Source: Halichondria panicea (lineage: Eukaryota > Porifera > Demospongiae > Suberitida > Halichondriidae). Taken from it: a stretch of 64,000 nt of DNA. A program made the translations under genes and the position numbers. Positions within the stretch are counted from its first letter, which is position 1. Each line of letters begins with the position of its first letter. Below the pieces are notes generated by a model that saw nothing but the letters and a program-made list of their open reading frames with translations, did not search any database and was not told the DNA's origin. Location of the stretch: positions 16,369,518 to 16,433,517 of the forward strand of contig NC_087377.1 in assembly GCF_963675165.1 (NCBI RefSeq), written 5' to 3'. Below, piece after piece: positions 1-64,000 of this stretch.

Positions 1-3000
1 ACCGGATGATAACGGAATGTTCACAGTGGTGGTGACTAATCCGACTGGATCTGTGACATCCACGCCCGCTACTCTAACAGTGTGTAAGTTGCTTGTACAG
101 TATACAGAAACAGTTGTGTGTGTGGGATTACGGCCTTTCTTTGGTAGTTACTTAACGGCCACACCCCCTATCCCTGTGCAGTGGCCCCACCTATCATTGA
201 AACAGACCCTCAGGATATGTGTGTTGCCATGGACAGCTCCATCACACTGTCTGTCACTGCCTCTGGCCGTGACCTCTCATACCAGTGGTTTCAAGGAGTA
301 AATTTACTGGTGGGTGAAACAACTGATACGCTGACTGTCACCGTGACTGCAACCACTACGTACTCTGTTGAAGTGAGCAATGCTGCTGGGGTGGACACAT
401 CAGAAGATGCTGTCATCACTATTGGTAAGAAGCATCTTAGTTGAGCTAATAAATAGTTGTAATTAATGGATTCATGTACTTAGTATGTAGGCGCTTTAAT
501 CGTGTAGGTTTGGTTACTTATTTTTATGTTAACTACACAGAACAATTATATAGCCGCATTTCATATTTGCTTTACACTGTGCAGTTACCATCCCCCAATT
601 CACTGTGCAACCAAGTAGCATGGCAAATCAACTCACCGGGAATGATGTCACATTCACAGCTGAAGCTACAGTGAATTGTGGTGACATCTCCTACCAGTGG
701 TGTAAAGATGGCGTACTAATCCCTCAGTCTGATGAATATAACGAACTAAATCCTCTTGAGGAGAGTGTGAAGAGGGCTAGGGAGGAGAATTCCGGGAAGA
801 CACAGAAGTATTCCGGCTCGACTACAAACTCGCTGACTATACACAACATTATGTACCCTGACGATGAGGGGGTGTTCACACTCAAGGTCACCAATGACGC
901 TGCGGCTGTTATCGAGTCAATGAGCGCCACCCTAGATATCTGTGAGGGCTATGTAACTATAATAATTATTATCATTTCCAACTTCTTACTCATCACAAAA
1001 TTATAGCCAATTTTTTTATTCAGATATTGGCTAAATATTATTGTGAGTTCAAGTATTATCCATTCCCAATCTATACACATGCAGTGGACCCCCCGATGAT
1101 CACCATTCAGCCATTGAGTCTTCCTTCTGCCCCGGAGGACGAGGACGCCACCTTCACTGTGGAAGCTTCTGGTCTGATGCTCAGCTATCAATGGCAGAAA
1201 GATGGAGTCCCCATTGTAGACACGGAAAACACATACTCTGGAACGCAATCTGAGACACTGAGGGTGCTCTCTGTAACTGAACCGGATGATAACGGAATGT
1301 TCACAGTGGTGGTGAGTAATCCAACTGGATCTGTGACCTCCATGCCCGCTACTCTGACAGTGTGTAAGTTAATAACATTACGTAGCAATAATTATATATC
1401 TGATATATATTACACCTTCTAACACATCTCCAGTGGTTGCTCCGACAATTGAAGAACATCCAGAAAATGCTTGTGTTACTAGTGGTAGTACTGTCAGCTT
1501 CTCTGTTGCTGCTACGAGCCGTGATCTTAGTTATCAGTGGTTTTCTAGTACTCGTGATGAGAGTCCAATCATGCTTGTTAACATTGTGGGTGGAGTTAGT
1601 GGAGCTACCACCTCACAGCTGACTATAACTGGAGCAACTGCAACTAAGTCCTATTATGTTGTGGTACTGAATGCTGCAGGTGACATCAATTCGAATCCAG
1701 CCACTCTTACTATTGGTGAGTTCGTACGTACTTACATGCATGAGTACTTTGTGTGTGTATATTGTGTACCAGCAATGAAGCATCAGCTGTTTAATATGTA
1801 CATATAATTATACTACAGTGACTGCTCCAGACATCAGTATCCCAACAAGCCTGACTAATCAAATCCCTGGAGATGACGTCATGTTTACAGTGGCAGCATC
1901 AGCTGAATGTGGTGGCCTCACCTACCAGTGGTTTATGGAGGAGAACATGCTCACTGACGGTGACAAGTACACTGGGGCTACCACGAACACTCTGACAGTG
2001 ATGAACATTGTACACCCTAGCGATGAGGGAGATTATTCTGTGCAAGTGACCAATGCCGCCGGCAGGTCAATTTCTACTGGCACGCTCGATATAGGTGAGA
2101 ATTAAATTTGATTGTAGAATTATAATTATGCATGTAGGTTGTGTACGTACACACAGTAATTATAGTCGGCAAAAATTACTTGAAACTTCAGCTTTCTTAA
2201 TTTTATCACAATAGCAACATTGTGCACGATGTTGTATAGTACGTTAGTGTAATCTGACAATCACTCAATATGACCCCCACCACCCCCCTCTCCAGTTGAG
2301 CCAATCTCTATCACTAGACACCCCATGGACACAACAGTTGCTATTAGGAGAACCGCCACCTTCACAGTGATGGCCGATGGAGACTCACCTTCGTATCAAT
2401 GGATGTTCAATGGAAATCCTATTACCGAAACACCGTCAAAGTTTATCGGAGTCACTACGTCTACACTGATGGTATTAAATGCCGTTGATGAAGACGAGGG
2501 TATGTATTCAGTAATGGTGACAAACGCTGCGTCTCCTGCTCCGGGTGTAGTGTCCAACCCAGCCACACTCACAGCATGTAAGTTGGTTTAGTGAGCTGAA
2601 TAATAGTTATAGTACGGCAATATACTATAGTGGTATACTATGGCGAGCATTATATTTGGCAAATGAGGTAATTTATTGGACAATCATTTATTGAGTTCAC
2701 GCATTACAACGAGATTTTGGCGAAATTTTAATTTTGCGATTTTCATTTGATTTGCCAAGTCGGCAAATATATATCCCCGCTATATTTATGATTATACGTT
2801 TTGTGAGATAATTATATACTGTGCATGTGTGCGTAATACACTTGCCTATAATTATAGTCAGTGACCTCACGTAACTAATATTGATTACTCTTCCTATGTA
2901 TACTGAGCCATTATCTTAGCTAAAACTATGGTGGTCCATGTTTTCATCAAACAATTCATAGTGACAATGGTTAATTTTTCTTCACTCTCCTCACAGTGCG

Positions 3001-3275
3001 AACTCCAGAAGTCACTGGTAATCCCGCTGATCAATTAACAGTACAACCTGGAGATGATGTCATGTTCACTTGCCGTTCCACTGGCGACGACCTGGTGTAC
3101 GCATGGCTTAAAGACGGTGTTGTCATCAGTGACCAATCTGGGATCTATAGTGGGGCAATGACACCCACCCTCACTGTAATAGATGCACAAGAACAGGGGG
3201 ATGAGGGATCGTATGCTTGCATGGTGTCCAATGATGTGGGGGATGACACTTCCGAGAGCGCCACTTTGGAAATAG
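1..3275 (+). other. Ig-domain exon block of the large modular gene
   Basis: Exons: 1-83 (end of an Ig domain), 182-424, 585-941, 1085-1363, 1434-1715, 1819-2094, 2296-2577, 2997-3275. Each full exon encodes one Ig-like domain with the strand-C signature SYQW or TYQW and a late block such as DEGMYSVMVTNAA. Most lack the canonical disulphide cysteines. Only the last exon has the classical pair (FTCRST and YACMVSN). Exon 585-941 carries about 25 extra, charged residues between strands C and E. Introns are mostly 80-220 bp; the 420-bp intron 2578-2996 is AT-rich and shows no further exon. Confidence 0.88.
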
Positions 3276-6200
3276 GTAAAAGCAGCTTTTTCAGCAAACT
3301 TCTATAGAAAATCACCTCTAAAGTTTGTCTAGAGTCGACAACTGTAATTTTTCTGAAGCAGTAAAAGTGATTTCAGAAACTGTGTTTGTTTTCTCATCAG
3401 TTAAGTCTTTGATTGTATGTTTTATTCTCCCTCTCTGTAGTCAACTGTGCCGATATTCCTGCTGCTGAAAATGGAGATATTGGCTTCAGTATGGATCGTC
3501 TTACGCCTGCTGGTGGTTACTCTATCACAACCGTGGCCACCTACAGCTGTATTACTGGGCAGCTGTTTAATGGAGACACCACTAGGACGTGTTTGAGCAC
3601 TGGGGAGTGGAGTGGAATAGCACCTGTGTGCCTGGGTAAGCATGCATACACACACCACACATGCACATCAGTGGCGTAGGAAGCAATTTCTCAATCTACA
3701 TAGTGCAGCTTGATAAGTCATCTCTACTTAATATAGCCTAGAAAGATGGGGGCTCCAGCCCCTGGAGCCCCCATCCTACACTACTGCGCATACACACGCA
3801 CACATGCGTGCCTATATGGATGAGGGTGTACATTAACCAACCTAGTGATTATCGTTAGGCATCAGTAGCATAATTATAGCTGGCCTGGTAGTGCAAAATT
3901 AATGCACAGAGTGGCAGAGTGAGAATGTCAATCTATACTGCACTAGATAGAGCTAGTTTGAGTTCATAATTATTATCTATTATTTGTGACATTTGTGTGA
4001 AATATAAGACATGAATCCTAAAAATTTGCAATGCAAATGTTTTGTGGTCTTAACTTAATTGTCAGTGGAATAAATGAAAATACCGGTAGTAACTTAACAT
4101 AAATTAATGACTTTATTCCACCCCCCACATACACACAGAATACTGTACCCCACTGACTCTCTCTGATGGGGACATTAACTACTCAAACGATGCGAACGAG
4201 CAATCCAGCTTCGTGGTTACCACGACAGCCACCCACTCATGTGACACAAGATTCAGCCTGGAGGGAGGCGTTGCAATTAGAAGATGTATGTCTACTGATA
4301 GTCCTACTGGTCAGGGCAACTGGGGCGGCAGCGAACGTACTTGTGAACGTAAGTATTCAACCTGTCTCTAATTATTGTGCACGTTCACGATCTATAATTC
4401 AACCGGTTAATGGAAATCTTAATAGCATTTGATTCAAACTGTGTTAGCATGCTACGTACCTCCTCTTTATTTAAGCCACCGTATTCTGTCACCACATGTA
4501 CAAACAGGTTTCACTATATGTATATTAGTGTTGTATATTGCATGTTATAGGCTAGGTTTGTTACAATTCACGCCTGCAGGAAAATAATGCTTACCTCTGG
4601 TACGTAGTAGTTACCAATTCCTGATCCTTATAATGTGGTAACAATGTCATACGTACATGCAGTACCTGGTCTAGCACATGCAATATTTAGAATGCATTAT
4701 CCATTTATATATAATATTATTTTGTAAATTTGACAAAAGTAATACACAACATTTTTTCATAACTGCATACTGCTTCATTATATTGTTCAAAAATTCATGC
4801 ATAGCAACCTGTCCCCTGTTGAATGCTCCTGGTGATGGTAGAATTTCATATGAACCGGCTCCTCTGACCAATGGGGAGTATGGTGTTGGCGCGGTAGCCA
4901 TGTTCTCTTGTGACAGTGACTTCGATCTGTTCGGATCCACCACCAGAACGTGCCAGGGTGACCACATGTGGGACAATACCGAATCCACCTGCCAACGTAA
5001 GTATATCTAGTTTTGGAATGGCATTGATACTGTTGTTACATTGCCTAGGGCAACTGTGATATTTATTATACTCATTCACGCATATTTTCCTGTCACCTAT
5101 ATAATAACTTGACAGAATTAAATAAGTAGAATATGTGTATTGAATGACGTAGGCATGGGAATGTGGACATGGGAATGTGGACTGCACGAGTGTCGGGCTG
5201 GAGTGTATATCTATAGATGGGCAAAATAGGAAATAAACTCGCTATAATAATGATGATATCTTACTCAAGTACGGCCTGTACTGTACATCTGCGCTACAGT
5301 ACATTACGTATAAACTATATTCAGTCGATACTGTGCACTGTATAAATAGACTTTTACAGTATCTGATCAATAATTTATATAATAGTGATAAATTTCGTTG
5401 AATGCACTTTCAGAATTAAAAAATGTATCTAGTAGACCTTGGAAAAGTCTATAAGGCTAATGACTATGATAATATGTATTAATAATGAACGATACTGTTT
5501 GTATAGGTGCTTGCCCTCCGCTTGATGATATTGACAATGGAGCTATATCATACTCCCCCAAAGCTGTCTCCATGGATGGTAACTATGCCGTAGACACTGT
5601 TGCCACGCACACTTGCAACCCTAACTATGGCCGTAGTCGAGGAGCCCGGAGAAGGACTTGTACAAGTGATGGCCAGTGGACAAGTAGGACTGTAACTTGT
5701 GAACGTGAGGGCAGCTCTTATTTACATGTTATACTGTATAGCGAGTAATTTTCTGAGGGTCAAACATTTCACAGTTTTTATGGTCTACTCCCTGAGAACG
5801 AATATTTAACCCACAAATGAAGCGATCATGGACCACCTTTACCAGTAGTGAACACACGCAGCCATGAAAATAATTATATACATAATAGCTCAACCACAAA
5901 TATTTTGACCCCTTGAACATTATATACTAGGCGGTATAATTGCATAGTTTGGCATGTAGAAATTGCAAATGTGCTGTGCGTATAATTTTTACTTGTATAC
6001 GTATAATATTATAGGTATTTCATTGCTTGGGGAGGATTTAACTAGCTATAATTTTATTATGGCAACACTGCCAAAAAACTGACATTACAAAATTAATATA
6101 ATTATTTCTTCATTTTGGCTATGACTGATGTATGTATATAGTGTATGTAGATGTGAGGCAGCTGTTACCTCCATGCAGTGATTATGTGCGAGGATATTCC

Positions 6201-9200
6201 CGACCCTCTAAATGGAAACATCGTGTTTGAAATTGATACCGTGGCAACGTTTGACGTTCTCACCACGGCAACGTACTCTTGTGACCCTGGCTACAGTCTT
6301 CAGGGGAGTGACGTGGTTAGAACCTGCACTGGGACCTCTAACGATCACCTGGGAACATTCAATGGAGTTGCCCCAACCTGTGAACGTGAGTGAAACTGAA
6401 GTTGATAAGTTATCCCGGAATGAAGAGAAAAGATCAATTTGAGTTTGTTCTTACTATTATATCTTTTTACTTATACAGCCATCATCTGTACTGCTCACAG
6501 TGAAGTGTCTCAGGGAACAATTTCATATGAACCTTCAAAAGAAGAGGAGGCGACAGGCGACGACATATTTGTGTTTGGTACCGTTGCTACTCTGGCCTGT
6601 AATGGTGGTTTCTTCTCAGTGGGACATGCCTCGAGCACCTGCAGGGGAGATGGGTCCTCTACCGTTGGAGCGTTCAAACCCAACCTCGGAATTTGCGAAA
6701 GTGAGAGTTCGTTTTAAAAGACAGTTGTAATGTTTTGTAATATACTTTCCGTGCATAGTGAAAACAAGAGCTCAACCGTAGTTAGACTCCATTAACTAAT
6801 TAACTGCCAACTGGGGAATCATAAATAGTGTTATATCTTATTATTACGATTGCGATAACTTGTATATGCATGTTATCAGTAGCTGTTTATTGTTTTAATT
6901 GAAGCTGTAAGTTTTTAATAGCCATTTGGTCAGAGGTTGATAGATATATTTTTGCTACTGCAGCTGCGTTTGAGGTTGTCATGTGCCCTTACATTCCTTC
7001 CCCACTAAACGGATGCATTAACTTTGTCGAGGATGACGTTTATCCGTTTAATCTGGGTACCGTGGCAACCTACAGCTGCGATTCTGGATTTGCCCTAACA
7101 GGAAGTGAAATGAGAACGTGTGAGGTGAATGGCGGTAATCGAATTGGAGTGTGGAGTTCGACTGAACCTTCTTGTGTCGGTGAGTGATCATCAGTACACA
7201 GTAAAAACACGTCGTTACAGTAACGTTAACATCTTTGAAATTAAATTTCTGTCATTTTAACACTAAAATACGATCATGCATCATAATAATGTGTGTGTTT
7301 TATGTGGGAAGCTTATAGCACATGACTTGTGTGTGGAATGGCTCCACACGTACTGGGATCAACAATAATAATAATTGCAATTAGTTTAACGTACGTATCA
7401 ATCATTAGATGTTCAATATGCATATCATTAAGTTCAATAATAATACGTATAATACGTATACATAATTTATAAGTATCTTTGAAATGTAATATAGTACAAA
7501 AGCCACATATACTGTATGTAAACAAACATACTGATTATTCTTCACTCCATATATTATACTCTTGCAGATATAACTTGTAATGCACTGGAAGACCTTGTTG
7601 GCGGTAGTATCACGTATGATCCAGTTGTCATTTCTGCCATTTCATTTGGGACCGAGGCCATGTTCTCATGTGATGAAGGGTTGGATCTGGTTGGTCCCCA
7701 TCTGAGCACGTGCGGAGGTCTTGATGTGCCAGGAGAGTTCACTCCCAGCCCACCTCGGTGTCTCGGTAAGTGGGATCGTAACACGTACACTCCAAATGTT
7801 TCTGTCAAATAATGCACGTGCATGCTTAAAAACCAATGGCTACAAAACTACTATTTTATACTTAAAAGTATTTGATGCATGTACTCAAGTGAGGACGAAA
7901 TTCACAAAATGCCAAAAAATTAGACCCTAGAAAATTATTATTTAGCTTGTATGAGTATAATTGTAGCAAGTGTCATGTGCTCCCTCACACTCTGCATGCA
8001 CACACCTCCATTAGACCCCATCGAACTTAGACTATCTCTGATGAACGATAAGATCACCGAGGGAGATGATGTGACAGCTTGTGTGGACGTCATTGCTGGA
8101 GCTGTTGTCTCCCCTTTTGAAGTTTGGGTACACTTTATACTACCGTTCTGTAAGTCAATTCAAACTTACTACCTTGCTATGTTCTATTGCACCGTGTATT
8201 AATTTCAGTCAAGACTAAGCTCAAGCTGAATTGTAGCTATAAAATATATAACTTATATACATGTCCATGCAACACTCAAACGTTAGCTATATTATATACA
8301 GCTCCTCCTGTTCCTGTGTGGTTTACGATCAATGTCGGATTATCTGCAAGTGATACTTGTCAAAGTCTCTTTGATTTCAACGAGGCCAATAGTATACCCG
8401 ATGGAACTAATGTCATTCCTGATGACGATGTTGATAATGGTGACATTGTTGAAGTAGTGTTTGTTGAAATTCAAGTGACGCCATCAGACTCTCCAACCAT
8501 TTCCGTGAACCCGAGTTTCGCTCTACTGACAATCTTGGACAACGATTTTGGTTAGTTTAAATATTAGCATGTCTATATAAGCACGTATCTATATATAAGC
8601 TGCATGGTCTATAAGCACCATCCTATTATAAGCAAGTTATTCACTATTGTACTTATACGATGATGTATGACTGACTTTATAATATAAATTCTTGTCATGT
8701 TACCATAGCAATCATGTGCCCTGATATATCGGACCCTGACTTTGGCCAGATTGCCTTCACTACGGACACTACTGCACCATTTGAAGATGGAACAATGGCG
8801 CTCTACAGCTGCAATAGTGGATATGTCTTAAGTGCCGGGATCAACCCCCGGGTGTGTGGCGGGGACGGTAGTAGTAGCGTTGGAGCATGGAATGGTGCTG
8901 CATTCACTTGCACTCCGAACTTACCAGCCGGTGGTGGTAAGTCACTAGCTGACAGTATATATATATAATTAATTCACTGTCATGTGACATTCATTACCAG
9001 TGGATATACGTATAGATTCAATAAACTCAAATTCAATAAACTTCGTATACTGCATATTAATTTTTATTGTGTACCTGTAGACGGTCGTCCTTTGGTTGAC
9101 TCACGGACACTATCCAAGCCATTTTCTACAACAGGTAATTTAAAATGTGTTTGAACATGCAATGATCGAGAATGCCACTGTTGATATACTAACAGTCAGT

Positions 9201-9494
9201 GGTGTGCCCAGAATTGTATTTGTTGTAACTATCTCATGGCTTCTGTAACCTCTAGACTTTAGTGTGAGCTTTGACCAGAGCAGCTATGAAGTGAACGAGG
9301 GAGCCGTAGACTCAGACAGTAAATCGAAATCGCCGAAGAAAAATCCAGATCCTGTCCTTAGTGTGTGTGTGGTGGTATCTGGCTCACTGGAGAGCCAGCT
9401 GTCTGTGCAGGTCTCCACCGTAGAGGATACTGCAAAGGGTGAGAGGAAGTTAATAGTTTGTGCAATGTGAAGTGTGTGCGTGGGCGTGTGAGTA

Positions 9495-9531
<37 letters not shown>

Positions 9532-12268
9532 CTGATCTATGTTAACTATGAAGTAGCGGCCCTTCTGAACTACTTTACTTTCTGATAATAATAATGTGTA
9601 TGCAGTCATCATTAACATGGTGTACCTTCGATATACGCTAAATGTCTGTACTGCTTCACTTTTGCTTCAGGATCTAAGGACTACACTGATCTGGACGAGG
9701 AGCTTAAGTTTGACTCTGCTGGCCAGAAGTGTGTTGATTTGGTCATCCTGGGAGACAGCGTGTACGAGGGAGATGAGGAGCTCAGTGTGTCTCTTAGCTA
9801 CTCCCAGAGCAGCAAGACTGCTATAGTCACCATCAAAGATGATGACCAAGGTATGTGAACATCAGTGAGAGCTGGAGTACACAGTGGAGAGGTGGCCTTT
9901 GTTGAGGAGTTGTTTAACAAATTTTTAGTTTGTACAAACTGTTCCTTTGAGACCTATAGGTGCATAGAATTTCTTCGGAGCTGGCCGCAGTTCCACTGTT
10001 CATGTTTTGTCTCCCTAGCTATAACGTATCAGCCCTATAGATGATTAATTCTATGGCGGAACTTTTCCTCATGCAGCCAAAGTGACTCTGAGTGGTGGTT
10101 CTGTGTGTGAGGGAGCTGGCTTTGTGACAGTCAGAGTGCAGCTGGACTCAGACATTGAGACTGATGTCATTGTATCCTTGGAGACTAGTGACCTCACTGC
10201 TGAAGGTCAGTACAGTCATCATACAATACAGTGTAATTTATACACTGTAGATTTATCTCGAGTTGTTGTCCCCATTATGTGTATGTATTTTACTCAATAC
10301 AGTCATTAATTTATTAATTGAATACCCGGTCTTAAAAATTAATTTCAATCCACTAGCTCTCACACATTTCGTACCACAGCTTCTGATGACTACAATGAAT
10401 TGAGCCAGGACCTCACCTTCACCGCCCCCCTAAATGCACCCTCTGAGCTCACTGTTTCCGTTGTTGTCAATGACGACCGTGTGTTAGAGCCATGTGAGGA
10501 GTTTCTGGTCTCTCTGTCCTCCACTGATGAGGGGGTGGTGTTTGACCCCGCCTTCCTTAGGGTGCAAATCAACGATGATGAAGGTACAAATTAATTGTTG
10601 CTGCAAGCTTCAACGGATTTGCTTTAGCTTAGATCTGTTACCACGGAACGTCTTAAAATAGGTGCACATGTTACTTTTGGTATTTATATATTTTAGAGAT
10701 GAATTGCTTAGAGTGGTAGGTAAGCAACTAGTATGAGGAAGGTCTACATAATGTCCAAATGGGATCAATAACTCACATAATAATTATACGATCGTTGCTG
10801 AAGCGATTGTTTTGCATGTAATTCCGTTATTGTGGAGCTGCTTCTATAGATAAGTGTCCATTTTGTCCTGCACTTGCATGCAGATGTCAGCGAGTTCTCT
10901 CTCACAAACAACTCTCCACAAATCTACGGGAAGAGTCTAAACGCGACCTTTGAACTGAAGGGATGTGCTGAACTCACCTGTAGCATCACAAACAACAAAA
11001 AGTCTTTGTCAGATTGTAAGTCATCGACCTACTATACAGTTGTGAGAAAGTATACTCGGTGCATGCCACTTAGACAATGTATTTAGACTATAGGCATATT
11101 TCGCTGTTTTGTTTGCCACTTCTAACACAATATCAATTAGATATTGCATATAGTATTATTAACCGATTGTCTCTGCTCATCATAATACAGGTTCCCCTGC
11201 TCCTGGTAGCTACGAGGGCCAATGGTATATTCCGGTAGCAACCAACAGTAAAACTTGCAAGGACCTCATAATTGACATCTCTGCTCACTGTGAGGGTCAG
11301 AGAGTCCCCAGCTTTGAGAGCCGCTCCTTCAGAACTGGTGAGATATATAATGTAGTAGGTTCTTAGTAGCACTCTTACTGTATATAATATAGAAATAAAT
11401 ATACCCTCTATTATTACAGCATGGTTGAATGGGCCCCTATAGCATGTGTTTATAGATCCATGCATGCTATAGCAGGCTATACCTCAGCCATTGCAAAGGG
11501 TGACTATACTAACACTGCGTACAGTATACCAATATAATATTGTTTGGCTGCCTTATAATTATAATTATAGGCTCTATAGTTTATATAATTGTATCACTTT
11601 ATGCAAGCTATAATTATATAAATTATTGGCATAATTATAGCTAAAATGTAAAATACCGGCAGTTGGAAACAGTATTCTGGTGCATATAGTTTTTAATTAT
11701 AATTATGTGTGAGATATGTAATATACACCACCCCCTGTCACACCCCCACATGCAGACAACAATATGTGCAGCGTACATTTCACCGACCAGCAGTATGAGT
11801 ACGACCCAGAGAGTGGTGACGTGACTGTGGAGTGGGAGGGAACTGGACCCAACGAGGATGAACCTGTCAGTAAATTCATGTGCAAGACTGACACTGGAGT
11901 GATGGAATCTTGTGAGTACATGCCTGAGACAAGCAGTTTAATAGGCGTATGTATAAAAAGTGATGGCAAAGGATTTTTTCTCAGAATTACATCTACATAC
12001 TGACCATTTAGCTGTATAGTAGGTGTGTAATACACTTGTACTTCATGGAAATGCATGTATTGTACGATGTGAACTCGCCACACACCTACTCTGATTTACC
12101 CCCCCCCCACACACACACACAGGCACCAGTCCACTAATCATACCTGGCCTGACTAGCGGGAACCACAATATTACAGTGCAACCAGTGATTGTGGAAGGGG
12201 ATGGGTGTAGGCGTCGCATTGCCAGAATGCTCCACTTTGACATACCATTAGTTATTTCCGTGCAATAG
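1..12268 (+). CDS. Large secreted Ig/sushi/Calx-beta protein, 5'-partial
   Basis: This is the 3' part of a multi-exon gene that begins before the window. I read 28 exons, about 1890 codons. Every complete internal exon is a multiple of three and every junction is phase 1, so each module is a symmetric 1-1 exon or exon pair. Order: end of one Ig domain, seven Ig domains, eight sushi domains, a Calx-beta, a ninth sushi, a short linker, two Calx-beta, then a Cys-containing C-terminal region ending at TAG 12266-12268. I see no membrane helix and no GPI-type tail, so a secreted or matrix protein is inferred; binding partners cannot be read from the sequence. The modules resemble those in the extracellular part of the adhesion GPCR immediately downstream, but that gene has its own signal peptide. 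The missing 5' end could hold further domains. Exons are listed in the four block entries that follow. Confidence 0.85.
3441..7765 (+). other. Eight sushi/CCP exons of the large modular gene
   Basis: Exons: 3441-3635, 4139-4348, 4805-4996, 5507-5704, 6179-6385, 6479-6700, 6964-7179, 7568-7765. Each encodes one sushi (complement control protein) module. The pattern is an early Cys followed by P-L-x-N-G, a VATYSC or VAMFSC block, a Gly-rich strand with R-x-C or S-T-C, and a final T-C or R-C just before the phase-1 donor. Sushi modules are binding modules of complement-type and adhesion proteins; the ligand here is unknown. Exons 4139-4348 and 7568-7765 do not start with ATG and were placed from acceptors (ACACACAG, CTTGCAG) and donors (GTAAGT, GTAAGT-like). 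Introns of 350-1170 bp hold only AT-rich sequence with GCATGC-type palindromes. Confidence 0.88.
8015..10583 (+). other. Calx-beta and sushi exon block
   Basis: Exons: 8015-8149 with 8302-8550 (Calx-beta, ending LLTILDNDF), 8709-8936 (sushi, starting IMCPDIS), 9081-9134 (18-residue linker), 9256-9438 with 9671-9850 (Calx-beta, ending VTIKDDD), 10077-10205 with 10380-10583 (Calx-beta, ending VQINDDE). Each Calx-beta domain is cut by one phase-1 intron near its middle, the same split seen in the receptor genes of this window. The acidic terminal strand (I-x-D/N-D-D/E) is characteristic of the family, which binds calcium in Na/Ca exchangers and in ADGRV1. Calcium binding here is inferred from the family. 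Confidence 0.85.
10884..12268 (+). other. Cys-containing C-terminal exons, family uncertain
   Basis: Exons: 10884-11015, 11191-11337, 11756-11911, 12123-12268, with stop TAG at 12266. Junctions stay phase 1 and the frame is open throughout. The first two exons encode a Cys-rich region (GCAELTCSI, KTCKDL, HCEGQ) that I do not recognise. The last two resemble the beta-sandwich motif seen in many animal extracellular proteins: an F-x-C-x-x-D-x-G stretch (FMCKTDTG), then S-C-T-SP and L-x-x-G-x-H-x-I-x-V. The protein ends shortly after a basic CRRRIAR stretch with no hydrophobic anchor. The 418-bp intron before exon 11756 is AT-rich. Confidence 0.7.
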
Positions 12269-15200
12269 TACGTACATAAATGAACCAAAACAGACATTTT
12301 TAACACATCTTAGGCTCTATGTGTATATACACGTATGGACAGCTGTATCAAAAAATATTATTTTTAGAAAACGTTCTTCATGTAAAATAATTATGTGTGG
12401 TTTTGACGCTGAATGTGTGCATTAACTGTGGCAAATGCATGTGCGATGATAGTCACGCATCTGCGTTTAATTTTTTCAATGGAGAACGGAATACTGTATC
12501 GTTCGTTATACTGCATGAAATGTATATTTATGTGGTCACAACTCAGTTAAATTACGGAATGCGCTGCAGAGGTAGAGTTATTGGTGTGTGTGTGTGTGTG
12601 CATGTGTGTGTGACTCAAAAATGAGCTGTTAGAGTGAACTAGACACTTTCATGGGCTGCTTTAACTGCATGAGACAGTAGTGGGAAAATAATACAGGCTG
12701 TAATAGTTAGTTATTATATAATAAGGTGGGAAAAAAAGTATTTTGTAATTGATCGCTTTATAGATTCACGATCATTTCCCATTCTCATTCATAATGTAAT
12801 ATGCATGTAATTATGGTATTGTATTAAAAGGGGTTGAGTTTCACTTGGTGCTGTGTGTGTGTCTAACCATAGATTGAAGAGTTAGAGGGATAGGAAACGG
12901 AGTGGTGCACGTGATGTTTTACATTGAATCTGCAGTGGAGCCTCGAAAATTATCCGCGTTATGAGGCTATTAAGCACATTTTTGCCGGGTAACTCCCAAA
13001 GCTATGTTTCCTCGAGATATTATCTCTTTCAGAAATTTATAACACGCCTAGTCCATGAGCCACGTGTAGTACTTGCTAATGACTGACCACACCCAGTAAA
13101 AAGAGACTTTTCAATAAAGTTATATGTTCCCAAGGCTGTTTTAGAGCTATTGGAACATATAACGTGTAAGCGTGCTGGTTATGACTACTACGATAGGTAT
13201 AGACCTTGAAATATGCACGGACTAAGCACAGTTACTTGTAGTTTATTATGCACTGAGTGTAGAAATAGATATTGTTGTGATGGCCTTGATTAAACCGCAG
13301 CGTAGCACGGATGTTACTCGAGATACCAACCGTTTCCTATCCCTCTAACTCTTCAATCTATGGTCTTAACGCTGCAAGGGTATAATTAAACTGTTACCTG
13401 TTGTATATAGGTATCCTCATATGCTTTCTCTATAATTATGTAGCAAAGTAATTGGTTAGTTGTTGCAAGAAAACATGAAGAATTGTTTTCTATGTGACTG
13501 CATGCATGTGTAACATGAAACGTGCATGGTTATGTATGGAATACAAAGTGTGACAAAATTAAATTGGTTTCATATAGAACTGATACACAACCGATCATCA
13601 CATGCACAGCTACTGAGTTGCTTTCTCTTATTTGCGTTATCTGAATATGAGGAAATGGTGTTTTTAGTAGGACTCACTTAAGAAGTCTCTTGGTAAGCCA
13701 TGCCTCCTGTTGCACATCAGAGTTGAATGTTGAGTACATGCAACATACATTCATCCAGCCACGCAACACCATAAATAGGGTAGACTATCTATGGTAACAC
13801 TAAGGGCCAAGTACGTATTACTATACCCAGAACTTGTATAGTGATTCATTCATGAGATCGACTAGGTGCAAATGCACACAGAGGCCACACAATTTAATTT
13901 CGGAAGCTAGCCAGCACTGACATGCTAGTCTCGAATTCCAGCCTCACAAAGGTTTTGGAGGGCGTGGCCAGAGTAGGTGCGCCACGATGTACCACAGTAG
14001 CCACAGTCAGAGCAACCATCTTCTTATGCACGGTTAATTAGCAGGGAAAAGTGTGCCTCGGCAGACACCAGATCCACTGTAGGGAAATGGTCCTGATAGC
14101 ATGACCACAGGAGGAACATGAACGTCGCGCACACTAGTATCTGCCACACCCTGTGGGAACCACACCCACTTTTCCTAGGCCTGCGCAAGACAACGATTAG
14201 ATAAATCTGAATCAGTGAGTCTGAATAGCTAGTGCTGCTAACCGTTTATAGCTCTCAGATAAACAGTAAGTTACAAATAGCTTAGCTTCTGAGCCCATAG
14301 CTATTATACTTCATTCCAAACAGCAAATGCCATGTGTGTGTGCATGTGACCCCTCCCCTATCAGTTATCATACTCAGTGAACGTGCATGTATGTATATAC
14401 TGTTCTTTTGGTGTTGGTTAAACATGTAAAATGCATAGTAATGTATATGCAAATATTGGTTACATTGTTAAGTTATTTAATTTCGTGGAACCGGGCCGTT
14501 TTTGGCAGGCCAGGTCCATTGAGTTAGTGCATGGAGACTATAATCAAGAGTGCATAAGAAGGGAAGAGTGTCGACACTACCGATACCTCTTTAGAAAAAC
14601 TGTGCACAAAGTATCGTAAGATCTTGTCAATTGCACGTGAGCAACTCGCAATTGATGACGTTAGCACATAATTACGCAACGCACAGAATTTGAGTAAAGC
14701 AAAAGAAGAGTATCAACCCAACAGACCATTTGTGAAGAGATTGTTTCCTATCAGTGTGAATTGCAGTGAGCAGCTCTGAACGTTGAATGCGAACGACTAG
14801 CTAGAATCAGATGTCATTGTTCAATTACCACAGCACCCCTAAAAACGTCACGGTTAACAATTAACAATTAACAATTAACACTGAATGTTAATTGATATAT
14901 GAGTATAACTTCCACTGATTAACAGTAATTGTGTGTTTGTTTCATCCCTCATTCCAAACTGTACCATGCGTGCATGCGTAAATAACTAATAATAATAGGT
15001 TAAATAGAATAATAAATACTGAATAAGCAATATCTCTAACATAACAACCGAGGCCTATAATTACAATTAACATAATAATGCAAAAAGAATTCAAGTATAG
15101 ATCTATTCAGGAGCTGAAAATGTGCACTGCATGCATGCATGAATCAAGTACACCGGACATTACCTTCTTCTGTATATTTATGTAGAGGGATATTCGCTGA

Positions 15201-15582
15201 GAGTTACTTAATTGCATGCATGTGTCTATAGTCCCGGACAATAGCTATTCTTGACTAATGACCTATACATACATTTTATGGGCACGATATACCACAGAAG
15301 AATAATTAACAAGCTGCTTAAATAGAAACAATATGCAGTAGAACAGACTTCTTTAATTAATTGGAGCAACGCACAGATGCATGCATACAGTATAGTTCAA
15401 ACATTCCTTTCATTTTTCAAGTAATATATATATAGATCTACTATTATAGTTACTGTAATACTGTTTCTCTGAAGAAATCTGCAGCATACACTAAAAAATA
15501 AAGTGTGCTCTATAGCCTAATCGGCCTGGGATCGAGGCTATACTAACCCTTTGCTCAGCACACTTTGTTTTATATAGCTAAC
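12269..15582. other. 3.3-kb spacer without recognised gene
   Basis: I find no exon-like open frame with splice signals here. The spacer holds a GT-rich microsatellite near 12587-12612, a 499-bp fold-back element (12866-13364, listed separately), a short tandem AACAATTA repeat near 14847-14880 and many TGCATGCA palindromes. The promoter of the downstream receptor gene should lie at the right-hand end, but I cannot point to a convincing core element. Confidence 0.6.
12866..13364. mobile_element. Fold-back element with 35-bp perfect inverted termini
   Basis: The 35 bases at 12866-12900 are exactly the reverse complement of 13330-13364, enclosing about 430 bp. Inside is a second inverted pair built on GTTATATGTTCC and GGAACATATAAC (about 13120-13163). 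There is no coding capacity and no clear target-site duplication. It looks like a non-autonomous fold-back or MITE-type DNA element; the family is not recognised. Confidence 0.7.
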
Positions 15583-18500
15583 ATGAAGTCAATCCCTGTT
15601 TTGGTGTTACTACTGGTGTCCAGTTTCGACCTGCTCAATGCTCAGAGTAAGTATATCATAATTATAGCCGGTATATTTCGAGTATAAATGTTCGCAGGTT
15701 TCGCTGATTAAGCATGTGCAGCGAACATAAATTTTATATACCCATGAATTTACTATTGCATGCATGCATGGCTACAAAAAGGCTGCATGCAAATCCGTGA
15801 ACACCTTTCTAACGGTCATTCCGCAAAAATTTATACCCTCGAAATATGCCCGCTATACAGTACTTAATACATCACAGAGTTCAATGTTGTTACATGCAAC
15901 AATCCAAAGAGCAAGTTAAATAATCTTATATTTTTTTCAGCATTGTCGAGAACTCCTGTTCTTGCCATTGAAGGTGGCACTACAACAGCTTGTGTCACAT
16001 ATACCAGTGCTCCTGAATCAGTAACTGAAGTAGTGCTGTCTACGCTGGATGGGGGCAGGGCTGCCGGTGCAGTAGGTACCACTACAGGTGGTAGCGACTT
16101 CACGTCTCTTGTCGAGACCCTCACCTTCGGCCTAGGCATGGAGCTGGAGCAGTGTAGAGACATTCAAACTCTTGCTGACGGGGCTCTGGAAGGGATTGAA
16201 ATATTCAGAATAAAAGCTGTTTTTAGCGGAACAACAACAGACGTAAACGGGTCTCCCCAGACAGCTGTTATTGAAAATGTTGGCAGTAAGTATATAATTA
16301 TATTTATAATTATGCTAATTCAGATAAAGTAAAGTTGGGTCATCGACTGGTTTCTGTGTGAAACTTAAATACCTGAGGATCGAAACTAGATCTATATATT
16401 GCTTAACACCATTGCCATTTTGCTTTACAGGTATAACAGTTGGATTTGGCGAGACTAGCTATCAGTTCCCCGAGGATCAGAGTGGCCAAGCCTGTGTCGT
16501 GATCGAAGGAAATGGTTCCATAGAAGGACTTTTGTTTGTAACACTCACAATCACTCTTACTGACGAAACAGCCACAGGTATGAAATAATTTATAAGTTAC
16601 ATGCACAAAATATTTCACGTAGATTTTGATTTCAGAGGCTGACAGCGATTTTAACCCATCTGCACTGTCAATGTTTAACATTGTTCTTGACCAGAATACT
16701 CCCGCGAGTGGCAGGTGCTTTTCCGTGCCTATCACTCCAGATCAGAGTGTGGAATCAGATGAAACGTTTCTAATGACCATCAACAGTAACAGTGACGGAC
16801 AATCTCAGCTTAGTCCTACCAACAGTCAAGCAGTAGTTACAATCACTAACGATGACGGTGAGCTATATATGAATTAACCGCATGAAAAAGAGACAACTTA
16901 TACTTCAACTCTATTACGAGTTTTTCTCTATACAGCTGTCTGTAGTGATCCCCCTGCATTAACTGAAGGACTGTTCTTGCTCAGCACTGCTGGGGAGGTG
17001 CCCTCAAGACGTGGGGATACTGCTATGTATGGTTGCAGTTCAGGTTACGAGCTGATTGGAGATAGTCTATTAACCTGCGAGCTAGGAGATGTATGGTCCC
17101 CAGCAAGCCCAGGCACCTGTCAAGGTGTGAGCCAAGACAATAGTATAACTATTTACACGATGGTGTAGATAAATTTTACACAGCCACTTTAGTACCCTCA
17201 CTACGCTCGGGATACTAAATCAGTGCCTTTAGGCTTCTAAATCCCATAGACACCTCCAAAACAGTGTCTAGATACTAGTGCGCATGCGCAAACCTTGCCC
17301 TCGAGGCTTAACTACAATACAATTACTTGACACAGAATACTAGGTATACTAAGTAAGTTGCAGGTATACTAAGTCCCATAGTATACCTGCTCTGAGGCAC
17401 TTTTCCCATGTATACTTCCCATGTACTTCCCGTGTAGATCTTATCAACTAGTGTCTAAAGCTATGTTATAGTGAAGCCATGCAACACACCTTCATGTACT
17501 GAGCCAATAATTATATTTCTCCAGGACTCCTGTTGTTGCTTATAATACTTTTTTCCTCTACCTCCACCCACTGCAGTACTTCCTCCCACTATTGATGCTC
17601 AGCCAACAGACGCTAGTGTTGCTCCTGACAACACGGCTAACTTCACAGTGGTTGCGTCTGGTGAAAGACTGACGTATCAGTGGTTTATGGTTGTTGATAA
17701 TGGAGCAGACATTGCCCTTACCAACGGTGGTACTGTGTTCGGCGCTACATCTGTTTCGTTGGTCATAACAGAAGTCATGGAAAGTCACGAGGGAGAGATG
17801 TATTATGTGATTGTCACTAACTGTGCTGGATCTGTCAAATCTAACATTGTTACCATTACAGTCGGTAAGTTTATGCTCAAGACGTATAGTGGATAACCAC
17901 CCATCCACAAACACCACCCCCACCACCCCACCACACCACACTACTACTACCCACACCACTCACCACCCACACCACACCACTCACCACCCACACCACACTA
18001 CCAACCACACACTAAAGCATGTAGTTGTATGTACATAATGCTGCTTATGCCATCATCTGCTACTCAAACCAGTGCATGTAATCTCATCCGATCCTGTATA
18101 TCTCGTTACAATGCAGAGATTCGCCCTCAAGTCATGTTCACTAGTACTGAGAGTATTGCTGTTGAGGGAAATGTTGTCACTATCTGTTTGGCCGTTATCA
18201 GCGGGGAGATAACCACACCCACAAATATCAATCTCACAACTTTCCCTGTTGAATTTGTTGACAACCCCCCCGATACTGGGGAGGGGGGCGAGATAATTCA
18301 ATACCCCTCAGCAAATGGTGAGTTGTTAACCTATAATAAGTGGGCATTGATTATTTTATAATGCATAATTTAATTTCTTTGTACCACTATATAGCCGCTT
18401 GCTATATCTGTGTCTATACTACGTATACTGTACATAATAGGTATTGCCTATATCTTTTAAGATTGTTACCATCGTTCCCTTATATACAGAAGTTCTTGAC

Positions 18501-21500
18501 TACGATATTGATGTGTTTGCCGAGGATGTTAACGGGATTCCTGTTGTAACTCTGACCCTCCAACCCGAGGCCACTGAGACATGCTTTGATGTCAACATTG
18601 TAGACGATGCTGTGTTTGACGGGGAGAGTGAAAGTCCCGTTGAGCAGGTGACCTTCTCCTACTCGAGCTCCTCCCCCATAGTGGCCAGAGTCAACCTCCG
18701 TCATAGACTAATCATCCTGGATAATGATCGTAAGATTTGCACTCAGCCCATTCCATATATATACTCTTGAGATGCTCTTCAAAATGAATCATACAGTTCT
18801 CAGAATAATAATTATACATAGCTCTTAGTTTTAGTAGCTAATTATAATTGTTAGGATACATGGTTAATTGCATTTTTTTTACATGCTAAGCAAATTTTGT
18901 AACCCTAACCGTGTGGTGTCATTTCCTAGGTAACTGCACGGCTGACGCTGGATTGGGTAGTCGTGTGTGTACCAACACGGAGACACTCAGTGTTGACTGC
19001 ATTCCTCCGACTCAAGTATGTGACTTCAACACCGCTGATTGTCCCGATGTGTCCGATGAACTCAACTGTCCATGTGAGTACATACTGAATGGTCGTGTAT
19101 ATACAGTCATTATGTGTGCATTTGTGCATCCTTTAGCTGAATGGTTGTTGTACCTGTGTGTAGATTAGCAACTACTTTCATACTTATAATTATATCATTG
19201 TGGGCTATACTATATTTAACAATCATTACAGCAGTCTGTATGATTCATTGCCAGCCTATTAAAACTAATTACACATGTGAACCCCCCACTCACCCACACA
19301 CACACACACACACAGCTCCACTTGAGTATGTTGTCCCCGGAACAGTAAGTGTTCACACAATTATAATCATATTAAAGCATTCATGTAGTGTTGTATTTTA
19401 TGCATGCATGAAATACAAATCAATAACTGTTTGTAGATATCAGAGGAAACGTACACCAACGTCAGTGAGGTCGTTTCATCCTTTACTACCCTCTCCGAGA
19501 ACAGGACGTTCCTTCAGACCATGCAGTTTCTCAATGATGTGTTCACTGTGTTCAACAGCATCGCTAACTTTACTGACACCACCATTGTACCCATCAATGA
19601 ATTGGTACGCTAGCATGTCAACCTACTATCGATCAGTTTATTATACTTTATTCTTCAGGTGGTGATACATTTGAGTCAGACTTTGAACTCCCTCGTCCAA
19701 TGGCAGCCCTCCAATCTTGAGGTCGACACTACCTCCAGGTAATGATGCTCTTATAGTAGTTAGTTGAAACAATTGTATCAAGTGCATGCATGCATGAGTT
19801 TGTTGCCAAATGTAAATTTGTCCAAAGACTATACTTCTTGTATCAAATGCTGGTATTTACCCGTTACAGCATTGTTGAATCATTTGAGGAGGTGGCAACA
19901 CGATTTGCACAACAGTCCAACCTCACTGTGGAATTCACAGATGTCACAATCATCGTTGAACTGGTGAGTACTGTTATTTGAGCATGGGGGAGAGGAGCAT
20001 TGTACCAGTATATAGAGCTAGGAATGTAGAGCTGACTGGTGTACAAGTTATTGACCAGTTGTTCTGTTCAGGGTGCCGCTAATTTATATTTGAGAGAAGG
20101 AAGAATGGAAGAGTTCACCGTTAGAGGTACGTACTGATAATTATCACTTATGTACATGCATGCACTTAGTACACACCCCACAGCTGGAGTCCCTGCCTCC
20201 ATCGCACTCCCACCCGAGCTCTTCAACCAGGTACCAACTGACAGACTCTTCATCGGTGTGTACTTTGCACTCTACGAAAACACGGCTCTTTTCCCGACAA
20301 ACATGTCAGCTGTAGTGAGGAACAACGTAACTAGGTCCGTGGGTACTCCTATTGTGGCTGCTACCGTGGGACCTGGTATTGACTTTGGTGGCGATGTTCC
20401 CCTCGATCCTCCCGTGGTTATCACACTAGGCCTGCTACCTCTACCGGAGAACACAAGTGTAAGGACACAGTACACACCGCTAAAGATTTGTAGATTTGTG
20501 CAATTGCTCTCTCAATTTTTTTACTAATCCGCATGTATAGTTGCCAATGTTAATTTGTGTGTAGGCAATGTGGAGTATATACTTCTACTTAATATGAAAA
20601 TTCTGTATTATAGCGATAAAAAATTATCGCATCCATTTTGCCGCTGTGCAATGAAGCACCGGGTGAATGCTCTACTGAGCATCGAGCTTTGGATTTAATT
20701 ATCATGCTATAGTGGCTAGCTAGCAAATTACATGGAGCTAGGCCAACTGCACGCGCAGAATCTCCTGAGTACTGTGCGCATTCCTCATACATTTTTTTAA
20801 TGTCTACTGTCCCTTTAATTCAGGCTAACCCCAGCACTGCTCGCTGCGTATCTTGGGACTTTGTCAGTGATAGTTGGATCACCGATGGCTGTACCACTGA
20901 AGTGGTGAATGAAACCATTTTCCGTTGCAGCTGCACCCATCTCACCAACTTTGCTGTGCTCATTGTAAGTTCATTGCTCAGTACAGCATTCTCTTTAAAC
21001 CTTGTGCAGTGATGGGTGTATTATTTCATTCTCCTGTTGTTTTCACCCTCAGGACATTTGCCAAAGAGCTCAGGACTGTGTGAGTAACGAGACAATAGAT
21101 ACTTTGCTCTCCTTCATAAGCTACATCGGCATAGCGCTGTCTTGTATAGGACTGGTGATTACAATCATCACTATGACAATGTTCAAGTAAGTAATTGTGA
21201 GGCTAGTGTATACCATTATTGTATGCATATTATTATAGCACTGCTTTATAGGCTGTATATGTCACCCTCATCATAAGTTCACATGTGCCACGTTTTCTCA
21301 GAAAACTGAGGGAGAGGGACAACTCCAAGTACCACATCCAGCTGTCCATAGCCATCCTGTGCATGCTCGTTGTGTTTGCTGTGGGTATTGAACGTATCGA
21401 GGTGTACGGAGGCTGTGTGTTTGTGTCCATCCTCATCCACTACTTCTCTCTGGTATCCGTCATGTGGATGGGGGCAGAGGCCTTGCTCATGTTCCAGAAA

Positions 21501-22840
21501 CTAGTTATAGTTTTCATGGCTATCACGACCAAATTTATCGTTATTTTATCTCTAGTTTGTTGGTGTAAGTTGGCATGCACAGGTCATGTATGCAATACAT
21601 GTTGTAATAGCAATTATACAGAATGGTTTAGTACAGCTAAAAACCATGTATCTTCGCTCTTTACGATCAATTACAAAGTAAAATGCTTACTATAATGTTA
21701 GTTACATGTAGGCAAAGCTTGTGGACCTACAAGGCAGCCTAGCAAAAACAATTCACTCCCCCCCCCCCCAGTGTTCCCTTTGATTCCCGTCTTCATCCCG
21801 ATGATCATTGATCTGGCTGATGGTATGACACCCGAGACAGACCTCATCATCACTAGGAATGTGGACTCCATCACCGGAGATGTCACTGGAGGAATGTGAG
21901 TTTTACTGAATATTTTCGTGCAAGTAATTGATATGGTATTCGTGTGGGTATAATTATGATAACATTGATTTCATGATTGTGTTTTGTATGCAGCTGTTTC
22001 CTCAAGCATCCTGGTGTGTTCTTTGGTGCTTTCCTGGCTCCTATATTTGCTGTTCTCCTCTTAAACCTGGTCATCTTCATCTGGGTCATTGTCATCCTCC
22101 TGAAACACACTCGCGGAAACATGAAGAGATCAAATCAAAAAATGAGTTTCAAAACTTCTCTTCGACTACTCGTGAGCATCTCAGGTGTCATGTTCCTGTT
22201 TGGCCTTACCTGGCTCTTTGCTGCACTCACTATCAATATCAATGGTAGCAACGCTGTTCGAACAGTCTTCCAAATTTTTTTCGCTGTCTTCGCATCGTTC
22301 CAAGGATTCTTTGTATTTCTGTTCTTTGTTATCTTTAATGGAGAAGCTCGGGAATCATGGAGAGAGTTTCTGTTTTGTGGCCGCTACAAGTCCGAGCTCC
22401 TCTACCCCTCACAGTATAAGAACACAAGCTCCACAGGAACAGGCACTCATACACTCAAGGCAAACAAGAGCTCCATAGGCAGATTATATATGCACAGTAA
22501 TTACAACGCCGTTAATCTCGATTCCAAAACCAGCCCACTCTCGGAGAAAATAAATGGTGAAAATCAAATGGATACTCTACTAACGCCTACGAGTCAAGTA
22601 AAACTAGCTGAAGAAGGTGTGTTTAACTTCAGTCACCCCGATATCGTTGTCGAGAGTCGAGTGGACGGAGATGACGATGAAGATATGACACCTCCAAATT
22701 GGTCAGACGCTAAGCTTATTTCCAAGGCCAGGGTCAAGCGCTACTCTACAAAGAGGGCCTCTAAGCATCACGTTGAAGAGTACGAGATAGACTTTGAAGA
22801 TGGAGACAGTGATAACCAAGAAGTGCCTGAAGCTAAATAG
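15583..22840 (+). CDS. Adhesion GPCR, Calx-beta/sushi/Ig/LDLa type (gene A)
   Basis: Twenty exons: 15583-15646, 15941-16285, 16431-16577, 16636-16857, 16936-17124, 17577-17864, 18117-18317, 18490-18729, 18930-19073, 19316-19344, 19437-19604, 19659-19738, 19870-19963, 20072-20126, 20184-20458, 20824-20964, 21053-21186, 21302-21564, 21772-21895, 21994-22840. They sum to 4050 nt, 1349 aa. The start ATG begins a signal peptide (core PVLVLLLVSS, cleavage near residue 20). Approximate order: Calx-beta 22-136, Calx-beta 137-259, sushi 260-322, Ig 323-418, Calx-beta 419-565, LDLa 566-613, GAIN 614-847, GPS 848-894 with CTHLTNF (predicted self-cleavage after HL), seven helices 895 to about 1180, then a cytoplasmic tail with acidic patches. 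It is a plasma-membrane receptor of the adhesion class; ligand and G protein are unknown. Introns are phase 1 up to the LDLa exon and mixed phase from GAIN onward, as in genes B and C. Confidence 0.9.
15665..15855. mobile_element. MITE-like inverted-repeat element, copy 1
   Basis: Lies in intron 1 of gene A. The left end reads TAGCCGGTATATTTCGAG and the right end is close to its reverse complement (CTCGAAATATGCCCGCTA). The interior has TTCGCAGGTTTCGCTGATTA and CTAACGGTCATTCCG blocks shared with 26436-26772. Two other sites in the window carry related ends. Confidence 0.6.
17187..17270. repeat. Dispersed short repeat
   Basis: A block with GGGATAC, then GCCTTTAGGCTTCTAAAT and a downstream AACAGTGTCT recurs near 44664-44728 and 63934-63998, and in reverse orientation near 37680-37710. 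It is non-coding and its origin is not recognised. Confidence 0.5.
17895..18010 (+). repeat. CCACAC/CACCAC simple repeat
   Basis: Degenerate CA/CCA-rich simple sequence in the intron between the Ig exon and the third Calx-beta of gene A. Confidence 0.8.
18930..20964 (+). other. Gene A LDLa and GAIN/GPS region
   Basis: 18930-19073 is an LDL-receptor class A module with the calcium-site signature DCPDVSDELNC. The exons 19316-19344, 19437-19604, 19659-19738, 19870-19963, 20072-20126 and 20184-20458 form the GAIN domain. 20824-20964 is the GPS: CVSWDF, the W and GC pair, C-x-C, then HLTNFAVL, the autoproteolysis site. Exon lengths 29, 168, 80, 94, 55 and 141 are identical to those in genes B and C; the 275-nt exon is nine bases shorter than theirs. 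Confidence 0.92.
21053..22840 (+). other. Gene A seven-transmembrane domain and tail
   Basis: 21053-21186 carries TM1 (SYIGIALSCIGLVITIIT). 21302-21564 carries TM2 to the start of TM4, with conserved Cys in VYGGCVF and the TM3 stretch VSVMWMGAEALLMF. 21772-21895 finishes TM4 and gives ECL2. 21994-22840 carries TM5-TM7 (FLFGLTWLFAALTI in TM6) and an approximately 165-residue tail with Ser/Thr- and Asp/Glu-rich stretches, ending at TAG 22838-22840. Confidence 0.93.
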
Positions 22841-23580
22841 AAAACTTAACTTAACTTGAATCATCGTACATACAAATGATTGTGCATGTGTTAATATCAT
22901 CGTAGTAATAGCGAGCTGAGCTGCATGTGTATAGCAAATGCAATTATGTATAATTTGTATAATTGTATGACATTGTAACGTATAATATTTTTATTATTAT
23001 AACATAATGGTGCATGTATATACAGTTATTTCCATGCATGCACGTATACGCTTTTTGGTGCTTTCTCCCGGCCAATCCTATGAACCTAGGTCTAAATTAT
23101 AGCTACTACAGTAACATGCCACCACTCTAGGCCTTGCCAACATTTTTATAGTTATACTTTCAAATTGATTCTAGGGATTTTATATACAGTAAACCACATG
23201 CATGCATGCATCAAGCATACTATTGAGACTGAGCATTGAAGATAATATCATGCAGCCAAATAGACAACATATTTTGACGAATAGGTAAAAACATGAGCAT
23301 AAGAATAGATTATAATAAGCAGTTATTAAGGCCTATGATTATAACCACAACTGCATGTATTGACTATTGAAATTTTTGCTTTAACTTTGTTTGCAACTAG
23401 TTCTGTATAAACACACTATAACTGTTACCAATTTAAAAAAATAACATGCCATCAAACAAGCCATGCATGTGTATACAGTAAAAATAATTTGAGTTCTGCA
23501 GTGATAAAAATAGCTATATAATTCATTCCATTATCATTCTAGAATGGTTTAATAGTTCAGGTACTAACTACCTGCATATG
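22841..23580. other. Convergent spacer between gene A and SPFH-like copy 1
   Basis: Both flanking genes end into this 740-bp AT-rich spacer. It holds the 3' UTRs, TGCATGCA palindromes and a block around 23048-23085 (CGCTTTTTGGTG followed by CCAATC) that recurs at about 38107-38135. No canonical polyadenylation signal was firmly placed. Confidence 0.5.
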
Positions 23581-26500
23581 CTAATTCACAGTGACCTCTC
23601 TGGCAGCTGGTCCAACGATGATCTCCTTCTCTGGCACAAACTCTGGTTGCAAGGCCACCAGGTACTTGGTCATATCCACCCCCAGGTCCCTCAGCTCAGC
23701 GAGGAACTTCGCATTTTGCTCATTTTCAGCTTTCTCCACGTCAACACGGACCTCAACCTGGGGGAGTGGTTATAATGATACACATGTATACTTCAGGTGC
23801 AAATGGTAATCCATGGAAGGACATAGAATAATTATGTGGTGTAAATGGGAGAGGGAGAGAGGGGGAGGGATGTCCTACTACTATACTTTAGTTGGTAATA
23901 TGAATTATAATGGGTTGCCAACTGAACTGAAATAAATAGCTAAGCTGGTAAAGGTCATCAGCAATAAAAATCTAGCGAGTGAAATAATTATTACAAGTTC
24001 CAAACGTTTACTTAAAAAAGCTGCATGCCACTGAGTTAGTATATAATTCTGTTCCACTTACCTCTTTCATTTCTTTCTTGAGTCTTGCATTGTGCTGTAG
24101 CCTCTGTTGACCGAGGGTGGAGTCTTGTTGCATCCTCTCCATCTCCTGCAGGTGGTCCTGGTTCTTGCTGTCCATCTCATGCTCTGTGGGGGTGTGGTAT
24201 GTGGTATGTGGTATGATCAAAGGGCAGGTGATTTGGGGAATTTGTGTGTATTTTCCCAACAGGATGACACATGTTTATGAAGTAGCATTCCAAAGGCTTT
24301 TGTGTAAATATCATTTCCTGTTTGGGAGAAATTCTTACTAGTTAGTATTATAATTATGTACACACAGGAAATCCATTGAAAAGCTAATTTACGCGTACAT
24401 GCATGTTGCTCCTTAAGTACCCAAAACACATACCCTCCAACCCCCAAAGACTCAGTATACACATCCCTATAAAGTATTATAGATACCCCAAAACACACCC
24501 CTCACCCCCAAGTGCATGGGCCCAACCACACACACTCTTTACCTTGAACTGTACATGTACATCCCAAACCACACTCACTCAGTTTGGTTCGCTCTTTCTC
24601 CCTCTTCAGTTTAAACTCCTGCAGCACCTGCTCCTGTTCCTCGGACTCAGTCTTCAGCCGCAGGTTTGTACGAATGTGTACGGCTTCGTCATGGGTAGCC
24701 TGAAGGGATCGAGATGCCTCGTAACCACGAAACACCACCTTGGTGATGTTGTAGCCAATACGCTGGGCTCGGGAATTGAGTTGCGAGTAGCTGTCCATAC
24801 TGTTGAGGTCGTGGGTCTGTTGAATAAACTCCTCATAGCTGCATGTGGTGTGTGTGTGGGGGGAGGTGGTGTGTGTGCATGTGGGGAGGGGGTGGTGTGT
24901 GTGTGTGGGGAGGGGGTGGTGCGTGTGTGTGGGGGTAAGGGGTTAAGTGTGTGGAAAAGTAGTTTAAAACATGCAAGTCAACTAAAAGTTATATAAGAGA
25001 ATACCTTTCAAACATAAGTCATTTAGCTAGTAATTAAATGTACAACCATCCCAGGCCATTGCCATGTATAGTAACATGCACAGTTCCATGGCCTTTCTTC
25101 AGAAGTGGTCTTAGGAGCAGCTAGTGTGTGTACAGTAATTACAGACATACCTCCTCTTAGAAGCGAATGAGATGATGTCAGATTGCACGGCATTTATTAA
25201 GTCAGCAATGGGGTCGTGAGTGAAGTTCAACTAATGAGGGGAAGAGGAAATATGATATCAACACACACGTCATGGAAGCCAATAAAGACATAATTAGTGC
25301 AGCTCATGAAATTCATTTAGTCTAGAGAATAGAATACCACACATTTGTGAGCTATAGTAGTTGCATGTACTTAAATGTGAAGATTGGCTAAATTATACCA
25401 TTGTTTCGACATCGACCATCTCGTAGAAAAGCATGAGTTTGACAGTGAGCAACGTGTCGTTGTTTGTTCTCACGTCTCGTACATTGCAGTAGAACTGCGT
25501 GGGAATGTGACACAGCTGAGTGAACTGACTCTTCCCGGGAATGAAGCGACCAGGGTGACTACAATCCTCTCCGTGCCACTTGAACTCGTGGAGCCTGGGG
25601 AAGATTTATTAATTAATAACATGTGACATATCTCTAGCAGCTGCAATAGGAACGGATTATATGATAAAAAGTGTATGTTCCATTACATGCGTAGCTGATA
25701 CACAATTAATACTTCCATCTGTATGTATAATGGCTATGTACCTTCCTCTATTGACTTTATACAAGGTTCAAATTTTTGGTTTTTGAATAATACGCAAAAT
25801 CCTTTACATACATGATATGTACATGCATGTACTTACAACAAAAGCTTTATACAACGCTGTGTATAACCTATAATTATTAAGATAAATAATTACACACACA
25901 TGCACGCACACATGCAGTACTTACCACTCGTGAGCATTGGGTACAAAGATGGTGGGACCCTGAATTATCCTTCTTTCGATCTTTCCTTCCTCTTGCTTGT
26001 AGACAACAATCATGTGATTAGCGTCCAGTTTTACAGAGTTTTTGACATCGACGAAATCCACTTCCAATCGATTCACAAATATCTCTGCAGGTCTGTGTGT
26101 GTGTGTGTGGGGTGGGGGGGGGGGGTCGAATAATTATCTGCATGAGTATAAGCAACTTTAGAATGGTATCCCCTGACCCTACCCTTGGATGAAAGTGTGA
26201 ACACACTGTACACCTAAGTTCCACCCAGGTTACCCTTGAATACATGTGCGAACACATTGTACCCCCACCCTCCACCCAGGGCTTACCCTTGGATACTCTC
26301 CTTCCGACCGTCCCTGTGCTTGACCACCAGGTACTGGTCCTGACTGGCCACACGACGAGGAAGGTACTCTATCTCCTCATTAAACAACAGCCACACCTAC
26401 AAAATAATAATTATAAGGTCTCCTATAAAATGTAAATACAGTAAAGCAGGTAATTTTCGTTGGTGCAAATTTTCGTATGAACTCCCCAATTAAACATTTC

Positions 26501-27067
26501 GTATTCTAAATATTCATACAGTTGCGGTAGAATAATTATTTCGTATGATGCTCTACAATACAAAAAACACAAAAATTTCCACCATACGAAAATAATATTT
26601 CGTTTTTTCGTTGATTACGCATGTACCGCGAACATTTATACTCTAGAATTCAATATCGCATGCATGCATGCTGCAGATCGAAAGGCTGCTATTCCCGAAA
26701 ATTAAATCTGCGAAAACCTTTCTAACGGTCATTCCGTGAAAGTGAAATACACCAGCCCTGCTATACGGTACTACACACTATTGAATACAGTCATCATAGC
26801 ATTAGGTAGCAATACATAAATCAGTGTAGATACAGACGATGAGACTAAATAATCAGTGCTCATGTGTACTATACATGAGCACTGGGCTTCATAATAATAA
26901 AAAACAAGCTATACTGTTAATACACTGGCTGCATGCTGTTCAGAAAGTTATTCAGCATGATAAGCTACAATAATGTTTACCCTTCTAGGACCCTCCACGA
27001 CCCTGGATCGACCGCGATCATTGAGAATGAGGGCCTTGTCTCCTTCTTTGATACGATGGATGTCCAT
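23581..27067 (-). CDS. SPFH/major-vault-like coiled-coil protein, copy 1
   Basis: Eight exons on the minus strand: 26981-27067, 26287-26396, 25925-26092, 25399-25594, 25151-25230, 24579-24838, 24062-24183, 23581-23757, totalling 1200 nt, 399 aa with a TAG stop. It starts [20 protein letters not shown]. The N-terminal half has repeated G-P plus valine-rich beta segments ([22 protein letters not shown]), like the small beta repeats of major vault protein. The middle ([20 protein letters not shown], then a helical SYEEFIQ region) resembles an SPFH/band-7 or vault-shoulder fold. The C-terminal third is a charged coiled coil ([20 protein letters not shown]). No signal peptide or membrane span is visible, so it is probably cytosolic or membrane-peripheral. 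I do not recognise an assigned function; vault particle or lipid-scaffold roles would be analogies only. A tandem copy follows upstream at 27931-31328. Confidence 0.85.
26101..26126 (+). repeat. GT/G-rich simple tract at a splice acceptor
   Basis: GT repeats running into a G tract on the plus strand, i.e. a C/CA-rich polypyrimidine stretch just upstream of the acceptor of minus-strand exon 25925-26092. The same position in copy 2 is shorter. Confidence 0.6.
26436..26772. mobile_element. MITE-like inverted-repeat element, copy 2
   Basis: Lies in intron 1 of SPFH-like copy 1 and is absent from the matching intron of copy 2. It shares CGCGAACATTTATAC-type and CTTTCTAACGGTCATTCCG blocks and the TATACGGTA end with the elements at 15665-15855 and 47374-47834, so it probably inserted after the tandem duplication. 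Confidence 0.5.
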
Positions 27068-27930
27068 AGCTTATCTCCTTGCTTGCTATTGAATTCTTAA
27101 TGAGATGAGCAAGTGTGCATGTACCGTGAATTTAATATCACATTATGCCTCGGTGCGCATGCGCAGCAAGCGTGTGCGTAGCTAGCTATAGCTCAAGGGT
27201 CAATGAAGTGCAAGTAAGAGTTTCTATAGGCTTCTAAAAGTCATATTTTCTTGGATTTTAATTTGTAGATTTGCTTCGTTCTCGAGTTATGCCTAGTTTT
27301 TTGCTTACTTGGAATGCCATTGCAGCCTTTTCAGAAGAGTGCATGACTCTAGAACGCTAGCTATTGGTAGCTGCAAGAGTGAGAAGAGAGCTGCAAGGCT
27401 CTGCTGACGTACAATTCATGTATGCAGCCATATTACTTGAACTGTTGGCATCGATCGTTTTTAACAACAATCATGGTCGATCATTACCCACTATTTGAGT
27501 TTCCCTGGATTCTGCAGAAAAATGCATCATGATATATAATGTGTGTATAAAAGCTATATTAGTAGCTTTATGTTATGTAGTTTGGCACCTCCACCGAGGC
27601 ATCAGTACCTACGGCACTTTACATTTTGGTATACCCATATTTTTCGTGTCAGGTTTATTTTTCTCGTCAAGTCTCCTGCCGTTATCCCAGCATTAGACAT
27701 TTTATATACTACTGCATGCGTATTATTCTAAAAGCTGTTGCACGTACTATATTATAATTATGTTCATTAAAAACAACATGATATCAAACAAGCCATATAC
27801 AGTATCATTTATTGTAAAAATAATTTTTGTTCTGAAGTGATAATTATCTAGAACTAAATAAGTGTATAAAAATCATTATCAGTTTACAGAATGATTGTTC
27901 AGGCACTACTATTAAGCAGCTAGCTTCCTA
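27068..27930. other. Spacer between the two SPFH-like genes
   Basis: No gene seen. It should contain the promoter of copy 1 and the 3' UTR of copy 2. The stretch 27146-27620 is closely matched, in inverted orientation, by 56700-57292 inside gene B. The AATAAA signal of copy 2 is listed separately. Confidence 0.6.
27808..27813 (-). terminator. Candidate polyadenylation signal AATAAA
   Basis: TTTATT on the plus strand, i.e. AATAAA on the coding strand, lies about 120 bp past the TAA stop of SPFH-like copy 2. Position fits, but no transcript end is visible. Confidence 0.5.
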
Positions 27931-30286
27931 TTAATTCACTGTGACCTCTCTGGCAGCTGGTCCCACGATGATCTCCTTCTCTGGCACAAACTCTGGTTGC
28001 AAGGCCACCAGGTACTTGGTCATATCCACCCCCAGGTCCCTCAGCTCAGCTAAGAACTTCGCATTTTGCTCGTTTTCAGCTTTCTCCACGTCAACACGGA
28101 CCTCAACCTGGGGGAGTGGTTATAATGATACACTCACTTCAGGTGCAAGTGCCATGGTAATTCAGGGAAGAAGGAACATAGAATATGGTGGTATAAATGG
28201 GAGGGGAGGGAGGGGAGGGGAGGGGAGTGATACTTTAGTTGCAAATAATGTACTATACAAGGGACAAGGTAAGGTATAATGGCCTGCCAACTTAACTGAA
28301 GCTAAGCTGGTAAAAGTCATCAGTAAATTACAGCAATAAGAATCTTATTCATACTTTCATTATTACAAGATCCCAAACATAATTGCATGAATGCCACTGA
28401 GTATGTTCCACTTACCTCCTTCATTTCTTTCTTGAGTCTTGCATCGTGCTGTAGCCTCTGTTGACCGAGGGTGGAGTCTTGTTGCATCCTTTCAATCTCC
28501 TGCAGGTGGTCCTGGTTCTTGCTGTCCATCTCATGCTCTGTGGGGGGGGGGGGGGGGTATCACTTCCGTTTGGGAGAAATTCTAACAATAGTTATTATAA
28601 TTATGTACACACAGGAAATTGTTGTATCTCCTTACCCCCCAAATTTATATCCCCAACCAACCACACGCACACGCACACTCACTGAGTTTGGTTCGCTCTT
28701 TCTCCCTCTTCAGTTTAAACTCCTGCAGCACCTGCTCCTGTTCCTCAGACTCAGTCTTCAGTCGCAGATTCGTACGGATGTGTACGGCTTCGTCGTGGGT
28801 GGCCTGAAGGGATCGAGACGCCTCGTAACCACGGTACACCACCTTGGTGATGTTGTAGCCAATACGCTTGGCTCGGGAATTGAGTTGCGAGTAGCTGTCC
28901 ATACTGTTGAGGTCGTGGGTCTGTTGAATGAACTCCTCATAGCTGCGTGGGTGTGTGTGTGTGTGGGGAGGTGGTGTGTGTGTGTGGGGAGGGGGTGGTG
29001 TGTGTGTGTGTGGGGGGGGTAATTTATCGAAATAATAACAGTCAACTTAGCAAAAAGCTATAAATTTAAACATCCTGCATCACGTAAATTAAAAAGTCAG
29101 TTAATTAAGACCCTCCAATATTCAGAACATTAATCATGCCAAGCCATTGCCATGTGGATGTACGGTACATGTACATGTGTAACATAGCTGCATGGGTCTT
29201 CTTTAGGGATGGCCGTTATGAGGATCGAGTGTGTACAGTAATTACAGAACGTACCTCCTCTTAGAAGCGAATGAGATAATGTCAGATTGCACAGCGTTGA
29301 TAAAGTCAGCAATGGGGTCGTGAGTGTAGTTCAACTAATGAGGGGGAAGAGAGGATATGATATCAACACACTGCATGTATATAGTTTAACCAACAAGGGC
29401 CAGGTCAGACTGCTATAATAGTTCTTTTCTGAGAGCATATATAGAGGGCATGGATGGTTGAATAGCCATTATTATGTTCTGACAGATTTATTTTCAGGTC
29501 CTGTTTTTACCTAAAAAAAAAAGGTAATGGAAGTGGGATAAATTGCCAAATTTAGATCTAAATTAGTGAGATAGAACCTCTTTCTAAAGCAATTTCTCAA
29601 TTAAAGTTATGGTAGCTGAAAGATCAGTATGAAAATCCTTAATTATGTTTACATATAACAGACTGCATGCTGCATGTGTGTACCATTGTTTCGACATCGA
29701 CCATCTCGTAGAAGAGCATGAGTTTGACGGTGATCAACGTGTCGTCGTTTGTTCTCACGTCTCGTACGTTGCAATAGAACTGCGAGGGAACGTGACACAG
29801 TTGAGTGAACTGACTCTTCCCGGGAATGAAGCGACCGGGGTGACTACGATCCTCTCCATGCCACTTGAACTCGTGGAGCCTGAGGGGGATTGATTATTAT
29901 CATAGATTAAAATAACGTGAGACAGATCTCTAGCGACGGATTACATATGCTTAAGTTACACGCGTAGTTGATACATAAATTATGATACTTTCCATAATTA
30001 AGTATGGCTATGTAACAATTGTTCCAATTAAGAGAGGCAAACATTTCTGAGCTCACATACTTAGCAAGAGATAGCAGCCACCTTTCTCGGCTGTGCATGA
30101 ACTCTAGACCTCACATATTATTTTTACACCTTGATGTGATTTGTATACGCAAAATTCTTTACACATGTACTTACAACAAAAGCTTTGAATACAACAATGT
30201 GTGTAACCTGTAACAATATAAACATCGCACACACGCACACACGCACGCACACACGCACGCACACACACACGCACACACACACGCAC

Positions 30287-30341
<55 letters not shown>

Positions 30342-30374
30342 CGCACGCACACACGCACGCACACACGCACACAC

Positions 30375-30407
<33 letters not shown>

Positions 30408-31328
30408 TCACAGAAGTTTTTAACAGAGGATTTGATTCCAGACAAGGAAGAAGCTGCACACAACCACACCCACACACAACACTTACCACTCGTGAGCATT
30501 GGGTACAAAGATGGTGGGGCCCTGGACTATCCTCCTCTCGATCTTTCCTTCCTCCTGCTTGTAGACAACGACCATGTGATTAGCGTCCAGTTTAACAGAG
30601 TCCTTGACATCGATGAAATCCACTTCCAATCGATTCACAAACATCTCTGCAGGGCTGCGTGTGTGTAGGGAGGTGTCAATAATTATAAACAACCCCCAAA
30701 CTTCAAAACGGTACCCCCTGACCCCACCCTTGGATGCAAGTGTGAACATACTGTACCCTCCACCCAGGTTACCATTGGATGCAAGTGTGAACACATTGTA
30801 CCCCCACCCTCCACCCAGGGCTTACCCTTGGATGCTTTCCTTCCGACCGTCCCTGTGCTTGACCACCAGGTACTGGTCCTGACTGGCCACACGACGAGGA
30901 AGGTACTCTATCTCCTCATCAAGCGACAGCCACACCTACAAATATATAATAAGACGGTATTTATACTTTAACTATGGCTTCGAGTGGCATAATTATATCA
31001 TCAATAGATGTACACGCGAGAGTAACGTGAACCACGAGGCGAAGACTACATGTAGCTAATACTATTAAACACACCAGCCAGTGGAATTTTATGATTGAGT
31101 CTTCGTAGCCGATGGATTTAGGTAGCAATAAGTGTTTAGATAGTAACCGTTTACATAAACACTGGGATTCATAGTACACTACAATAAAATATTAAATACA
31201 CAGTTACAGGACTAATTCACTGAACTGTTACAATGTCATACCCTTCTAGGACCCTCCACGAGCCTGGCTCGACCGCTCTCGTTGAGAACAAGAGCTTTGT
31301 CTCCTTCTTTGATACGATGGAAGCCCAT
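27931..31328 (-). CDS. SPFH/major-vault-like coiled-coil protein, copy 2
   Basis: Eight minus-strand exons: 31242-31328, 30826-30935, 30487-30654, 29684-29879, 29255-29334, 28683-28942, 28416-28537, 27931-28107, totalling 1200 nt, 399 aa with a TAA stop. All eight exon lengths (87, 110, 168, 196, 80, 260, 122, 177) equal those of copy 1, and the protein is nearly the same: the start is [20 protein letters not shown], the middle [20 protein letters not shown]. Introns differ in length and sequence, so coding constraint rather than very recent copying keeps the exons alike. Domain reading and uncertainty about function are as for copy 1. Its upstream region keeps a short block (GATCATTACCCACT, about 31484-31497) also found upstream of copy 1. 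Confidence 0.85.
30226..30407 (+). repeat. CA/GC-interrupted CA microsatellite
   Basis: About 180 bp of (CA)n with regular CG interruptions in an intron of SPFH-like copy 2. It gives long His/Thr or Cys/Val open frames that are artefacts. Confidence 0.95.
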
Positions 31329-32555
31329 AGTTAGCTATCTCCTTGCTTGCTTGATTGGTGTGTATCTAGCTTTCTAAATAGCTGAGTCACTTTTAGCTTG
31401 TCTATGAAGCCAGACAAAATAGTTATGACGTCATCGGTTGCAGGAAACGGAGGAGAAAGATGGGTGGGGCTGGTTGGTTGTTGATCATTACCCACTCTTT
31501 GAGTTTGCATGCATATATATCCTGGGGTTGGTAGATTATGCTCGAGATAATTATTACCTTTATGCTCAAGTTAACAGCCTATTATTCTATTTATTATCCC
31601 ACATTATTTCTCCACAGCACAACATATTAGACCCCATAATTCACAAGGAACATCGGCTACATGACTCTATCTATTAACACAGAATACCAAAGAGATAATT
31701 AACCATCAGTACTTCCATCAAGACCATCATGTTGCATATACCCATCATGCATGGCACAGCGCATAGTCCTACAAAAGATGGGTGGGGCTGATGTTTGTGG
31801 TTTGAGGAATTATTGACACAATGATTGGAATGTGGATATCGCGTACACATTTATATGAATATCATTAACTTGGTTGATTGGTTGTCACTCAGACTTACTC
31901 TGGCTCTAGCTGATGTGATTCCGATCAAATTTCTCCATGATCATGCACTGAATCTCAATAATTATTCATCTGGCTCATCATTGATTGGAACCTGATTTTT
32001 AGGGCTACCTTAATATTAGCTCTCAGTTGCTAGTTGGTACGCACCTATGCTCTGCATTAAATTTTATAAAGAAAAAAAAAAAAAAATTTGATCAAACAGC
32101 CTATCATCTTTGCTGCAACATGCCAGTGTATTGAAGCATAACATGTATGGCATCATGCAAGACACCATTTTCATTTAAATTAGGTTGAAGCAGTCCACAT
32201 CACATACTAGACATTGCAGCTGTATATTATGTGATGTGCATGGACTGCTTCAATAATAGTATTATGCAAGAGGCAGCAATTAAGTATAGTGATTGAATGT
32301 TTTACTGAGATTCCTGCATGTATAATTATATAGGAATGTGGTGACTTTGCCCCATCCTCTTTCAACCATCAACCCAATCATAGCAGATTTAGAAAGTTTC
32401 ACTTGAAATGCCGTGTAATTTATTTGTATCAGTTTTATCAATGACGTTTCACAAACATGGAGTGGTATAACAGTACTAAAAGAACAGGGGATAAAAACTA
32501 ACAATGTCACATTGCAGCTATATAGATATATATATACATAAGAACATGCAGTTAT
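31329..32555. other. 1.2-kb spacer
   Basis: No gene seen. It holds the presumed promoter of SPFH-like copy 2, an A tract near 32073-32088 and a hairpin at 32185-32253. Confidence 0.5.
32185..32253. repeat. Imperfect palindrome / hairpin
   Basis: TTGAAGCAGTCCA at the left and TGGACTGCTTCAA at the right are perfect inverted repeats, with a further CATCACAT / ATGTGATG match inside, giving a stem about 25 bp long with a short loop. It could be a small inverted-repeat element or a hairpin RNA locus. Confidence 0.6.
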
Positions 32556-32732
32556 TTAAGTGGCTGTTACGTACATGTCATCGTCATCTGACGTGTTCTC
32601 TTTTGATAGACCGTGCGCTTTAGAGATTCTTACGGGGTCTGGAATTTCATACTCTTCAGGATCTGGAAGGGGGCGTGGTGACGAGGCTAGGTTTGGAATT
32701 TCATATTCTTCGGATTCTGGAAGCCGGGGACT
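32556..32732 (-). CDS. Orphan exon: tyrosine-motif cytoplasmic tail
   Basis: Minus-strand frame of 58 codons plus TAA, opening directly after a good acceptor (TTTTTATAG) in phase 0. The peptide has two tandem copies of a LPxxEEYEIP unit, a basic stretch, then SDDDDMYVTAT at the end. Pairs of acidic-flanked tyrosines followed by an aliphatic residue at +2 resemble SH2-binding sites of receptor tails. No transmembrane exon ending in phase 0 was found near it. It may be an alternative 3' exon of the Ig gene just upstream, whose main form I read as GPI-anchored, or the last exon of a gene I cannot resolve. The duplicated unit argues against chance, but there is no transcript evidence. Confidence 0.45.
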   Translation of the reverse strand, partial: SPRLPESEEYEIPNLASSPRPLPDPEEYEIPDPVRISKAHGLSKENTSDDDDMYVTAT

Positions 32733-33224
32733 CTATAAAAAGACTTAAGTGGCAGCAGCAGTGCAGTTCACATAGTCAACATAATTATACCTATATATAT
32801 GCTATGGGGGTGTCAATCCACACACACACCCCCATGCAAGCTACCAACACCACACAAACCGTGAATATAGATTTTTTATAAATTTTAAAGTGAGAATACA
32901 CTCAGGGAGTGCATGCAACCTCGATATTCATCATCATCACATTCGATTATAATTTATGTGTGAAGGGTTGCAACCATGCATGCATGCAGAGCCACTAGAA
33001 GTGTCTGCCGTTCATCTCCACCTCCAAAGTCTCAATTTAACCCTCGCTTTGCTCAGAATGAATATACAATAATTATACACATGCATATAGATACCCCATA
33101 CAATCTTAATATACAATCAGAGATGATCTAGATACGCCAGTTCTATATAATTATTCCCATACAAAAACAAGTAATGAGAGATACGCCAGTTCTAATATAA
33201 AGACTGAGAGATAGGTATTCCGAC

Positions 33225-36200
33225 TCAGAGCATCAGTGCCAGACAAACAGTGATCATTACGCTCAGTAGACAGGAACAGGTAGTAACTGCATGCAGGGGA
33301 GGAGGGTATGGGGTTAGGGACTGGTAGGGGGTTAGGGACTGTAGGGAGTTAGCAGGTTATGCAAACACACATACACATGCAGATCTAGAGTTAGGTTCCT
33401 TTAAAAAGATAGCTAGTTCACATATTATATGCACAGAGATGCTGTCTCACCGGAGCTTCCATTGACCTCCACGCTGATCTCCCTGGAAACTGTTCCAGCT
33501 GGATTAGTCCCCACACAGGTGTACACACCAGCATCGGCATTATCGATCATCAGTTGAGACAGAAACATGTTGCCCGCAAAAGGCCTGGAAATATCGATAC
33601 CAGGGCCAGAAGAGAGCATGACATTATCTTTAAGCCATGTAATGACAGGTGTAGGGATGCCCATGACCTCACACTCCACATTCAGTCTATCACCGACCAT
33701 TGTGTTTGGCGTGAAACGAAAGTTTGTGATGACCGGATCAGCTATGAGAGGGGTGTGTGTCATGTACATATGTGTGGGTGCCTAGAAATTGACTTACTGC
33801 AAAATGTAAATGACATATCAACCATGTCATTAGGTTCACTTGTAGTTTCACATCTGTACATTCCAGCATCATCCATGATGACATCAGACAGTTGTATCTG
33901 AAGGAAATCAAATGGGAAGGTGTAATTAAGATGTACACTCTATAGATGGAAGTATCCCCCACCTGGTCGGTAAAGGTTTGGGAGACTCTTTGGAAGGCCC
34001 CCTGTCCTGGAGTGATGACTTCTTGCCCCTTCAGGAATTGTACCGAAGGCCGTGGGAAGCCGTTGGTTTCGCAACTGATAGTAACAGTACTGGCGTTGAC
34101 TAGACACATTGCATCAGAGTTATCTGCCACTGACAGGATCAACGAAGAAACTGGGTCGCTAGTGGCAACTGGACGGGAGAATCAATGAACCATAAAATGC
34201 AATGTGTAATTTTTACCTGGTATAGTAATGTACAGGCCTGGAAGAATCCCACTTCCAGCGAGATTGCTAAAGGTGGCAGAATAAGATCCTGATGTCTCAT
34301 TGGTCAGATTATTCACGGTCAGCATAAAGGTAAAGGGTGATTCGGCGTCAGCAACACTGCAGGGGTTGGTGATAGTGTAGTCGTCTCCGTGAGCAATGTT
34401 CAGGCCCTTGAAGGACCACTGTACACTCGGGCAGAGGTGAGCCTCCACAGACACAGGTACTGTGACCATAGACCCAAAAGCATCCACAATAAGAGCTCCA
34501 ACTTGTCTGTCTCTCACTGCACCAATGGCAGTCTCATTGAATGCCAGGGCAGTGGGTGGATCTGTATAAGGAAACAAATTAATATTGAACACATAAATTG
34601 ATTACGGGGTAAAGAAAAGTTTCAACGAAGACTTCGTTTGACTTCGCAAAGGTTCATGAACAGTAACGCATTGTGATTGTAAACTCTATACATGCAGGAA
34701 AGCCTTCCTGAAGTGCATGATTCACCAAGCTATACACATTAAGTAAACTCTACTATAGGAAGGCTACCTGAAGTGCTTCACCAAGCTACACATTAAGTAA
34801 ACTCTACTATAGGAAGGTTACCTGAAGTTCTTCACCAAGCTATACACATTAAGTAAACTCTACTAGGGCGAAGGCTACTTGAAGTTCTTCACCAAGCTAT
34901 ACACATTAAGTAAACTCTATTAGGAAGGCTACCTAAAGTGCTTCACCAAGCTACACATTAAGTAAACTCTACTATAGGAAGGCTACCTAAAGTGCTTCAC
35001 AAGCTATACACATTAAGTAAACTCTACTAGGGCGAAGGCTACTTGAAGTTCTTCACCAAGCTAGACACATTAAGTAAACTCTATTAGGAAGGCTACCTAA
35101 AGTGCTTCACCAAGCTACACATTAAGTAAACTCTACTATAGGAAGGCTACCTGAAGTGCTTCACAAAGCTATACACATTAAGTAAACTCTGTTAGGAAGG
35201 CTACCTGAAGTGCTTCACCAAGCTATACACATTAAGTAAACTCTGTTAGGAAGGCTACCTGAAGTGCTTCACCAAGCTACACATTAAGTAAACTCTATTA
35301 GGAAGGTTACCTGAAGTGCTTCACCAAGCTATACACATTAAGTAAAATCTACTAGGAAGGCTACCTGAAGTGCTTCACCAAGCTATACACATTAAGTAAA
35401 CTCTACTAGGAAGGCTATACCTAAAGTGCTTCACCAAGTTAAGTAAACTCTACTAGGAAGGCTACCTAAACTAAAAGTGCTTCACCAAGCTATACACATG
35501 CAATAAGTAAACTGTACAGGAATTAAAGGTCTATACAATGTGTGCTTCAACACAACATTAAGTAAAACTCTACAGGAAGGCCTTCCTGAAGTGCTTCAAC
35601 ACAACATTAACACAACATTAAGTAGAACTCTACAGGAAGGCTTTGAAATTCCTGAAGTGGTTCACAAAGCTACACATGCATATTAAGGAAACTCTCCAGG
35701 AAGGCCTTCCTCAACTGTTTCCCCGAAGCTGGAATACTGTATCTACATGCAGCATCAGATCTATATGTGCTATAATTTATGTGAAGTATTCCAAAAGCTA
35801 CATGAAGCCTTACCAACATTATTTTTCTTTGCAACGCATACAATACAGTGTAAATATTAAAAGAATTCACCTTGAATGATGACCTCCACACTAGCATTCG
35901 CAGAACCAACTACGTTCGCTATGACACAAGTATAGGTACCGCCACTATTTGTATTCAGCTGTGACCTCGTTAGAGTGGACGATCCATCAGCAGAATTAAT
36001 GATAACTCCACCAATGTCATTAATTAGAGGTGACCCTTCATGGAACCAGGTTATAGTGGAGACCGGTACAGAGTTGTAGATACAGGAGAGAGTTATGGTT
36101 CCAGTTATGAAAAAGATATTCGAAGCTGGATTATTAGACGCTATATCAGGTACATCTGCAGAACAAAATATGACATAATACACACATAATTATTAAGACA

Positions 36201-36958
36201 AACACTGATTTACAGTTAACAGTTAGAGTTACGGAGTCTTCAAGAACATCTCCACTTTGTGTGCTAGTCAGTCGACAAGTATAATCTCCAGCTTGATCTC
36301 TTTGTATGTTCGTCAGCCTAATTACTGAAAATGTAGAAAATTCTTCCCCGGCTGGATTGTACCATTGCTGCTGGAATGTGCCAGGTAGATTATTAGTGGT
36401 CTGTAATAGAGTTGTAGCATCACCCTCTGTGACTACTCCATTTCCGATACTAACGGACGGTGCAAAAAAGCCTGTTCAGGGCCAGAAAAGTAATTATCAT
36501 AATAATAATTATTATTATTATCAAAACACTTAATTGGATCTTACCAGCTTGATAAATGGCTTGTCTTCTGTTGCCTGAGCATTGAAGGACGACAGGTATC
36601 CCCAACCCCAAAAAAGTAGTGGCATCATTGATGTACCAAGACACCGTTCTCTATGGTAACTCCAGTCGTTCCGCTTACAATAGTACTAGAATGAGCAGTC
36701 CACATTACATTAGTTGCAATAACGTCTCCATTCACATCAATGCACTGTATGCACGAGGTAGTAAGTGAAGCGTCGATAGAAATTATAGTAGTGAGATTGA
36801 AGGTTTCACTGCAAGTCTGGCCATGGATACCTGTATAAGAATATATATATAGAACACCAGCATTGCTATAACATAATACTAGCAGCTATTATGCTTCGAA
36901 ACTTACAAGGAACTAAGCAGAAGGAGACCAGTACTATCAGAGCTAGACCAACATCCAT
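33225..36958 (-). CDS. Six-Ig cell-surface protein, probable GPI anchor, frameshifted
   Basis: Minus-strand exons: 36907-36958 (signal peptide, ALIVLVSFCLV core), 36545-36830, 36214-36471, 35871-36155, 34217-34561, 33963-34168, 33798-33897, 33451-33741, 33225-33286. Six Ig-like domains are encoded. The fourth exon (ITLSCIY, ITWFHEG, YTCVIAN) and the eighth (LNVECEV, ITWLKDN, YTCVGTN) are canonical; the third lacks its first Cys; the fifth domain is split over 33963-34168 and 33798-33897. The last exon gives a C-terminal run of about 18 mostly hydrophobic residues directly before TGA, after an NGSS sequence, which is typical of a GPI signal, so a GPI-linked adhesion or recognition molecule is inferred. 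Exon 36545-36830 is 286 nt, one base off the phase required by its neighbours, and its frame meets TGA at 36625-36627. This is either a real frameshift, an assembly error, or an unrecognised 70-bp intron (donor GTGTCT). Confidence 0.75.
34694..35727. repeat. Minisatellite, unit about 50-55 bp, roughly 20 copies
   Basis: Fills most of the 1.3-kb intron between Ig exons 34217-34561 and 35871-36155. The core unit reads AGGAAGGCTACCTGAAGTGC then TTCACCAAGCTATACACATT and AAGTAAACTCTACTA. The first half contains a small palindrome (GGAAGGCCTTCC in the outer copies). Copies near the right end are more diverged. A piece of the same repeat recurs at 37157-37260. Confidence 0.92.
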
Positions 36959-37270
36959 CTTGCTCACACGAGAAAAACTGTTGTTATTTGAGTAACTCAG
37001 TTGTTATTTGAGTAACTCACGTACTTACTTATAATTTTATAGTCTATCAGTCAGACAAAATGTGACTTCATCTGACATCCATGTAAACAAAACAGTTTAA
37101 GACCATACCTCTTTCAATTCAATCATCAACCCACCCAGCATGCACAAGCAACACACATTAATTAAGTAAAACTCTACAGTTAGGAAGGCCTTCCTGAAGT
37201 GCTTCACAAAGCTACACATGCATATTAAGGAAACTCTTCAGGAAGGCCTTCCTCAACTGTAGTTAACTTA

Positions 37271-37491
37271 CCACCACTGTTCGTATTCAGCTGTGACCTC
37301 ATTAGAGTGGACGATCCATCAGCAGATTTAATGATATCTCAACCAATGCCGGTAGTCAGAGGTGACCCATCATGGAACCAGGTTATAGTGGAGACCGGTA
37401 CAGAATCGTAGATACAGGAGAGAGTTATGGTTCCAGTTATGAAGAAGATATTCGAAGCTGGATTATTAGACGCTATATCAGGTATACATCT
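37271..37491 (-). pseudogene. Truncated copy of Ig exon 35871-36155
   Basis: Minus-strand sequence matches the third Ig domain of the GPI-linked gene closely (ITLSCIY, STITWFHDGSPL), but it lies upstream of that gene's signal-peptide exon, lacks the region coding the second Cys, and has TGA at 37339-37341 where the parent has GGA. It sits next to a fragment of the minisatellite that flanks the parent exon, so intron and exon were copied together. Non-functional as read. Confidence 0.8.
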
Positions 37492-38231
37492 GCAGAGGAA
37501 AATATGACATAATATACACATAATTATTAAGACAAATAGTCACATGCAGTTAACGGTTAGAGTTCCGAAGTCTTTAACACATAATTACAATTAATTGAGT
37601 AGAGTACTTAATCACAACTCTAGCTATGTGTTATAATAGACACTGTTTTAGAGTTATTAGTCTGTATCTATAATATGTGATTTAGAAGCCCAAAGGCTGG
37701 GGTATATAAAATTATGGCAACTAGCTATATCAATGATTGCATGAAACCTGAATGTTTTTTTGCAACTTTACCTTATTAGACGGGTAGTAATTTCAGATTT
37801 TTCTCTGTTTTAGGGTAATAATTTTGGCGGATTTTCAGACACTTCATTAGCACAATATTTGTCAACAGATGAGTTATAAGGTTTAATGGAAAGTTTGGAG
37901 TACCTTTTTTCATTTTTATAATGCGTTTTATTATTAGCGCAGGCATAATTTAGCGTTAATCTAGACTATACCCGTTATAATTATTACATCAAACTGTCAT
38001 TCATGTGCATGTAATACATGTATATATACCACGTGAATGACGCTATATATACATGTAACGGATTTGCCGTAAGGCTTTTTCCTACTTTCTTGTTCCCATG
38101 CACATACGCTTTTTGGTGTTTCCCCGACCAATCTTAGAGTTTTTCACAATTTGGAAATTATGTCTATAATTATAGCTACACTTGAATAATACTATAATTA
38201 TAGTGCATTCAGTCTAATTTGCTCATGCACT

Positions 38232-38275
38232 TGGTCATCACTGTCCCCATTTTTTCAAAGAGTCTACTTTTTAGA
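38232..38275 (-). pseudogene. Relic of an adhesion-GPCR tail
   Basis: The minus strand reads GACTCT, GAAAA, ACAGTGATGACCAAG and TGCATGA in the same order as the last codons of gene C (58952-59000), with small indels. Only about 45 bp align by eye, so this is a short, decayed remnant of the A/B/C family 3' end. Confidence 0.5.
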
Positions 38276-38580
38276 AAAAACCAGCTTTGTATAACGAGGC
38301 TGCTATAGATACATTAACATTTTGCTATCAATATGCATGCGTCTTGCAAAAACTTTTAACATAATTTATACGCCTATCAACACACAAGTGCATGGTTGGA
38401 CAAAGTAAGGTCAGCCTGTGCAGAAGCAATGACACAATTCAATCAAGCTATATATATATTATGGTATGGAATTGAGTAAAACAAGTGAGTCTTTCTAGTT
38501 AGGGTTTGCTAAAAGAACGTTAATCAAATTACTATAGATCTAAATCTATCACACTGAGTGTTCCATTGTGTTTTTCAATT

Positions 38581-39318
38581 TCAAGCTGGTGTCATTGGAT
38601 GATGCCAAACAGTGCCATCTTTAGTCACTCCAAGAAGCCCATTGAATGTGGCATCACACTGCTTCAGGGCTCCTTGCATTCGCTCCCATTGACCAATACA
38701 TGGCTTTTGGCAGCGGTATATCATATTGGCCTTGTTTACTCCAAAAACATCATCACTTCCCGAAGCAGTGATGTGCGTAAGGGCACCAGGAATTTGTCTC
38801 CATTTCCCGCTGCCATCGACTGGCCTTGTCCAAATATTACCAAATCTGTTGACACCGTAAACGTACTTGTGGCCACCATCAATTTGCTTAAGATGTCCAT
38901 CAACTACCTTCCATTGTCCATTGCATGGTTTCTTACAGCGGAAGATCGATTCCGCACTGTTCACCCCCCAGACGTAGCCATTGCCAGATGCTGTCACGTG
39001 CTTGAGACGTCCTGGGACGTTTTTCCATGTACCACTTCCGTCCACGGGTCGCTTGAAGATTCGATAAAGAGCGTCCACTCCCCACACTTCGCTATCTCCA
39101 ACATCTATCTGCATTAGCCTTCCGGGTACTTGGGTCCAAGTTGTACAGGGATTGTCACAGCGGTAAATGTCATCAGTGCTAGTGACACCCCAGAAGTAAC
39201 CAGCTCCAGCGGACACGTGCTTCAGATTGGCCCCTGCAACATTTCCGAATTGATCGTTTCCAAAACAGCTGGAAACAAAAGCACAAGCCAAGAGTAGCAG
39301 GCTGAATTTGATCGTCAT
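38581..39318 (-). CDS. Secreted six-blade tectonin lectin, intronless
   Basis: Single-exon minus-strand frame with a TGA stop at 38581-38583. I prefer the start at 39318 (MTIKFSLLLLACAFVSSCFG), which gives a clean signal peptide; an upstream in-frame ATG at 39336 adds six residues. After cleavage there are six tectonin blades of 36-38 residues each: a W, V-x-G-x-L, I or V, then V-W/Y/F-GVN and a terminal strand. Blades alternate strictly between one type ending IYRCxxPC and one ending in RPVDG. The family includes fish-egg lectin, tachylectin-1 and other innate-immunity lectins that bind bacterial sugars or LPS; that role here is inferred. It is the only complete intronless gene in the window. 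Its neighbours are the Ig gene and receptor gene B, all on the minus strand. Confidence 0.92.
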   Translation of the reverse strand: MTIKFSLLLLACAFVSSCFGNDQFGNVAGANLKHVSAGAGYFWGVTSTDDIYRCDNPCTTWTQVPGRLMQIDVGDSEVWGVDALYRIFKRPVDGSGTWKNVPGRLKHVTASGNGYVWGVNSAESIFRCKKPCNGQWKVVDGHLKQIDGGHKYVYGVNRFGNIWTRPVDGSGKWRQIPGALTHITASGSDDVFGVNKANMIYRCQKPCIGQWERMQGALKQCDATFNGLLGVTKDGTVWHHPMTPA

Positions 39319-39387
39319 GTTTTTTCTGTTGTTCAATAAGTCTCGAGTGCCATGAGAAAAATGAGTTTAAGCTCTCAAATGGCCGCT

Positions 39388-39395
39388 CTTATATA
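39388..39395 (-). promoter_or_regulatory. TATA box of the tectonin gene
   Basis: TATATAAG on the coding strand, about 70 bp before the preferred ATG and about 52 bp before the upstream one, at a normal distance for a short 5' UTR. It is the clearest core promoter element in the window. Confidence 0.6.
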
Positions 39396-39479
39396 CTGAA
39401 TCAATGCTGCATGTATGCACTGTGCATGTACGTGGGTTGATTGCTCTAGCTTGGAATTTGTGTTTTGCACGTTGCACAT

Positions 39480-39672
39480 GTGCTAACAACCAAATGTGCT
39501 AAACCTAGACATGTGATAAATTCTAATAGCACGTTACAATAATTTTACAATTTAGCACATATGCACATGACACCTGTAGATAGCACATAAATGCTTTTAG
39601 CACATTACACAATTTAGCATGTAAATATTATAGCACATTACAATCATATTTTTCCAATTTAGCACATTTATA
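39480..39672. repeat. AGCACATTACAATTTAGCAC-type degenerate tandem repeat
   Basis: Seven or more irregular copies of TAGCACATTACAATTT lie 100-300 bp upstream of the tectonin TATA box. They could be a degenerate satellite or a clustered regulatory motif. Confidence 0.6.
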
Positions 39673-39901
39673 CCATCAGCATGTCACATTGGACACATCA
39701 GGCACAATGTGATTGCAATGCACTATATTGTCTATGACTTTCTCAATTTCAACCATTAGTACAGACCGAAAATATCAATACAATGCATGTATATAGGAAT
39801 ACTTCCAAGTTGTTCACATTTTAAAGGTGCCAGTATACCTATACACACTCATTTTTGCTAAGTGAATGCCATGCAGTGGGGCTGTCTTTGTGCATGTCGG
39901 C

Positions 39902-39972
39902 TTATATACATGCACACATGCAAGCACACATGCATGCACACATGCAAGCACACATGCAAGCACACATGCAAT
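39902..39972 (+). repeat. ACACATGCAAGC tandem repeat
   Basis: Short tandem array of 12-bp ACACATGCAAGC-like units in the spacer between the tectonin gene and gene B. Confidence 0.85.
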
Positions 39973-40260
39973 AAAATGTGTTAATTTATACACAGTCATT
40001 ACATAAATTTTACTGACAAAATATTACAATTACGGTTTAGCGTAACATACAAATTTGTGAAACGAATAAAGTTTTCGTTGATGCTGCGATAATTATAACA
40101 GTTAGCTACTAAAAGAAAAGGGGCTAAAAACAAACTTGAACTACTACATTGCTTATATATACATAAAAACAGCTAGGAAAAAATAATTATTCTAGACTAT
40201 AGTAGTTCTAAGTTACAGTTTCATATTCTCATTTTCTAGACACACCTTCTTAGGCTAGTT

Positions 40261-42124
40261 TTATACTTGACTCGTAGACGTTAGTGGAGTATCTGTTTGC
40301 TTCTCATCATCATTTTTGCTCAAGTCTATCTTTTCCGGGAGTGGGCTAGCTTCAGAATCGAGATTGAGAGTGTTGTGATTACTGTGTATAAATGCGTTGC
40401 CTATGGAGGCGGTAGTGCCCGTGTTTTCCTTGGGTATACGAGTGCCTGTTCCTGTGGAGCTTGTGTTCTTATACTGTGAGGGGTGGAGGAACTCGGACTT
40501 GTAGCGGCTACACGAGAAAAACTCTCTCCATGATTCTCGAGCCTCTCCATTGAAGATAACGAAGAACAGAAATATAAAGAATCCTTGAAACGATGCGAAG
40601 ACAGTGAACAAAATTTGGAAGACAGTTCGAACAGCGTTGCTACTATTGATATTGATTGTGAGTGCAGCAAAGAGCCAGGTGAGACCAAACAGGAACATGA
40701 CACCTGAGACACTCACAAGTAGTCGGAGGGCAGTTTTGAAACTCATTTTCTGATTTGATCTCTTCATGTTTCCGCGAGTGTGTTTCAGGAGGATGACAAT
40801 GACCCAGATGAAGATGACCATGTTGAAGAGGAGAACGGCAAATATAGGAGCCAGGAAAGCACCAAAGAACACACCAGGATGCTTGAGGAAACAGCTGCAT
40901 ACAAAAACACAAATAAATCATTAAAGCAATGTGAATAGCATAATTATAAGCAAAACTTGCACACGAAATTGTTCAGTCAAACTCACATTCCTCCAGTGAC
41001 ATCTCCGGTGATGGGGTCAACATTCCGAGTGGTGATGAGGTCTGTCTCGGGAGTTGTCCCATCAGCCACATCAATAATCATCGGGATAAGGACAGGAATC
41101 AGGGGGAACACTGGGGGAGGGAGGGAGGGGGGAGTGAATCGTTTTTGCTAGGCTGCCTTGTAAGTCCACAAGCTTATGGCCTAACTAAACATTTATACTG
41201 ATAGTAAAGAGCAAAGAAACATGGTTTTTAGCTATTACTAAACCAAATTGCTATTACAGCATGTATAGTGAACAATAGTTGTACAACACTCATCATGAAC
41301 TTAAAATAATATTATTAACAGATTTGCATAATTGTACAGAGCCTATTATAGTGTGGTCCCACTGTGTGCACTGAAATGGTTGACTTACGTATTAGTGTTT
41401 GCATTTCAAGTGAGATGAATGTAGGTTTATGGCATGCATAGTGCATGTACAGGAAAACTTACGCCAACAAACTAGAGATAAAATGATGATAAAATTGGTC
41501 GTGATTCTCATGAAGACCATAACTAGTTTCTGGAACATGAGCAAGGCCTCTGCCCCCATCCACATGATGGACACCAGAGAGAAGTAGTGGATGAGGATGG
41601 ACACAAACACACAGCCTCCGTACACCTCGATACGTTCAATACCCACAGCAAACACAATGAGCATGCACAGGATGGCTATGGACAGCTGGATGTGGTACTT
41701 AGAGTTGTCCCTCTCCCTCAGTTTTCTGCAAAATAGAGAGAAAGCACAATTAAACTTTTTTCATCCATTCAGCAACACAAAATAATTGCTCAGGTAATTA
41801 CAAAATCACAATGCAATGTGTACTCCAACCTACAAAAGTAGACCACCGCAGGCACCCCTCAGCTAGGCTAAAAACAATCATATACCAGGGATACCAGGGA
41901 TCGACCTGGTATGACTGTTTTTAGCCTGAGGGCTAACATACAGCTTAGAGCAATGTTATGATACACTATTATAGCCTCACGATTACTTACTTGAACATTA
42001 TCATAGTGATGATTGTGACCACCAGTCCTACACAAGACAGCGCTATGCCAATGTAGCTTATGAAGGAGAGCACCTGATCCACCGTCGTATCATTCATACA
42101 GTCCTGAGCTCTTTGGCAAATGTC
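40261..42124 (-). other. Gene B seven-transmembrane domain with shortened tail
   Basis: 41991-42124 (TM1), 41463-41725 (TM2 to early TM4), 40987-41110 (TM4/ECL2), 40261-40894 (TM5-TM7 and tail). Helices are nearly identical to gene C. After TSQV the frame hits TAA because of two extra bases (TA) compared with gene C, where KLAEEGV follows. Beyond the stop, a further stretch present in C is missing. Confidence 0.9.
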
Positions 42125-45100
42125 CTGAGGGCGGAAACAACAGGAAAATGAAATAATATACCCCCATCACTGCACAAGTTTAAAGAGAATACTGTACTGA
42201 GCAATGAACTTACAACGAGCACAGCAAAGTTGGTGAGATGGGTACAGCTGCAACGGAAAGTGGTTTCATTCATCACTTCAGTGGTACAGCCGTCGGTGAT
42301 CCAACTGTCACTGACAAAGTCCCATGACACACAACGAGCAGTGCTGGGGTTAGTCTGAATTAAGGGGACATATAAAATTTGAGCGGGCACAGTACCCAGG
42401 AAATTCTGCACAGTTGGCCAAGTCTCATGTAGCTAGCCATCACTAGCCAACATAACATGATTATAATTATTAGGTATAGAACTTTTATAAGTAGATAGGG
42501 AGTATAATTATAGTACACATTTCCTACCATACGACTATACCCCTGGCAGCATGCACTCTTTACAAGCGACAGAAAATTGAGAGGCATCAAACATTTAGCG
42601 GTGTGTACTGTGTCCTTACACTTGAGTTCTCCGGTAGAGGTAGCAGGCCTAGTGTGATAACCACGGGGGGATCGAGGGGAACATCGCCACCAAAGTCAAT
42701 ACCAGGTCCCACGGTAGCAGCCACAATAGGAGTACCCACGGCCGTCTCTCGCACGGTCACGTTGTCCCTCACTACGGCTAACAAGTTTGTCGGCAAAAGA
42801 GCCGCGTTTTCATAGAGGGCAAAGTACACACCGATGACTGGTCTGTCAGCTGGTACCTGGTTAAAGAGCTCGGGTGGGAGTGCGATGGAGGCGGGGACTC
42901 CAGCTGTGGGGGGGTGGGTGTGTAATAATTATGAGATAGACAACTAACATACGTGTACGTACCTCTACGGGTGAAATCTTCCGTTCTTCCTTCTCTCATA
43001 AAAGTTTCAGTGGTGCCCTGAACAGAACAAGGGGCAGTTGGTCAATAGCTGTATACCAAGCACAGTCACTCTACATTCTTAGCTCTACTGGTACAATGCT
43101 CCCCTCCCCCAAGCTCCAATAACAGTACTCACCAGTTCAACGACGATTGTGACATCTGTGAATTCCACAGTGAGGTTGGACTGTTGTGCAAATTGTGTTG
43201 CCACGGCCTCAAATGATTTAACAATTCTGTAAGGGGTAAATTACGTCAGTATCATTCAAATTATAGGCTCTAGATCTCTAACAGGCTTACCTGGAGGTAG
43301 TATTGACCTCAAGACTGGAGGGCTGCCATTGTACGAGAGAGTTCAAAGTCTGACCCAAATGTGTCACCACCTGGAAAATAAACTAATAAACTAAAGCACA
43401 CAATTTACAACAGGCCTTTAATCTGGGTTGGAATCCAGAGTAAACCTAACCGCATTCGTGTAAACGGCCCTTATCCGGATAGAATCCGGATTAGCCAACC
43501 CACTTCTGGAGGTGGTGCAGAAGCGGTTTAGTTGTGAGTAAACACAAAGGCTCATTCTGAGGTGTTGTACATCTTTGTGGGTGTTTCTAGAGTAAGCCTG
43601 TAGCTTCTTATCAGCCAATGTTTGCGCAAATGCAATTAGTGGTCATTTTACTATGCCCACTACTCAGAAAAATCTGACCCGGCTTCAATCCAGATTCGAC
43701 CCAGATTAGGCGTCGTGTAAACGGGGCTTAAGCGATTTCTTGCTACAAGATGCTGTCTACATGTATACGTAAGTAAAAACACATAATTATGTTATATGGG
43801 ATGCATCATCGTATTTTAGTGTTAAAATGACAGAAATTTATGTCATTTCTACATTAAATTTCAAATGATGCATTTTATTTGAGATGTTTTATGTTATTAT
43901 AACATATCTGTTTTTACTGTGATATAGGTTGACATGCTAGCGTACCATTTCATTGATGGGTACAATGGTGGTGTTGGTGAAGTTAGCGATGCTGTTGAAC
44001 ACAGTGGACACATCATTGAGAAACTGCATGGTCTGAAGGAACGTCCTGTTCTCAGAGAGGGTAGTAAAGGACGAAACAACCTCACTGACGTTGGTGTAAG
44101 TCTCCTCTGATATCTACAAAACAAATTCATTAACTTGTGCTTGCGTGAAATACATAAACAACAAGCAACACAAATACATAAAATTATGTCACTTACTGTT
44201 TCGGGGACAACATTTTCGAGTGGAGCTGTGTGTGTGTGTGTGTGTGGGTGGGTGGGTTCACATGCATCTATTAAAAAAGCAATATATAACTTAATAGGCT
44301 GGCTATCAATAGATTGCTATAATGATAGAGTGGTTTATTGTAGTTTCGAAAATGTACTTTTGAGAGAGTATGCTAAGCAAGCTGACTCTCAAACTTTCTA
44401 TCAACTCATACTTACACATAACTATTTTGATAAATAATAGTGCTTTCATTTGCTGCAAATTCACCAAATATAGTACCCTAAAATTAGTTACCGTAAATAC
44501 TGCAATCTGATTGGCTAAAATGAAGTGTTCTATCCAACTTGTACTTACTTAGAAAATCATGTACTTTACTTAGAAAATCATAAAGATTAGACAAATCTGA
44601 TTGGCTAGATACTCACGGTTGCTATGATCTAAAATGCTGTTTAGCACACGATTTAGACTACGTTTGGGATACCACAGCCTTTGGGCTTCTAAATTATGTA
44701 GAAAAACTTCCTAAACAGTGTCTGACTATTATACAGAGAAAATTCTGAACACAAATACAGAACAGGACAGTGGTAATGCCTATACACACAGGTTATACTA
44801 AATAAGACAATTGCTAAAGCTTGCACACATGCACATGCAGGTAATAACTTTACATTCAGTATGTACTCACACGGACAGTTGAGTTCATCTGACATATCGG
44901 GACAATCAGCGGTGTTGAAGTCGCATACTTGAGCCGGAGGGATGCAGTCAACACTGAGTGTCTCCGTGTTGGTACACAAACGACTACCCAATCCAGCGTC
45001 AGCCGTGCAGTTACCTATAAGAAGCGACATACGATTTGGATCTACCCTAATAATTAACTAAGAGCTAGCTATTATTCTGAGTTATGGAATGCATAATTAT

Positions 45101-48100
45101 TTTGGCTGAGTGCAAAATCTTACGATCATTATCCAGGATGATTAGTCTATGACGGAGGTTGACTCTGGCCACTATGGGGGAGGAGCTCGAGTAGGAGAAG
45201 GTCACCTGCTCAACGGGACTTTCACTCTCCCCGTCAAATACCTCATCGTCCACAATGTTGACATCAAAGCATGCCTCAGTGGCCTCGGGTTGGAGGGTCA
45301 GAGTTACAATAGGGAACCCGTTAATATCCTCGGCAAACACATCTGATTCAATATCGTAGTCAAGAGTGTCTGTATAGAGAAACGATTCATGAGATAAGCA
45401 ATACCTATATATATAGTATATATAATTATAGTATATAGACACAGATATAGCAAGCGGCTATAGTGGTACTTAGTCAATGCCCACTTATTATGTTAGCAAC
45501 TCACCATTTGCTGAGGGGTATTGAACTATCTCACCCCCCTCCCCAGTATCGGGGGGGTTGTCTGTGACAAATTCAACAGGGAAAGTTGTGAAATTGATGT
45601 TTGTGGGTGGGATTATCTCCCCGCTGATTACGGACAAACAGATAGTGACAACATTTCCCTCAACAGCAATACTCTCAGTACTAGTGAACGCAACCTGAGT
45701 AGGGGGCTCTGTACGTACGTGGAAGGAGGTAAATCACATGACAGGCACATGACTCACTCACCAATCACTTATAATTATGAGAACAAACTATGTATTTGAA
45801 CATATAGCTCTCACCTTCATCATCCTCTATACTAATGTCAAGCAGCACGTTGGAGTCAAAATTGACAAAAGGAGAAGCATTAACGATGAATATACTGAAC
45901 GATTGTGTTTCCGCTAATATTTCATTATCAATGAGCTGAACTGAAGTGCACACTTCCATTTCACCCACTCTAATCACCACCATCTCATCCATTATTGAGA
46001 AATCTTCTGGTGAGGCTGCAGAGTAGACCCACATGACTATTGCGTGTTAGAACATAGAGTCTACAAGATGCATGATCGAGCTAGGGGATTCAAGCAATTA
46101 AGAAATGCTACATCCTAACCTATTTCCCCATCCCACTGACATCATACATTGTACATCAGCCTTCTTTTTTGTGATGGGATATTTTCTTATCAATTAGGCA
46201 ACCAGATTCAAACACACTATAGTCTGTGAGTGAAGTCTGAAAAATTGAAAACAGAACAAGATGGCAATGCTATAAAACGCAAGTTCATATGTACGGTCAC
46301 TCACCTGGCTTGTCTCCACTGAGGGAGAAGGACAGTGCGATATCGATGGGGCACTCTCGTCCACCGGCAGCGTCTTGAGAGATGTAGACACACACTTGCA
46401 AGCTCATCCCCTCAACAGCAGACAGGGGGGATCCAGTTGTGTTGAGAGACACTGTCACAGCTACATGCATATTAATTTGTGAAGGACACATGGTGTACAC
46501 CACAGTAAATGATACTATTATAGCGAATTGGTTAGGGCAGAGGTGTAAATAACTATAGACACTACATGTAAAGCAATTTGTTTGAGTAGTTTAATCTGAA
46601 TATTTAAGCCTTGTATCTGTGTGTCTACAGTTACAGCTTACAATCAGCAGCGTTGTCCTCAATAGTGACAGTGGCTTCACAGTCGTTTACACACATCACG
46701 TTATCTGCAGCAGCTCCACTTGCGGAGTACACTGCACTGTCAATCATAACCGTGAAATCTTGCTGGTTTCCTTCAAACACATCGTCATCCACAATAGAAA
46801 TACTAACACAATCGATAGTTCCGTTGATAGGAGACATGCTAGGGAATTCTACTGTTAAACCAGTTCCAGTTGTAAAATCATCACCAATAACTGTTGAGGG
46901 GAAAATTATAATGCATGCATTTATATACATGTGTTTTATTGATCATTGTCACGTAATAAGATTTTGCATATGCTAAAAGCTGAAGCTCCATGCATACTTA
47001 GGAAGCAACTATCAACGTTGCACAATTATTCACATAAACTGTATAATTATGTTTATACTTGTTTTGGCTCCATCGGTTGTTTCCAGCCCAATAGAGATGC
47101 TATACTGAGAGCCTATAGCCTCAGTGAGTATCTCCACACACACCATCAATGTTCCGCTCCCCTCCATTATATTATACTGAATAGGATTGAACCTCAAAGT
47201 GGCCTCTGCACATAAAGAAGTCATAGGCAAAAAGTATAATAATTATGATAACTAAAATATCAATTTCTCATGCATACGTCCAACATGCACTCTATAGCAC
47301 ATAACATCATCACAAATATTTGGTCAATATACCAGATATCAGTTTTCCAATACATGCATGTTGGATACTCGTATAGCAGGTATATTTCGAGGGTATAAAT
47401 TTTCGCGGATATACAAAGAATTTCGCGGTTTTTGTGGTCTGAGTTCCAGCCTTTGGTGCATGTGTACATCAACATGCAGCTGTAACTCCACACCGTTAGC
47501 CTCGAATCCAGGCCTAGCCTGTATAAAATAATAGAATCGGTGAGGCACTATGTCCTCCACCTCTAGCAGAACGTTTGCTGTGCAGGCCACGGTCAGGGGA
47601 TACCACCAGTACAAAACAATCTGGGCGTAGACGTAGAGCAAGCTAGCTGGCTATACCGGCGTCCTCGTCTCTTGATCCCTTTTGCTTTCCTCTTATTGTC
47701 GATAGGTGTGGTCAATAATACTAAACACGCAAACTATTCAATAAGATATAAATTTTCGTGGGTATACATTTTCGCAGTATACAGGCTCAATCCGTGAAAA
47801 CCGCAAACATTATACCCTCGAAATATACCCGCTATACGGTATGTAACTCACCAACACTCATGAACACACATTCAATGAAAACGCACCTTCATTATCAAGT
47901 ATGACCACCGTCTGTAGGATACTTGAGCCCGAAACACCACTCATTGTTAAGAGTACATTCATGTCCTCGGCGTCTTCCAGAAGTTCATCATCAACTATCA
48001 GTATCTCGGCAGCACTAGTAAACGTCCCGTTGATATCAGCGGGTAAGAGAGTGCTATGATCAGCACTACCAAAGGATACCGTCATAGAAGTCGTATTGTA

Positions 48101-51100
48101 GTCTTCAGTAAGTGCTGTATATGTATGCATGGAAAGCATATTACGATTGCCATAGAGCTGCCGCAAATAGAGCTTTCTAGTTATTAATTGCCCTACCAAA
48201 TACAACATATCTGGAGGTAGAAGCCGATCACCAAATTCAAATTATCAAAGGAGAAGGCAATGTCACTGAACAAACCGTCAAGTATATTCATTTCAGGCAC
48301 TCGAAAAGCTAGAGACCTTATTTCCTTGTTAGACTCAATATCCTCCACACTTTTAATGTTCACGATTGCGGCTAACATTTCACTTACTTGCAGCAATAGG
48401 AGAAACAGTTAAGTCTATTTCGATGATTCCCTGTACTCCGCCCGCTGGTACACTTTCGATTACTAAACGAGGAGAGACAGTGGCGTTCACACCCTCTGTG
48501 ACTGTCAGGGATGTGGCCTCAAATGAAAATGTAGCAGTACCAACTGCAGAAAATGTAACGACATCCAGTAAATAAATTTCTATCTTGTAACAGTTTCTAT
48601 ACATTATAGCTAGTGTGCTATTACAGTTAGAGTGAGAGTGAGATATGTAAGGAGAGCTAGTGTACCGTTCACATCCAATATGTTGATAGTCAGGTTAGCA
48701 GCAGCAGGGTCAACATTGGCATTAGATGAAGTCAAGTCAATGGAATAGGATTGGGTTGCCTCCAAGATGTCATCAGTCATAGCCGTAACATTGAAACATG
48801 TATTTATTATATTTTGAGTATTTACTTGGTCCGATACAGCAGTACTGTCAGTCATAAAGTCATCAGACACTAAGTTGTGAGATTGAGCAAACTTGTGAAC
48901 ACAAACCACTATATAATATGCAATATCACACTAGTGATGTCTGTAGCTACTTGAGCTATGTGGATACTTTTAGTATTACAGTAAAATTGCTCATACAATT
49001 ATTCTTGTTTAGAATGTACATGTACACCATGCAAATATTTAGTTATTTCACCTGCTGTGATTCCGTTGAAGTCAATATTGTACATAACCATACGCAAAAT
49101 GGCTCCCTGTGCCATGGTGTTAACACAGTAGGTCAGATCATCACCTTCGCTATGCTCGGCTGAGCCCATGACACTCAGTCCAATAACAGCATCTGAAAAA
49201 TAATTTACTGAATAATTTGGGGCAAAGAAAGAGAGAGCCATTCTACTCTTCGCTGAGTGAAATGCATAGTAGTTAAAATTAAACACTTGACTTAAAATAC
49301 CATAATTATTATAGGAGTATATTATACTATGCATGTACACAATTATAACCTCGCTGCATGCATGCATGTACTCTTAAGCAATCACACACAATCAAGCAGT
49401 TCATGCACAAATTGAAACCATAAATTAATGTAAAACTAAAAATGAGTGGTGCCACTTGATAGAACGTTCGCCTTCGAGCTGACTCAGCTAGGATTCAAGC
49501 AGCAAAACTAGACTGACTCAGCTGGCATTTTTGGGGGTGGGGTATTAGAAATGGTCATGTGAAGCTCATGTGGAGTCACGAGACCAACCACGTTGCCATG
49601 ATCATGTTGTGTTGATTATGTTGCCATGGTTATATAGCACCAAAAAACACAAGCAAGAGTACGAGTTATATTTATTGTCTACTACATCAGAATTGATGGC
49701 AGTAAACTTCTGAGGACGAGGGCGAAGTCCCCGAGGCCAAGGACAGTTTATGATTGTACATAACAATAATACCGTAGATCATAAGCATTAAAGGCACGCA
49801 TATCGATAATTATGTTTCACAAATTTATACACATGCACTCATGGCTTCTTACTAATACATGATGTACCTCAATAGCCACCTACCATCTCGGTCTGAAATC
49901 ACGATAATTGCAGTGGAGATGGTACCTCCAGAGGAGATCATTGTGCTGTCAAAAGAGATGGAAAAGGAATGGAATGACTCAAAGTCAATATCGTCGTTGA
50001 TGACGATATCGAACTCGAAAGTTGATGAACCCCCCGCGGAGAACATGATTTCCGAGGGTGTAGGTAGGGAGGCATCAGATGAATCTGTGATGCAAATCAT
50101 GATGTATATACTATACCAACACAATAATGCCAACTCTGTCTTAATCTCGAGCAGTATATCATGAATCACATGCCTAATCAACACACAAGGGGGGAATTTG
50201 TATTCCCCTCTAGTTAGTGTACAATAACCATAGCTCCTGCATATACTGAATACGTGTACATATTATTTTATTATGTACGTACCTGTCAGTGAATCAATGT
50301 TGAAGTTAGCAGTAACTAAGACGTTGAAGTCAGTTTGTATCTCTCCAGTGAGGCCCTCCAGAGAACCAGTTACTGTGCATGTAGAATCCTCCTCACAAGT
50401 GAAGGAGGTTTGGTCAAATGTGATGGTCACACTTGCTGGCTCTGTACAGAAGGGAAACAAATATTTTAATGAGCTAATGTCTCGCAGGATGCCACATTAA
50501 TTACTAAGTATTTTGGAAAAGGGTTGCACTAAGCCCGTAAAAAGTAATCTTTGAAATGCACAATGCAATGCATGTACTTATTTTGTACTAATTCATACAT
50601 AATTATAGGGCAGTTTATATTCGGAAATCGAAATCCAACTTAAGCACAAACGTATATAGCTTTTCTACGAATGCTATCTAATCACACACCATCATCGGTG
50701 ATGTTCAGTGACAAGGGCAGAGTACCCGTTGTCAACACTCCCTCAGGTTCAATACTTGTAATATTCACGCTGAAGTCATGGTCAAACTCGAGATCATCGT
50801 CATTCATAAAGCTGATCATAAAATTCTTAGCCACCGCTACTCCAACGCAATTCATACACGGACCAAATGTGATAGTTGGCATTGGCTGATGAGTGAAGTC
50901 GTCCATCACAACTGCAAAAATAAAGTTGATTATGTACATGCTCTATAGTAGCCCGACGAACATCTGCATGGCCACAAAAAGAGGTGGTATTAGTGAGGCA
51001 GGCAGGTACATGTAATCAGTACGTGTGGATGACAATCAGGGGCGTAACTAGCAATGAGGCTATTGAACTCAAGTTTTATGTGACTCACAGCAGTTTTCTG

Positions 51101-54100
51101 CCATTTGCATGCGCTTCTACGCGATAATTAGTGGGTGTGGTTTCCGGGCAAACAATTTGCGGGGGAGGGTTAAATTTTCTAGTTACGCCCCTGACAATTA
51201 TTTAACTCATATATGTACCGTACTCTACCGAGATTACGCCCACCCTAATTGCATGCTACAAAGCAGCTACAGGTAGGATGGGCTTAATTTCGAAAACAGT
51301 AGTTTTGTCTAGAAATTAAGCCCACCCAGGTGTTTGCCTCGAAATTAAACCTACTCATTAAGAAACTTTTCTTCTCAGGCTGAGTCTGAGGCCTGCCAGC
51401 TCTTGAAATACAATGAATACATCAACATACAACAATGGTAATGCATGGGTAAAGTAGCTAGGTATAAAGAGTCAAGATTCTGCACCAGAAGGCGTAATTT
51501 CGGACGTGGGCGTAATCTCGGTGGAGTACGGTATACCCCGTGAGCCCGAGTCAGCCCCAATGATAATGCAACTAGCACTATTAAGTACGTATACAAGCAA
51601 TAACCACCTGCATCTCCGTTAATTAGATCAAGATTGACTATGATGGTTCTCTCCAGATCTATACGTTGGCCGTCTGTTCGACTCAACGTAGCCACTACCG
51701 TCACTCCGCCATTTTCCTCTGCGTAATCAGGCATGGATTGAAGGGTTAGCCCTACTTGAAAGTCTCCGGCTGTATACGGAAACAGAAATACATAATTATG
51801 TATATACGTAGTACATCTACAACTATAGAGCTATACTATAAATGATGGCGATCTGCCCATTCTAATTATACAGTCTATAATTATTATGGTCACCATCATG
51901 TAATCAGAGCACCCTCTATAACACAACCATTGTTATAGTTTGCCCAAAGGTGACGCTTAAAGTGACAGGCTCAAATATTTATTGTTCAATCAAAGTGAAT
52001 TATAATTATAATTATAATTATGATCAATGATAGTAATAATTATTATTACATGCTGGCTGACAACTGCATGTGTGTATTACGTATGTACATACCATCATCA
52101 TCCTGCACACGTAGGTTAATACTTGTAGGGGAACCTAGTGTACAATCTTCGATGTCAGGAATTGTGATAGTCAAGCTCTCTGTGTTCTCCAGAATATCAT
52201 CATTGACTATCATGATGGGTGGTGAATTGACATTCATGACAGACCCACCATCAGGAAAAGATATATCCGGAATATCTCCAATGTCTGCTGAGCTGATTCC
52301 ACCGGGAGCTATGAAAGTGGTGAAATGCATTAGAGCTTGTTCAACATGCAGGTATATGCTTTTACTAACTTGCAAGAAACGGAGCCATCAGAGAAATGTT
52401 AAGGTTTCCATTCGCTCGCACTCCACTAAAACCACTAAACTGTACGCTCAACACTGCTCCGTCAGATTCAGTGAATTCTGTACTGATGCCTGATGAAAAT
52501 GACACTGTGCAGTCTGGAGAGATAGAGAAAAGTATAAAATTTAGCAGTACATCATGCACCAAATACACCATTTTTTCAAGCTACATGCATTTAATTTATA
52601 TAGAAGGACTCATAACATGCACACATAATTTATGCAGTACTGACTAACAGCTGCATGTAGTACAGTTTGTACGTATAATATACTCTACAACTATGCATAC
52701 TCCTCGATGAACATAGCAAGCACTTCAAAAAAGACCTATAACAAAAAAAGTTTGTTTTTGTCTCCCAATTTTCTAAACCAATTCTGCTAGTATTTCAAAT
52801 ACCATTATTATGACTGCGCTTCCCACTAATTGAGAGTCTGCATGGACAGCTTGTATCTTCTACTTACCACCACGATCTGTAATTGTAATTTCCGCAGTTT
52901 CCATTGTGATTTCTAGTGTACCGCTAGAAGGGCTGCTTGCCGATATACGTGCAGAGAAAGTTTCTGTTCCCTCAAAGTTGTCATCATCTATGATATCAAT
53001 GGACTCACACACAAGTGGGCCACTCATTGAGTCGAAAATAAAATCACGACTAAGTAGACCAGAACCAAAATCTGTAAGGAAAAGAAACATACACATAATA
53101 ATTATTGACTATAATAATATTTATGCTCAATATCAGCTTATTTATTCATGTATACATGATGATTATAAGCAAATTGTACAAGGTTATGTGTTACAGAGTA
53201 TACAATTATAGACATGCAGTGTGTGTACCTCGATCTATACGAGCTGTTTGCAAATTGTAATACTACAATAAAATTATGCGAACTTTACGAGTATACTAAT
53301 GGTTTGCAAAATATAATTTTATGGTTTTGCGAAGCATTATATTATAGTAATACGGTATGTATGTACATGCACATGCATGTTATAGTGTATGTACATGTAC
53401 CTAGTGATCCTGCATCCGGTGTTCCAGGATCACCCGTTAGAGTGATTGTCACGCTGAATGAGACTCCATCACTGATTGAGTCGACATCTCGGATCACCAA
53501 ACACACCATATCATCAGCACCACCTTCTGCAAACTCGTACGTTGATTCGTTAAACTCGACCATTGAATCCTCTGAAAACAAACCGTTATGGTTAATAGGT
53601 CATGGAACGTCGTAACAGGTCAGGTATATAGACAAGAAACAATGATGTGCTTAAAAAGCGTGTTCATTATAAAGATATTTCTAAGGATAGCATGTGATAT
53701 ACTACCTAGTCACCTAATTCATCATCCTGAATGTTAAATGTAGCTTCAGAAGGCGACATCATGTTTCTTACAACTCCAGGAGGGTCAGATGTATTGGCAA
53801 GGGTTAGGGTAAAGCTGTGATTAAATTCAAGGATTGCGTCATCCACAATTGTCACCGCAACAATACTCCCCTCAGTGGTCTGCCCAGGAGTGAATGTTAT
53901 ACTATCCTCATCAAGAACGTAATCTGCACCAGAAAGGATTAGAAGTTTGAACAATTATCTGCGTGATATTATTATTATTCTCATAAACACATGAACTATT
54001 ACGTCATTGATAGTTAGTGTGTTGCGAATGGAAATGCGGTTGCAGGATATGATACATACCTGCAGTATCTCCAGAGTCATGTTCTATTCCAATGGTGATG

Positions 54101-57100
54101 GTCGTGTCTAACGTAGCACTATTATCCAAAACAACGAAAGCCGTAAAATTGACAGTCATATCAGTGCCTTCAATGGCATCCACTGAAGCTATCAAATTGT
54201 ATGTTGCCAGAGAAACTATGGGCACAAAGAGAATAGATTGTGAATAAAACAATTATGTATAATATAAATATAATTATTATAACCATGCACACACTGACAG
54301 CAACAATCATGCACAATACAAAATACGTACACGGCGACTGTAATAAAGAGAGAACACACAAGTTTAACACTATTATTGCATCACTTGCACTCATGATTAC
54401 TACCTGATTACTATGGTGTATGATGCACTAGCTTACCATCATCATCGACAATGGTCACTGTCTGAAGAGTTGTGTCTAGAACCACATTATCCATAAACGC
54501 AGCGGGTACAGATTGGAGAAAAACATTGAAACTGTGTGGTCCTTCAATAGAGACATCATCCATAGCCATTATTCCGCTGACGCTTATGGTATCAACGGAG
54601 AATGCGGAGAATGTGACTTGAAAAGGATTTGGTACTGAATAATCGGTATTGATGTCTGTACGAATAGAAGTTGACATGATACACACAAATGCAATAGATA
54701 CTTGAGGCAACCGCGTAATTCACACGCACATTGTACATAATCATATTATTATCATACATACTCAAATAATTATGCTGTGAAAAACACACAAAAGCAGATT
54801 TTTAATACAAAGTAACAAGCTAGACAATTAATAGCTCCTGTTTTATGGACCCTATAACATTATATATACCGTACCAGTCCGAGAATCAATTGTGTCGTTA
54901 GTAGCCAGTGTAACAGTGAGGAAACTTAGTCCCAAAATGACACTACCAGGAGATATCATAACTTGAATATTAAGCGAAGAGCCACTTCCATCCTCCATTA
55001 ACGTCAAGTTTGTAACAGGTACAATAGAAATGGTCACCACTACAGGTGGAAGTAACATAAACACAAGGACATTGTACGTATACTCTGCTAGTCCTTCATG
55101 CATGTGTAATTTAGGAGACATTTATTTGCTGGTAGTACAAAAGTTCTATACGCGAATCAGAAAAGCATAATTATACCATCAAACACTCAATTTATAACCT
55201 CCCCAGAATTCCTGTGAGTCAACCAACCTATATTCACAAAACACTTGGAGTAATCGCAAAAGACTTGCAAAACTTATAGTTCAATGGAATCTCAAGTATG
55301 TATAGAATAATAACGTTAATCTAGAAAACTATATGTAGCGCCATACAGGATTTTGCGAGGACCAAACAAGAATAAAAGATTCAGTTGTACTAACATTATT
55401 ATTTTGTGAGTAAAATGAATATAGATGAGTGCATCTAGATGGTACATGTACACAGTAAAATCCCATTATGCTCAAAGTCAGATGATTCGTGTATACAGAG
55501 TCAAGCATCAGTAACATAACACTTACTCTCATTGTCTTCGATCGTCACTGTACCAGTGGTGCTAGGGCCCAGATTAACGTTATTGCCAGCATCATTGACT
55601 ATTGCTAGTGACACCATGAGTGTTTCAATGCCATCCAGAGTGTCATCGTCGATTATTGTCAAGTTTACACAAGCAGTACTTCCATTCACACTTCCAACCG
55701 GAAACATTGCTGTTGTGTCAGCAGGCACCATGTAGTCAGAACCCTGAGCTACACAGGTGGGAATTATTATGGGAGATTGAGTCAATTTTGCAAACTGTAC
55801 ACAAAATACCACAATAATAGCTACTTACTTCCACATACGTGCATGTGCATGTATACATGTACTTGAGCTCATCTGGAGGAATACAGTTTAATTGGTGCTT
55901 AACAACATAGAGCTAGAGAATGTTTATGAATGGATCAATTTACTAGTATTCAGGCACCCCGTCCACGTAATCTTATAGTAATTATCTTACGAAAGATCTC
56001 AAAAGAGAATGTGCTATTTGGAGTATGTATCTCACTTGCTGAAGCATTCGAAATAAATGAGAAAGTGACTTCGATAGGGAAAGTTATATTGGTGAGAAAA
56101 GCTGATACTTGAGCACAAACAGACACAACACCATCGCCCTCACGACCAGTGAAGTCAGTTGATTCCAAGTTCACAATCGGATCTGTAGATATATACATGC
56201 AAAGTATTGGTATATATATATACAGTCGCAATGTATAGACAGATTTACAGTGTACACCACAGTAATGGTACAATGTATAATAATTATAGTGAAGTGGTTA
56301 GGATATAGAGGTGTAAACAATAATAGACACACCATAAGATTAGAACAATGAGAAGTTAAATCTGAATGTGTCTATAATTACATCACCGGCCCCCATTAAA
56401 AATTAAGTGCATGATCATTTTATCTGGAACTACAACTATATACAGTCATGTAATTACGTATTATAATCTGATTAGTGCAGTACATGCAATAACAGTCCAA
56501 ATACAGTATTCATACAGTAGTACGTAGTTTTGATGTGACAATAGCAAATTCGTTATTAGTTTCCAGAGGAGGTATATAGTCCGGTTTTAATTGTGCATTC
56601 CGATCATCTACTGAATCAACAAAGGATTGGAGAAGAATTAGACGATCGGAATGCACATCCGGAATCGTAAGACCTGACATTAATTGACTATAATGAAAGC
56701 ACCATGGGTGCTGGTGCCTCGGTGGAGGTGCCAAAGCTACATATAACCTACTAATGGCTAGCTTTTATATATACACACATTGATCATGATCACAACATTT
56801 TAATTTTATTGCATGCAGAATCCAGAATCACAGGGAAACTCAAAGAGTGGGTAATGATCGAGGATGATTGTTGTTAAAAACGATCGATGCCAAAAGTTCA
56901 AGTGTAAAATTAATGGCTGCAAGTCAGCAGAGCCTTGCAGCTCTCTTCTCACTCTTACAGCTACCAATAGCTAGCGTTCTACTGCAGAGCTAACTACTAA
57001 GTATAGAGTAGCAACACTCGGTGAACAAGTTTTACTACGCACTCATCTGAAAAGACTGCATGCAATGGCATTCCAAGAAGCAAAACTAGGCATTAACTCG

Positions 57101-58507
57101 AGAACAAAACTTTTTTGCAAATCCATGAATTAAAATCCAAGAGAACATGACTAGAAGCCTATAGAAACTCTACTTATCACTTCATTGATCCTTGAGCAGC
57201 TGTAGCAGCCTGACTACATAACACACACATGCACACACAAACAAACTACCGTATACCTCGCTTAATTGCGCATGCGAACCGAGGCATAATTATCATTCTC
57301 TGGGACCTTTCCTATCAAAACCGAATACTAAAATTGTATAGGGAGCCGAGGGTGTGACAAAGTAATGCATGCATGTCACATAAAAATTATGAATATACAC
57401 ATCCACACACATATACCAGCGTTAACTTATATAATTATCGTTAGTTTGGAGATTCGAAATTTAATTTCCATGCATGCAATGGTATCTCCCCCATTAAAAA
57501 GTGCATGACTATATTTCATCTGGGACTACAACTACAGTCATATGTACTAGCTTACTGTCATCGTTGTCCAGAATAATGACTATAATTGTTCCTTGCATGG
57601 GAATTGCTATCGAAGTACCTGCACCCGAGATTAACACGGCAAAATCTTCATTACCCTCAAGAAATTCATCATCTACTGTCTGGTGGTACATTATGGCCAC
57701 AGTTCCACTCGTTGGTCCTGGGGGTATACACACTTCTATAGGTTGTGTGGACGCCAGGTCATCAGCCTTTGCTAGGTTTTCCGTTGCTGCATTTGTTTTA
57801 CGACATCAGTAAACATGTGGAAGGTTTTAAGTTAGTCTAAAAAATAGTTACTAAATATATATAATTATAGAGTATAATCACTGACCAGAAAAGAACATAA
57901 GATTCACGCCAGTACATTCAGTAGAGGTAATAGTTTGATTAGCCTCATATGTCAGATTGAGAATTGGACGTTCACCCTCGTCGACAGACAATTCCTCTGT
58001 TGTAAACATCAATGCTACGAAAAAACAAAATTGGAAAAAATAATGGAGTTTGTGAGTTTTATTATGAGATAACGCATGCATACACATGCACACATGCATG
58101 CACTGTTTGTATACGTATAGATGGCGCAGCCTGGTATCTAATGGTACAACTGTTATTACAAACAAGTGCACGTTTTTAGCGAAAAGTCCATATTTGCACG
58201 ACTTATGCATACACAGTGGCTATCTTTATATAGGCTGTACTGCATGCTCACGCCAAATGATAAGCGACAAACTGATATAAAGTATACACTTCGCTGAGGG
58301 CATAATAATGTACATGCATGAAAGTATACAAATACTGTTACGAGTAGCCACTAAATGGAAGCATGCGCATTCAATATACACTCTTCACTTTCTGTCACTC
58401 GATACAGTATAATACTGAGACTCACTTTGTATAGCGCACGATACTTGTGGAGTTGTGCAGGAGAGGAAAACTGCTGCAAGTACAAACAAGAGAGTGAAGT
58501 CCTTCAT
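40261..58507 (-). CDS. ADGRV1-like adhesion GPCR with 13 Calx-beta domains (gene B)
   Basis: I read 39 minus-strand exons, 7122 nt, 2373 aa; lists are in the block entries. Signal peptide exon 58426-58507 (KDFTLLFVLAAVFLSC), then 26 exons forming 13 Calx-beta domains (to about residue 1657), LDLa (1658-1705), GAIN (1706-1942), GPS (1943-1989, CTHLTNF), seven helices and a short tail to TAA at 40261-40263. It is a plasma-membrane adhesion receptor; tandem calcium-binding Calx-beta arrays form long extracellular fibres in vertebrate ADGRV1/VLGR1, and a similar tether role is inferred. Unlike ADGRV1 as I know it, it has an LDLa module and no EPTP repeats. The cytoplasmic tail is shortened relative to genes A and C. 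From LDLa onward, exon lengths match A and C almost exactly, including a 29-nt exon. ADGRV1 orthology is not claimed; only domain order is similar. Confidence 0.88.
41855..41931. repeat. Inverted-repeat hairpin in a 7TM intron
   Basis: CCCCTCAGCTAGGCTAAAAA on the left pairs with TTTTTAGCCTGAGGG on the right, with ATACCAGG/CCTGGTAT inside. The same hairpin occurs at the matching place in gene C (61147-61222), so it predates the B/C duplication. Confidence 0.7.
42214..45014 (-). other. Gene B LDLa and GAIN/GPS exons
   Basis: 44871-45014 is the LDLa (DCPDMSDELNC). 44197-44225, 43946-44113, 43291-43370, 43133-43226, 42963-43017 and 42620-42903 are GAIN. 42214-42354 is the GPS with CVSWDF and CTHLTNFAVLV. 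The GAIN exon 42620-42903 carries three residues (TVRETAV region) absent from gene A but present in gene C. Confidence 0.92.
43418..43735. mobile_element. MITE-like element in a GAIN intron of gene B
   Basis: The left part reads TAATCTGGGTTGGAATCCAG and the right part TCAATCCAGATTCGACCCAG followed by ATTA, an imperfect inverted repeat; internal GTGTAAACGG blocks also appear in both halves. It is shared with gene C (62705-63020) at the same intron position. Non-coding. Confidence 0.6.
47374..47834. mobile_element. MITE-like inverted-repeat element, copy 3
   Basis: In the intron between the 10th and 11th Calx-beta pairs. It starts TAGCAGGTATATTTCGAGGG and ends with the near reverse complement (CCCTCGAAATATACCCGCTA). 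It is longer than copy 1 (15665-15855), so it may contain a nested insertion. Confidence 0.65.
49443..49505 (+). repeat. Possible tRNA-like (SINE-type) fragment
   Basis: GTGGTGCCACTTGATAGAAC followed by GTTCGCCTTCGAG and, about 20 bp later, GGATTCAAGCAG loosely resembles an A box and B box in tRNA order. The cloverleaf is poor and no acceptor stem forms. A decayed tRNA-derived repeat is possible; no functional tRNA. Confidence 0.2.
51037..51193. mobile_element. 157-bp MITE with 15-bp perfect TIRs and 5-bp TSD
   Basis: CAGGGGCGTAACTAG at 51037-51051 is the exact reverse complement of 51179-51193, and both sides are flanked by ACAAT (51032-51036 and 51194-51198). It sits in the intron between halves of the seventh Calx-beta domain. 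No coding capacity. The ends are suggestive of an hAT- or similar DNA-transposon derivative; the family is not assigned. Confidence 0.88.
51214..51534. mobile_element. Second fold-back element adjacent to the MITE
   Basis: CCGAGATTACGCCCACC near the left end and GGGCGTAATCTCGG near the right are inverted, extending outward to TACCGTACTC / GAGTACGGTA. Internal copies of AAATTAAGCCCACC repeat the theme. It shares the G-GGCGTAA word with the neighbouring MITE, so the two may be related. Confidence 0.65.
56700..57292 (-). repeat. Inverted copy of the SPFH-like gene upstream region
   Basis: Reverse-complemented, this intronic stretch follows 27146-27620 block by block: TGCCTCGG, GTTTCTATAGGCTTCTA, GAACGCTAGCTATTGGTAGC, GCATCGATCGTTTTTAACAA, TTTGGCACCTCCACCGAGGC. 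It has local indels. It lies between the first and second Calx-beta pairs of gene B. Confidence 0.85.
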
Positions 58508-58951
58508 TTGGCAAAATGCAATAGGGCTGTTACTGATGTGGAGTTGTTTGGTCATTCATTATATGCACAGGCACAAACATGCACTATAGTGGGCCACCGG
58601 ATGCAGTAAAAGATAAATTCCCAAGTTGCATGCATGTAAATGTATAGATTCAGATATTGTGTGGCTGCATAGAATTGCTATTGTAACACAGTGTGCATGA
58701 ATAGGCATGATTAGTTACCTAAACATTGAAACGAAAATCAGATGGTTTACCACAAAGCAACGCCTAGCTGCAATGCCAACAATCTGCTATTAAATTGAAA
58801 CACTATATAATTATTTGTGTGGTTTCGGCGATCTCTTTCAAAAATATAATTTGCACACACACAAACACACCATCATCTCAATTCTGCATGCATGGTTACC
58901 ATGCAATTGTATGTCCAGCTACACTATGATTAACACTAGTGATTAAGTTTG
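58508..58951. other. Spacer between genes B and C
   Basis: Only about 440 bp separate the start codon of gene B from the stop codon of gene C. It must hold both the 3' UTR of C and the promoter of B. I see no clear TATA box or polyadenylation signal. Confidence 0.5.
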
Positions 58952-61900
58952 CTAAGTTTCAGGCACTTCTTGGTCATCACTGTTCTCATTTTCAGAGTCT
59001 ATCTCTTCGATATGATGGTTGGAGACCCTCTTTGTAGAGTAGGGCTTGACCCTGGCCTTGGAAATAAGCTTAGCATCTGACCAATTTGGAGGTGCCATCT
59101 CTTCATCCTCATCTCCGTCCACTTGACTCTCGACAACGATATCAGAGTGACTGAAAGTAGACACACCTTCTTCGGCTAGTTTTACTTGACTCGTAGACGC
59201 TAGTAGAATATCTGTTTGGTTATCATCACTTTTGCTCCTTTTCTCCGGGAGTGAGCTAGCTTCAGAATCGAGATTTACCGTGTTATAATTACTGTATATA
59301 TATGTGTTGCCTACAGAGGAGGATGTAGCGGTAGTGCCCGTGTTTGCCTCGGATGTACGAGTGCCTTTTTCTGTGGAGTTTGTATGTGAGGGTGTGTTGC
59401 CTGTGGAGAAGGACGCACCGGTAGTGCCCGTGTTTGCCTTGGGTGTACGAGTGCCTGTTCCTGTGGAGTTTGTATGTGAGGGTGTGTTACCTGTGGAGGA
59501 GGACATACCGGTAGTGCCCGTGTTTTCCTTGGGTGTACGAGTGCCTGTTCCTGTGGAGTTTGTATGTGAGGGTGTGTTAACTGTGGAGGAGGACATACCG
59601 GTAGTGCCCGTGTTTGCCTTGGGTGTACGAGTGCCTGTTCCTGTGGAGTTTGTATGTGAGGGTGTGTTAACTGTGGAGGAGGACATACCGGTAGTGCCCG
59701 TGTTTGCCTTGGGTGTACGAGTGCCTGTTCCTGTGGAGTTCGTGTTCTTATACTGTGAGGGGTGGAGGAGTGAGGACTTGTAGCGGCCACAACACAGATC
59801 TCTCCATAATTCCCGAGCTTCTCCATTGAAGATAACAAAGAACAGAAATATATAGAACCCTTGAAACGATGCAAAGACAGCGAAAAAAATTTGGAAGATA
59901 GTTCGAACAGCGTTGCTACCATTAATATTGATTGTGAGTGCAGCAAAGAGCCAGGTGAGGCCAAACAGGAACATGACACCAGAGATGCTCACAAGTAGTC
60001 GGAGGGAAGTTTTGATACTCATTTTTTGATTTGATCTCTTCATGTTTTCGCGAGTGTGTTTCAGGAGGATGACAATGACCCAGATGAAGATGACCATGTT
60101 GAAGAGGAGAACGGCAAATATAGGAGCCAGGAAAGCACCAAAGAACACACCAGGATGCTTGAGGAAACAGCTGCATACAAAAACACATTCATGACATCAT
60201 TTTAGCCACAGGAATGAACACCATATCAATATACTTGCACACGAAAATATTTACTCAAACTCACATTCCTCCAGTGACATTTCCGGTGATGGGGTCAACA
60301 TTCCGAGTGATGATGAGGTCTGTCTCGGGAGTTGTCCCGTCAGCCAGATCAATAATCATCGGGATAAGGACAGGAATCAGGGGGAACACTGGGGGGGGGG
60401 GGGGGGAGGGGGGAGTGAATTGTTTTTTCTAGGCTGCCTTGTAAGTCCACAAGCTTATGGCCTAACTAAACATTTATATACTGTGTAATTGATAGTAAAG
60501 AGCGGAGATACATGATTTTTAAGCTGGTATTACTAAACCATAATGCTTTTGCTATTACAAGCATGTATAGTGAACAATAGTTGTACAACACTCATCATGA
60601 ACTTAAAGATTTGCTATAATTATAATTGTACAGAGCCTATTATAGTGTGGTCGCACTGTGTGCACTGAAATGGTTGACTTACGTATTAGTGTTTGCATTT
60701 TGTGAGATGAATGTAGGTTGTATGGCATGCATAGTACATGTACAGGAAAACTTACGCCAACAAGCTAGAGATAAAATGATGATAAAATTGGTCGTGATTG
60801 TCATGAAGACTAGGACTAGTTTCTGGAACATGAGCAAGGCCTCTGCCCCCATCCACATGACGGACACCAGAGAGAAGTAGTGGATGAGGATGGACACAAA
60901 CACACAGCCTCCGTACACCTCGATACGTTCAATACCCACAGCAAACACAATGAGCATGCACAGGATGGCTATGGACAGCTGGATGTGGTACTTGGAGTTG
61001 TCTCTCTCTCTCAGTTTTCTGCAAAATAGAGAGAAAGTACAGTTAAACTTTTTTTATCCATTCAACAACACAAAATAATTGCTCAGTTAATTACAAAATC
61101 ACAATGCAATGTGTACTCCAACCTACAAAAGTAGACCACCGTAGGCACCCCTCAGCTAGGCTAAAAACAGTCATATACCAGGGATACCAGGGATCGACCT
61201 GGTATGACTGTTTTTAGTCTGAGGGGTAACATACAGCTTATAGAGCAATGTTATGATACACTATTATAGCCTCACGATTACTTACTTGAACATTATCATA
61301 GTGATGATTGTGACTACCAGTCCTACACAAGACAGCGCTATGCCAATGTAGCTTATGAAGGAGAGCACCTGATCCACAGTCGGATCATTCATACAGTCCT
61401 GAGCTCTTTGGCAAATGTCCTGAGGCCGGAAACAACAGGAAAATGAAATAATACACCCCATCACTGCACAAGTTTAAAGAGAATACTGTACTGAGCAATG
61501 AACTTACAACGAGCACAGCAAAGTTGGTGAGATGGGTACAGCTGCAACGGAAAGTGGTTTCATTCACCACTTCAGTGGTACAGCCGTCGGTGATCCAACT
61601 GTCACTGACAAAGTCCCATGACACACAACGAGCAGTGCTGGGGTTAGTCTGAATTATAAGGGGACATATAAATTTGAGCGGGCACAGTACCCAGGAAATT
61701 CTGCACAGTTGGCCAAGTCTCATGTAGCTAGCCATCACTAGCCAACATAACATGATTATAATTATTAGGTACAGAACTTTTATAAGTAGATAGGGAGTAT
61801 AATTATAGTACACATTTCCTACCATACGACTATACCCCCGGCAGCATGCACTGTTTACAAGCGACAGAAAATTGAGAGGCATCAAACATTTAGCGGTGTG

Positions 61901-64000
61901 TACTGTGTCCTTACACTTGAGTTCTCCGGTAGAGGTAGCAGGCCTAGTGTGATAACCACGGGGGGATCGAGGGGAACAATGCCACCAAAGTCAATACCAG
62001 GTCCCACGGTAGCAGCCACAATAGGAGTACCCACGGCCGTCTCTCGCACGGTCACGTTGTCCCTCACTACGGCTAACAAGTTTGTCGGCAAAAGAGCCGC
62101 GTTTTCATAGAGGGCAAAGTACACACCGATAACGGGTCTGTCAGCTGGTACCTGGTTGAAGAGCTCGGGTGGGAGTGCGATGGAGGCGGGGACTCCAGCT
62201 GTGGGGGGGTGGGTGTGTAATAATTATGAGATAGACAACTAACATACGTGTACGTACCTCTACGGGTGAAATCTTCCGTTCTTCCTTCTCTCATAAAAGT
62301 TTCAGTGGTGCCCTGAACAAAACAAGGGGCAGTTGGTCAATAGCGTTATACTAAGCACAGTCACTCTACATTCTTAGCTCTACTGGTACAATGCTCGCCT
62401 CCCCCAAGCTCCAATAACAGTACTCACCAGTTCAACGATGATTGTGACATCTGTGAATTCCACAGTGAGGTTGGACTGTTGTGCAAATTGTGTTGCCACG
62501 GCCTCAAATGATTCAACAATTCTGTAAGGGGTAAATTACGTCAGTATCATTCAAATTATAGGCTCTAGATCTCTAACAGGCTTACCTGGAGGTAGTATTG
62601 ACCTCAAGACTGGAGGGCTGCCATTGTACGAGAGAGTTCAAAGTCTGACCCAAATGTGTCACCACCTGGAAAATAAACTAATAAACTAAAGCACACAATT
62701 TACTTAATCTGGGTTGGAATCCAGAGTAAACCTAACCGCGTTCGTGTAAACGGCCCTTATCCGGATTCTAATCCGGATTAGCCAACCCACTTCTGGAGGT
62801 GGTGCAGAAGCGGTTTAGCTGTGAGTAAACACAAAGGCTCATTCTGAGGTGTTGTACATGTTTGTGGGTGTTTCTAGAGTAAGCCTGTAGCTTCTTATCA
62901 GCCAATGTTTGCGCAAATGCAATTAGTGGTCATTTTACTATGCCCACTACTTAGAAAAATCTGACCCGCTTCAATCCAGATTCATCCCAGATTAGGTGTC
63001 GTGTAAACGGGGCTTAAGCGATTCTTGCTACAAGATGCTGTCTACATGTATACGTACGTAAAAACACATAATTATGTTATATGCATGGGATGCATCATCG
63101 TATTTTAGTGTTAAAATGACAGACATTTATGTCATTTCTACATTAAATTTCAAATGATGCATTTTATTTGAGATGTTTTATGTTATTATAACATATCTGT
63201 GATATAGGTTGACATGCTAGCGTACAATTTCATTGATGGGTACAATGGTGGTGTTGGTGAAGTTAGCGATGCTGTTGAACACAGTGGACACATCATTGAG
63301 AAACTGCATGGTCTGAAGGAACGTCCTGTTCTCAGAGAGGGTAGTAAAGGACGAAACAACCTCACTGACGTTGGTGTAAGTCTCCTCTGATATCTACAAA
63401 ACAAATTCATTAGCTTGTGCTTGCGTGAAATGCAACACAAATACATAAAATTATGTCACTTACTGTTTCGGGGACAACATTTTCGAGTGGAGCTGTGTGT
63501 GTGTGTGTGTGTGTGTGGGTGGAATTCACATGCATCTATTAAAAAAGCAATATATAACTTAATAGGCTGGCTATCAATAGATTGCTATAATGATAGAGTG
63601 GTTTATTGTAGTTTCGAAAATGTACTTTTGAGAGAGTATGCTAAGCAAGCTGACTCTCAAACTTTCCATCAACTCATACTTACACATAATTATTTTGATA
63701 AATAATATTGTGCTTTCATTTGCTGCAAATTCGCCAAATATAGTACCCTAAAATTAGTTGCCGTATATACTGCAATCTGATTGGCTAAAACAAAGTGTTC
63801 TATCCGACTTGTACTTACTTAGAAAATCATGTACTTTACTTAGAAAATCATAAAGATTAGACAAATCTGATTGGCTAGATACTCACGGTTGCTATGATCT
63901 AAAATGCTGTTTAGCACACGATTTAGACTACGTTTGGGATACCACAGCCTTTGGGCTTCTAAATCATGTAGAAAAACTTCCTAAACAGTGTCTGACTATT
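58952..64000 (-). CDS. Adhesion GPCR gene C, 3' part
   Basis: Minus-strand exons: 63464-63492, 63226-63393, 62586-62665, 62428-62521, 62258-62312, 61915-62198, 61508-61648, 61286-61419, 60756-61018, 60265-60388, 58952-60170. They match gene B exon for exon: GAIN, GPS (CTHLTNFAVLV), TM1-TM7. The 5' part is cut off by the window edge; an LDLa exon would be expected just beyond 64000. The cytoplasmic tail is long, contains five tandem 30-residue Ser/Thr-rich units and ends with the acidic motif and QEVPET shared with gene A. Introns are near-identical to gene B by eye, so the duplication is recent or the copies are being homogenised. Confidence 0.9.
59304..59741 (-). repeat. Coding 90-bp tandem repeat in the gene C tail
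   Basis: Five units of 30 codons with the consensus NSTGTGTRTPKANTGTTG followed by MSSSTVNTPSHT. The two nearest the membrane are almost identical and the last is diverged. Genes A and B have a single unit at this place. The peptide is Ser/Thr-rich and probably disordered and phosphorylated. Confidence 0.9.
60391..60411 (+). repeat. G-rich tract at the ECL2 exon acceptor
   Basis: A run of G on the plus strand, i.e. the C-rich polypyrimidine tract of the acceptor for exon 60265-60388. The equivalent sites in genes A (21758-21769) and B (41113-41132) are also homopolymer-rich. Confidence 0.6.
61147..61222. repeat. Inverted-repeat hairpin, gene C copy
   Basis: Same palindrome as 41855-41931, at the same intron position. 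Confidence 0.7.
62705..63020. mobile_element. MITE-like element in a GAIN intron of gene C
   Basis: Same element as 43418-43735 at the same intron position, with a small difference at its left border. Non-coding. Confidence 0.6.

Follow-up and report, generated by a model that had tools for sequence, protein, structure and literature searches.

A predicted adhesion GPCR with thirteen Calx-beta domains from a locally expanded, non-ADGRV family in the sponge Halichondria panicea

The window analyzed here is a stretch of 64,000 nucleotides of Halichondria panicea DNA on contig C1. One gene on its minus strand (copy 1) probably encodes an adhesion GPCR whose family has expanded locally and lies outside ADGRV, a reading to which we give a probability of about 0.85. 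Phase-1 introns would link the constant LDLa-GAIN-7TM chassis to ectodomain exons that can be exchanged for one another. In copy 1 these encode twelve Calx-beta domains, mostly nearest to those of neighbouring giant genes, followed by a resident Calx-beta 13. The predicted domains, the HL^T site, the chassis shared among copies and the position of the 7TM outside ADGRV are all read directly from genomic sequence.

Gene model and domains of copy 1

The exon chain of copy 1 was assembled from anchor peptides picked by eye, splice scores and the reading frame. Five exon ends were re-set by hand, as the automatic version was over-long at 7542 nt. The final chain runs on the minus strand from 58507 to 40261 and has 39 exons, 7113 nt and 2370 amino acids with a single terminal stop. 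All 38 introns are GT-AG. As shown in Table 1, this rebuilt model agrees with the sequence-only reading, which had described a signal peptide, 13 Calx-beta domains, an LDLa, a GAIN/GPS with HL^T and a 7TM in one frame over 39 exons. The coding length of 7122 nt given there is corrected by 3 codons.

Table 1. Features of the window, with position, strand and basis of each assignment.
Feature	Position	Strand	Basis or remark
Inverted sister gene (plus-strand copy): signal peptide, Calx-beta, Ig-like (sub-threshold), Calx-beta 13, LDLa (sub-threshold), GAIN/GPS, 7TM; 1324 aa	15583..22840	+	predicted model
Copy 1, exons 36-39: 7TM and cytoplasmic tail ending TSQV-stop	40261..42124	-	exon chain, Pfam, PDB scores
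Copy 1, exons 29-35: GAIN and GPS (CSCTHL^TNFAVLV)	42214..44225	-	exon chain, Pfam, PDB alignment
Copy 1, exon 28: LDLa domain	44871..45014	-	Pfam 20.7 bits, below cut-off
Copy 1, exons 26-27: Calx-beta 13	45124..45708	-	moves with chassis: 89% identity to plus-strand copy, 67% to C15 copy
Copy 1, exons 2-27: 13 Calx-beta domains, two phase-1 exons per domain	45124..58014	-	exon chain, Pfam, trained profile
Copy 1, exon 1: start codon and signal peptide (by eye, MKDFTLLFVLAAVFLSCTTPQVSCA)	58426..58507	-	exon chain
Tandem copy 2, 3' part	58952..64000	-	runs past window to C1:16447849

Introns 1-28 are of phase 1 without exception (28/28), and introns 29-38 are of mixed phase. Exons 2-28 are therefore each symmetric (1-1) and could be moved without breaking the frame. 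A first self-trained gene finder was dropped after it merged 264 kb into a single gene on each strand. The gene finder retrained on copy 1 was run with three penalties and recovered exactly 35, 36 and 36 exons out of 39. In two of these three settings (the two laxer penalties) it split the gene at exon 19, which has a poor donor (gtacac). A later gene-finder model skipped exon 19 and gave copy 1 as one gene of 38 exons. The counterpart of exon 1 is identical at the head of tandem copy 2, and upstream of copy 3 it is 89% identical over 18 residues. The 29-nt microexon of the GAIN region (exon 29) is also present in copy 2 and in the plus-strand copy.

The Pfam Calx-beta model scored 160.8 bits over the copy 1 protein, with only 4 stretches passing singly. 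A profile trained on 39 Calx-beta domains from other genes in this genome recognized 13 of 13 units at E values of 1.3e-6 to 2.5e-21; those domains were initially found with a window profile, and the test is not wholly independent. Within the whole protein the weakest unit (Calx06) reached 2.6e-4, and the best of 260 shuffled controls reached 0.14. The LDLa had been said to adjoin the GAIN, and it was found there; its score is below the Pfam cut-off of 24.1, with six Cys and the pattern CDxxxxDCxDxSDE readable. The predicted proteins of copies 3 and 4 each have an LDLa that passes the cut-off.

Both parts by which an adhesion GPCR is recognized were found in copy 1. The 7tm_2 domain scores 113.5 bits (Pfam). 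A GAIN with GPS is indicated by the Pfam GPS match (43.5 bits), by HL^T at residues 1978-1980 and by the stretch N-terminal of the GPS, which aligns to the latrophilin-3 chain 6vhh at E 3.9e-9; Pfam gave no GAIN match at E 0.01. HL^T is a putative GPS self-cleavage site. No EPTP was found by Pfam at E 0.01, as the earlier reading had it.

Tandem copy 2 lies directly upstream of copy 1 (C1:16428469-16447849). By tblastn, 38 of the 39 copy 1 exons were located in copy 2 in the same order. Exon 29 is too short for this search and is identical between the two copies by alignment. Since copy 2 has 39 exons in the same order, the exons were duplicated as a single unit. The linkage of Calx-beta 13 and LDLa to GAIN and 7TM also recurs in the inverted plus-strand copy and in the C15 model. 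This evidence speaks strongly for one predicted gene that holds both the Calx-beta and the LDLa-GAIN-7TM exons. It is improbable that two genes, one for a secreted Calx-beta protein and one for a short LDLa-GAIN-7TM receptor, were misjoined, because co-duplication in order, a phase-1 frame continuous through exon 28 and the recurring linkage in the plus-strand copy and on C15 all argue against it. A misjoin would fit the neighbouring Calx-beta genes at C1:16225-16359k, which have no 7tm_2 among the matches listed, the 645-nt intron before exon 29 and the breaks at exon 19; the single-gene model is a prediction from genomic sequence.

Receptor class

Copy 1 resembles ADGRV1 (VLGR1/GPR98) in having a long Calx-beta array before GAIN and 7TM. 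Two origins had been proposed from the sequence, an early-branching relative of ADGRV1 or a different 7TM chassis to which Calx-beta domains were added convergently. Our results reject the first and support the second.

EPTP repeats are a marker of ADGRV among adhesion GPCRs. Searched for EPTP, the genome yielded 4 matches, of which 3 exceed the cut-off; two of those 3 are at C15:851241-851659 and the other two matches are on C13. The C15 matches sit within another Calx-beta array and score 39 bits with frames joined. Downstream come a degenerate GPS-like stretch (CACRQFGDLAA, without H-x-T/S) and a 7TM, and the reading frame ends in IADTHL. Passages of PMC10039067 and PMC5896214 describe DTHL as the PDZ ligand of vertebrate ADGRV1. 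The C15 7TM matches human ADGRV1 (9fte) at 2.1e-27 (100 bits), with ADGRG2 next at 9.8e-6 (29 bits); Pfam 7tm_2 does not recognize it at E 0.1. We identify this predicted receptor as the ADGRV orthologue of the sponge. A sponge ADGRV is to be expected, since ADGRV orthologues have been placed in choanoflagellates and filastereans according to part of the text of PMC12716839 (eLife 2025).

The chassis of copy 1 has different relatives. Its closest solved structures in the PDB are ADGRG2, ADGRG6 and ADGRG4. ADGRG2 scores 139 bits (110.4 for the 7TM-only ADGRG2 chain), compared with 18.7 bits for ADGRV1 (9fte). Copy 1 scores lower with ADGRV1 than do two further receptors of the genome that are not ADGRV either (37.8 and 41.9 bits). 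A genome search with the copy 1 7TM gave 103 matches, none of them at C15:829-832k (131 of 163 candidates scored).

The phylogeny of the 7TM alone, which had been proposed as a check, was run with 20 rows and placed the window family outside ADGRV. Five of 16 fetched 7TM loci were left out of the tree (C7 with broken frames; C15b, C11, C13 and C8b as near copies, by eye, of retained rows). ADGRV1 and the C15 receptor group together (95/94). The window family lies within a 13-row clade of its own genome (100/99), apart from ADGRG2 and ADGRG6, the only two ADGRG rows in the tree. AU tests rejected a clade of the window family with ADGRV (p 2.3e-5) and a single clade uniting the three kinds of receptor that carry a Calx array (p 5.6e-6). 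The ADGRV rows are long branches; when either was omitted, the other dropped to the base and never into the window clade. The third kind is a separate receptor on C2, with NIDO and 11 Calx-beta stretches ahead of GPS and 7TM. We set aside its placement as sister of the window family, against which the AU test gave p 0.014; this value is not decisive.

Of the ADGRV features, copy 1 has the Calx-beta array, with 13 domains. Its 7TM does not group with ADGRV1 by the AU test or by score, it has no EPTP/EAR repeats, and it ends in TSQV rather than DTHL; the C15 gene has EPTP and IADTHL. It differs from ADGRV1 further in its LDLa and HL^T. The least probable of the alternatives is an early-branching relative of ADGRV1 in which EPTP was lost and LDLa gained. 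It would account for a long Calx-beta array, a GAIN and a 7TM in one frame, but the separate ADGRV orthologue on C15, the search matches, the low ADGRV1 score and the AU test are all against it. To our knowledge, the ectodomains of ADGRG2, ADGRG6 and ADGRG4 have no Calx-beta arrays. Although these three are the best solved relatives of the chassis, the 13-row clade is not inside ADGRG in a tree that has two ADGRG rows.

Sister copies and the Calx-beta arm

Convergent assembly on a chassis outside ADGRV is further supported by the sister copies, which carry other domains on the same chassis. The family has five copies on C1 and two on C15. Copy 1 was compared with copy 2, copy 3, copy 4, the plus-strand copy and the second C15 copy; in that order, identity is 98, 93, 88, 87 and 86% in the GAIN and 94, 95, 92, 90 and 87% in the 7TM. 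These values cover five other copies; of the first C15 copy, the part from the GPS onward was read. The sister-copy models come from a gene finder trained on the family itself and are reliable to the domain, not to the base. By Pfam, the modelled ectodomain of the copy 3 GPCR has Sushi and LDLa, that of copy 4 has Ig, Sushi, LDLa and one Calx-beta, and that of the C15 copy has SRCR, Calx-beta and LDLa. For copy 3 the gene finder predicted two genes, and we take the Ig array of the second as the upstream part of copy 3. According to these models, the sister copies carry swapped ectodomains on a shared core.

The adhesion GPCRs of Amphimedon also combine GPS and 7TM with varied ectodomains, including SRCR repeats, in the part of Krishnan 2014 (PMC4302439) consulted; in contrast to the window family, no word starting with "calx" occurs in its main text. 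Among the papers listed on sponge or adhesion GPCRs with Calx-beta, no title or abstract opening described a Calx-beta-LDLa-GAIN-7TM architecture or a constant-chassis array. The legend of a Halichondria panicea receptor figure in PMC8242945 names Calx-beta and NIDO among the domains, and a Calx-beta receptor may already be pictured there.

We compared the changes between copies 1 and 2. Gap columns occur in 7 of exons 2-38 and are multiples of 3 in 7 of 7, whereas intron gap totals take any number. Exon 39 has 383 gap columns, not a multiple of 3, and the cytoplasmic tail of copy 1 is shorter than that of copy 2. TSQV was dropped as a candidate PDZ ligand because the copy 2 tail continues past it.

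Without masking, ectodomain dN was 2.1% and intron divergence 2.0% (p 0.72). Introns 11 and 13, which have long gaps, hold 69 of the 156 intron changes. When gap-adjacent columns were masked, ectodomain dN was 1.65% compared with 0.73% in introns (p 3.5e-5). The masked ratio of nonsynonymous to synonymous changes was 58.5:12.5 in the ectodomain and 15.5:12.5 in the chassis (p 0.010). Diversifying selection on the ectodomain is only suggested, because ectodomain dS is also raised (1.2%), sites are non-independent and the changes are clustered in a few exons. Chassis dN/dS is about 0.39, which indicates constraint. A chassis dN below that of its own introns (p 0.007 unmasked) was not retained as a result, as it was lost with the mask (p 0.13) or without intron 37 (p 0.18).

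Ectodomain exons that change at least as fast as introns, and a truncated tail, are what a duplicated pseudogene or decaying copy might show. We consider decay slightly less probable than a misjoin, given 39 open exons with GT-AG ends, gaps that keep the frame in all seven gapped exons among exons 2-38 and the chassis dN/dS.

The 13 Calx-beta units were compared by blast with groups of other genes, copy 1's own other domains being set aside. The plus-strand neighbours at C1:16225-16359k were the best group for 10 of 13 units, with a top match of 91 bits and 44% identity (Calx08). The exceptions were Calx01 (C2 receptor) and Calx05 and Calx13 (plus-strand copy). These neighbours outscored ADGRV in 13 of 13 units, in a comparison of about 13.6 kb of ADGRV array with 19,765 residues of neighbour models. 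Set size does not account for this, as the C2 receptor set is much smaller and likewise outscored ADGRV in 13 of 13. A further Calx-beta gene, at C2:270-278k, gave an empty group.

The neighbours are, by eye and from predicted models, very large Calx-beta, Ig and Sushi genes. Sponge aggregation factor genes encode secreted proteins with a Wreath domain and Calx-beta, and a cluster of them was reportedly described by Grice in 2017. We know of no aggregation factor that is a 7TM receptor. According to a review, in the part of PMC10815962 consulted, allorecognition in Amphimedon is under the control of clustered aggregation factor genes with Calx-beta, and the C1 neighbours likewise are clustered genes for Calx-beta proteins. 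That these neighbours are aggregation factor genes is a guess.

Proposed function and significance

We propose that the Calx-beta arm, stiffened by calcium, would bind a ligand on the matrix or on a neighbouring cell. A pull on the arm could then strip the N-terminal fragment at HL^T. Loss of the fragment would uncover the tethered agonist TNFAVLV, which, once exposed, may activate a G protein.

A broader reading is that one LDLa-GAIN-7TM signaller was re-armed by phase-1 exon capture from the adjacent aggregation-factor-like Calx-beta/Ig/Sushi genes, and that its arm is under diversifying selection for recognition of self and non-self or of microbes at the base of animals. We regard this as improbable. 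The masked excess of ectodomain dN and the difference in nonsynonymous to synonymous changes led us to rate it slightly higher than at first.

With its EPTP repeats and DTHL tail, the C15 receptor places ADGRV in a sponge. Within about 85 kb, one 7TM core occurs with outer domains of several kinds, so that the capture of domains by phase-1 exons can be tested directly. Since the genome with this ADGRV also has one or more independent adhesion GPCRs with Calx-beta, a long Calx-beta array alone is no marker of ADGRV1.

Cytoplasmic tails of the receptor family

Copy 1, the minus-strand receptor gene of the window, ends directly after TSQV (window 40261-40270). In copy 2 (its upstream tandem copy), copy 3 (a further family member) and the plus copy (the inverted sister gene), the reading frame continues beyond the TSQV point into a long acidic tail. 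The number of NTGTTG-type tail repeats varies among family copies.

Genes and relatives in the same genome

Predicted genes of the window and receptor genes on other contigs of the same genome (C prefixes) are listed in the table.

Predicted genes and receptors
Feature	Location	Strand	Content
Giant predicted gene	window 182-11911	+	Ig- and Sushi-like exons first, Calx-beta-like after
Predicted gene, 989 aa	window 27931-36958	-	by eye Ig-like, then long charged region
NIDO/Calx-beta receptor	C2:5235001-5247000		NIDO, 11 Calx-beta stretches, GPS with HLT, 7TM
ADGRV-like receptor gene	C15:829100-867280	-	Calx-beta, EPTP, 7TM, DTHL tail

By eye, the tail of the giant gene resembles that of a neighbouring gene model ending at C1:16306309. 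Exon matches in a neighbouring Calx-beta gene (C1:16258878-16287637) recur four times with a period of 9448 bases. On C6, a Calx-beta match (2382998-2383231, minus strand) falls within a reading frame that stays open without a break for 10065 residues.

A relative at C7:1509001-1510900 matches piecewise at 57-84% identity, with frame breaks. This relative is probably a pseudogene.

An apparent ADGRV-type gene and further EPTP matches

Besides the EPTP pair on C15, a 352-residue open frame at C13:517893-518285 (minus strand) holds two more EPTP matches, of which one exceeds the cut-off.

The ADGRV-like gene is an apparent ADGRV orthologue. Its GPS-like stretch carries no H-x-T/S, which makes self-cleavage improbable.
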